This document shows, piece after piece, positions 1 to 44,846 of a stretch of 44,846 nt of DNA. Source of the DNA: Candidatus Hydrogenedentota bacterium (GTDB lineage Bacteria > Hydrogenedentota > Hydrogenedentia > Hydrogenedentales > SLHB01); assembly GCA_016215105.1 (NCBI GenBank), contig JACRLJ010000155.1, positions 1 to 44,846 on the forward strand, written 5' to 3'. The first letter of the stretch is position 1, and each line of letters starts with the position of its first letter. Below the pieces are notes generated by a model, which searched no databases, was not told where the DNA came from, and saw nothing but the letters and a program-made list of their open reading frames with translations. The translations under genes and the position numbers were made by a program.

Positions 1-479
1 TCGGCGACGTAGGTGAACGGCTTAACTAAGAGGGCGGGTAGACTCCAGCTTGGCCCCCACGCCAAGGAACTCACATAGGCATAGCCGGCTGCGTCAAGCA
101 GGCGAAGGACTTCGAGGGCCTCTCGCAATCCATCCGCGAAGCTTACGGGCGGACGGAATCCTTTGACGACGCATCCGAACACGTCTTCGAGCCGGGCCTT
201 GCTGTCCACGATTTCGCGGGGGAACTGTTCGAGGGGCCCGGCTTTTCCGAATTCAGGCGTGTCGCGCAAGAGCATGTGGGTATACGAATGACAGGCGATT
301 TCAAACAGGGGGTGGTCGCGGAGGAGGGCCGTGTATTCCTTCTTCTGGCGTTCGAGGAGGTTCGCGACCATGAAAAACGTTGCGGGCACGCCATGCGCCT
401 CGTGTCGTTTCACGATTTCACGGACGCCCGCGAGGCAATCTGGCGACTCGGTGTCGTATGCGGCAACGTACATCGTCAT
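1..479 (-). CDS. Polysaccharide deacetylase (NodB-like), partial at window edge
   Basis: The reading frame is open from an ATG at 479 down to base 1, so the 3' end lies outside the window; about 159 residues are visible. The N-terminus has AAYDTE (Asp9), then HSYTH at residues 64-68, the paired metal-binding histidines of carbohydrate esterase 4 / NodB domains, and later GFRPP (about 108-112), matching the family's R-P-P motif. Such enzymes remove N- or O-acetyl groups from chitin-like, peptidoglycan or exopolysaccharide chains. No signal peptide is seen, which is common in the cytoplasmic or YdjC/PgdA-like subset. A GGAGGG ribosome-binding site lies 7 bases before the ATG. Substrate cannot be told. 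The fold assignment is fairly secure from the motifs. Confidence 0.8.
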   Translation of the reverse strand, partial: MTMYVAAYDTESPDCLAGVREIVKRHEAHGVPATFFMVANLLERQKKEYTALLRDHPLFEIACHSYTHMLLRDTPEFGKAGPLEQFPREIVDSKARLEDVFGCVVKGFRPPVSFADGLREALEVLRLLDAAGYAYVSSLAWGPSWSLPALLVKPFTYVA

Positions 480-511
480 TTCCGACCCTCCGGGGTGTTC
501 GCATCATGAAA

Positions 512-553
512 GAGACGTGACCCCGGCCTATTCTCCGGCCGAGGCCACGTCTC
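512..553 (-). terminator. Rho-independent terminator of the NTF2-like lipoprotein gene
   Basis: A 17-bp stem (512-528 with 537-553) encloses an 8-base loop. The two non-Watson-Crick positions read as G-U pairs only in minus-strand RNA, and in that direction the stem is followed by CTTTC. It lies 37 bases past the stop of the lipoprotein gene at 590. Orientation and wobble pattern both support termination of that transcript. Confidence 0.65.
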
Positions 554-589
554 ACTAGTTGTCTATAATTACAGCGCGGCTCGAGCCGT

Positions 590-1012
590 CTAGTCGAACG
601 AATTGTTGACAATCCGCCAGACCTTGTCCTTCTCCTTCTTGAAAATGAACGACCCGGTGACGCTGCCTTCGGAGGCGCTTACGTAAACGGGAGTGACAGT
701 CGCAGTATCGCGCTTGATGTCAATGTTGACTTTCGTTGTGTCCACCTTGGCGCTCTTCAAGGTTCCTTTTTCGATGTAGTTCTGAATGAACTTGCGCACT
801 TCGGCTTTGCCGCCTTGCTCGCCTTTGAAGTCCTCGGAATAGGCCAGCATAATGTTGTCAATAGAATTGGCCTCCAGTGCGGTCTTCCAATCGGCCAAGG
901 TCTTGGAGATCCGGTCCTTGTCGCTGACGCCTTTGCCGAAGCTCGCGCATCCGCCAAGCGCCAGCACTAGCGCCATGGCCACTACAGGAACTGCACGCCG
1001 TACCATCTTCAT
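590..1012 (-). CDS. Small lipoprotein with NTF2/SnoaL-like (DUF4440-type) domain
   Basis: The product is 140 residues. The start chosen is ATG 1012, preceded by AAAAGGAG at good spacing; a longer open frame upstream to 1228 lacks any signal peptide logic. The N-terminus has two arginines, a hydrophobic stretch and a lipobox LGGC with Cys22, so the mature protein should be lipid-anchored. The remainder (about 30-140) starts with a helix region 'LADWKTALEANSIDNIM' and ends in beta strands 'GSFIFKKEKDKVWRIVNNSFD', the pattern of cone-shaped NTF2-like folds. These domains bind small ligands or act as accessory periplasmic proteins; no catalytic residues can be named. It is followed by a strong terminator, so it is probably monocistronic. 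Confidence 0.75.
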   Translation of the reverse strand: MKMVRRAVPVVAMALVLALGGCASFGKGVSDKDRISKTLADWKTALEANSIDNIMLAYSEDFKGEQGGKAEVRKFIQNYIEKGTLKSAKVDTTKVNIDIKRDTATVTPVYVSASEGSVTGSFIFKKEKDKVWRIVNNSFD

Positions 1013-1084
1013 TCGTTTTCTCCTTTTTGGTGTCGTTGTTCTGTCCAGCGTCTTGAAGCACACGCAACATCCAAAACTTTGACC

Positions 1085-1133
1085 GCGCACGGACAGGTCC
1101 GTGCGCACTGACCGGCGGCTGAGGACAGCCGCC
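1085..1133. repeat. Pair of intergenic GC-rich palindromes (REP-like)
   Basis: Two adjacent perfect hairpins lie between the YhaM-like and lipoprotein genes: 10-bp arms at 1085-1094 and 1097-1106 with a 2-base centre, and 8-bp arms at 1114-1121 and 1126-1133 with loop AGGA. There is no T-tract, so a dispersed palindromic repeat or RNA-stabilising element is more likely than a terminator. Confidence 0.55.
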
Positions 1134-1167
1134 CTCCCGTCCTCGCCCGCAAGACTCGGGGCTGGGA

Positions 1168-2121
1168 CTAGGTGAGACCCTCTTTGGTCCAGATCTGACG
1201 TTCGATCAGTCCGAGGTAATCCGACCACGTTTGATTCTTCTGCCGCGTTTCTTCGATCACACGGCTGAAGGCGCCGGCCTGGGCGTCGAGGTTGTCGCAG
1301 TGGTACATGACGATAGCCTCGAGCGTCTTGGGAACGACCGGTGAGCCGTTCACGAGCTCGCCGTGGTGCGATAGAATACAGTGCAGGATTTGGAGTCGCA
1401 AGGTCTCGGGAAATCCGGGAATGGCGTCAATCTTGCGTTGAACCATGTCAGCGCCAATATTAAGATGTCCGATCAGTTTCCCTGGCGTGGTGTATTCGAC
1501 AAACAAGTCGTGGGTCATCTCGTCGATCTTGCCGATGTCGTGCAGGAACACAGCGCTCAACAACATATCCCGATCCAGCGCTGGAAACAGCCGGCACATG
1601 GTCTGGGCGATTTCGGCGACTTCCCAACAGTGCTGGACCAGCCCGCCGCGATAGGCGTGATGCCATTTCTTGCCGGCGGCGGCGGTGGTGAAGCGCATCA
1701 TGAATGCGTCGTCACTCAAGAACGCGCCGGTCAGCTTGCGAAGCCACTCGTTTTGAATTGACTCCATGACCGCACGAAACTTGGCGGTCGCTTCCTTCGC
1801 GTCGGCGGGCACGAAAACCAAGTCTTCCGTATCGAATTCGCCCACCTTCAATGGCAGGACCTGATCGACGCGAATCTGCATGCGCTCCTGATAGGTGGCG
1901 ACTGTGCCTCGCACGTTCACGACGTCACCGAGTTCGAAGAGTTTGGCGACGGCCGCCGCGTTGTTCCACAAGATGCCGCCCACTTCTCCGGTTCGATCCT
2001 TAAGCACCAGCCCCAGGAACTTTCCACCGTTCTGCTGCTCGCGCAAGTCTTTGCGCACCGCCACGAAATAGTCGTTGACGGTGTCGCCTTCCTGAAGCGA
2101 TTCTACGTATTGGGTCTTCAT
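1168..2121 (-). CDS. 3'-5' exoribonuclease YhaM-like (OB-fold + HD domain)
   Basis: The product is 317 residues, close to the roughly 314 of Bacillus YhaM. An N-terminal OB-fold region (about 10-95) carries 'GKFLGLVLKDRTGEVGG', typical of nucleic-acid binding in this family. It is followed by an HD phosphohydrolase domain with His155, His164 and the HD pair His194-Asp195 in 'FLHDIGK'. Members degrade RNA, and in some cases single-stranded DNA, from the 3' end using divalent metal, in the cytoplasm. The ORF stays open to 2256, but ATG 2121 has GGAGGAG five to six bases upstream and matches the family N-terminus, so it is chosen. It stands alone, with a palindromic repeat after its stop. Confidence 0.85.
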   Translation of the reverse strand: MKTQYVESLQEGDTVNDYFVAVRKDLREQQNGGKFLGLVLKDRTGEVGGILWNNAAAVAKLFELGDVVNVRGTVATYQERMQIRVDQVLPLKVGEFDTEDLVFVPADAKEATAKFRAVMESIQNEWLRKLTGAFLSDDAFMMRFTTAAAGKKWHHAYRGGLVQHCWEVAEIAQTMCRLFPALDRDMLLSAVFLHDIGKIDEMTHDLFVEYTTPGKLIGHLNIGADMVQRKIDAIPGFPETLRLQILHCILSHHGELVNGSPVVPKTLEAIVMYHCDNLDAQAGAFSRVIEETRQKNQTWSDYLGLIERQIWTKEGLT

Positions 2122-2496
2122 GTACTCCTCCATCGTACGCATGTCGTACGCCGAACAGAGTATCCCGCGTGTCCCGCGGCATGCAACCCAGAGTATCTGC
2201 GTAGTCCACGAGAGGCGTCGGGAACCCAAACGCGCTGGTTGGTGTTGAATCTCCATAAGACGCAGGCGGCGCGCATTTGATTGAAGGACTGTAAACTATG
2301 ACAGCGGTAGAACTAACGACCGACAGCGCCACCGTGGAGACCAAATCGCGCGTCCGCGTGTGGTGGCTGTCGCAGTTTGGCGGGTATTCGGTTCGCACAG
2401 CCCGGCTTCGGCCGCGTGTGAATTGGCTCGGCCGCATTGCTTACGACCAAGTGTGGCTGTTGTCACCCTCGGTCCCATTGCATCGCGGCGCCGGCG
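2122..2496. other. Intergenic region, nothing recognised
   Basis: These 375 bases separate the YhaM-like gene from the upstream glycosyltransferase gene on the same strand. The short frames here lack ribosome-binding sites and resemble no protein known to me. It must hold the YhaM-like promoter unless the two genes are co-transcribed; no convincing -35/-10 pair is visible. Confidence 0.5.
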
Positions 2497-3819
2497 TCAG
2501 GTAATACCTTCCAGGTTTTCCTTGGCAGGAGCGAATCCCGCCGCCAGTAGCAGGGCCCATTCGAAGCTGCGGCGCGCGCGCGCTTGATCGCCCAACGATA
2601 GCGCAACGACGCCGAGGTCGTTGTGAGTAATCGGATCGTCGGCGTCGAGGCGCAAGGCCTCGATCAGGCGTTCGAGCGCTTGCTCGGCGTTTCCGTCCTG
2701 AAATAGTTTTTCGGCTTCCTGGCGTAGCCGGTGTGACTCCACCCTATCCGTTATTTCCTTGAGCAGGGGAACTATCTTGGTAAATCGATGAAGAAGGTTC
2801 CGGGACAGATCCGTCCAGCCGAGGAGGTCATACGCGCGGGCGAGGTACAGCGCCGCCATGACAGCCTTTGGCTCGGAGGCGAGGGCGGCCTCGAGGAGGC
2901 CGCGAGCTTCGTCGAAATGCCCCTGGCGTACCGCGATTGCGCCCAGGGCAGTCAGCACGTGAGCAGGCGCCGCTTGGTTCATTCTCGCGCGTTCAAGGAG
3001 GGCTTGCGCCTCGACTAACTCGCCGCGATTCAGCAGCAGATTCGCCAGCGTTGTGATCGCTCCCAGATGCGCCGGGTCCAGTGACAGGGCAGTGCGGCAG
3101 GCCTTCTCTGCTTGCGACGCGTCGCCACAGGCCAGAAGTTGTTCGGCCAGATCGTGCCAGGCTTTGGGGTCATTCGCCCGCTGCGCGGCCTTCTTTCGCG
3201 CGATTTCGAGATAGAAGCGCTTCTTGGACTCCGCGGCAATCTGAGGAGGGCTGTAACAGTAGTGATGTATCAGGATAGGCTCGGCGCGAATCACGCCGCC
3301 GCGCTCAACGACGCTTTCCGTAATGTTTTCATGCACGGGCTCGCGATACTCGAATCCGCGTCTGTTGCGAAACAAGCGGAGCAGCCCGACGCCTATGTAG
3401 CCTGAAAAGCCCCGTGCGGCTGGGTCGCTGGGATCGCAGGGCGTCCAGCGCCACGCCCTTGGATCGTCGCAATAGTTGGCCAAGGTCACTTCGATGGCGT
3501 CTGCGCCAAACCCGTCACCGTCGATGATTTCGCGGATGCGATTCGCGCCAGCAGGATCGACCACTTCATCCGCGTCGAGATGCAATAGCCATTCGCCATT
3601 CGCGCGCGCGAGGACGGCATTGCGCGCTTCCGCGAAGTCGTCATGCCAGGGCACGTCATGTACGACTGCGCCGAATGACCGCGCGACGTCGGCGGTCGCG
3701 TCGGTCGAGCCGGTGTCCCCGATTACAATCTCGCTCGCGATGGACTGCGCACTGCGCAAGCAATCCGCCAGGCAGTGCGCTTCGTTCTTGACGATCATGA
3801 CAACGCTGAGCGAGGGCAT
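2497..3819 (-). CDS. Glycosyltransferase family 2 with C-terminal TPR repeats
   Basis: The product is 440 residues. The GT2/GT-A domain occupies about 1-215: 'LSVVMIVKNEA' at the start, 'GDTGSTDAT' (34-42, nucleotide-sugar binding) and the metal-binding DADE at 82-85. The C-terminal half is helical with TPR-like units, for example 'AWHDLAEQLLACGDASQAE' and 'HNDLGVVALSLGDQARA'. TPR-fused GT2 enzymes of this kind glycosylate proteins or assemble surface glycans at the inner face of the membrane; donor and acceptor are unknown. Start ATG 3819 is chosen because the GT2 fold begins there and the upstream extension of the open frame (to 4146) overlaps the divergent dehydrogenase. The next gene diverges from it across 153 bases. 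Confidence 0.85.
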   Translation of the reverse strand: MPSLSVVMIVKNEAHCLADCLRSAQSIASEIVIGDTGSTDATADVARSFGAVVHDVPWHDDFAEARNAVLARANGEWLLHLDADEVVDPAGANRIREIIDGDGFGADAIEVTLANYCDDPRAWRWTPCDPSDPAARGFSGYIGVGLLRLFRNRRGFEYREPVHENITESVVERGGVIRAEPILIHHYCYSPPQIAAESKKRFYLEIARKKAAQRANDPKAWHDLAEQLLACGDASQAEKACRTALSLDPAHLGAITTLANLLLNRGELVEAQALLERARMNQAAPAHVLTALGAIAVRQGHFDEARGLLEAALASEPKAVMAALYLARAYDLLGWTDLSRNLLHRFTKIVPLLKEITDRVESHRLRQEAEKLFQDGNAEQALERLIEALRLDADDPITHNDLGVVALSLGDQARARRSFEWALLLAAGFAPAKENLEGIT

Positions 3820-3972
3820 TTCAGGGCGCCTTAATGACTCAAACCGAGATAGACAGGGCCGCGATTGGCGCAACGGACACGCAACGCGGACTTCAACGGC
3901 ACTATAGTACGCAGAAATGCGCGTCCAAACCAGATGTGCTATGCTGCCCGCCATACTCTTGGAGGACGCGGA

Positions 3973-5025
3973 TTGAAAGCGTGTGTGTTGCATGGGCTGG
4001 GTGATTTGCGCTTTGAGGACGCGGCCACGCCAACACCAAGGCCGGGCGAAGTGTTGCTGCGTGTCGGCGCGTGCGGCGTGTGCGGATCGGACATTCCACG
4101 CGTGTTTACCAAGGGCACGTACCGGTTTCCGACGATACCAGGACACGAGCTTTCAGGAACGGTCGTGTCCATCGGCGTGGGCGTAGACCATACACTCATC
4201 GGCAAGACAGCGGCGGTATTTCCGCTGATCCCGTGCCGGCGCTGCGACGCGTGCGAAATCGGCGCCTACGCCCAATGCGCAGACTACAACTACCTGGGCT
4301 CGAGGTGCGACGGCGGCTTCGCCGAATTCGTGACCGCGCCGGTGTGGAATCTGGTGATGATTCCCGAGGGCGTGTCGCTCGAGGAAGCCGCGATGGTCGA
4401 ACCAGCGGCGGTGGCGATGCACGCCTTACGGCGGGCCGGGATAGATGCCGGCGACACCGTTCTGATTCTTGGCGCCGGGCCTATTGGCTTGTTGGTGGCG
4501 CTGTGGGCGCGCACGTGGGGCGCGGGCCGAATTCTGCTGACGGATATTGAGGACGCGAAATTGGGGTTTGCCCAGTCGCTCGGATTCTCGGATACACACA
4601 ATCCAAAGAGCGGCGACTTGGGGGCGTGGCTCAAAGACCGCTCGGGACGTGGCGCGGACATCGTGGTAGAAGCGTCAGGGAGTTCGGCGGCGTTCGAGCA
4701 GGCCATGGGCGCCGCGCGCACGTTTGGCAAAGTCGTGCTGCTGGGTAATCCGGCGGGCGCGATGACGCTTTCGCAAGACGCGTACTGGGCAATTCTGCGA
4801 AAAGAATTGACGGTGCTGGGTTCGTGGAACTCCGTGTACTCGAATACGCCGCGCAACGAGTGGAAGCTGGTTCTGGACTCGATGGCGTCGGACAAATTGG
4901 ACGTAAAGCCGCTGATTACGCATCGCATTGGCCTGGACGGCTTATCGGACGCGCTGGTCATGCTGCGAGACAGGACCGCGTTTGCGAATAAAGTACTATT
5001 TGTCAGTGGTTCAGCGGACAGATAG
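3973..5025 (+). CDS. Zinc-dependent MDR dehydrogenase (sorbitol/galactitol-phosphate dehydrogenase-like)
   Basis: The product is 350 residues. The start is TTG 3973: GGAGG at 3961-3965 is ideally spaced and the fold begins 'MKACVLHGLG'; the longer ATG frame from 3865 would add unrelated residues. Catalytic zinc ligands are Cys37 (in GVCGSD) and His58-Glu59 (in GHE). Structural zinc ligands are Cys88, Cys91, Cys94 and Cys102. A Rossmann motif 'LGAGPIG' lies near residue 163. Members oxidise polyols or sugar phosphates with NAD(P)+ in the cytoplasm. It precedes a second MDR gene by 119 bases on the same strand, suggesting a shared role in sugar or polyol oxidation. Exact substrate is not assignable. 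Confidence 0.85.
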   Translation: MKACVLHGLGDLRFEDAATPTPRPGEVLLRVGACGVCGSDIPRVFTKGTYRFPTIPGHELSGTVVSIGVGVDHTLIGKTAAVFPLIPCRRCDACEIGAYAQCADYNYLGSRCDGGFAEFVTAPVWNLVMIPEGVSLEEAAMVEPAAVAMHALRRAGIDAGDTVLILGAGPIGLLVALWARTWGAGRILLTDIEDAKLGFAQSLGFSDTHNPKSGDLGAWLKDRSGRGADIVVEASGSSAAFEQAMGAARTFGKVVLLGNPAGAMTLSQDAYWAILRKELTVLGSWNSVYSNTPRNEWKLVLDSMASDKLDVKPLITHRIGLDGLSDALVMLRDRTAFANKVLFVSGSADR

Positions 5026-5037
5026 GAATGGGAGATC

Positions 5038-5100
5038 GTAACGCCGGCATCTTGCCGGCATAGTTCGGTCGCCACGATGCCGGCAAGATGCCGGCGTTAC
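5038..5100. repeat. Perfect 24-bp inverted repeat between the two dehydrogenase genes
   Basis: Arms 5038-5061 and 5077-5100 are exact reverse complements around a 15-base loop, and each arm is itself nearly palindromic around ATCTTGCCGGCAT. There is no T-run. It could terminate or stabilise the upstream mRNA, but the perfect symmetry suggests a dispersed repetitive palindrome. Confidence 0.7.
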
Positions 5101-5144
5101 GTGCGATGGACTTTGTGGTGTCTTAGAAGAGAAGAGAGACTCGA

Positions 5145-6185
5145 ATGAAGGCAGCGGTACTAGAAGAACTCGAACGCTTGATAGTGAAAGATGTTCCGAC
5201 ACCTCAGATCGACGATGACAGCGTACTCGTGAAAGTCTACGCGTGCGCGGTGTGCGGATCGGACATCCGCATGTTTCATCACGGCAGCAATCGTCTGACC
5301 CCGCCGGCGATTATGGGTCACGAAGCGGCAGGACAAGTCACGGCGGTCGGCGCGAACGTCACCAAGTTCAAAGTAGGCGATCGGGTGGCGATGGGCGGTG
5401 ACGTGCCTTGCGGCGAATGCGCGTTTTGCGAGGCGGGCATCGGCAACAACTGTCAGATCAACTACGCGCTCGGCTATCAGTTCCCCGGTAGTTTCGCGGA
5501 GTATGTGGTTCTGAACCGCATGGTGGTGAACCATGGGCCGGTTCATATCGTGCCGGACCACGTGAGCTACGAAGAGGCGGCGCTGGCCGAGCCGCTGGCG
5601 TGCTGTCTGAATGCGCTGGAACTGTCCAACGTACATTTTGGCGATGTGGTTGTGGTGTTGGGCGCCGGCCCGCTGGGGTGCATGCTGATCGAGGTAGCAA
5701 AACGCATGGGAGCGATCAAGACGATCCTCATTAACCGCTCGCGGCCGCGCCTGGAAATGGCGAAGGCGTTCGGCGCCGATGTAAGCATTTGTTCGTCGGA
5801 GGATGACGCGGTGCGGCGCGTATTGGACGAAACGCACGGGCTGGGGGCCGATGTGGTGTTGACGGCGAATCCGTCGCCTGAATCACAGGTGGATGCGATC
5901 ACGATGGCCAAGAACCGCGCGCGCGTCAACTTCTTTGGCGGACTCCCAAAGGACCACAGCATTGTTCCGCTCGACACCAACATCATCCACTACAAAGAAC
6001 TGTTCGTGCATGGGTCCCATGGCGCCATGCCGAGGCATCATCAGAAGGCCGTCGACCTCATAGCGGCGGGAACCATCAACGCAAAGCATTACATATCTCA
6101 TCGCTTTTCGCTGGATCAGGCGCCGGAAGCTTTCGCCGCGGCGGAAGGCAAGTCCGGTTTACGCGTGATCATTGCGCCTTCGTGA
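5145..6185 (+). CDS. Zinc-dependent MDR dehydrogenase (second copy)
   Basis: The product is 346 residues, the same family as the upstream gene but clearly divergent. Catalytic zinc ligands are Cys37 (AVCGSD) and His59-Glu60 (GHE). Structural zinc cysteines are 89, 92, 95 and 103 (CGECAFCEAG...C). The cofactor motif is 'LGAGPLG' near residue 169. A purine-rich AGAAGAGAGA lies before ATG 5145. The C-terminal half contains 'NFFGGLPKD', common in L-threonine/sorbitol/inositol-type enzymes. It probably oxidises a sugar alcohol or related polyol with NAD+. Being paired with another MDR may give two successive or alternative oxidation steps, as seen in sugar-acid or inositol pathways; this is inference. 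Confidence 0.85.
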   Translation: MKAAVLEELERLIVKDVPTPQIDDDSVLVKVYACAVCGSDIRMFHHGSNRLTPPAIMGHEAAGQVTAVGANVTKFKVGDRVAMGGDVPCGECAFCEAGIGNNCQINYALGYQFPGSFAEYVVLNRMVVNHGPVHIVPDHVSYEEAALAEPLACCLNALELSNVHFGDVVVVLGAGPLGCMLIEVAKRMGAIKTILINRSRPRLEMAKAFGADVSICSSEDDAVRRVLDETHGLGADVVLTANPSPESQVDAITMAKNRARVNFFGGLPKDHSIVPLDTNIIHYKELFVHGSHGAMPRHHQKAVDLIAAGTINAKHYISHRFSLDQAPEAFAAAEGKSGLRVIIAPS

Positions 6186-6283
6186 ATTGGTGACAGTTAC
6201 GAATGGCGCCAAGGTCAGGTGGACGGAGTGGACAGACAGGAGTGTGGTGTTGGGACAGTGTATGCGCAGTGGGAAGGCTGTCG

Positions 6284-6304
6284 GAAGCGGCGGGACGCCG
6301 CTTC
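6284..6304. repeat. Perfect 9-bp GC-rich hairpin
   Basis: Arms 6284-6292 and 6296-6304 pair perfectly around GGA, about 100 bases beyond the dehydrogenase stop. TACTTT follows, so a weak terminator role is possible; it also resembles the other short palindromes scattered through the window's intergenic regions. Confidence 0.45.
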
Positions 6305-6410
6305 TACTTTGGGACCTTCCGCGCTTGGCTTGGCGCCTCTCGGGACCGCCATCTAATATGCGGAGCAGTACGGTTGCGAGAACAGGACAAAAAGGAGCAC
6401 GTAGTTTCTC

Positions 6411-6947
6411 ATGAATAAACCCGCTAACGTGGTGACGCGCTATGAAGGCAAGTGGATACGTTTCGTAGACAAGGACGGCTGGGAGTATGTCGAGCGGATC
6501 GGCATTAGCGGAGTGGTATGCATTGCGGCGGTGACGCCGGAGAACAAATTGGTGCTGGTGGAGCAGGCGCGCCCCGCGTTGGGCGCGACGACCATCGAAT
6601 TGCCCGCGGGACTTGTGGGCGATGAGCCGGGGCACGAGAACGAGCACCATCAACACGGCGCCGAGCGCGAGCTTCTCGAAGAGACGGGGTATGAGGCCGC
6701 GGAGTGGTCGTATCTGACAGAAGGCCCCGCGTCGTCGGGACTGACTTCGGAGGTGATCACGTTTTTCATGGCGCGGGGTCTGCGAAAGGTTGGCAAGGGC
6801 GGCGGGGTGCAGAACGAGTCGATCATGGTGCACGAGATTCCATTGGCGGAAATTCAGACGTGGCTCGAAGTGAAGGCGAAGGCGGGGTTTATCATCGACC
6901 CGAAAGTGTTTACGGGACTGTACTTTGTGGGGCTGTCTGAGTCATAG
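6411..6947 (+). CDS. NUDIX hydrolase (ADP-ribose pyrophosphatase-like)
   Basis: The product is 178 residues. The Nudix helix is clear: 'AERELLEETGY' (84-94) with Arg86-Glu87 and Glu90-Glu91 for metal binding, preceded by 'ELPAGLVG', the layout of ADP-ribose / nucleoside-diphosphate-sugar pyrophosphatases. The loop between that glycine and the Nudix box is two residues or so longer than usual and holds 'HENEHHQH'. The reaction is hydrolysis of ADP-ribose-like or NDP-sugar compounds to AMP plus sugar phosphate, in the cytoplasm. AAAGGAG lies about 14 bases before the ATG, which is rather far. It follows the two NAD-dependent dehydrogenase genes by 225 bases and could recycle cofactor breakdown products, but this link is inferred. 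Confidence 0.82.
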   Translation: MNKPANVVTRYEGKWIRFVDKDGWEYVERIGISGVVCIAAVTPENKLVLVEQARPALGATTIELPAGLVGDEPGHENEHHQHGAERELLEETGYEAAEWSYLTEGPASSGLTSEVITFFMARGLRKVGKGGGVQNESIMVHEIPLAEIQTWLEVKAKAGFIIDPKVFTGLYFVGLSES

Positions 6948-7150
6948 CCATACCGCTATCGGCTCTGCCCGCGAGAATTGAATAGACTCTGACACGTTGG
7001 AAGCAGTGTCTCCGTTCGAAAGACAGCCGCAATAGCACGTGGGTATTTGCGCCAAGCGATAAGATCACCAAGAAGGCAACGCAAGAGACACGAGCGGCGA
7101 TCGCATCCTTGGATTTCTACGAAGCATGGCAAAGAACTGGGGAGTGACGA

Positions 7151-10100
7151 ATGATTACTGTTCTGTGTAGTTACATGATAGTGGCGGCAAGCGCAGCCAC
7201 AGCAGATGGATGGTGGGATCCGGCGTGGAAATACCGGCAACGTGTAGATATCAACACGTCCGCCTTGACGGAAGACTTGGTCGATTTTCCGTTGTCGTTG
7301 CGGTTGACGGATGGACAGTTTGCGCGGACGCGGTGCGCCGAAGGTGGCCGCGATCTGCGGGCGGTATCGGCAGACGGGACGGTGTTGGCGTGCGAAATCG
7401 TGCGTTGGACGCCCGACGCCGTTGAGGTGAATATCCGCTTGCCCAAGGTGGGCGCGAAAGCGACGGGCGAGCACATAGATTTGTACTACGGCAATCCCGG
7501 CGCGCCCGCGGCGCCAGGAGGGGCTATCTGGAGCGCACATTACCGGGACGTGCTCCATCTCGCGGGCAATCTGAATAATGTTGTCACTGGTCAGCCCGGC
7601 GCCAATGTTGTCGAAGGCGTGCGAGTCGCGGACGGGGCTGTTTTCGATGCGCCAAAGGGATATCTCGACCTTGAGCCAAAGCTGCTGGAGGGTCTTGGCG
7701 AGCAAATCACGTTGGCGATTCGGTTCAAGGTTCGCGGAAGCGCCGGTGTGCAAACCTTAGCGTCGGGGCTGCGCGATGATCGCAGTGACTGGTTCAACTT
7801 TGGCCTCAAGCTTCCGAATATCGTTCACACCAACGCGGTAAGTCACGGCCAGACCGCTCCAGAGCTGAATCCGGCCGGAATTGCGCCGGACGAGTGGCAC
7901 GCCGCCGTCGTGCGCTACGATGCGCGTAATCATACGCGAACCATCTGCATTGACGGGACTGTCATAGAGAGCGACAACGCATTGCCGGGTCCGTTAGCGG
8001 TCAACGCGATCCATATTGGCCGGGGCGTCCTGCACTTCGATTCGTGGCAGTTTCAGGGCGTGATTGACGAGGTGCGATTGGCCGACGCCGCGCGCTCCGA
8101 CGGGTGGATGAAAGCGGAGGCGGCCTGCCTCAGTGACAAGAACGCGTTCGTGGCCATCGGCGCGCCTCAGGCCAATGGTGAACCGGCCCCGCCTCCGGCG
8201 CCGTTCGATTTGGTCGCGCCGGCTGATGGGGCGCAAGTGCGGAAGCGCGGCGGCGTCACCGCGCAGTGGCGGCCTTCGGCAGGCGCGGAAGGCTATGTCG
8301 TGCGGCTATCGGCGGACGCCGCGGGCGCGCAGGCGCTGAACGAGATTGACACAAAGACATCTACGCAAGTGGTCATACCGCCTGACGCCGCCGCCGGGAA
8401 ACAGCTGTACTGGACCGTAGTCGCGAAATCCTCTCGCGGCGAGATGCGCGCGTCAGAAACGCGTCACATGACCTTCTACGACTGGAGCACTCCCATGACA
8501 TCACTACCGAAAGACACAGTTACTCCGGCGATGTCTTCTGCGCGCGACACGGCCATCGAACTGCAAGGGTACCTGCGCAAACGCGTGGATAATGTGATTC
8601 AACGCTGGTTCCTGGAAGTACCCGAATCGAGTCCGGCCATTTTGCAGGTCTTTCGCGATCGCGATAGGACTCCGGTGCGCGATCCGCTGGTGCCGTGGGC
8701 GGGCGAGTTCGCGGGCAAGTTTCTGACGTCGGGCGAATTGAACTGGCGGTTGACGCACGACACACGCCTGAAGTCCGCGTTGGATGATTTCGCGCGCAAG
8801 CTCATCGCGTGCCAGGCCGATGATGGGTATCTTGGCCCGTTTCCGAAATCGTCGCGCCTGACCGGCGCCAACTGGGACGTGTGGGGGCACTATCATTGCA
8901 TGCTTGGGCTGATGCTGTATCACGAAGACACCGGCTATGCGCCTGCGCTCGAAGCGTGCAAGAAGGCGGCGGACCTCCTATTCGAGACTTTCGGCCCGGG
9001 CGGTCCGTCGCTCACGTGCGACGGCAGCCAAGGGCAGATGAACATGGCGGCGTGCCATAGCCTCGTGCTGCTCTACAAGAAGACCGGCGCGCAACGCTAC
9101 CTCGACTTGGCGCAGTACATCGTCAACGACGCGTGGAACGAGGCGGGCGCGGGGCAGTACCTGAAGTCGGCGCTGGCAGGGAACGAAGTCTACGAGTTTC
9201 CCGCGCACCGCTGGGAGGCGTTGCACGACTACGAAGTCCTGCCCGAACTGTATTGGCTGACCGGGAACGACGATTACCGCCGCGCCTTCGAACATATCTG
9301 GTGGAGCATCTTGCGCGGGGACCGGCATAACAATGGCGGCTTCTCGTCGGGCGAGGGCTGCACCGGATCGCCGTACAACCAAGGCGCGATCGAGACGTGC
9401 TGCACGGTCGCGTGGCAGGCGCTATCGGTAGATATGCTGCGGCTAACGGGTGACGCGCGTGTGGCCGATGAACTGGAATGGAGCGCGTTCAATAGCGGTC
9501 TCGGCTCACTTCCCTACAGCGGACGCGCCTGCGCGTACAACGTGCCCATGGACGGCGCGCGCACCTTCGGTGTCGAGTTGCCGTGGCAGGCGCCCAAAGC
9601 GGGGCCGGACCTCAACTGTTGCTCGGTCAATTCGCCTCGCACGCTGGGTATGGTGTCTGAGTGGGCGCTAGTGCGGAGCAATGACGGTCTGACGCTGAAT
9701 TTCTACGGACCGGGAAAGTTTTCCGCCGCGTTGCCCTCGGGCAATCGCGTGACTCTCACCGAGGAGACAACGTACCCGGCAGACGGGCGCGTGCGCATTC
9801 GCGTCGAGCCGGAGCGCGCCGAGTCGTTTACGCTTTCACTGCGTATCCCGCGCTGGTCAAAGAAGACCCAAGTCTCCGTCAACGGCCAGGCTTCCGAACC
9901 CATTCCGGGAACCTATCTCGCTCTCGCGCGCGGGTGGAAAGCCGGGGACCAAGTCGAGATTGCATTCGATTTCAGCCTGCACTATTGGGCCGGGCAACAG
10001 GAATGCGCGAACAAGATTTCCATTTATCGCGGGCCAATTCTTCTCACGTATGACGCGCGATACAACACGTTGGACCCCGATCAACTACCGGTCCTGGATT

Positions 10101-10516
10101 GGAAGACGGCTACGGTGGAGACAGCGTCGTTTGAGGGCGACCTCGAGCCGTGGCTGCTGACCACGCTGAAGTCGGGTGACCACACAGTGAGCTTGGTGGA
10201 CTTCTCCAGCGCGGGGCAGACTGGCAATCAGTATCGGTCATGGCTACCCGCGCGGGACCTCCCCCCTTCACCGTTCTACTTGAAGGAAGCGGCGGATGGC
10301 ATGTTGAAGTGGGATAAGCGCGCGGGCGCCGACTCCTGGACCGTGCTGATCGCGAAGACCCGCGATTTCAAGGACGCGACGAAACTAGAAGGACTGACCC
10401 AGCCCGAAGTGAAGCCGTCGCTGTCTCCCGGCGAGTACTATTGGACGGTGATCGCGGCTAACGCCAACGGAACGACCGACGCGGGAAATGGGCCGATGCC
10501 TCTCGTGGTGAAGTAA
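7151..10516 (+). CDS. Secreted multidomain protein with GH127 (beta-L-arabinofuranosidase-type) catalytic domain
   Basis: The product is 1121 residues. Order: a short hydrophobic leader without basic residues; DUF2341 (about 20-115, beginning 'WWDPAWKYRQRVDI'); a LamG/ConA-like lectin fold (about 130-320); an Fn3-like module (about 345-450, 'PFDLVAPADGAQV'); the GH127 (DUF1680) (alpha/alpha)6 domain with beta domains (about 460-1010); and a final Fn3-like module (1030-1121). In Bifidobacterium HypBA1 zinc is held by Glu338, Cys340, Cys417 and Cys418, with Cys417 the nucleophile and Glu322 the acid/base. Here ETC gives Glu748 and Cys750, 'LNCCSVN' gives Cys823-Cys824, and Glu735 is a candidate acid/base. 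An in-frame TGA just upstream and GGGGAG fix the start. It likely removes L-arabinofuranose or a similar sugar from plant or algal glycans. Confidence 0.82.
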   Translation: MITVLCSYMIVAASAATADGWWDPAWKYRQRVDINTSALTEDLVDFPLSLRLTDGQFARTRCAEGGRDLRAVSADGTVLACEIVRWTPDAVEVNIRLPKVGAKATGEHIDLYYGNPGAPAAPGGAIWSAHYRDVLHLAGNLNNVVTGQPGANVVEGVRVADGAVFDAPKGYLDLEPKLLEGLGEQITLAIRFKVRGSAGVQTLASGLRDDRSDWFNFGLKLPNIVHTNAVSHGQTAPELNPAGIAPDEWHAAVVRYDARNHTRTICIDGTVIESDNALPGPLAVNAIHIGRGVLHFDSWQFQGVIDEVRLADAARSDGWMKAEAACLSDKNAFVAIGAPQANGEPAPPPAPFDLVAPADGAQVRKRGGVTAQWRPSAGAEGYVVRLSADAAGAQALNEIDTKTSTQVVIPPDAAAGKQLYWTVVAKSSRGEMRASETRHMTFYDWSTPMTSLPKDTVTPAMSSARDTAIELQGYLRKRVDNVIQRWFLEVPESSPAILQVFRDRDRTPVRDPLVPWAGEFAGKFLTSGELNWRLTHDTRLKSALDDFARKLIACQADDGYLGPFPKSSRLTGANWDVWGHYHCMLGLMLYHEDTGYAPALEACKKAADLLFETFGPGGPSLTCDGSQGQMNMAACHSLVLLYKKTGAQRYLDLAQYIVNDAWNEAGAGQYLKSALAGNEVYEFPAHRWEALHDYEVLPELYWLTGNDDYRRAFEHIWWSILRGDRHNNGGFSSGEGCTGSPYNQGAIETCCTVAWQALSVDMLRLTGDARVADELEWSAFNSGLGSLPYSGRACAYNVPMDGARTFGVELPWQAPKAGPDLNCCSVNSPRTLGMVSEWALVRSNDGLTLNFYGPGKFSAALPSGNRVTLTEETTYPADGRVRIRVEPERAESFTLSLRIPRWSKKTQVSVNGQASEPIPGTYLALARGWKAGDQVEIAFDFSLHYWAGQQECANKISIYRGPILLTYDARYNTLDPDQLPVLDWKTATVETASFEGDLEPWLLTTLKSGDHTVSLVDFSSAGQTGNQYRSWLPARDLPPSPFYLKEAADGMLKWDKRAGADSWTVLIAKTRDFKDATKLEGLTQPEVKPSLSPGEYYWTVIAANANGTTDAGNGPMPLVVK

Positions 10517-10524
10517 GAAGAAAT

Positions 10525-10783
10525 GATCCACAGATTGCACAGATTTTCACAGATTGAAGAAAGAAAGATACCGACCGAACGTCAGGAAACAGGGCCTGAC
10601 AAGTACAGGACTGGCGAAGGTATCTTCCTTGAGCGATAACAAGATTCTGACACGTAGTAGTACCGATTCAAGAATGCTGCCTTCTTAGTAATCTGAAGGC
10701 CGGTACCACACACGCTCAGAATCCTGTTTACTGTCGTGAATTCCCTTTCTTTAATCTGCGAAAATCTGTGTAATCTGTGGATC
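10525..10783. repeat. 259-bp imperfect palindrome with 39-bp terminal inverted repeats
   Basis: Outer arms 10525-10563 and 10745-10783 are reverse complements with 3 mismatches; each contains repeated ATCTGTG/CACAGAT units. Inside, 10640-10664 pairs with 10702-10726 (19 of 25 positions), GTCAGG pairs with CCTGAC near 10581-10600, and AAGATACC (about 10564) pairs with GGTATCTT (about 10619). It lies between the convergent GH127 gene and GH-like pseudogene, filling almost the whole gap. It may act as a bidirectional terminator or be a non-autonomous mobile element. Confidence 0.7.
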
Positions 10784-10795
10784 GTACCTCTTGGA

Positions 10796-13134
10796 CTACT
10801 CCTTCAACAACCACACCTCGGCAACCTGACAACCGCGGCCTTCGGTCTTGTCCCATCGCAGATCCAGCGCGCCGCCTTTGGTGGCTTCCTTCGGAATGGC
10901 GAACTCCTGCGGCGCCACGGGGTCTTTCTGGGCCAGCGGGCCATGAATCTGGATCTTATCGTTGGCGGTCAATTTCATCGTGGCCTTGAAACGGCCCGCA
11001 TAGGTTACGCGCAGCTTGTAGGTTGCGTCCGGATCGAGCTTGTCGTAGTGCATGCGCAAGGGCGCGCGGAACAACGTTTGCGCGGTATCGAGCCAGGACA
11101 AACGAACGGCGGTCTTGGGCTTCGTCGCGGCGGGATCGCCCAGGAGCGGGTCCTGCGGCACGTTGGGATTGCCGGAATACTCGTCCTGCGGCGAGTCCAC
11201 GAAGCCGGGGTCGTCCTTCCAGGGCTTGCCCGCTACCAGATGGGGCTCCTTACCCGCGTTCCCGAGGTCGTCGTAGAAACCGCCTGGGCCAGGATTCTCC
11301 CAATTCACTATTTCGGCAATGCGGGCGAGTTGTTTTGTCTTGTCCGCCTCGCTGAGAACCGCCTTGAACTGCATTTCGAGCCATGGGCCATCGTTCAAGG
11401 GCTGGTCGAGGAAATCGAGTACGGCCCCACGTTCGGCGCCGCTTGCAAGGAAGGGCCTCTTCACACTGAGTTGCGCGCCGATGCTCTTGAAGAGGGCGGC
11501 GCCGAGTTCCTCGATGCGCTTGCGGAGTTCCGGCGCTATGGGCTTGGCGTTCAGCGGAACGAGGGCTTTCCGGGCCGCGGCGATGGCCGGCTCGGGTCCC
11601 ACGTCTTTAGCTTTCTTCAATTCCGCGTAGGCCTTTTCTTCGCGTTCAGACTCGATGGCGAGTCGCTGCTTGTCATACTCATCGTAGTACGCGCGCATCA
11701 GGCCTTGCTGAAAGCGCCAGTTCTCCTTGGTCTTGCTGTCCGCCTTCTTCTCGATGTCCTGCCACTGTTTGAACGTAGCGTCCACGGTCGCGTTGTCCTT
11801 GAGGGGCCCTTCCCAATTCTTCTCTTGCGCGAGCAACCCATCGCCAAAGGCCCGTCCGATGTCTTCGCCGATGTAGTAGCGTCCGTAGTCGTGTACCACG
11901 TCCTCGACTTTTACCTCCGGGTCCCACCCGCACGCAGACCAGATGGTCTTGTTCACGTCATCGTGGACACCGTCCGAGTACGAGATGAAGCCTTCGCTGT
12001 ACGGGATTTCGGCGTTATGGATATGCGCCATGGCGCGCGGACGCGGATTCGCGCCCTCGCGGCCTTCCGTGTGCGCGAAGGCGCGGTCCCAATGGGGAAC
12101 GGGATACTGGCAACGTACACTGTGGGTCAGATCGGGATAGCTTCGCACGCGGTACTGCTTCGGCGTGCGTTCACGCAGTTCCTTTATGGTCTGTTTGACC
12201 CAAGGCCCAAAAATCATCCCCGTCAGCCATGCCGGTTTTTCCTTTTCGAGGTAACTGAACAGGAAATCATTCTGCGCGTCCTCGAAACCTTGGTTGGACA
12301 GCCAGAAGGAAAGGCATCAGGTCCTGGGGCGCGGTATCGCCCGGGTCGCCGCCCGGGAGGAACACCGCGTCAAGGTGCGGCAGCTTGGCGAACACGTCTG
12401 CGCTACGTTTCAGTTCTTTGTCCGCCAGCGCGGCGTCCGCGACGTTACCCTTCAGCGCGTGCCAAATCCACACGTCGATGCCATAGGACGCTATTACGTC
12501 ACTGAGTTTCGAGTTCATTTCTTCGGACGTCATGATCATGTGCGGACTGCCCTTGGGCTTATCGTCAAAATCCGGGATTAGCTCGATGGCGTTCACGCCG
12601 AACACGATCAGGTCGCGGAAGTACTGCTCATGCTGCGCGACCGTCCAGGCGTCCGTGGTGTTGTTGGTGTTGCGGTACCCGATCTGATGGCCACGGATAC
12701 GGTCCTTCGGCGCCGTCGCGATGCGGGTGTCGCTGGCGAGGGTGATTTTATTCGGGCGCAATTCAAGCAGCCGGAGCGCCCGGCCCACGGCAAACAACGC
12801 GCCGCGTTCGTCGTGTCCGGCCAGGTACACGGTTGGCGCTTTGCGCTTGGCCGAGTCCACCCAAATCGCGTAGCCTTCCGGTTTATCTGGAACCGCAAGG
12901 CCGGAAGGCGCTTCGCCCAGTTCCTTTGGAAGCACTCCGGCCACGAGCACGATGGCCGCGGTATCGTCCGCCGGTATAGACGCCGCTTTGGCTATACTGA
13001 CAGCTGTCCGCTTCTGGACCAACCACGAGCACGGCGCGCGATAGATCGAGAGTTTCGCCCACAGCGTTCCAACTGGCAGTGGCAAGCGCCATAATCGCGG
13101 CGCTTGCGGCGCAAAGTAACCTTGATGAAGTCAT
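10796..13134 (-). pseudogene. Broken GH20b/GH67-like secreted putative glycoside hydrolase (copy A)
   Basis: Read 5' to 3' on the minus strand, three frames are needed to follow the protein that the intact neighbours encode. Frame 1 starts at ATG 13134 (AAAGGAG upstream) with a signal peptide and 'LDLSRAVLVVG'. Near 13015 a net loss of 53 bases, relative to the copy at 15634-18072, shifts to frame 2 (about 13014-12310, 'KRTAVSIAKAAS' to 'DLMPFL'). Near 12305 a net loss of 47 bases shifts to frame 3 ('WLSNQGF' through 'AEVWLLKE', stop at 10796). Outside these two gaps the protein is very similar to copy B, including 'YSEGFISYSDGVHDD' and the C-terminal beta domain. Decay therefore appears recent. 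A sequencing or assembly fault is the alternative. Confidence 0.85.
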
Positions 13135-13641
13135 GACCCGACACTCCTTTGCTATACGGTTTGCTGTTTCCGAGGCCGGCACAAGAATGACGGCCATCTG
13201 GAGGGAACAGAGTCTGGAGCAATCCTAACGCAAAACGGCCAGCCGCTCAATATCCGAAGTAGTACGAATCTTGAGGACTGGCACCAGGCCGACGACTAAC
13301 TGTCAAGCAGCGGAGGTCTTGACAGACTTACCGGTTCATGGTACATTGACTTCACGCGAGGGGAGTGCCCGTACTTGCACAGGGAGAGAGAACTTGGTGC
13401 GGGCCAAATGGAGCAAATCGCGACGGTCACGCAGTATAGCTGTTTTCTGTTGACGGTAGCGCTTGCCCAGGAGGTGTGATGGCAATAGTGGGGAGTCTGT
13501 TCCGGTAAGTACTCTTGAGCGTTTCGACAAGTCTAGCGTACGATTCGTAACCGTTCGGAAAAGATCCGCGTGCGTCGTTGACCTCTGTTGTGTCAGCGCC
13601 TGTTGGATTGTGTTGTACTCATCTGGAAAGGGGATAGATCA
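13135..13641. other. Intergenic region between divergent genes
   Basis: These 507 bases separate pseudogene A (minus) from the secreted-protein gene (plus). Apart from the plus-strand promoter candidate listed separately, no gene or repeat is recognised. If that promoter is used, the plus-strand mRNA carries a leader of nearly 290 bases. Confidence 0.5.
13319..13347 (+). promoter_or_regulatory. Candidate sigma-70 promoter for the secreted-protein gene at 13642
   Basis: TTGACA at 13319-13324 is followed after 17 bases by TACATT at 13342-13347 (4 of 6 to TATAAT). The -35 is consensus and the spacing ideal. The downstream start codon is about 290 bases away. Confidence 0.4.
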
Positions 13642-15438
13642 ATGCGCAAGCAGAGTTACACTCTTAGATGCCTGATAACTGGAGCTATACTGGTAGCGGC
13701 GCTGGGGCTGTACGCGCCAAAGGCCGACGCCACCTGGTGGTGGTCGTATTCACAGCTGACAGACCAGCAGTACCCATGGTTTGGGGGAGTCACTGTGTCT
13801 GAATATCAATCGACTGCGCTCGGGAGCCCGCAATTGACCTATGTTGCAATGGGACAGCAGGATTTCATTTCCAGGATTCGGGTGAAGCTGGGATCGAGTG
13901 TCTATACCGCATACACGCTTCCTCAAGGTCATGGGGTAATGGACCACCCGTGCATCTCTGTATGGCAAAACTCCGGCAATGGTATTGACATATATGTGGC
14001 GTGGGCCGATATTGATCTAAGCAACGCAGTAACGTTACAGTACGTGGCCCATCGCGCGGTTGACCCTCCAAGTACGTGGCAGGGTCCATATACTGTAATG
14101 ACAATATCCCCCAGCAATTCCTATTCCCGTGAAGACAGAAGCGTTCTGCTCCAGTTCAAAGATCCCTCTCATTTTGCATGGTCACTTTTCCGCACCCATC
14201 CAGACCCATCAGACGAGTACACATGGCCTACGCACTGGCAGATCTACATGGAGGGCCTCGGCACTTTCGTGAACAAGGACCAGGACGTTTATACGGATGG
14301 AGATCCACCTAGCGCTGGGTACACGGCGCCAGTATTCAGCTATCACGTCGGCGAAGATGGAGCGCCAGACAGCATTGCAGCCCAAGTCTTCGACTCTTAC
14401 AATGAGTATGACGGCGCCGGTGTGGGCGGGAATCTGAACGTTTATAGCACCACGGCTGGCTTGGAGGGCGCGATCACAAGCAACTATACCAACAGCTCTC
14501 CAACCTATGGGGGCTTCGCACTCGTGACCACACAAATCGGTACACGGTACGTGCTATATGACTTGATTAGCAATGGTCACCTCTATTGTGTCAAGAGGAC
14601 TACAAGTGATGGGAATTGGGGGGCCGCCGTCCAGTTGGATAGCGCCACAGTTGCGTCCGGCACCCCCGTTTCGGTAGCGGTAACGCAAACCGCACCCCCA
14701 TCAGCCGAGGATGCCTTTGACGCGTTACTGGACGGTTCGAACGTCTTGCATTACAACAACAGCGGTAGTTCTCTCAAGGTTACGTCAGAATGCATCACGG
14801 ACGATGCTGGTCCTTTCACATGGGAAAGGCAAGGTATCGGCGCCTGGGGCGGAACTACTCCCGGAAATGCCGCTCTTCTTTACAATCCAGACGGCGTTTA
14901 CGTTGCGACTAAGTCATGCATTTTCGACGATTTCAATGATGGTGATTACGCAGGGTGGGGCGCTAACGGAGGGTGGAGCGCGGCCACAGGGGCGATGAAG
15001 AATACGACGCAGAGCGGGTGGAGCTGGTTCTACCGGAGCCAAACCCCCGCGAACGCAGACATGCAACTGTCCTATTGCTGGAACACCGCCGCAACGGGCG
15101 GCCGAATGTATGTGCGGCCCCGCTGCCTCAGCAACGCCAACAGCGACCGGGTAGAGTTAGTGGTCTATCCCAGCTGGATGTGGCTGCGCCAATTTGTCAA
15201 TGGCGTTATGACCGATTTTGGGACCTGGAACACCACCAGTACGCAGGACACTTGGTATGATTTGCGTGTTGTTTGCGACGGGGCCAGCGTTCAAGTGTGG
15301 AAAGGGCCCAAGGGCGGGACGATGACGCTAGTGAAGACCATTTCAAACTGCACGATGATCACGTCAGATTACGCGATGTTCATTTCGGTCGACAGCATAT
15401 GGAGCTTTGACGATATCTATATTGAACCCCTAGATTAG
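13642..15438 (+). CDS. Secreted protein with ConA-like C-terminal domain, function unknown
   Basis: The product is 598 residues. The start is ATG 13642, with GGAAAGGGG upstream; the open frame from 13588 would put extra residues before the signal peptide. A signal peptide (about 1-31, ending 'APKADA') is followed by the Trp/Tyr-rich 'TWWWSYSQ'. Residues about 35-420 have regular beta-strand spacing with Asp/Asn-rich turns, which may be a propeller but no repeat motif is certain. Residues about 425-598 begin 'DDFNDGDYAGWGANGGW' and end 'YAMFISVDSIWSFDDIYI', the layout of ConA-like lectin / 3-keto-disaccharide-hydrolase-type folds, usually carbohydrate-binding. It lies plus-strand between minus-strand GH-like genes, so it has its own promoter. 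A glycan-binding or surface role is likely, an enzymatic one unproven. Confidence 0.7.
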   Translation: MRKQSYTLRCLITGAILVAALGLYAPKADATWWWSYSQLTDQQYPWFGGVTVSEYQSTALGSPQLTYVAMGQQDFISRIRVKLGSSVYTAYTLPQGHGVMDHPCISVWQNSGNGIDIYVAWADIDLSNAVTLQYVAHRAVDPPSTWQGPYTVMTISPSNSYSREDRSVLLQFKDPSHFAWSLFRTHPDPSDEYTWPTHWQIYMEGLGTFVNKDQDVYTDGDPPSAGYTAPVFSYHVGEDGAPDSIAAQVFDSYNEYDGAGVGGNLNVYSTTAGLEGAITSNYTNSSPTYGGFALVTTQIGTRYVLYDLISNGHLYCVKRTTSDGNWGAAVQLDSATVASGTPVSVAVTQTAPPSAEDAFDALLDGSNVLHYNNSGSSLKVTSECITDDAGPFTWERQGIGAWGGTTPGNAALLYNPDGVYVATKSCIFDDFNDGDYAGWGANGGWSAATGAMKNTTQSGWSWFYRSQTPANADMQLSYCWNTAATGGRMYVRPRCLSNANSDRVELVVYPSWMWLRQFVNGVMTDFGTWNTTSTQDTWYDLRVVCDGASVQVWKGPKGGTMTLVKTISNCTMITSDYAMFISVDSIWSFDDIYIEPLD

Positions 15439-15461
15439 TAACGAAGGCCAATGTTGGGCCT

Positions 15462-15493
15462 CCCCGGAAGCTGGTTCGACCCTGTTTCCGGGG
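15462..15493 (+). terminator. Possible terminator hairpin after the secreted-protein gene
   Basis: CCCCGGAA at 15462-15469 pairs with TTCCGGGG at 15486-15493, 24 bases past the stop. There is no T-run after it, so intrinsic termination is uncertain. Confidence 0.35.
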
Positions 15494-15633
15494 GGGCATT
15501 GATACCTGTCGACTTCGCAGTCTGAAAGCTCTGTACGGAAATCACAGATCTTGCTGACGTAGAGGGTATGCGGTCATCCGCGTCGTAGCGGTCACTCCGA
15601 AGTCCATCAAAAAGGCCTGACGCTCACTTCTCG

Positions 15634-18072
15634 TTACTGCTTAATCAACCATACCTCTGCGACTTGGCAACCACGGCCTTGAGTCTTTTCCCAGCGCAGA
15701 TCGAGCGTACCGCCTTTGGTCGCCTCCTTCGGGATTGCGAACTCTTGAGGCCAAACCGGATCTTTCTGCGGCAGGGGCCCGTGAATTTGGACCGTGTTGT
15801 TGGCGGTGAGTTTCATTGTCGGGCGGAAACGGCCCGCGTATGTCACGCGCAGCTTGTATACCGCGTTGGGGTCGAGATTCTCGTAGCGCATGCGCAAGGG
15901 CGCCCGGAAGAGCGTCTGCGCGGTGTCCAGCCACGACAAGCGGACAGCCGACTTGGACTGCGCCGCGGCGGGCTCGCCCAGCAGCGGGTCCTGCGGCACG
16001 TTGGGATTGCCGGCGTACTCGTCCTGGGGCGAATCGACAAAGCCGGGGTCTTCGGCCCAGGGTTTGCCCGGCACGAGGTGTGGCTCCTTGGCGCCGTTCC
16101 CAAGATCGTCGTAGTAGCCGCCGGGACCGGGATTTTCCCATTTCACGATCTCGGCGATGCGCGCGAGTTGTTTGTTCCTGTCCGCTTCGCCCAATATCGC
16201 TTTGAGTTGCTGCTCGAGCCACGGCCCGTCGTTCAAAGGCTGGTCCAGGAAGTCGAGTATTGCGCCCCGCTCGGGGCCGCTGGCGAGGAAAGGCTTCTTC
16301 ACGCTGAGTTGCGCGCCGATGCTCTTGAACAGGGCCGCGCCAAGCTCCTCGATGCGCTTGCGAAGTTCCGGCGCTTCGGGTGTTGCGTTCGGCGGAACAA
16401 GCGCTTTCCGGGCGGCGGCGATGGCGGCCTCGGGTCCGATGTCGTTCGCTTTCTTCAGTTCCGCGTAGGCCTTCGCTTCGCGCTCGGATTCGATGGCGAG
16501 GCGTTGTTTGTCGTATTCGTCGTAATAGGCCCGCATGAGTCCCTGCTGGAAACGCCAGTTGCTCTTCAGCGCATCATCCGCCTTTTTCTCGATGTCCTGC
16601 CACTGTTTGAACGTGGCGTCAACGGACGCGTTGTCCTTCAACGGGCCTACCCAACTTTTTTCCTGGGCCAGCAGTCCCTCGCCAATCGCCGGGCCGATGT
16701 CTTCGCCGAAAAAGTAACGCCCGTACTCGCGCATGACCTCTTCGACTCTTGCATCCGGGTCCCAACCGCAGGCCGACCAGACGGTCTTGTTCACATCGTC
16801 GTGAACGCCATCGGAATAGGTCACGAATCCTTCACTGTAGGGCATCTGGGTGGCGTGAATTTGCTGCATTGCGCGCGGCCGCGGATTCGCCCCTTCCCTG
16901 CCGAGGGTATGCGCGAAAGCGCGATCCCAATGCGGGACCGGGTACTGGCAGCGGACACAGTGCGTAATGTCGGGACAGGTCCGCACCAGGTAGCGTTCCG
17001 GCGTCCTCTCGCGGAGTTCCTTGAGAGAAATCTCGGCCCATGGAGCGAAAATCAGGCCGGTCAACCACGCCGGCTTCTCCGTTTCGAGATACTTGAGGAG
17101 ATAATCGGTTTGTGTGTCGTTGAACCCCTGATTGGACACCCATAGTTTCGCCTCGGGATGGGCCTGATGCAGCACGCCATCCAATTTGACCAAGAACGGC
17201 AGCAGGTCCGGCGCGGGGGTCTCTCCCGGATCGCCCGCGGGAAGGTAGACGGCGTCCAGATGCGGAAGATTCTTGAAGACGCCGTTCGCCCGGTCAAGTT
17301 CTTTCTCGGCTAACGCCGGGTCGGCCATGTTGCCCCGCAACGCGAACCATATCCAGACGTCCAGTCCGTAGGACGCTATCAAGGCGCAGAGTTTCGCGTC
17401 CATATCGTTCGCGTCCATGACCATGTGCGGGCTTTGGCGTGGCTTTGCGTCGAAGTCGGGAGTCAGCTCGACGGCGTTCGCGCCGAACACAATCAGATCG
17501 CGGAAAGCTTGTTCATGCTGCGCGACGGTCCAGGCGTCCGTGGTGTTGTTGGTGTCGCGGTAACCGAGTTGATGGCCCCGGATGCTTTTCTTGGGCGCGG
17601 TGGCGATGCGAACGCCGCTCGAAAGTGAGATTGAGTTTGGACGCAGTTCGACCAGGCGAAGCAGGCGGCCGGCGGCGAACAGCACGCCGCGTTCGTCGTG
17701 ACCCGCCAAATACACCGCCGGCGCTTTCGGTTTGGCAGTGTCCACCCAGATCGCATACGCATCCGGTTCGTCCGGAATCGCAAGACCCGATGGCGCCGTG
17801 CCCAGCTCCTTTGGTGGCGCTCCAACGACAAGCACGATGGCGGCGGTATCGTCCTTCGGCGGCGACGCGGCCTTGGCCAGGCTGATTCCAGTCCGTTTCT
17901 GAATCTCTTCCTGCAGCATGACCGCCGCCTTTGCAACGACGGGCTTGTCCGGCGACGCAACCACGATTACGGCGCGCGACAAATCCATGTTTGCCTCGGC
18001 CGCAGCGGACGGAACTGACCAGGCTGCCACCAGCAGCACGGCCACAACAATCGAAACACCCTGTATTCGCAT
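15634..18072 (-). CDS. Secreted putative glycoside hydrolase, GH20b/GH67-like layout (copy B, intact)
   Basis: The product is 812 residues. ATG 18072 is chosen (GAGAGGA upstream; a GTG directly before it is the alternative). There is a signal peptide to about Ala25. Residues 30-160 form an alpha/beta domain with 'VYLAGHDERGVLFAAGRLLR', the hallmark of the non-catalytic N-terminal domain in GH20, GH67 and related families. Residues about 165-470 suit a TIM barrel ('IRGHQLGY', 'YLPAGDPGETP', 'YSEGFVTYSDGVHDDVNK', 'EYGRYFFGE'). Acidic residues of the YSEG/DGVHDD block are the best catalytic candidates. A helical region and a C-terminal beta domain (about 700-812) follow. I cannot place it in a numbered GH family. 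Two paralogues flank it, one broken, so the locus arose by tandem duplication. Confidence 0.75.
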   Translation of the reverse strand: MRIQGVSIVVAVLLVAAWSVPSAAAEANMDLSRAVIVVASPDKPVVAKAAVMLQEEIQKRTGISLAKAASPPKDDTAAIVLVVGAPPKELGTAPSGLAIPDEPDAYAIWVDTAKPKAPAVYLAGHDERGVLFAAGRLLRLVELRPNSISLSSGVRIATAPKKSIRGHQLGYRDTNNTTDAWTVAQHEQAFRDLIVFGANAVELTPDFDAKPRQSPHMVMDANDMDAKLCALIASYGLDVWIWFALRGNMADPALAEKELDRANGVFKNLPHLDAVYLPAGDPGETPAPDLLPFLVKLDGVLHQAHPEAKLWVSNQGFNDTQTDYLLKYLETEKPAWLTGLIFAPWAEISLKELRERTPERYLVRTCPDITHCVRCQYPVPHWDRAFAHTLGREGANPRPRAMQQIHATQMPYSEGFVTYSDGVHDDVNKTVWSACGWDPDARVEEVMREYGRYFFGEDIGPAIGEGLLAQEKSWVGPLKDNASVDATFKQWQDIEKKADDALKSNWRFQQGLMRAYYDEYDKQRLAIESEREAKAYAELKKANDIGPEAAIAAARKALVPPNATPEAPELRKRIEELGAALFKSIGAQLSVKKPFLASGPERGAILDFLDQPLNDGPWLEQQLKAILGEADRNKQLARIAEIVKWENPGPGGYYDDLGNGAKEPHLVPGKPWAEDPGFVDSPQDEYAGNPNVPQDPLLGEPAAAQSKSAVRLSWLDTAQTLFRAPLRMRYENLDPNAVYKLRVTYAGRFRPTMKLTANNTVQIHGPLPQKDPVWPQEFAIPKEATKGGTLDLRWEKTQGRGCQVAEVWLIKQ

Positions 18073-18199
18073 CACGTCATTCCTCTCACTATCCCACGTT
18101 TAGCCTCTCGCCGGAGCCTCTCGTTCCCAAGTTGTACTTGGGAACCCACACGCCCGCAACTGTTCCTACAAGTACGATCCCGCGCTTACCGCCGCGCAA

Positions 18200-18224
18200 G
18201 TACGCCTGCGCTCGATGAGCGCAG
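18200..18224. repeat. Dispersed palindrome, GTACGCCTGCGCTC family (copy 1)
   Basis: An 8-bp perfect stem (18206-18213 with 18217-18224) has loop GAT and is preceded by GTACGC. The same sequence recurs at 25351-25378 and, inverted, at 25494-25521, with a degenerate copy at 30601-30625. It sits in the 243-base gap between the two intact GH-like genes. Confidence 0.6.
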
Positions 18225-18315
18225 ACTGGCGGGGCGGGTGGACCGCGCAAACTGCCGGCAAAGCCGCAACAGGCGTGGTTCACGCCACTCGCGAGATACC
18301 GTCCGTGTTCTGCCC

Positions 18316-20700
18316 CTACTCCTTCAGCAACCATACCTCCGCGACCTGACAGCCACGGCCTTCAACAAGCCGCCACTCCAACTCCAAGGCCCCGCTGGAA
18401 GTGACCGCCTTTGGAACGACGAACTCCACGGGCGCAACCGGGTCGGGTTGCTTCAATGGTCCGTGTATCTCCGTCTTGCCGTTCGCCACGAGGCGCATCG
18501 TAGACTTGAAACGACCCACGTAGGTTACGCGAAGCGTGTATTGGGCGCTCGCATCCAGACCATCGTACTTCATGCGCAACGGCGTCCCAAACAAGGTCTG
18601 GGCCTGATCTTCCCACGACAGGCGGTAGTCCTTAATGTCGTTAAACTCTTCCATCGGCGCCGCAACACCGCCGGGATCATCGGCCCACGGCGCCTGGCGA
18701 ACGAGATGCGGCTGTTTCTGGCCGTTGCCCAGGTCGTCATAATAGCTGCCGGGGCCCGGACTCTCCCATTTCACGATAGCGCCTATCCGCTTCAGCGCTT
18801 CGGCCGGCGGGGCGTCCGCAATGGCCTGAAACTGCGCGTTTAGCCAGTTCTTGTTGTTCAGCGGCGTGTCCAGGAATTCGAGCACCGCGCCACGCTCCGG
18901 ATTAAGCGCCTTATAGTGCGCGACATCCAGTTGCATACCGATGCTATCGAAAATCGCGCGTCCGAGTTCCACCAACCGCGCCCTCATCACGGCAATCTGC
19001 GTATCGCCATCCGGCGCGCTCAACGCCGCGCGCGCGGAAGCCAGCGCCGCCGCTATACCGGGTTCGGACGCCTTGGAGAGCGCGTCCATGCACTTCTGTT
19101 CCCTCGCGGTGTCCTCGATTAGGCGGCGCCGCACGTATTCATCGTAGGTTGCGCGCAACAGGGCAAGTTGAAAGCGCCAATTCGAGGAAGACGACTTCGT
19201 GTCGGCAGCCTGTTCAAGTTTATGCCACTTCGCGTACGTTTCCGGAACCGTCTTGTTCGTGAGCAGCGGGCCAGTCCAATTCCGCTCGAAATCGGCGAGG
19301 CCGCTCGCCGCCGCGTCGCCCAAAGCATCGCCCATGAAATACCGGCCATACTCCTGCAGAATCTGTTTCGGAGGGGTCTTGCTGTCCCAGCTCAATCCGC
19401 TCCACAGAATCTTGTTGACGTCGTCATTCACGCCCTCTGAATATGGAATAGAACCGATGCTCATCGGCATGAGCAGATTGTGTATGCGCGTCATCGCTTC
19501 AGGGCGCGGGTTAAACGGTTCGCGGCCCAGCGTGTGCCCGAACGCCGGGTCCCATTCCGGAACGGGGTATTGGCTGCGGACGCAGTGCGTGATATCCGGG
19601 TAAAATCGAATCGGGTAGTTCTTAGGGGTGCGGTCCCGAAGTTCGCGCAGGCTCATCTTGGCCCACGGGCCGTAGACCATACCCGCGAGCCAGTCTGGCT
19701 GCTCGCGGTTCAGATAGTCGAAAAGCGCCGCGTTCTTTTCCGGCTCGAATCCCTGATTGGAAAGCCAGATCCCCGCCTTCGGATGCGATTCGCGGAGGGC
19801 TTTGGCCACGTTCGCGAGAAACGGCAGAAGCGCGGGCAACGGGGTGTCGCCTGGGTCGCCACCCGGCGCCATCACCGCATCGAGGCAAGGCAGCGCCTTG
19901 AAGAGCGCCGCGCGCTTCGACAGTTCCTGCGCGGCGATGCTTGGATCTTCAACTTTTTCCAAGGTGGGAAGAAACAGCCACACGTCCATGCCGTAGCTGC
20001 CGGCGACTCGGGACATATCAATGTTCATGTCCCACATGGTGCGCTTCATGTGGGGGCTGTCTTTCTTGGCGGGATCGGTTGGCGCGGTCAATTCAATCGC
20101 GTTGGTGCCGAAGACAACGAGATCGCTGCAGTACTGCTCGAACTGTTCAATACTCCAGGCGTCAAAAGTGTTGTTCAGGTTGTCGTAGCCGACATGGTGT
20201 CCGCGCAACGCGTATTCGGGGGCTGAGGCTACGCGAAAGCGCGAATCGAGCGTCACCGAGCCCGGCGTCATGCTCAGCGAGCGCAGCAGACGGCCAACGG
20301 CAAAGATCGCCCCGCGTTTATCGTGACCAACTAAACACACGGCCGGCGCAACGCGCGTCGTGGTATCGAGCCAGATCGCGTACCCTTCGGGCTTGTCCGG
20401 AACAGCAAGGTCCGCGGGCTGTTCTCCCAGGCCGGCTGGCGGCGCGCCAATCGTCACGAGCACAATTACCGTGTCTTTCGACGGAATAGCTGAGGTGACG
20501 GCGAGGGTAATCCCCGTCCGCTTTTTGATCTCCTCTTGCAGCAGGACCGCCGCCTTGGCGACTACCGGCTTGTCCGGATCTGCAATGATGATGACCGCTT
20601 TCGATAAATCCAGGCTGCTTCCCGCGGCCGCAGGATAAACCCATCCAGTCAATAACGCCACCAAGCATGCTAAACGCAAGGCGCGGCGTATCCACATCAT
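18316..20700 (-). CDS. Secreted putative glycoside hydrolase, GH20b/GH67-like layout (copy C, intact)
   Basis: The product is 794 residues, from ATG 20700 (GAAAGGAAA upstream; ATG 20697 equally possible). The open frame continues to 20856, but the signal peptide (about 1-26, ending 'YPAAA') fixes the start. Domain order matches copy B: N-terminal alpha/beta domain with 'VGHDKRGAIFAVGRLLR', barrel-like region with 'LRGHHVGY', 'MAPGGDPGDTPLP', 'IWLSNQGFEPEKN', 'IPYSEGVNDDVNK', helical linker, C-terminal beta domain ending 'CQVAEVWLLKE'. It is clearly more diverged than A is from B and lacks the 'YSDGVH' insertion between YSEG and DDVNK and a roughly 25-residue Pro-rich stretch before the C-terminal domain. 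This suggests a different substrate. It starts 28 bases after the broken TMTC-like gene. Confidence 0.75.
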   Translation of the reverse strand: MMWIRRALRLACLVALLTGWVYPAAAGSSLDLSKAVIIIADPDKPVVAKAAVLLQEEIKKRTGITLAVTSAIPSKDTVIVLVTIGAPPAGLGEQPADLAVPDKPEGYAIWLDTTTRVAPAVCLVGHDKRGAIFAVGRLLRSLSMTPGSVTLDSRFRVASAPEYALRGHHVGYDNLNNTFDAWSIEQFEQYCSDLVVFGTNAIELTAPTDPAKKDSPHMKRTMWDMNIDMSRVAGSYGMDVWLFLPTLEKVEDPSIAAQELSKRAALFKALPCLDAVMAPGGDPGDTPLPALLPFLANVAKALRESHPKAGIWLSNQGFEPEKNAALFDYLNREQPDWLAGMVYGPWAKMSLRELRDRTPKNYPIRFYPDITHCVRSQYPVPEWDPAFGHTLGREPFNPRPEAMTRIHNLLMPMSIGSIPYSEGVNDDVNKILWSGLSWDSKTPPKQILQEYGRYFMGDALGDAAASGLADFERNWTGPLLTNKTVPETYAKWHKLEQAADTKSSSSNWRFQLALLRATYDEYVRRRLIEDTAREQKCMDALSKASEPGIAAALASARAALSAPDGDTQIAVMRARLVELGRAIFDSIGMQLDVAHYKALNPERGAVLEFLDTPLNNKNWLNAQFQAIADAPPAEALKRIGAIVKWESPGPGSYYDDLGNGQKQPHLVRQAPWADDPGGVAAPMEEFNDIKDYRLSWEDQAQTLFGTPLRMKYDGLDASAQYTLRVTYVGRFKSTMRLVANGKTEIHGPLKQPDPVAPVEFVVPKAVTSSGALELEWRLVEGRGCQVAEVWLLKE

Positions 20701-20728
20701 GGGAATTTCCTTTCTCGGCTGCTGCGGC

Positions 20729-22143
20729 TCATTGTTTGCCGGTAGCGCGGTCAAGACCTTGTTGCGCAGGCCCAAGATCGGGGTTAAGCCGCAGCGCCTC
20801 GTTGAACTCCGCCGTTGCGTCCGTATGCCGGTTCTGGGCCAAGAGCGCGTACGCAAGACTGCAGTGCGCAGTGGCGGCGCCAGCGGTATCGTTCAGATGA
20901 GATTGTGTTTCGACGGCGCCTGTATACGCGTTTGCCGCGTCTTCATACCTCTGCAATTTCATATAGGCGTTTCCGAGCGCGATCCCCGCATCCGCGCGAA
21001 GCGTGTTTCCCTTGCGGAGCGTGCGCACGGCCTCTGTCTGGCTTCGCGCGGCGCCTTCGAAGTCTCCGTTCTGGTAAAGCTCGACACCCAGGTTAAAATG
21101 GGCCATCCCATTGGCGGGGTCGACCTGAATCGCGTGCGTCCACACGCTGCGAGTGTCAACCCACGTTCCAATCTGAATCCACGATAAGGGAATGAGAATA
21201 CCCGCCACGACAACCGAAACCACTGCGGCCGCTACCCGGCGCCGTGCGGAATCACCGGCGATCTCGGCGCAGGCCCAAACCGCCGCAACAAAAACCCCGA
21301 TGAGCGGCACGTAGGTGTAACGATCGGCCATGGATTGCGAGCCTACTTGGATGTAACGGTTACGACGCTTATCCCGAACGCCAACAGGAAGAAAGGGATC
21401 TTCTCGCGCACGAGCGCAATGATGCGCCGGCGCTGGTCTTCGCGGCTCAAACCAGTGAGATCGAGCCGCCCCAAAGGCCACCAGTCCAGCAGCAGCAGGG
21501 TTAGTGGAAGCGTTACCAGCATTGGTTTCGCGAGCAGACCTGCCAGGTAAAGGGTCAGTGAAGCAGCATACCAGCGAGCGCTGCCGATGCGGGTGTAACG
21601 CAGGTATGCGAGCGTAGTGAGCAGCCAAAACGCCGTGCTGAGCACATCTTTCCTTTGGGAGACATGGGCTACCGAGGCAATATGCAACGGATGCACGGCG
21701 AACAAGAGCGCGACGAGCGCCGAAGGCCACAGGGCGCCGGTCATACGCCGGAGGACCAAGTACAGCAACAATGTGTTGGCCGAATGTAAGACCAGACTGG
21801 TCAGGTGATGTCCCGCGGGATTGAGGCCGAACAGCGTGCAGTCCAGAATATGCGAGAGCATTGTTACTGGATGCCAATTCGAGGAGCAGACGCCGGTCAA
21901 TGCGTAATACAGGCCGTGCGCGGTCAGGCCGGACTGCACCACCGGATTTTGTGTGACGTATAGATCGTCGTCGTAGCCTATGAAGCCATTCAACAACACC
22001 CGCGAATACGCCGTGAACGAAAGCGCCACCAGCGCCAATCCGACGCCCGCAGCCATCCGTCCTTCGAGGGAAATCTCGAACAAACGCGTCGCTTTGGAAG
22101 GGTACCGTGCGCTTGATTGTCGCGGCCTCTGTGCTCTTTTCAC
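20729..22143 (-). pseudogene. Broken TMTC-like membrane protein with TPR repeats
   Basis: The N-terminal half (start GTG 22143, or ATG 22056 with AAGGA) encodes several membrane segments and motifs of the TMTC / DUF1736-like O-mannosyltransferase-type family: 'FIGYDDDLYVTQNP', 'WHPVTMLSHILDC', 'HLTSLVLHSANTLLLYL', 'LLFAVHPLHI'. It stops at a TAG near 21343 just after 'KIPFFLLAFGISVV'. In another frame, directly from that point, the sequence resumes with 'QVGSQSMADRYTYVPLIG', two more membrane segments and TPRs to the stop at 20729. Intact relatives have roughly 110-120 residues between these motifs, so an internal out-of-frame deletion of over 300 bases is inferred. These proteins glycosylate exported proteins at the membrane; this copy should be inactive. 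Confidence 0.8.
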
Positions 22144-22369
22144 GAAATAGATCCAGTAGATGCAGACAAAGAAAGCCCTCTTCCCGAAACATCATATAGC
22201 CGGGGGTATCCACTTGGCGACATAGGCGACCACGGGGCGGGACCTCGCGGCAGTTCGAGGTCGATTCGAGAACTCGGAAGAGCAACCCACCGCACGGATT
22301 TCTGCGTTAGGTCCCAAGCGTAATCTTAGTTGGGCGGGCCTTCACGAGCCTTGCGATGTCGCGCAGTCC

Positions 22370-22807
22370 CTACTTGGCGCCTTCCGGTTGTCCCGCCTCC
22401 GACGCCTTTGTGGCGGCGGCTTGAATGTACTTCGACAGGCTCACATCGGCGGCTTGCAGCGCAGCTTGCGCGGGGGTATCCCCATTTTCATCTTGGGCGC
22501 GCGGGTTGGCGCCTTTCTCCAAGAGATACTTGACGGCGGCACTCTGGCCATTCCCAGCGGCGAAGTGCAATGGAGTTCTCTTCCGGTCCCCGGTCACGTT
22601 CACCAGCGATGGGTCGGATTCGATTAAGGCCTTCAGGCCTTTCACGTCACCCGTCGCAGCCAGCTCCATAACCTGCTGGGCGGGCGGCAATCCGGAGACT
22701 TCTACCTTTGAGGGCACCGGCGATGTGGTACCCGAGCAGCCTGAGAGCAACCCCAGCAGGCAGCCAGCCGCGAGCGTAGACATCACGAACATAGACATCA
22801 ATTTCAT
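22370..22807 (-). CDS. Ankyrin-repeat lipoprotein 1
   Basis: The product is 145 residues. ATG 22807 has GGAGGT upstream; the open frame further up has no signal-peptide logic. The lipoprotein signal ends LLSGC (Cys24; Cys16 in LAAGC is an alternative). After a short linker come about three ankyrin-type units: 'MELAATGDVKGLKALI', 'TPLHFAAGNGQSAAVKYLL', 'NPRAQDENGDTPAQAA'. Ankyrin repeats bind other proteins; anchored to a membrane they would act as small scaffolds or inhibitors in the envelope. It follows the prepilin-like gene at 23116-24225 in the same direction, separated by a 308-base gap with strong hairpins. Two further pilin/ankyrin pairs upstream have the same order, so the pair is probably a functional unit. 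Confidence 0.8.
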   Translation of the reverse strand: MKLMSMFVMSTLAAGCLLGLLSGCSGTTSPVPSKVEVSGLPPAQQVMELAATGDVKGLKALIESDPSLVNVTGDRKRTPLHFAAGNGQSAAVKYLLEKGANPRAQDENGDTPAQAALQAADVSLSKYIQAAATKASEAGQPEGAK

Positions 22808-23115
22808 TTTGAGAGACCTCCATATCGGTGAGCGCGGTTCAAACCAGCGAAACAACGCTGGCAGTCTTGCGCTGCATTTTGCCAACTACTTCCCCGCGGT
22901 GGCCAAGTGACAACTCCGTAGTCAAAGGTATGAGTTCTTTGCCGACAACATCCACGCGAGTAGCATGGATGTTGCCCACAAAGAAGCTGCGTGCGGCGCC
23001 ACATATATGGCGCCAGGGCCTAGCTTTAGACCCTGGCGCCCTTGTCACCTGTGACTACACTTGCCGCCAAGCAGCGTCAAGCGTACAAATTGCGCTTCTT
23101 CCGTACTTCTTCAGG
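22808..23115 (-). other. Pilin 1 / ankyrin 1 intercistronic gap with competing hairpins
   Basis: A 9-bp stem lies at 22946-22954/22966-22974. Two GGCGCC-based stems overlap and cannot form together: 22995-23001/23008-23014 (7 bp) and 23009-23018/23031-23040 (10 bp). None has a clear T-tract. Mutually exclusive stems suggest attenuation or mRNA processing between the two genes. No ORF here looks real. Confidence 0.5.
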
Positions 23116-24225
23116 CTAGAAGAAATCCAAGTTGCCCCACGCTCCCGCAGGCTTCTTGAACGCGAACTGGCCCATTGGCCACTGATTTCCGCCAGCGTTC
23201 CCGAACTTGGCAAACTCGACATGGCCATCCATGTAGAGGATATTTGCCCCGCCGGGGACGTGATTGAAACGGCCGCCGCTGCCGACACCGCCGCCCGTGG
23301 TTCCGTCATACGCACGGCTCTCGTCGAGCATCATAACGATGCCCGATTGCGCCGAGGCTGAGCCGGACGGATTGTTGATATCGGTGATCATGAAGCGCTC
23401 GATGCCTTCTCTCGTCCGTTGGGCGGTAACTTGTTTGCCAGAGGGCAGAGTCACGGTGACCGCCGCATTGCGGTTGCTCCACGGTATCGTTGTGAGAACG
23501 GAGCCAGGGTTTGGTACCACTTGAAGATTAAGGTTGCCCTTCACCGCCAGACAACCTACATAATAGTAGTCTTCCAGCGTATTGTTCATCCACGTCGGAG
23601 AAATCGTCGTGGCGCCGTAATACCGGTACGCGCGCATGTCAGTGTACCCGAGCTTGACCAGATCCGTGTGCGGATACGGAGCGCACATTTGCGGAGTCAC
23701 ATCGCACCCGTTGTAGAAACGCGCCGGCGGGCTGTTCGGCGCGATGTTAAGCGGACCGCTGGTCGGCGCTGCGGTCTTGCCAAAACACGGGTTGTCCGTC
23801 TCGTTATTGAGCGTAGCAAAATCAACAACGCTGGCGTCGCAGCCGGCCATGATATTCCGGGCGCTGCTCCAGTCCGTCTGGGAATACAGGGAGGTACGGC
23901 CCGCCGAGGGGCATTGGCCAACCTGCATATCCGTCAAATACTCCGGATACACCTGCCACCACCCAACGTACACGGCCATGCCCTTGGTGGCGGAGAAGCC
24001 GGTGTTCGTATGGTCGATGCTCGACAACGGAAACTTATCCTTGTTCTCGTTGGCGAACATCTTGAGCACCAACCCCCACTGCTTGAGATTGTTTTGACAC
24101 GACGCTCGACGCGCCGCTTCGCGCGCGCGGGCCAAGGCCGGCAACAGAATAGCGGCCAAGATGCCGATGATGGCGATCACCACCAGCAGCTCGATAAGCG
24201 TAAAGCCTGACTTCCTGCGTTTCAT
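23116..24225 (-). CDS. Prepilin-like protein 1 (N-methylation motif, H-X9-DG-type C-terminus)
   Basis: The product is 369 residues. The type II/IV prepilin signal is '[21 protein letters not shown]': cleavage after Gly, methylated Phe, Glu at +5, then one hydrophobic helix continuing into '[16 protein letters not shown]'. The rest is a large globular domain with conserved Cys ('CPS', 'NPCFGK'), then '[11 protein letters not shown]' and '[20 protein letters not shown]', the processing-associated H-X9-DG block of the DUF1559-type proteins abundant in PVC and related bacteria. These are thought to join pseudopilin or secretion assemblies in the periplasm. The ATG at 24225 has AGGAG about 10 bases upstream. 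An ankyrin lipoprotein gene follows. It is most similar to pilin 2, including its leader sequence. Confidence 0.85.
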
Positions 24226-24260
24226 TTCATGATCTCCTCTGGCAACCCTCGTACGCCTTG
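24226..24260 (-). promoter_or_regulatory. Conserved leader next to the pilin 1 start (shared with pilin 2)
   Basis: The 35 bases directly before the start codon match those before pilin 2 (27521-27555) at 29 positions, including the Shine-Dalgarno AGGAGATCATG and the further upstream CAAGGCGTA and GGTTGCCA. Conservation extends beyond the ribosome-binding site, which points to shared ancestry or shared translational control. Confidence 0.6.
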
Positions 24261-25203
24261 GAGAGGCGTGTGTCTAGTGGTTGCAGCCATTACAAATACC
24301 GGGAAACGACGTAACCTACTTCTCAACTCTAAACCCAGCCGCGGGAAAAACGCCTGCACACCCGTACGGCCCGGAATCCACCGTGGGCGCCGCGTTCGTG
24401 TCAAGATACTCCGGGGTGACGCGTTCTCGATTAATTGCGATGGATGTCAAAAACACCCGCGTCACTTTCCGGCTGGTTCTCTCGACCGGTTGATCGCGAC
24501 TCCCGTCAATCTATGCCATTCACCTCCTTTCAGCGCGCAGGCCCATCTAGAAGATATGAACGAGGACAATATGGGAACTCGAACACGGCTTCAGTATCGC
24601 GCGCAAAAACGCCGAAGCCTGGTTTCGACGATGTGAGTGTGGCGCTGAACGATGCGCCCGTAGTGAAAGAAGGCCGTACTGTGTGCGGAAGGTTGGAATC
24701 AGCCATTGGGACAGGCGACCGGCCTTGATTTAGCTGGCGCTTGTGGCAGACCCCGGGCCGTGTGACACGCCCGCGATGCCTACTGATCCGAACCATACAC
24801 CCTCTACTTAGCTGGAGTTACCCCCTCACATTCACAGCTAGCTCAGCCCTGATAACTAAGAAAATTGCACGAACGACGCAAAACGCTAATGATGTGTATT
24901 CCGCCGAAATAACGCGCCGCGCGTCGTCTAAATTCCTTAACCTCGTTCAAATTCTACAAGGCGCCGCTCTTGTTCGTAATTGGCAATCCGCACTCTCGAC
25001 TGCCCACCGTGAAAACGTGCCGCTCGATGGTGGACAATCCCAGCAATGCTCTAGATCTCGCGCCACTGCCTTGTCAATACTATAATCGCCCAATTCGACA
25101 ACGGTGTCTATCGCGCGGGGCGTGATTCTTTACTTCGAAAAATACTACAACCAATGGATGGCGCATCGAGACCCCCGGAAGTGACGGGAAGCGCGGAGGA
25201 ACG

Positions 25204-25253
25204 AGGCCTAAGTTCTGGACTGTAACTACCTTTAGAATAGGCAACTTAGGCCT
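25204..25253. repeat. 11-bp perfect stem with 28-base loop
   Basis: Arms 25204-25214 and 25243-25253 (AGGCCTAAGTT and its complement) pair perfectly. It lies about 490 bases past the ankyrin 2 stop, too far to be that gene's usual terminator. Its role is unknown. Confidence 0.5.
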
Positions 25254-25346
25254 TGCGCCGAAATGGACGTATCAAGTGAGATTCAGAGGCGAACGGAATT
25301 GAGGCTCCATCCACGAGAAGACGCGGTGAAGTAATTTCGAGCCTGC

Positions 25347-25378
25347 GCCCCGTACGCCTGCGCTCGATGAGCGCAGGC
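25347..25378. repeat. Dispersed palindrome, GTACGCCTGCGCTC family (copy 2)
   Basis: A 10-bp perfect stem (25356-25365 with 25369-25378) has loop GAT. It is an exact 32-base inverted partner of the element at 25494-25525, 115 bases away. Confidence 0.75.
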
Positions 25379-25493
25379 AGTCCGGGCGACCGTGTTCAGC
25401 ATTTTCGAGTACGCTGCCGAAGACTACGCCCACTTCAACTTATCCGCCCCGACACGCACGATTAGTTCATAGGAAGTCGTAGCGCCCCGGCGG

Positions 25494-25525
25494 GCCTGCG
25501 CTCATCGAGCGCAGGCGTACGGGGA
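25494..25525. repeat. Dispersed palindrome, GTACGCCTGCGCTC family (copy 3, inverted)
   Basis: The exact reverse complement of 25347-25378, with its own 10-bp stem (25494-25503 with 25507-25516). The two form a bounded pair as seen for REP/BIME-type elements. Confidence 0.75.
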
Positions 25526-25742
25526 GCAAACGTATGGGCTGAGCTCGGACCTATACATGCCGCTCTTGGCGGCACGGCGCAACAACAACGTTTTGTCGGT
25601 AGCCCCGCGCTAAGGCCTCTGCAAACGAGAGAGTCCCCCCTCGCGTTCGGAATAACCGGCTAGCAGCCATGTCTCATACTTGGAGAAGCGGCGCCTTAGG
25701 AGGCCATTCTCGATCATTCATTCCGATTCTCGACTCCGTGCG

Positions 25743-26159
25743 CTATTGCGCTGCGGCGCCGCGCTTCGCGTTCATGGCCTCGGCTATGATCTTGGCGGTA
25801 TCGGGGTGGCGTTCCACCATCGCAGCGTTGCCGGGGGTGTCACCGGCCTCGTCCCGCGCCATCGGATCGGCGCCGTGTTCCAGCAGGAGTTGGACCGCGC
25901 CATTCTGACCCGCGCGCGCCGCTTCGAGTAACGGCGTGGTACCCCGCTCGCCGTGGGCTTTGACCAGTGTCGCGTCTTGCGCGAGCAGGGTCTTCATCTT
26001 GGCGACATCGCCTCGATATGCCGCGTCAATAAACTGGTCTGCCGCGGAACGATTCGAATCATCAGCAACGCCGGGAATCTCGGTTCCTCCACACCCCAAC
26101 CCGGCAAACCCGAGAATGACAATTGCCAATACACCGCTCAACCTATGTTTCGTATTCAC
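25743..26159 (-). CDS. Ankyrin-repeat lipoprotein 2
   Basis: The product is 138 residues, from GTG 26159 (AGGAGAG upstream; the open frame runs on to 26192 without a better start). The signal has basic residues, a hydrophobic core and GLGC, so it is probably a lipoprotein, although the lipobox is weaker than in its paralogues. Ankyrin units: 'FIDAAYRGDVAKMKTLL', 'TTPLLEAARAGQNGAVQLLL', 'DPMARDEAGDTPGNAA'. The sequence aligns along its length with ankyrin lipoproteins 1 and 3. It follows pilin 2 (26408-27520) after 248 bases containing a strong hairpin. A partner or regulator role for the upstream pseudopilin is suggested only by the repeated gene order. Confidence 0.78.
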   Translation of the reverse strand: MNTKHRLSGVLAIVILGFAGLGCGGTEIPGVADDSNRSAADQFIDAAYRGDVAKMKTLLAQDATLVKAHGERGTTPLLEAARAGQNGAVQLLLEHGADPMARDEAGDTPGNAAMVERHPDTAKIIAEAMNAKRGAAAQ

Positions 26160-26263
26160 TGTCCAACTCTCCTGTACCGCGTCCAAAGTCAAATGGCGGA
26201 GACGCGCGGAAGAATCCGGTCCACTCTTGGACGCCTGTTTCAGCCGGAACCGCGAGATTAGGG

Positions 26264-26300
26264 GGAGCGCCGAAACACCATTCTGGAGTTTCGGCGCCCC
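26264..26300 (-). other. Strong hairpin between pilin 2 and ankyrin 2
   Basis: GCGCCGAAAC at 26267-26276 pairs with GTTTCGGCGC at 26288-26297, extended by two G-C pairs beyond one mismatch. It lies 108 bases after the pilin stop and 105 before the ankyrin start. The pilin 1/ankyrin 1 gap has a comparable GC-rich stem. There is no T-tract, so processing or attenuation is as likely as termination. Confidence 0.5.
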
Positions 26301-26407
26301 ACTGCGCTAGCGTTATAGGTCAAACATCCTTGGTAAGGCCTCATGGCATCCGCTGGCCGACTGACTCGCCGCGGGGAATAGCCGCGTGACCTCCGGCATG
26401 CGGGATA

Positions 26408-27520
<1,113 letters not shown>

Positions 27521-28276
27521 AGCATGATCTCCTTTGGCAACCGTGATACGCCTTGAACGACGTCCGTGATTGCAACGATTGAATTATCAAAATACGAAGT
27601 AACGCACATTTTCCCAAACCAGAAACGACGCAAGGAACCGGCGCATTGGCGCGCATTCTTAGGCAGAACTGATGTGATGCGCCCCTGATGAAGAGCGATT
27701 GACACCTGTCGTACATACGTCACGTACTGCACGCGTACTGCCGACCGGTCCAGCGCAAATCCCCTCGTTCAACGCTGTTCGCACCTCCTTTCCGCGCACG
27801 GTCAAGATTCGACCGCGGCGCACGTGACAGACTCGGAACTCAAGAAGGGTTTCGGCGCCGCACATGAAGGCGCCAAAGCTAGAATTCGACCGAGTGGTTG
27901 GTGAGGTATGCGAGACGCCGCGCTACGGGCGAAGCCGACAGGTTTGACGGCGCGGCGGGATTGACTCCGCACGGCGCATACTGGTCATCGCGCTGCGATC
28001 TCCGCTCGACTCACGCTGCAGACCCTGAAAAGCGCTCGGTCTCAATCTACGTCAATTGTGGAAGAAGGAGAGATTGCCGTCTATCACGCGAGCCATGATT
28101 CTGGACTTCGAAAAGCATGATTACCACTGACGAAATACACGACATATATTCAAGGAGAACCGCCACTGGTGTTCCTCGGGAGAGTCCCCGAATGTCCCTA
28201 CATTCGGAATTTGGACTCATCGACATGTGATGGGTGCGGTTAGTTTTTCGCGGACTATCGAGAGTGAAAGCCCGGG
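27521..28276. other. Intergenic region upstream of pilin 2
   Basis: No gene is recognised in these 756 bases. It holds the pilin 2 leader (27521-27555, like 24226-24260), SD-like AAAGGAGGTG on the minus strand (27782-27791), a GGCGCC hairpin (27850-27878), and 28080-28120, which matches 25107-25147 at 32 of 41 positions. The same kinds of elements precede pilin 1, so the whole intergenic block was probably duplicated with the genes. Confidence 0.5.
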
Positions 28277-28717
28277 CTACTTCGGGGGTGCTTGCTTGAC
28301 TGCGGCGGCGTTCGCGGCGCTCCACAAGACCTTACTCACCTCTGGCGCAGCCCGCACCTCGCTCGCGTAATAGGCCGCGGTATGTTCTTCGTGGTCCTTT
28401 GCGAGCGGGTCCGCCCCCTTCTTCAAGAGTAGTTGGGCCGCAGCAGGGTTTCCGGACAGAGCGGTGTAGTGGAGGGGGGTCTGCCCCTGGTTGTCCCTCG
28501 CCTTGACGAGGGCCGGGTCGGACGCGACCAACCGGTCAAGTTCTTTGACATCGCCTCGTTTGGCGGCGTCAAAAATCCGCTCCTGCGGGGACATCCTTGA
28601 CCGATCCAGGGGAGGAGCAGTACCCCGTTTCTCCACGTTGTTGTCCGAACACGAGACCAGCGCGGCCAGGAGGAGTGGAAGAGAAAGTGCGCTGGCTCTC
28701 CGGGCGATCCAGGGCAC
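28277..28717 (-). CDS. Ankyrin-repeat lipoprotein 3
   Basis: The product is 146 residues, from GTG 28717, which has AAAGGAGG eight bases upstream; the open frame continues to 28813 without a signal-peptide start. The signal has two arginines, a Leu/Ala core and LVSC, a good lipobox. Ankyrin units: 'IFDAAKRGDVKELDRLV', 'QTPLHYTALSGNPAAAQLLL', 'DPLAKDHEEHTAAYYA'. It pairs with the frameshifted pilin 3 directly upstream, separated by 114 bases. It appears intact although its pilin partner is broken, which argues that it may still function alone or with another pilin. Confidence 0.8.
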   Translation of the reverse strand: MPWIARRASALSLPLLLAALVSCSDNNVEKRGTAPPLDRSRMSPQERIFDAAKRGDVKELDRLVASDPALVKARDNQGQTPLHYTALSGNPAAAQLLLKKGADPLAKDHEEHTAAYYASEVRAAPEVSKVLWSAANAAAVKQAPPK

Positions 28718-28831
28718 GCTCCGTCCTCCTTTCTCGTTCTCTATTTCGTCTGAACCCAATCGCGTCCATCCCCCATTCTCGCGGTTGGCTGCTGGTTGGA
28801 AGGTCGCGCGCATGGGACGGCGCCGCGGCGG

Positions 28832-29826
28832 TTACGGCCAGTCGTTATTGTCGGTCATGTACTGCGACACGGGCCAGTTCTTGTCACCCGGCCGCGCTGG
28901 AAACCGGCCAAACTCGACATGTCCATCCATATACAGAATGTTGCAGCCACCGGCGACGTGGTTGAATCGGCCCACGGCCGCTCGACCCCTTCCGCCATGC
29001 GGTTGAACGTGGCGGAAATGCCGGACGGCAAGACGTAGGTTTTCGAATGATTCTTGTTAATCCAAAGCGCGGGGGTATCGGCGATGACGCTGCTGCCCGG
29101 CATCAGTGACGACGCGGCGGTCGGCGCCCGCTGAAGCAACTGCCCCAGCATATAGAAATCCGACCGGTTTACGGTCCAAGCGGGATCGACAAGCCAGCCG
29201 CGGTACTTATAGCTTCGCAAGTTACCGGCGCCGTCGGGCGCATTCCAGATGTGAAGCGCGGGATGCGGCAATACCGCGCAGGCCATGGGATTCGTCGAGC
29301 AATCGAACCATTGTACGCCGAAGTTGGCGGGATTGCCTGGTTGGGCCGTCGCCGTCGCTCTCTGCCTTCCCAGACACGGGTTGTCCAGGTCGGTGGCCGT
29401 CACGGGGTCTGGAGTCACGCCGACGGTGGCAAATCCGGTTCCGCACCCGGACATCGTGTCGTAGGGGCGGGACTCAATGTCCAGGAAATAGGGCAGTTGA
29501 ATGTCCGACGGACACGCCAGAAGCGTTACGCTCGTCAAGTAGTCCGGATAGAGTTGATAGATGCCCAACTCGTGATTCTGGGTTTTTCTGGCCCAGTTCA
29601 CCGGGCCGTTCGACATGAAGTTTGTTCCCCGGATAGGGTACATCCCCTTATGTTCTCCGGTGAACATTTTGAGGACAATCCCTAACTGCCTGAGGTTGCT
29701 CGCGCAACTGGCGCGGCGTACGGATTCCTGTGCGCGGGCCAGCGCCGGCAACAACATGGCGACAAGGATTGCAGCGATGGCTACTCCCACCAACAGCTCA
29801 ACCAAGGAAAAGCCTCGTTTGCGCAT
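28832..29826 (-). pseudogene. Broken prepilin-like protein 3
   Basis: ATG 29826 begins '[21 protein letters not shown]', a good prepilin signal, and the protein follows its paralogues to 'MAEGVER' (codon ending at 28978). There the paralogues continue with roughly 35-40 residues ('FMITDINNP...' and a variable loop) before 'RFNHV'. Here this stretch is missing and the frame is shifted. The lost frame resumes at once with '[18 protein letters not shown]' and ends in a paralogue-like tail '[15 protein letters not shown]' with TAA at 28832-28834. If translated as is, the out-of-frame product ends at 28855 without the DG block. Either a truncated variant or a recent pseudogene; the conserved remnant favours the latter. 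Confidence 0.8.
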
Positions 29827-30700
29827 GTCTACTGCTTTGTCCTTCTTGTTTACCCTGGGACCATTCTATGTGCAACGACTTCCGGCGGCAAATACGAACG
29901 GCAAAGTCACCCGCCGGTAACGCGTGGAAAACGCACGGCAATGACGGGCGGGCTTTCTCGTCCATTGAAGTTTTCGCGAGCGCTTTCGGCGCGTCCAGCA
30001 GTCAAAGCTCGACCCGCAAACCATTGCGGAATCGGACTCAGATTGCCGGTCCACGGCAGCGTCTTGCCGCCCACTCGTTTCTTTGCCGAAGTCCAATACA
30101 CTGAGAATACTCCAAAATTATCTTATCTCAGACCAACTTCCTTTTCTAGTTGCAAGGGAGTTCGGCAAGTTAATGCCGTTCAACTCCCGGAATCGCATCA
30201 TGGCGCCACATATGCCAGCCAACCCGGCGCCTATAATGTTACTCCGAACGCCGATTCTCTTCAACCCATTCAGATCGACCCTCGATCTGCGGGTAGGGAT
30301 GGCGTGTTTGCCATACCCGCTTTGGAATGGCGTCAACGCGTGAACACATGACATCAAGACGCGCACAACGAGGCTTTGGCGGCTTTGCCCATGGACCTTG
30401 GCCGGGAAGACCAAGCCACACACGCGATGAACCATGGTACCCTTTCGCGCAGATCGTGGCCGACGGGCCTCGGAACTCGAATCTTGCGGTTGGAGAGGCC
30501 AAATGCCGCCACTCCCCGTGCGATTATCCCCTAAGCTATTGCGAATACGACGGTTAGTGATCTTGAAGGAGCTATGGGTAAACCTACCGCCTTGGGGGGG
30601 CCGCGCTCATCGAGCGCCGGCGTACTCGAGAGGTCCGGAAGAGTCAAACAGGCCGATTGTGCGCGGCGCCGGTCTCGCCGGAAGGGTGTCTGCCCTGGGC
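29827..30700. other. Intergenic region between pilin 4 and pilin 3
   Basis: No gene is supported in these 874 bases. Notable are a 7-bp stem 29882-29888/29911-29917 close to the pilin 3 start, an element at 30085-30113 that also occurs upstream of pilin 4, a nested hairpin at 30156-30188 (7 + 5 bp with one 3-base bulge), a GGCGCC stem 30202-30207/30226-30231 and a degenerate dispersed palindrome at 30601-30625. Confidence 0.5.
30085..30113 (-). promoter_or_regulatory. Upstream element shared by pilin 3 and pilin 4
   Basis: These 29 bases match 32040-32068 at 25 positions. They lie about 260 bases before the pilin 3 start; the partner lies about 240 before pilin 4. Both are followed further out by CTTCCTTTTCT (30137-30147 and 32093-32103). 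Equal distance suggests an operator or leader-RNA element, or simple shared ancestry. Confidence 0.5.
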
Positions 30701-31801
30701 TCACGGCAGATCGGGGTAAATCCAACCCGTTCCCGACGGACGTTTGAAGCAAAACTGATTCACCGGCCACTGGCGGCCCCCGACGGTGCCCGGCTTGCCC
30801 CATTCAACGTGGCCATCCATGTACAGAATGTTCATCCCGGACGGCACGTGATTGAATCTGCGGCCGTCCACGGCGCCGGCGGCCTGCCGGCTTTCGTCGT
30901 ACATGACGACCACATCCGACTGCGCCGTGGCCAATTCGGCCGGGTTGTTGATATCCGTAATAGCGAACCGCTCGATTCCGTATCTCAAGGGGTGGAAGGT
31001 AATGTTGGCGCCGGAGGGCAAGGTAAAGGTCAGGCTGCGTCTGCGATTCTTCCAGTACATTGGCGATTCGGTTCCGATGATCCCTCCACTCGGAACGGGG
31101 TATCCTTCGGACGGGTTATTGCTGAGCAAGATCGCGCCCACGGCGGTGTAATCTTCGAGCGTGTTGTTCATCCAACTGCCGGGTATGAAGAAACCATAGT
31201 ACTTGTAGCTGCGCGCGTCCCGGTATGCCGTTTTCTGAATATCCGTGTGCAGATAGGGGGCGCATGCGTTCTGATTCAATCCGCAATCGTACAGCCGGGA
31301 GAATGATTCCGCGGGGTTGGCCGGATTCGGTGTCAGGGGCGCGGCCTCTTTCCCGAAACAGGGGTTATCAAGCTCGAAACCTAAGGTGGCGACTGTCACC
31401 ATCGTCTGATTGCAGCCTGCCAGCCTGTTCCGTGGAAGCGAGAAGTCGGTCTGCTCATAGATAGCGGTGTCGGCCCGCGACGGGCAGAAGTTGATCTTGG
31501 GGTCCGAAACGTATTCCGGGAATACTTGGTACCATCCCACCCACGCTGACATGCGTTTGTATTGAAACGTGGGATCATTTCCGCCGTGATCGATGCTCGG
31601 GTGCGGCCACCACCCCCCGTGTTCATCCGCGAACATCCTATTCACGAGACTGAATTGCCTGAGGTTCGCCTGGCACACGGTCCGGCGGGCTGCTTCCCGG
31701 GCTCGAGCCAGCGCCGGCAGGATCATTGCGACGAGAATCGCGAAGATGGCGATTACCACTAACAGTTCGACCAGGGTGAATCCGTGCTTACGAAGACCCA
31801 T
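30701..31801 (-). CDS. Prepilin-like protein 4 (N-methylation motif, H-X9-DG-type C-terminus)
   Basis: The product is 366 residues. ATG 31801 is chosen because '[20 protein letters not shown]' then forms a normal prepilin signal; the open frame continues to 32056 but gives residues unrelated to the family. The Shine-Dalgarno is poor, so translation may be weak or depend on the long leader. It keeps 'CPSRADT', '[10 protein letters not shown]', '[13 protein letters not shown]' and '[21 protein letters not shown]'. No ankyrin lipoprotein follows directly, the only one of the four without a partner. It is the first of the four genes after the two-component system, reading in the same direction. 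Confidence 0.82.
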
Positions 31802-32316
31802 CGCGCAGTGTTTCTTGCCAATCGTGTAGCTACTCCCTGCGCGAAGATCGAAAAAGGGACTGGTAATACGTGGGCGCTTGGACGGCGCGCGTCCACTGGC
31901 AGTGAGAGTACTCCCCCACCTTGGACTTCGGGCGCTCGCAGGGGCGTTCCCAAGCGCGGCGCAGCGATCCCCAAGGCGCCGGGGCGTCGAAGTTGGATCG
32001 TCCGCCCGTGGAAGCGATACACCGCATAGCCGCGTTCTGGCCGAAGTCCTACGCACTGAGATTACTCCCGAATTCCCTTTTCCTTTGGGCGGCTTCCTTT
32101 TCTCGTTCTAATGGGTTCGGAAAGACACTGTCATTTTGCTCACGAACAGGACATGCGAGCATCCAACTTTGCGCTTCTGATGGTACGCCGAACAGAAGAA
32201 CGCCTGCAATCCATTCAATTATCGCCAATCCGCGGGTATTGCCGGCGGCGGGCTGTCGTCCGGACCGGAAACGTCTTCTCGTGCGCCCGGCGTGCTTTTC
32301 GGATTGCGCAACGCGG
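31802..32316. other. Intergenic region upstream of pilin 4
   Basis: These 515 bases lie between the response-regulator stop and the pilin 4 start. They contain a short stem TGGAC/GTCCA (31879-31895), the element 32040-32068 shared with pilin 3, and CTTCCTTTTCT at 32093-32103. No ORF looks genuine and no clear terminator or sigma-70 promoter is visible. Confidence 0.5.
32040..32068 (-). promoter_or_regulatory. Upstream element shared by pilin 4 and pilin 3
   Basis: The partner of 30085-30113 (25 of 29 positions identical), about 240 bases before the pilin 4 start codon. Confidence 0.5.
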
Positions 32317-32967
32317 CTATTCGAGCGACGTCAGGCCCTCTCGGATCGCGTACTTCACGAGACTCGCAAAGGTGTGAATATTCAGTTTCTCCATGATGCG
32401 GCCGCGATGCGTTTCGATCGTGTTCGTGCTTACGTGGAGACGTTCAGCGACCTCCTTCGTACTGTGCCCTTCCGCAAGGAGCTGAAGGACTTCCCGCTCG
32501 CGCGGGCTCAGCGAGGCGTGATTCTCCGGGGCAACCTGCGTGAGTTGCCTGGCGTAATCCCCGACGATGCTGTCGGCGATCTTCTGGCTGACGTAGTGCC
32601 TGTTGTTCACGACCGTTCGCGTGGCTTGAATGAGTTCCTCGAACGCGCTGGCCTTGAGCAAATAGCCCAAGGCGCCGGCCTGAAACATTCCGGAGACAAA
32701 TCGCTTGTCGGAATGCATTGACAGCGCAATCACCTTAGTTTCGGGTACCCGCGCTTGGATTTGCCGAGTCGCTTCGATCCCATTCAAGTCCGGCATGGCG
32801 ATATCCATGATGGCGATATCCGGCTTGAGTTCGCAGGCCATGGTTACGGCGATTCGTCCCGTCTCGGCCTCGCCGACGACCTCGAGGTCCTCGTGATGCT
32901 CGATCAAAGCGCGCAACCCCTCGCGAAATACCTTATGGTCATCCACCAATAGAATGCGTGTCTTCAT
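32317..32967 (-). CDS. NarL/LuxR-type response regulator
   Basis: The product is 216 residues. The receiver domain (about 1-120) has acidic pair Asp9-Asp10, phospho-acceptor Asp55 in 'IAIMDIAMPD', and Lys105 in 'GYLLKAS'. The LuxR helix-turn-helix (about 150-212) has 'LSPREREVLQLLAEGHSTKEVAERL', so the phosphorylated protein should dimerise and bind DNA. Its ATG lies one base after the TGA of the histidine kinase gene, so the two are co-transcribed and probably translationally coupled. Target genes are unknown; the nearest downstream genes on the same strand are the pilin/ankyrin modules. All key residues are present. Confidence 0.93.
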   Translation of the reverse strand: MKTRILLVDDHKVFREGLRALIEHHEDLEVVGEAETGRIAVTMACELKPDIAIMDIAMPDLNGIEATRQIQARVPETKVIALSMHSDKRFVSGMFQAGALGYLLKASAFEELIQATRTVVNNRHYVSQKIADSIVGDYARQLTQVAPENHASLSPREREVLQLLAEGHSTKEVAERLHVSTNTIETHRGRIMEKLNIHTFASLVKYAIREGLTSLE

Positions 32968-32968
32968 T

Positions 32969-34810
32969 TCAATCCGTCCCCGCTGCTGCGCTTACCATAT
33001 CCAGTGGCACACAAAGCGTCACCCGAGTGCCATGGCCGTGTTCAGACTCGAACTGGATCGTTCCGCTCAAGTATTCGATGCGCTCCCGAAGTCCGAACAT
33101 ACCGAAACCGCCGTCTCTGCGGGCCGGTTCGGCTGGCGCGGAGACATCGAATCCGACGCCGTCGTCCTGTACGACTAATCGAAGTTGGGATTCTTCGACT
33201 TGCGCCGTGACCACAACTTTGCTGGCCTTGGCGTGTTTCACGACGTTGACCAACAGTTCCCGAACGACGTAATAGCACGCGCCGCGTATGTCGTTTCCCA
33301 ACGGTTTGGGCGTTCCGTCGTCCACGAGCTTGAAATCGATCCCCTTCGACTCACAGATCTTTTCTCCCAGCCACCCGACGGCGGGCATCAGTCCCAACCC
33401 GTGCAGTATTGGCAGGCTCAACTCGAACGTCAGGGAGTACGTCTGTTCGACCGCGTGATCGAGCAGTTCCTGAATTTCGGTGAGTTGCGAGTTGGAGCCG
33501 TTCGCCCCCGCGCTGGTCGCCACTTCGCCGAACTTCAATCGCGCGGCGACCAATCCCTGCGCCACTTCGTCGTGCAGATACATGGCGATTTGTTTTCGTT
33601 CGCGCTCTTCGGTAACCGCGAGTTCCGATGCAAGCGAACGAAGGCGTTGCTGATACTCGAACTGATCGTTCTCGGCGCGCTTGCGCTCGCTGATGTCAAT
33701 GAGGCTGGCGCGGACCAAGCGCCGCTCCGCCGATGGCAATTGGGCGAGCCTAACCTCGCAGATGAGGTTCTTTCCTTGGAGATTGTGGAAGGCCTGCTCG
33801 AACGCCAGTTCTTGCCCCGCAAGCGCGCGCGCGCCAAGCGCGCGAATACTTTCGGCGGGCGGAAGGGGCGACATCTGGAATCGCTGCAGGCCAGAACCGA
33901 GCAATTCGCTTCGACTACACCCGAAGAGCAGTTCCGCGTTCGGATTGGCGTCCACGAACCGATCCTGTTCCAGGTCGTAAACGATGATCGCGTCGGGGGC
34001 CTTCTCGACCAGGACCCGAAATCGCTCTTCACTCTCGCGCAACGCCGCGTGGGCTTCCGTAAGGGATAGTGTTTGCCGCCCATAGCGCGAGGACATTGCG
34101 CTTTCCATCAGAAAAATAAACGCTAGAAAGGCATAATGACTCAGGACGACCACGGAGGAGAGGTTGGTGTCGTTCACCATGACCTGTATCCAGGTGCCAA
34201 ACAGGCCCGCCAGAGAGACGGCCATGGCGGTGGCCTCGCCCCGATCCAAATTGCGCCGCCCGCGAAACAGAATGTAGAGGCAGTAGGCATAGGTGGCGAA
34301 TGTTCCCACCAGACAGAATGGATTCCACAGGCTGGGAACGAGGATCGCCGACACATACGGGCCGCCCCCGGGAAAGGTCTGAAGGAGCAGGTTACTAACT
34401 TCCGACGCCATGAGCGAGTTCTTTGAGAGCAAGTTCGCGATGAAGAGGAAGGCGAAGTACGCCGCGAACAACAGCGTGATTTTCCGGGCCTTCACGCGCA
34501 AGTGCGCGGTCACGAACCATACGAAGGCCGACTGCGCGGCAAAGAGGCAGCAGAGATCGATCTTGAGCGCGAGCACGTATGCGGCGACATTCTGCGCGCG
34601 ATAGAGAAACACCAACGCAATAGCGTGGCCCGCGACTCCCAGGCAGATAAAGCTGAACGCCAGGCTGTCTTCGTCGCGTTTCTGATAGAGCCAGTCGAAG
34701 AAGTGACTTACCCCCGCGGACAGGGAAAACCCCGCGACCAGCAGCGTGGAGCACGCGAACCACCCCAACGCCATGGCTTGATGCGTTGCGTCTTGCAGAC
34801 CCAAATCCAC
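32969..34810 (-). CDS. Membrane histidine kinase (PAS + HisKA_3, NarX/DesK-type)
   Basis: The product is 613 residues, from GTG 34810 (GGGAG upstream). The first 230 or so residues form about seven hydrophobic helices, an integral-membrane sensor I cannot match to a named type. A PAS domain follows (about 265-385, 'EERFRVLVEKAPDAIIVYD'), then a HisKA_3 dimerisation domain with phospho-acceptor His413 in 'AMYLHDEVAQGL', and a GHKL ATPase domain with N-box 'ELLVNVVKHAKAS' and G-box 'DDGVGFD'. It should phosphorylate the adjacent NarL-type regulator. The signal is unknown; a membrane-embedded sensor suggests a lipophilic or envelope cue. Confidence 0.92.
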   Translation of the reverse strand: MDLGLQDATHQAMALGWFACSTLLVAGFSLSAGVSHFFDWLYQKRDEDSLAFSFICLGVAGHAIALVFLYRAQNVAAYVLALKIDLCCLFAAQSAFVWFVTAHLRVKARKITLLFAAYFAFLFIANLLSKNSLMASEVSNLLLQTFPGGGPYVSAILVPSLWNPFCLVGTFATYAYCLYILFRGRRNLDRGEATAMAVSLAGLFGTWIQVMVNDTNLSSVVVLSHYAFLAFIFLMESAMSSRYGRQTLSLTEAHAALRESEERFRVLVEKAPDAIIVYDLEQDRFVDANPNAELLFGCSRSELLGSGLQRFQMSPLPPAESIRALGARALAGQELAFEQAFHNLQGKNLICEVRLAQLPSAERRLVRASLIDISERKRAENDQFEYQQRLRSLASELAVTEERERKQIAMYLHDEVAQGLVAARLKFGEVATSAGANGSNSQLTEIQELLDHAVEQTYSLTFELSLPILHGLGLMPAVGWLGEKICESKGIDFKLVDDGTPKPLGNDIRGACYYVVRELLVNVVKHAKASKVVVTAQVEESQLRLVVQDDGVGFDVSAPAEPARRDGGFGMFGLRERIEYLSGTIQFESEHGHGTRVTLCVPLDMVSAAAGTD

Positions 34811-35149
34811 GATTTCGGACTCCCTGGTATTTCGCGGGGCGCTTCCGGCCGCGCCAATTCACCGTATGAGTTGTGACAACACCGGAGATACCGCGCACCC
34901 ATTTTCCCGAGATCCTTTCGAGATCCTTTATGGTAGACGCTGTATCTTTTCGGATCAAGCGGTTGACGCCGTGCTATGATTCCCGTGATCAAGCAATCCG
35001 TTGGGCGGATTTCGCGAGGTAGGTGAACGGCGCTCGCGCCGGAGTCCCAATCACACTGTTCGCAAACCAAAATCCGAAGAGTGGCTCCAGCGCAATAGTA
35101 CACGAGTGTGTTGGTGAGTGGTATTCGCGTGAAAGAACGAACGTCTAAA
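34811..35149. other. Intergenic region between divergent kinase and oxidoreductase genes
   Basis: These 339 bases must hold promoters for both directions. No consensus -35/-10 pair stands out; TTGACG occurs near 34963 without a matching -10 at proper distance. No ORF or repeat is supported. Confidence 0.4.
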
Positions 35150-36169
35150 ATGCATCGGATTGGCATAGTCGGGGCCGGGCACTTTGCGCGGGCGCACCTG
35201 AGCGCGCTCGGACGCCATGCGTCCCGCGCACGGGTCGTCTTGACCGCCCGTATGGATGCAAGCGCCCCGTGGCCGGAGGCGGAGGCGATAGGGGCGGTCA
35301 TGGCGTCCGCGGAGGCGCTTCTTGCCTCACCGGATATCGACACGGTTCTGATTTGTTCGCCCAGCCATCTGCACGCGGACCACGCGATCACGGCGCTGCG
35401 CGCGGGTAAGCATGTGTTTTGCGAGAAGCCGATGGCGCTGAGCGTCGATCGGGCAAATGCAATGGCTGATGCGGCCGAGGAAAACGGTCGCATATTGATG
35501 GTGGGACATCTGACCCGTCACGCGCCTTTGTACACTCTGGTGGCGGAATCGCTTTTTTCAGGGCGTCTGGGACGCCCTCTCGCGGCGCATGCCTCACGCG
35601 TTCAGTCCGCTGGTTCGGATCGGATGTGGCGTATGGACCCGCGGATGGGCGGGGGTGTGGCCTTCGATTTATTGATACACGATCTGGACTTGTTGAACTG
35701 GTTTCTTGGCGCTCCCCTAAACGTGTCCGCCCTGGGCCATCGACACGCGCTTGGGGCGTTTGATCATATTAGCGCGGTGTACACACACACGGGGGGCGTG
35801 GTCGCATCCGCGGAAGCAAGCTTTCTGCTGCGGCCGGGAGCGCGTTCGCGGGCCATGCTTCGTGTCATCTGCGAACGGGGCCATATCGAGGCGGATACCG
35901 TGAACGCGGCTTGTCCAATCCTGATCTATGAGGAAGGGAAGCCGGTCGAAGGGCCTCCGGCTGACTTGGCGGATGCGTTGGCGCGCGGTTTGTATTCGGA
36001 ACACGAGGAATTTCTGGACGCTCTCGATGGCGTGAAACCGGCGCGGCTGCGGCTGGAGGACGCGGGCCAAGCGGTACTCACTGCGGTGAAAACGATCGAA
36101 TCGGCCGATGGAAACGGGAGACTTACGTCAGTCGCTTCGTTGCCGGCTTCATCCGGGCAGATGCTGTAA
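35150..36169 (+). CDS. Gfo/Idh/MocA family oxidoreductase
   Basis: The product is 339 residues from ATG 35150; GTG 35129 or the frame start at 35108 would add up to 14 residues before the fold. The Rossmann domain starts immediately with 'IGIVGAGHFARAHL' (NAD(P)-binding GxGxxA-type) and includes 'CEKPMAL' with Lys93, the family's catalytic-site lysine. The C-terminal alpha/beta domain has 'DLLIHDLDLLNWFLG', the region carrying the usual His/Asp residues. Members oxidise or reduce sugars, inositols or amino-sugars, or open glycosidic bonds through 3-keto intermediates. No neighbour reveals the substrate. It converges with the unrecognised gene at 36247-36837. Confidence 0.88.
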   Translation: MHRIGIVGAGHFARAHLSALGRHASRARVVLTARMDASAPWPEAEAIGAVMASAEALLASPDIDTVLICSPSHLHADHAITALRAGKHVFCEKPMALSVDRANAMADAAEENGRILMVGHLTRHAPLYTLVAESLFSGRLGRPLAAHASRVQSAGSDRMWRMDPRMGGGVAFDLLIHDLDLLNWFLGAPLNVSALGHRHALGAFDHISAVYTHTGGVVASAEASFLLRPGARSRAMLRVICERGHIEADTVNAACPILIYEEGKPVEGPPADLADALARGLYSEHEEFLDALDGVKPARLRLEDAGQAVLTAVKTIESADGNGRLTSVASLPASSGQML

Positions 36170-36246
36170 GACGGCCGCCGCCCAAGTCACAAGGTACAGC
36201 TGCAGAGCGGCGTGGTGGCGTGCTATTGATGGGGGCGATGCTTCTA

Positions 36247-36837
36247 CTACGCCAGCAAATCAAGACGCGGGGCATTCGGGGCAAGAGTCGCCGAGAAGGT
36301 CTGGCCGTTCACTCTGAATGTGGCCTGCGCAGGCTGATTTTCACCGCCTTGAGTCGCCGGGGGCGTTTCGCCGCTGACACGGGCCTGCGCGACGCCTGCG
36401 GTCTGGTCCAGCGCGTTGATGAAATTGCGAACCTGCCGTGCGGCATTGGCCTGGTGCCGGCCCAGTTGGATCGGGGTGGCGGCGAGAGTCGCCTGATTTG
36501 CCGACTGAGACTCGGACGCGCCGGGGGATGTGTTCTTCGCTTCCTCGCGAAAACGCTTGCGCACTTCCTCGAGCGAATCGAACATGGTTCGAGACGCTTC
36601 TACGGTCCTGTCCAGGGCGCGCAGAGCCGCTCCGACCGACGAAATCGTACCTTGACCGAAACCGACTTCGGCAAAATCGGCCTGGTCCCTCTGCCCAAGC
36701 AGCGCCGGACTGTTCCCGGTAGGCGACAATTGTAAGTCTACTGACGCGCTGTTCGAGTCCGCCAACGGTACGGCGGCCACCGGCTGGCGTGGATACGCAG
36801 CAGACGCGGCGCCTATGGAATCAACGCTTAGACCCAT
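36247..36837 (-). CDS. Uncharacterised Ala/Gln-rich protein
   Basis: The product is 196 residues. I do not recognise the family. There is no signal peptide or membrane segment. The first 75 residues are low in structure and rich in Ala, Ser, Pro and Gln; residues about 70-105 can form a charged amphipathic helix ('EASRTMFDSLEEVRKRFREE'); another helix covers about 125-150; the end, 'ATFRVNGQTFSATLAPN', looks like a short beta hairpin. Coding is supported by an upstream near-consensus promoter, sensible codon composition and an open frame filling the gap between convergent and co-directional genes. The Shine-Dalgarno (AGGAC) is weak. The composition recalls secreted or appendage-associated proteins, but that is only an impression. 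Confidence 0.6.
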   Translation of the reverse strand: MGLSVDSIGAASAAYPRQPVAAVPLADSNSASVDLQLSPTGNSPALLGQRDQADFAEVGFGQGTISSVGAALRALDRTVEASRTMFDSLEEVRKRFREEAKNTSPGASESQSANQATLAATPIQLGRHQANAARQVRNFINALDQTAGVAQARVSGETPPATQGGENQPAQATFRVNGQTFSATLAPNAPRLDLLA

Positions 36838-36978
36838 TGCGGTGTCCTAACACAACTGAGCCGCGTTGTTTCGGTGACGACACACCATCCTCGTCATCCC
36901 AGTCAGCGTTTCCGGCGCGGAACATGACCCGTCAAAGTGTCCGGTCTGCCACTTCCGCGCCGTAGCGGCTCTATCGTG

Positions 36979-37008
36979 ATTATCGCACTTTTCCTGGAAA
37001 ACTGTCAA
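36979..37008 (-). promoter_or_regulatory. Candidate sigma-70 promoter for the gene at 36247-36837
   Basis: On the minus strand, TTGACA (37003-37008) and GATAAT (36979-36984, 5 of 6 to consensus) are separated by 18 bases. The predicted start of transcription lies about 135 bases before the ATG at 36837. Confidence 0.55.
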
Positions 37009-37246
37009 GTTCCGCATACTATTTTGGAGCGAAATTGAGCCATGGTTAGGGCGCGGCTCTGGGATCTTATTCCGTCCTGTCATGGTGGATTGCGGACGCG
37101 CTCTAAGGCGGGGGCATCGACCGGGACGAAACGGGACGCGTCACGCGCCGTAGCTAGAGGGGCCGCTCGCGAACCCGTTGAATCCTCCAGGCGAGCAGGG
37201 TCCAACGCGCATCGCTATATGGCGCAATACGTTACACGCAAGCCAA

Positions 37247-37261
37247 GGGTCCAAGGGACCC
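37247..37261 (-). terminator. Weak hairpin after tyrS
   Basis: GGGTCC (37247-37252) pairs with GGACCC (37256-37261), 25 bases past the tyrS stop. The stem is short and not followed by a T-run in the minus direction, so termination is uncertain. Confidence 0.3.
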
Positions 37262-37285
37262 GGTTTGCCACGAGTGCGCCTTAGG

Positions 37286-38566
37286 CTAAGAAGTGACGAA
37301 CTTCAAGACGTGGTAGCTCTTCTTGCCTTTGCGGACGACGGCGATCCGTTCGGTCGTGAGCGCCTTTTCGGTGAGCGGCGCCGCATCGCTTTCGACGCGC
37401 TCATTGTTGATGTACAGGCCGCCGCTTTGCACAAGACGCTTGACTTCGCCCTTGCTCGCGAACACACCGCATTCCACCAGGACTTCGGCAAGCGAGCGGC
37501 CTGCTCCCAGGGTGGCGCGGGGCAGTTCACTCGAGGGGGCCTCACTGAAGACGTCTTCAAGGGTGGCATCGTCCAGACCGGCCAATTCACCGCCGAACAG
37601 GGCTTGCGAAGCGCGAATGGCGTTTCGTAGCGCATCTTCGCCGTGGACCATACGGGTGACCTCTTCGGCGAGACGTCGTTGCGCGGACCGTTTTTCGGGC
37701 CGCTCGGTGACTTCGCATTCGAGGGCCCCGATCTCCTCCTGCCCTAGGAAGGTGAAGAGCTTCAGGAAACGAGGTGTCTCGGCGTCGGCTTGGTTAATCC
37801 AGAATTGGTAGAACTTATAGGGCGAGGTGTACTCCGCGCTGAGCCATACATTTCCGGTTTCACTCTTGCCGAATTTCGAGCCGTCGGCCTTGGTGATGAG
37901 CGGCATCGTTAGGCCGAACGTCGACGCGCCGTCCCGCAAGCGCCGGGTGAGATCCATACCCGCGACGATGTTGCCCCACTGGTCGCTGCCGCCGATCTGG
38001 AGGCGGCAGCCGTGAGTGTCGTACAGGTGGAGGAAGTCGTAGGCCTGCAGCAGGCTGTAGGTGAACTCGGTGAAGGAAATGCCATGATCGCGGTCGTTCA
38101 GCCTCACTTTGACAGAGTCTTTGGCGAGCATGACGTTGACGGAGAAGTGTTTTCCGATGTCGCGCAAAAAATCCACCAAGGTCAGGGAGCATAGCCAGTC
38201 GGCGTTATTGACCAGGGCCGCGGCGTTGGGACCGGTGAAGTCGATGAATCGTTCGAGTTGCTTGCGTTGGCCGGCGACATTGGCCTGTGCGCGATCCTTG
38301 GTGAGCAGGGGGCGTTCAGCGGCTTTGAAACTCGGATCGCCAATCAAGCCGGTGGCGCCGCCCAAGAGCGCAATGGGTTTATGTCCCGCCCGTTGGAAAC
38401 GCATCAGCCCCATAATGGGCAGGAGGCTTCCAATGTGGAAGCTGTCGGCCGTCGGGTCAAACCCGCTGTACAGCGTGAAGCGTTCTTTTTCGAGTAAGGA
38501 CGGAAGTTCGTTGTCGGTAATCTGGGTGACGTAGCCCCGCCACGATAATTCTTCAAAAAGCGTCAT
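37286..38566 (-). CDS. tyrS: Tyrosyl-tRNA synthetase
   Basis: The product is 426 residues, the usual length of bacterial TyrRS (about 420). Charges tRNA-Tyr with tyrosine using ATP, in the cytoplasm. The class I signature HIGS is at 44-47 after 'TLYSGFDPTADSF'; the tyrosine-binding region has 'GGSDQWGNIVAG'; the second signature is KFGKS at about 232-236; the C-terminal S4 RNA-binding domain (about 355-415) has 'RLVQSGGLYINNERV'. ATG 38566 is chosen because the family begins near 'MTLFEELSWRG'; an open frame 14 codons longer exists. The ribosome-binding site (GGAG about 13 bases upstream) is poorly spaced. No T-box leader was seen. Confidence 0.95.
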   Translation of the reverse strand: MTLFEELSWRGYVTQITDNELPSLLEKERFTLYSGFDPTADSFHIGSLLPIMGLMRFQRAGHKPIALLGGATGLIGDPSFKAAERPLLTKDRAQANVAGQRKQLERFIDFTGPNAAALVNNADWLCSLTLVDFLRDIGKHFSVNVMLAKDSVKVRLNDRDHGISFTEFTYSLLQAYDFLHLYDTHGCRLQIGGSDQWGNIVAGMDLTRRLRDGASTFGLTMPLITKADGSKFGKSETGNVWLSAEYTSPYKFYQFWINQADAETPRFLKLFTFLGQEEIGALECEVTERPEKRSAQRRLAEEVTRMVHGEDALRNAIRASQALFGGELAGLDDATLEDVFSEAPSSELPRATLGAGRSLAEVLVECGVFASKGEVKRLVQSGGLYINNERVESDAAPLTEKALTTERIAVVRKGKKSYHVLKFVTS

Positions 38567-38713
38567 AGCCGCGATAACTCCGATTTGTTGGGGCGTCCGC
38601 ACAGACAATGATGCGGGGGGACGTCCGGAAAATTGGTGAATTTCAGGCTGGAAACAGCACGAGAGACTCCAACGCTGAACGACGAACCGGGGAGGAGCTC
38701 AGGCATACCTGCG

Positions 38714-38737
38714 GCAGGCGCGCCGTAGAGCGCCTGC
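38714..38737. repeat. 8-bp GC-rich palindrome
   Basis: GCAGGCGC (38714-38721) and GCGCCTGC (38730-38737) pair around an 8-base loop, about 150 bases upstream of tyrS. It resembles the other intergenic palindromes of the window. Confidence 0.45.
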
Positions 38738-38920
38738 GGAATTCCCTCGCAACGTGAGTATGCGCCTGATCATAGCGTCACTCTATCAGACACCGGCAAG
38801 CCCAATCAAGGCGCCGGATGCGCATGCGCGCCGTGTAGTGTAGTGGAGCGTATCAGCATCGGGTCAGCGAAGATCGTTCTTGGACCGCACTCGGCCTTGA
38901 TGCTGTGGCATGCGGATTAT

Positions 38921-38949
38921 TTGACAATGCGGAGTTGTTTCCTTACTAT
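38921..38949 (+). promoter_or_regulatory. Sigma-70 promoter candidate for gltBD
   Basis: TTGACA at 38921-38926, a 17-base spacer and TACTAT at 38944-38949 (4 of 6 to TATAAT). The consensus -35 and ideal spacing make this one of the best promoters in the window. Transcription would begin near 38956, about 220 bases before the gltB start. Confidence 0.6.
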
Positions 38950-39174
38950 CTTTACGCACAAGATTACAGTGTGACGTTGCATTCGGGCGGGGAATGCATC
39001 CAACACGCCACCCTCTCCCTTTCTGGGCCGGGTAATCCCTATTCTGCTCTTGGCCCACTCGGACTCGGGCGCTGGAAGGGTATAGCTGTACAAGAACAGT
39101 TAAATAATCGCGGGGTTGTGGCGGCGCTACAACCCTAAGACGCCGATGGATTCAATGAGAAAGGTATTCAGACG

Positions 39175-42100
39175 TTGAGAAACTTTATCTCTCCAGACGG
39201 TCTCTACGAGCCGAGCACGGAGCATGACGCGTGCGGAGTAGGGTTCGTTGTCCGGCTTGATGGCCCGCCGACCCACCGGATTATTCAACAAGGCATCCAG
39301 GTGCTTGAGAACCTTGAGCATCGCGGCGCCTGTGGATGCGATCCGGAGACCGGCGACGGCTGTGGAATTCTCGTTCAGATTCCCCACCGATTCTTCGCGG
39401 AAGAAGCCGAGCAACACGAGTTCGCTCTGCCGAAGCGGGGCGCCTATGGCGTGGGAATGATCTTCCTGCCTTCCGCCACGGACAATCTCAAGACCTGCAT
39501 CGCAATCATCGAGAAGACGATCTCTGACGAAGGTCAGACCGTCTTGGGCTGGCGCAAGGTGCCGCGTGACAGTTCGCAGATCGGCTTCCTTGCCAAGGAG
39601 AGCGAGCCGGACATCCGCCAGGTGTTCATTGGCCGCAGCCCGGACCTCGACGTCGAGGCGTTCGAGCGGAAGTTATACGTCGTGCGCAAGGTGATCGAGC
39701 GGGCGGTGCATGCGTCCGATATTCAGCAGAAGGATATGTTCTACATTCCGAGCATGTCGGCTCGGACCATCGTGTATAAAGGCCTCATGCTCCCCGGCCG
39801 GCTGCGAGCATACTATCCCGATCTCGAGGACCCGCGATTTGAAAGCCGCCTGGCCCTCGCACATCAGCGCTATAGCACGAATACCTTCCCAAAATGGCCA
39901 TTGGCCCACCCATTCCGCTTCATCGCCCACAACGGCGAAATCAATACGCTGCGCGGCAATATCAATATGATGGCGTCACGCGGGACCCACTTGGCCAGTC
40001 CTTTATTTGGCGATGACGTAAAGAAACTTTCGCCGATTCTCCAAGCGGGGTACAGCGACTCGGCCATGCTCGACAACGCGTTTGAGCTGCTGGTGCGCGG
40101 CGGCCGCTCCGTAGAGCACGCGATGATGATGCTCATCCCAGAGCCGTGGAGCGGGCACGAGAGCATGTCCGATGAGAAGAAGGCGTTCTACGAATACCAC
40201 TCCTGCCTCATGGAGCCGTGGGACGGTCCCGCTTCAATCGCGTTTACAGACGGTGTTCGAATTGGCGCAATACTCGATCGGAACGGACTTCGTCCTTCGC
40301 GCTACTGGATCACCAGCGAAAACTTCGTGATCATGTCCTCTGAAGTGGGCGTGCTGGACATTCCCCAGGACAAGATCATCAAGAAGGGCCGCCTTGAACC
40401 AGGCCGCATGTTCTTCATTGATACCGAAGAGCACCGAATTGTGGATGACGCTGAAATCAAGCAGGCGCTGTCGATGCGCCGCCCCTACCGCGCATGGCTG
40501 AACGCGCATCGTGTCAGCTTGCCGGCGACCTGTCCGCCCGTGACTAGAGAGTTCAACGAGGCGCCGCTTCTCGAGCGCCAGCAGGTGTTCGGCTACACGC
40601 AGGAAGATCTTGAAGTCATATTGCTTCCAATGGCCAGGGACGGCAAGGAGCCGGTAGGCTCGATGGGCAACGACGCCCCACTCGCCGTGCTGTCGTCACG
40701 CCCGCAACTCCTTTTCAACTACTTCAAACAACTCTTCGCGCAGGTCACCAACCCCCCGATCGATTCCATTCGCGAAGAGTTGGTGATGTCGCTCGAAACG
40801 ACCACTGGCCCCGACCGCAATCTGCTGGGGGAAACGCCTGAGCACGCTGAACAACTGCACTTGCGCTCCCCAATAATCACCAACGAGCAGTTGGAGTTTA
40901 TCAAGACAATAGACAAGCCGGGACTCAAGGCATCGGTCATTTCGACATTGTTCCCGGTCAAGGATGGGCCAAGCGCGCTCGACAAGGCCCTCGACCGGAT
41001 TTGCTCTGAGGCCTCCGGCGCCATCGCCAAGGGCGCCACGCTGCTAGTCCTGTCCGACCGCGGCGTCAACGACGCGTTCGCCCCGATACCGAGTTTGATG
41101 GCTACGGGCGCGGTTCATGAACATCTCGTACACCAACACATCCGCACCGATTGCGGCCTCATCGTTGAATCGGCGGAACCCCGCGAAGTGATGCATTTCT
41201 GCCTGTTGACCGGTTACGGCGCGGGCGCGGTCAATCCCTATCTCGCGTTTGAGACGATTGACGACCTATGCCGGCGGGAAATCATCGCGGAAGAAACGCC
41301 CGGAAAGGCGCAGAAGAATTTCATCAAGGCCGTGGAAAAAGGCCTGCTCAAGGTGATGTCGAAGGTGGGGTTGGGCACGGCGCTCATCAATCGTTGCTTT
41401 ACGGGCACGGTTTCGCGCGTCGAGGGGATCGGCGTTGAAGACGTGGCGCTCGAGACGCTGCTGCGCCACGAGATCGCGTATCCGCCGCATCCGATTCGCG
41501 CGCGTTCGCTGGATCCAGGCGGACAATACAAGTGGCGGCGCCGGGGCGAGTTTCATATGTACAACCCCGACACGATCGCCAAACTACAGCACGCCACCAA
41601 GACGAATAGCTGGGAGCGCTATAAGGAGTTTGCGGCGATTGTCAACGACCGCAACCGCACGTTTGCGCAATTGCGTGGACTGCTCACGTTTAGACAGGGC
41701 TCGCCCGTTCCCATCGAGGAGGTGGAGCCCGCCAAGGAAATCGTGAAGCGCTTCTGCACCGGGGCAATGTCGTTCGGTTCGCTCAGCGCGGAAGCGCACG
41801 AGAACCTGGCCATCGCGATGAACCGCATTGGCGGGCGCAGCAACACCGGCGAGGGCGGTGAGGATCCCAAGCGTTTCGAGCGCGATCCCAATGGCGACTG
41901 GCGCCGCAGCGCGATCAAGCAGGTGGCGTCGGGAAGGTTTGGCGTAACAAACGAGTACCTGAACAACGCCGACGAGCTTCAAATCAAGATGGCGCAAGGC
42001 GCCAAGCCCGGCGAAGGGGGACAGCTTCCCGCCCACAAAGTTGCGGGAAAGATCGCCGAGGTCCGCTACTCGATGCCTGGTGTGGAGCTCATATCTCCCC

Positions 42101-43659
42101 CGCCCCACCACGATATCTACTCCATCGAGGATCTGGCGCAGCTCATTCACGATCTCAAGAATGCGAATCACACCGCGAACGTTTCCGTCAAACTCGTTTC
42201 CGAGGTCGGAGTCGGCACCATCGCGGCAGGCGTAGCGAAAGGCAAGTCCGACCTGGTTCTGATCAGCGGGCACGAAGGCGGAACGGGCGCATCGCCGCTC
42301 ACGTCGATCAAACACGCCGGACTGCCCTGGGAACTCGGGTTGGCGGAAACGCACCAGGTGCTGGTCGAGAACAACCTTCGCAGCCGAATCATTGTGCAGG
42401 TGGACGGCCAGATAAAGACCGGCCGCGACGTGGCGATTGGCGCCCTGTTGGGAGCCGATGAGTTCGGCTTTGCGACGGCGCCATTGGTGGTATCGGGCTG
42501 TATCATGATGCGCAAATGCCATTTGAATACCTGTCCCGTCGGGATTACGTCACAGGATCCCGAACTGCGAAAGAAGTTTTCCGGAAAGCCGGAACACGTC
42601 GTGAACTATTTCTTCTTCGTAGCGGAGGAATTGCGGGAGATCATGGCGCAGCTTGGCTTCCGCACAGTCAACGAAATGATCGGGCGTAGCGATATGCTCG
42701 AATTCAATCCCTTGCCCACGCACTGGAAGGCGCGCAAACTCGATTTGTCGCGAGTTCTGTACCGGGCCAAACCCTGGGAAGGCGAAACGCTTTACCGGAG
42801 CAAGACGCAGGACCACGGCCTTGACAAGGCGCTCGACCACCAGTTGATCGCGTTGGCCAAGCCGGCGCTTGAAGAGCGGAAGCCTGTTCGCTTTCAGGTT
42901 GCGATACAAAACACGAATCGGACCGTAGGGACGATGCTATCGAGCGCGCTGACGCGCAAATTCAAGCTGGGCATGCATACCGGAAGCCTTCCGGAAGACT
43001 TGATTTGGATGGACTGCAAGGGGTGCGCCGGCCAGAGTTTTGGAGCATTTGCCATCAAGGGCGTGACGTTTAGCGTCGAGGGTGAAACCAACGACTACGT
43101 GGGCAAGGGGCTTTCCGGCGGCAAAATCATCGTATTCCCGCCAAAGGAGAGCACGTTTACGCCGGAAATCAACATCATCATTGGCAACGTGGCGCTATAC
43201 GGCGCGACCTCCGGGGAAGCGTATTTCCGTGGCGTCGCCGGTGAGCGATTCTGCGTGCGGAACAGCGGCGCCTGGGCGGTCGTCGAGGGTGTCGGCGACC
43301 ATGGCTGCGAGTACATGACCGGTGGCCGGGCGCTGATCCTCGGGCGCACCGGCCGCAACTTTGCCGCAGGTATGAGCGGAGGAATCGCCTACGTGTACGA
43401 TCCCGAGGGAACCTTTCCGGGGCACTGTAACCTAGGCAGCGTGGACTTGAAGCCGTTACACGAGAAGAGCCTTCCGGAATTGCGGCGAATGCTGGAGCGG
43501 CACGTCCAATATACACGCAGTACGGTCGCGAAGCGTCTGCTCAGCCGATGGGAGGAGTCGCTCGCCGCGTTTGTACGAGTAATGCCAAGAGATTATGCGC
43601 GCGTGCTGCGTGACCAATCGCAGCGCCCCCTTCAGGAGGTAAGCCATGTCGAAAGATAA
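39175..43659 (+). CDS. gltB: Glutamate synthase (NADPH-type) large subunit
   Basis: The product is 1494 residues. It makes glutamate from glutamine and 2-oxoglutarate, channelling ammonia between sites. The glutaminase (class II amidotransferase) domain begins at Cys20 in 'DACGVGFVV' after an unusually short propeptide that must be removed to free the nucleophile. Then come the central domain, the FMN-binding synthase domain with 'GEGGEDPKRF' and 'SGHEGGTGASPLTSIKHAG', the 3Fe-4S cysteines 1109, 1115 and 1120, and the C-terminal GxGxG beta-helix domain. No in-frame ATG exists near the N-terminus, so TTG 39175 (GAAAGG upstream) is used; the frame upstream is closed by a TAA at 39136. It overlaps gltD by 14 bases. 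Confidence 0.95.
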   Translation: MRNFISPDGLYEPSTEHDACGVGFVVRLDGPPTHRIIQQGIQVLENLEHRGACGCDPETGDGCGILVQIPHRFFAEEAEQHEFALPKRGAYGVGMIFLPSATDNLKTCIAIIEKTISDEGQTVLGWRKVPRDSSQIGFLAKESEPDIRQVFIGRSPDLDVEAFERKLYVVRKVIERAVHASDIQQKDMFYIPSMSARTIVYKGLMLPGRLRAYYPDLEDPRFESRLALAHQRYSTNTFPKWPLAHPFRFIAHNGEINTLRGNINMMASRGTHLASPLFGDDVKKLSPILQAGYSDSAMLDNAFELLVRGGRSVEHAMMMLIPEPWSGHESMSDEKKAFYEYHSCLMEPWDGPASIAFTDGVRIGAILDRNGLRPSRYWITSENFVIMSSEVGVLDIPQDKIIKKGRLEPGRMFFIDTEEHRIVDDAEIKQALSMRRPYRAWLNAHRVSLPATCPPVTREFNEAPLLERQQVFGYTQEDLEVILLPMARDGKEPVGSMGNDAPLAVLSSRPQLLFNYFKQLFAQVTNPPIDSIREELVMSLETTTGPDRNLLGETPEHAEQLHLRSPIITNEQLEFIKTIDKPGLKASVISTLFPVKDGPSALDKALDRICSEASGAIAKGATLLVLSDRGVNDAFAPIPSLMATGAVHEHLVHQHIRTDCGLIVESAEPREVMHFCLLTGYGAGAVNPYLAFETIDDLCRREIIAEETPGKAQKNFIKAVEKGLLKVMSKVGLGTALINRCFTGTVSRVEGIGVEDVALETLLRHEIAYPPHPIRARSLDPGGQYKWRRRGEFHMYNPDTIAKLQHATKTNSWERYKEFAAIVNDRNRTFAQLRGLLTFRQGSPVPIEEVEPAKEIVKRFCTGAMSFGSLSAEAHENLAIAMNRIGGRSNTGEGGEDPKRFERDPNGDWRRSAIKQVASGRFGVTNEYLNNADELQIKMAQGAKPGEGGQLPAHKVAGKIAEVRYSMPGVELISPPPHHDIYSIEDLAQLIHDLKNANHTANVSVKLVSEVGVGTIAAGVAKGKSDLVLISGHEGGTGASPLTSIKHAGLPWELGLAETHQVLVENNLRSRIIVQVDGQIKTGRDVAIGALLGADEFGFATAPLVVSGCIMMRKCHLNTCPVGITSQDPELRKKFSGKPEHVVNYFFFVAEELREIMAQLGFRTVNEMIGRSDMLEFNPLPTHWKARKLDLSRVLYRAKPWEGETLYRSKTQDHGLDKALDHQLIALAKPALEERKPVRFQVAIQNTNRTVGTMLSSALTRKFKLGMHTGSLPEDLIWMDCKGCAGQSFGAFAIKGVTFSVEGETNDYVGKGLSGGKIIVFPPKESTFTPEINIIIGNVALYGATSGEAYFRGVAGERFCVRNSGAWAVVEGVGDHGCEYMTGGRALILGRTGRNFAAGMSGGIAYVYDPEGTFPGHCNLGSVDLKPLHEKSLPELRRMLERHVQYTRSTVAKRLLSRWEESLAAFVRVMPRDYARVLRDQSQRPLQEVSHVER

Positions 43660-44846
43660 CAACAGGCCGCCGAAAGAACGGGGCTTCTTGACCTATACAC
43701 GCGAGACCCCTCCGTATGCGCCCCCGGCGGATCGGTTGAAACACTACGGCGAGTTTCTCACTCAGTGGGAGCCCGAGAAGACTCGGAAGCAAGGCTACCG
43801 TTGCATGAATTGCGGCGTACCCTTCTGCATGAGCGGATGTCCTTTGGGCAACATCATTCCCGATTTCAACGATCTGGTGAAAGATAACAAATGGCGCCAG
43901 GCTCTGGACGTCTTGCAGTCTACCAATAACTTCCCCGAGTTCACGGGGCGGGTATGTCCAGCCCCGTGCGAACAGGCGTGTGTGCTTGGAATCACGGAGC
44001 CGCCCGTCGCGATCGAGTTTATCGAACGGGAGATTGCGGACCGCGCGTGGGCAGAGGGATGGATTGTCCCGCAACCACCGGCGGTGCGCACCGGAAAGCG
44101 AATCGCAATTGTGGGTTCCGGCCCTTCCGGTCTCGCCGCGGCCCAACAGCTAAACCGCGCCGGTCATACGGTAACCGTATTTGAGCGCGCGGACGAACCC
44201 GGCGGCCTGCTCCGCTTTGGTATTCCCGACTTCAAGCTCCCGAAGAAGTATGTCGAGCGGCGTGTACAGCAAATCCGCGAGGAGGGTGTCGAATTTCGTT
44301 GTAGCGTGTCAGTGGGTAAAGACATTTCCGCCATTGACCTATTGGATTTCGACGCTGTCGTGTTGACCGTTGGTTCGACGAAGGCGCGAGACATCGAAAT
44401 TCCGGGCCGGGACCTCTCGGGAATCCACTTTGCGATGGAGTTTCTTCCTCAACAGAACCGCCGGGTCTCGGGAAAGCCAATTGTCGGGCCGGAGATTACC
44501 GCAAAAGGCAAGAATGTGGTCATTCTTGGAGGCGGAGACACTGGTTCGGACTGTCACGGAACCAGCCTGCGTCAGGGCGCCAAGAACGTGTACAGCTTCG
44601 AGCTGCTGCCGAAACCCCCTGATGAGCGAAATGACTCCATGCTCTGGCCCCTGTATCCGTTCATCATGAGAACACGGACATCGTCCAGTCATGAAGAAGG
44701 CGGGGTGCGCGACTGGAGTATCTCTTCCAAGTCGTTCTCAGGAGAGAATGGGGCGGTCAAACGTCTGCATGCGGCCCGTCTCGAGTGGAGCGACCCCGAC
44801 ACCACGGGACGGCGCTCGATGAAGGAAATCCCTGGGAGCGAGTTTA
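43646..44846 (+). CDS. gltD: Glutamate synthase small subunit, partial at window edge
   Basis: About 400 residues are visible; the gene continues past the window. ATG 43646 has a perfect AGGAGGT (43634-43640) inside the end of gltB, and the 14-base overlap implies translational coupling. The N-terminal 4Fe-4S region has 'CMNCGVPFCMSGCP' and 'CPAPCEQAC'. The FAD-binding motif is 'IVGSGPSGLAAAQQL' and the NADPH-binding motif 'VVILGGGDTGSDC'. The subunit oxidises NADPH and passes electrons through FAD and the iron-sulfur clusters to GltB. It matches GltD over the whole visible length, with no missing key residue. Confidence 0.95.
   Translation, partial: MSKDNNRPPKERGFLTYTRETPPYAPPADRLKHYGEFLTQWEPEKTRKQGYRCMNCGVPFCMSGCPLGNIIPDFNDLVKDNKWRQALDVLQSTNNFPEFTGRVCPAPCEQACVLGITEPPVAIEFIEREIADRAWAEGWIVPQPPAVRTGKRIAIVGSGPSGLAAAQQLNRAGHTVTVFERADEPGGLLRFGIPDFKLPKKYVERRVQQIREEGVEFRCSVSVGKDISAIDLLDFDAVVLTVGSTKARDIEIPGRDLSGIHFAMEFLPQQNRRVSGKPIVGPEITAKGKNVVILGGGDTGSDCHGTSLRQGAKNVYSFELLPKPPDERNDSMLWPLYPFIMRTRTSSSHEEGGVRDWSISSKSFSGENGAVKRLHAARLEWSDPDTTGRRSMKEIPGSEF

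Follow-up and report, generated by a model that had tools for sequence, protein, structure and literature searches.

What do the glycoside hydrolase (GH)-like genes clustered on this contig of a Candidatus Hydrogenedentota bacterium encode, and which linkage, if any, do their products cut? The window, by which we mean the whole 44,846-nucleotide stretch that was analyzed, comes from a 6.68-Mb genome and carries three mutually homologous minus-strand copies of one family, here called A, B, and C. These copies, their parts, and their neighbors lie in the window as follows.

7151-10516, plus strand: neighboring GH127-type protein with a laminin-G-like domain
10796-13134, minus strand: copy A, broken family member with its signal-peptide start at 13134; ORFs at 12267-13085 and 10796-12217, minus strand
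13588-15438, plus strand: unrelated 616-aa protein without significant family match, between A and B
15634-18072, minus strand: copy B, intact, probably secreted GH-like protein of 812 aa from ATG
17593-17997, minus strand: copy B N-terminal alpha/beta domain, GH20b/GH67N-like, residues 26-160
16753-17592, minus strand: copy B predicted (beta/alpha)8 barrel, about residues 161-440
17230-17232, minus strand: copy B invariant D281 in a GGDP-type motif, just past predicted strand beta4, candidate catalytic acid
16876-16977, minus strand: copy B conserved loop after beta7, residues 366-399, mostly low-confidence, with D368, H371, D383, R392, and E393
16786-16818, minus strand: copy B YSDGVHDDVNK motif, residues 419-429, with invariant S420, G422, and D425
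15637-15915, minus strand: copy B C-terminal beta part, residues 720-812
18316-20700, minus strand: copy C, intact family member of 794 aa
19855-19857, minus strand: copy C beta4 Asp
19411-19443, minus strand: copy C YSEGVNDDVNK motif
22370-22885, minus strand: ankyrin-repeat protein whose relatives adjoin B-type genes in other genomes
23116-24225, minus strand: DUF1559 pseudopilin-like protein whose relatives adjoin B-type genes in other genomes

Two intact copies and a broken one

A sequence-only reading of this DNA had described three paralogs with a shared architecture, and this stands for B and C. Both carry a GHD(E/K)RG...GRLLR block, a YS(D/E)G...DDVNK...W motif, and EYGRYF(F/M)G, both are predicted to have a helical stretch and a C-terminal beta part, and both are probably secreted, judging by eye from a signal-peptide-like start. 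Copy C does differ from B, as that reading had noticed, with YSEGVNDD in place of YSDGVHDD and 18 fewer residues before its C-terminal domain.

Copy A, in contrast, has two deletions relative to B (53 nt near 13020 and 47 nt near 12306), each of which breaks the frame, and as assembled it has no full-length product. Because A and B can be compared over 740 codon pairs outside the breaks with zero stops and a dN/dS of 0.11, either copy A is a gene that was constrained until recently or its breaks are assembly errors. A second broken gene lies near A, the TPR membrane-protein gene at 20729-22143 beside copy C, which is split across two frames and which, going by usual length, we take to be possibly internally deleted. 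Since this gene is frame-split as well, there is still room for the assembly-fault reading of copy A.

A family that catalytic-domain models do not recognize

The family is unnamed in Pfam and NCBIfam, and in the open-licence literature we found no publication on its chemistry. Across 37 members, no Pfam catalytic-domain model fits, and NCBIfam has none that matches B or C (the other members scanned gave only sub-threshold traces), which agrees with the earlier view that these proteins cannot be assigned confidently to a numbered GH family. Pfam matches at E <= 0.05 were to Glyco_hydro_20b (24/37), Glyco_hydro_67N (16/37), and DUF4838 (2/37, best E 0.017), while five other families matched once each and were taken for chance. 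The Glyco_hydro_20b and 67N matches are below the cut-off in B and C; GH20b is above it in paralogs L015 and L016. No match to PF00728, PF07555, PF07488, or PF15979 was seen in the 37 members at E 0.05, nor one to Glyco_hydro_18 among the family members scanned. The Pfam part of the profile search that the sequence-only reading had proposed as a check returned N-domain matches and no full-length match to a characterized GH. The matches from a profile search of the PDB were likewise confined to the N-domain, namely GH67 (6e-8), GH84 (3.5e-5), and GH20 (1.1e-3). An ordinary GH20 or GH67 identity was ruled out by profile and motif.

Profile-to-profile comparison reaches further. Over the full length, the family matches DUF4838 (11 sequences) with an E of 1.2e-9 and GH115 with 6.9e-11, and with the N-domain alone the values are 5.9e-15 and 1.7e-13; the core barrel alone gives a probability of 5.2% against DUF4838 and 4.6% against six GH115 sequences. 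By these alignments, most of both full-length signals comes from the N-domain. The picture changes with A6, a divergent subgroup of five sequences that profile comparison places in the same family (E 3.1e-90; barrel alone against the core, 8.6e-46). Compared with the barrel of DUF4838, that of A6 gives a match at E 7.4e-8 (probability 94.5%), so that A6 provides the link between the family and DUF4838/GH163. Of three A6-type paralogs scanned from the window's own genome, two also match PF16126 above the cut-off. No match was obtained with hhalign against four single GH84 sequences, one of them (L102) in the wrong frame.

Predicted fold and candidate active site

Structures were predicted with AlphaFold for full-length copy B, from a five-row alignment, and for a trimmed version, residues 26-520. 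The full-length model was of low quality (pLDDT 56.3), with GH84 as the top Foldseek and VIA match and GH84 and GH20 ranked first. Predicted secondary structure suggests the order alpha/beta domain, barrel, helical region, and C-terminal beta part; in the full-length model, much of the C-terminal half falls below pLDDT 60. The trimmed model (pLDDT 70.8, pTM 0.76) consists of the N-domain and a (beta/alpha)8 barrel, of which seven strands are modeled and the eighth is placed within residues 369-423 at pLDDT <50. Its Foldseek matches were GH67 (1mqq, 4.4e-13), GH115 (4zmh, 4.0e-12), GH20 (3.1e-10), and GH84 (1.8e-9), and VIA gave a Z of 17.6 for BtGH84 (rmsd 4.6, 400 aligned), 16.4 for GH115 (4.1, 430), and 16.3 for GH67 (4.2, 427). 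With a VIA spread of about 1.4 among GH84, GH115, and GH67, the fold group is clear from the models, the nearest family not. The barrel-like center inferred earlier from sequence is thus borne out in the predicted fold of 15634-18072, and a GH20/GH67/GH84/GH115-type fold and enzyme class is likely for the family.

Conservation points to where a catalytic site might lie. D281, R364, D368, H371, D383, R392, E393, Y419, S420, G422, D425, N428, K429, and W432 are invariant in the 37 members, and D281, H371, R392, S420, G422, D425, and W432 remain so in 25 more diverse rows, which include one Acidobacteriota and two alphaproteobacterial plasmid sequences. In GH20, an Asp-Glu catalytic pair ends beta4, and in GH84 there is an adjacent Asp-Asp pair at beta4 (D242/D243 variants are named in GH84 PDB titles). 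The residue after D281 in the family is P in 26, D in 9, and G and S in 1 each of the 37, and never E, so that the GH20 pair occurs in 0/37 and the GH84 pair in 9/37; copies B and C do not have it. By analogy, the conserved, low-confidence loop after beta7 may be compared with the mobile loops of GH67 and GH115 on which catalytic residues lie, as described in passages of PMC3879575.

It had been suggested that the absence of SDGVH in copy C means different substrates. The D/E difference at residue 421 is not peculiar to C, since 27 members have D and 10 have E, with at least five changes on the tree, and two of the five A6 members have S. A position at which core members have D or E and some A6 members S is unlikely to be essential, and because it varies within the family, flipping repeatedly across the tree, the B/C difference says little about whether substrates differ; the claim is unsupported by that motif. 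An association between residues 421 and 424 (Fisher p 8.6e-6, 37 rows) rests on three supported independent pairs and was dropped as evidence, since its significance disappears when relatedness is taken into account.

Distribution and phylogeny

The family is large and widespread in the phylum. The window's own genome contains 19 matching stretches, which by our reading amount to about 14 genes, among them nine core copies including the broken A. Counting that genome, 49 of 60 relatives match at 1e-10, and at 1e-40 so do 54 of 68 genomes of the phylum (35/38 of the better assemblies). A scan of genome contigs with one protein, which used exact short patterns and so says little about absence elsewhere, found the same protein at 52% identity at one locus (L022) of another Candidatus Hydrogenedentota MAG. 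The listed family members are 734-941 aa long. One paralog (L016:5758-8526) has a leading PKD domain and a terminal type I dockerin, and is without the stretch after the WDP motif. DUF4838 (GH163-type) domains are likewise amplified, with 16 matches in the own genome and 25/25 genomes positive; three of these matches are consecutive on contig C155 (G000:C155:18962-25200).

In a 41-row tree, A and B are sisters (100/100) inside a clade of orthologs from other genera, and C falls outside the A/B clade. Together with the unrelated plus-strand ORF (13588-15438) that separates A from B, this does not fit the tandem triplication first suggested for the window. Three scans of viral contigs found no relatives of the family. 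A partial member lies on L110:1-2175, a human-fecal scaffold labeled "Bacteriophage sp." and marked unverified, which may be bacterial DNA.

Gene neighborhoods in Hydrogenedentota

The window had also been taken for a glycan-degrading locus, a reading that its gene content does not support. Besides the GH127-type gene, most of the 20 further window ORFs scanned with Pfam belong to housekeeping, pseudopilin, ankyrin, TPR, and two-component genes. Neither an Rfam family at the gathering threshold nor a tRNA was found in the window. A DUF1559 pseudopilin-like gene lies upstream of a B-type member on the same strand in all five orthologous loci (L075, L076, L077, L078, and L080), with an ankyrin-repeat gene between the two in four of them, and the window keeps the DUF1559/ankyrin order (18316-24225), with the TPR gene inserted ahead of copy C. 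Because there are 23-60 DUF1559 copies per genome (five genomes), this linkage is partly expected by chance.

At other loci, the neighbors vary. GH2 genes lie near two family copies on one contig, sulfatases occur in three family loci (L018, L069, and L124), GH29 fucosidases occur in two (L018 and L068), and a mandelate-racemase/enolase-type enzyme adjoins paralog L013. At L124, a sulfatase with an N-sulphoglucosamine-sulphohydrolase-type C-terminus (4309-5688) directly adjoins the family member at 1738-4251. BLASTP with the plasmid enzymes described below found no GH92, GH125, GH35, or GH84 relatives in 32 + 10 loci (one of the 10 overlaps an earlier one, and the ORFs were picked mechanically, with some genes possibly missed); the same search found GH29 in two loci and GH2 in one. 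In all, the Hydrogenedentota neighbors are inconsistent between loci and do not point to one substrate, and they do not confirm a GlcNAc-type substrate.

Plasmid homologs and N-glycan loci

A more specific context comes from outside the phylum. Full-length or near full-length homologs occur in 3 of 72,556 plasmid records, from Asticcacaulis sp. DW145, Granulicella, and Sphingomonas, and all three are annotated as hypothetical protein. The Asticcacaulis locus encodes CutC, a TonB receptor, GH2 (with mannosidase-type Ig domains), GH3, GH35, GH125, GH92, the homolog, GH29, GntR, and GH84 (GH3, GH92, and GH125 are named from the record annotation only), and the GH92 stop and homolog start overlap as TGATG. 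In gene content it resembles the Xanthomonas nix cluster, for which passages of PMC6718126 list a TonB receptor, fucosidase, nixF, beta-hexosaminidase (nixG), beta-mannosidase, nixI, nixJ, alpha-mannosidase, beta-galactosidase, and cutC, and which parts of PMC6718126 and PMC5700972 connect with plant N-glycans. In the same portion of PMC5700972, nixF encodes a 351-aa GH18 protein said to cleave between GlcNAc residues. The position of the homolog beside fucosidase and mannosidases suggested that it might be NixF itself; this was refuted, NixF being a GH18 protein of 351 aa.

A search that covered the Asticcacaulis plasmid found no GH18 or GH20 gene on it, so the homolog and GH84 would remain as candidates for the steps that these two families carry out. 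Read most simply, this assigns a GlcNAc-cutting step to the family. On the Granulicella plasmid, the homolog lies between GH29 and GH20, with the sole GH18 gene about 190 kb away; the Sphingomonas homolog adjoins CRISPR and DISARM genes and has no glycan context. Because the plasmid sequences group with the L014 clade (88/83), apart from B and C, extending the plasmid-locus substrate to these two copies is a further step of inference.

Proposed function and alternative explanations

We propose that B and C are secreted multidomain glycosidases whose most likely target would be an N-acetylglucosamine linkage in a complex glycan, whether of glycoprotein type or another. The explanation as a whole is tentative, and we give it somewhat less than an even chance, though the degree of confidence differs among its parts. 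That the family is catalytic is very probable; the residue roles suggested for the active site seem about as apt to be wrong as right; and a GlcNAc-type substrate falls a little short of that, at a level raised slightly because of the barrel-level link to DUF4838. The layout would be that of the GH67/GH115/GH84/GH163 group, with an N-terminal alpha/beta domain, a pocketed (beta/alpha)8 barrel, a helical region, and a C-terminal beta part. D281, at the end of beta4, would serve as the acid, and D425 (past the last strand), H371, and R392/E393 would be other catalytic or binding residues, with H371 and R392/E393 placed on the conserved, probably mobile loop after beta7. As related in part of a review (PMC10154615), a GH163 enzyme cleaves GlcNAc-beta1,2-Man. 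One could go on and see here a new GH family, a distant cousin of GH163 that replaces GH18/GH20 in N-glycan loci, cleaves GlcNAc linkages with a site made of a single beta4 Asp, a His on the post-beta7 loop, and an Asp past the last strand in place of an adjacent carboxylate pair, and has been amplified in Hydrogenedentota into one of the main secreted enzyme sets, which we consider unlikely.

The same fold could also serve alpha-uronidases or related exo-glycosidases of acidic polysaccharides, with a GH67/GH115-like inverting acid/base and a mobile loop. With the trimmed model, GH67 and GH115 give the lowest Foldseek E-values and the longest VIA alignments, GH67 is the top sequence match of the N-domain, and GH115 has the domain order that is predicted here and, in passages of PMC3879575, key catalytic residues on a mobile loop. 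GH67 appears in 0 of 60 relatives (PF07488) and GH115 in 2 of 68 genomes of the phylum (PF15979), so another family could fill this role, and Hydrogenedentes are named in part of PMC12555021 among phyla with enzymes for uronic-acid polysaccharides. However, the core barrel compares weakly with six GH115 sequences (4.6%), nothing uronate-specific stood out among the Pfam-scanned neighbors (20 window ORFs and 20 from other loci), though the mandelate-racemase/enolase-type enzyme adjoins L013, and active-site residues are unconserved between GH67 and GH115, according to passages of PMC3879575, so that the fold says little about substrate. We regard a uronidase as quite unlikely.

It is doubtful, too, that the family consists of exo- or endo-glycosidases for other neutral or sulfated biofilm or algal polysaccharides, with the substrate varying by copy. 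The nine core copies and at least five D/E changes at 421 do look like diversification, sulfatases in three loci, GH29 in two, and GH2 near two copies would suit such targets, and one survey gives, in the part concerned, an average of 115 GH genes per Hydrogenedentota genome (PMC9765126); against this, the 421/424 association is not significant (three supported independent pairs), and the neighbors differ from locus to locus. Finally, the barrels might not be enzymes at all and might instead act, for example, as carbohydrate sensors or surface binders. The canonical GH20/GH84 catalytic pair is mostly missing, and the genes linked to B-type members in five orthologous loci, DUF1559 and ankyrin-repeat genes, do not encode enzymes. 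The carboxylates, His, and Arg are nevertheless invariant across phyla, and the Asticcacaulis gene overlaps a GH92 gene inside an enzyme locus, which make a non-catalytic role improbable.

Glycosidases directed at a GlcNAc linkage remain our preferred reading, and the Asticcacaulis locus offers a concrete substrate candidate. That a family carried by 54 of the 68 genomes from a candidate phylum is still hypothetical on three plasmids marks a tractable gap in carbohydrate annotation. Its sequence and predicted fold tie together GH20, GH67, GH84, GH115, and GH163, which are usually treated apart.

Comparison with known systems

With GH20 beta-hexosaminidases the family has in common a GH20b-like N-domain (24/37) and a GGD sequence at beta4, but Glu follows the beta4 Asp in 0/37 and PF00728 does not match. 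GH84 O-GlcNAcase/NagJ (2cho, 2cbj) gives the top VIA Z, 17.6, and has a similar N-domain, but the Asp-Asp pair is seen in 9/37 only and PF07555 gives no match in the 37 members; among genomes of the phylum, PF07555 is matched in 6/68. GH67 alpha-glucuronidase (1mqq, 1k9d) has a homologous N-domain and a similar predicted fold over 427 residues; it ends in a helical domain, and PF07488 (Glyco_hydro_67M) matches none of the 37 members.

GH115 alpha-glucuronidase (4c91, 4zmh) has a domain order like the one predicted here, in which the helical and C-terminal beta parts lie in a largely low-confidence half of the full-length model; in GH115 the order is alpha/beta, barrel, helical bundle, and C-terminal beta-sandwich, as set out in a section of PMC3879575. 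Its barrel-level profile match is weak, and PF15979 does not match. Xanthomonas NixF, as a 351-aa GH18, differs from family members of 734-941 aa without a Glyco_hydro_18 match. With DUF4838/GH163, PF16126 is found in only 2/37 core members at E 0.05 and the core barrel reaches 5.2%, whereas the full-length and N-domain profiles, the A6 barrel, and two of three scanned A6-type paralogs match.
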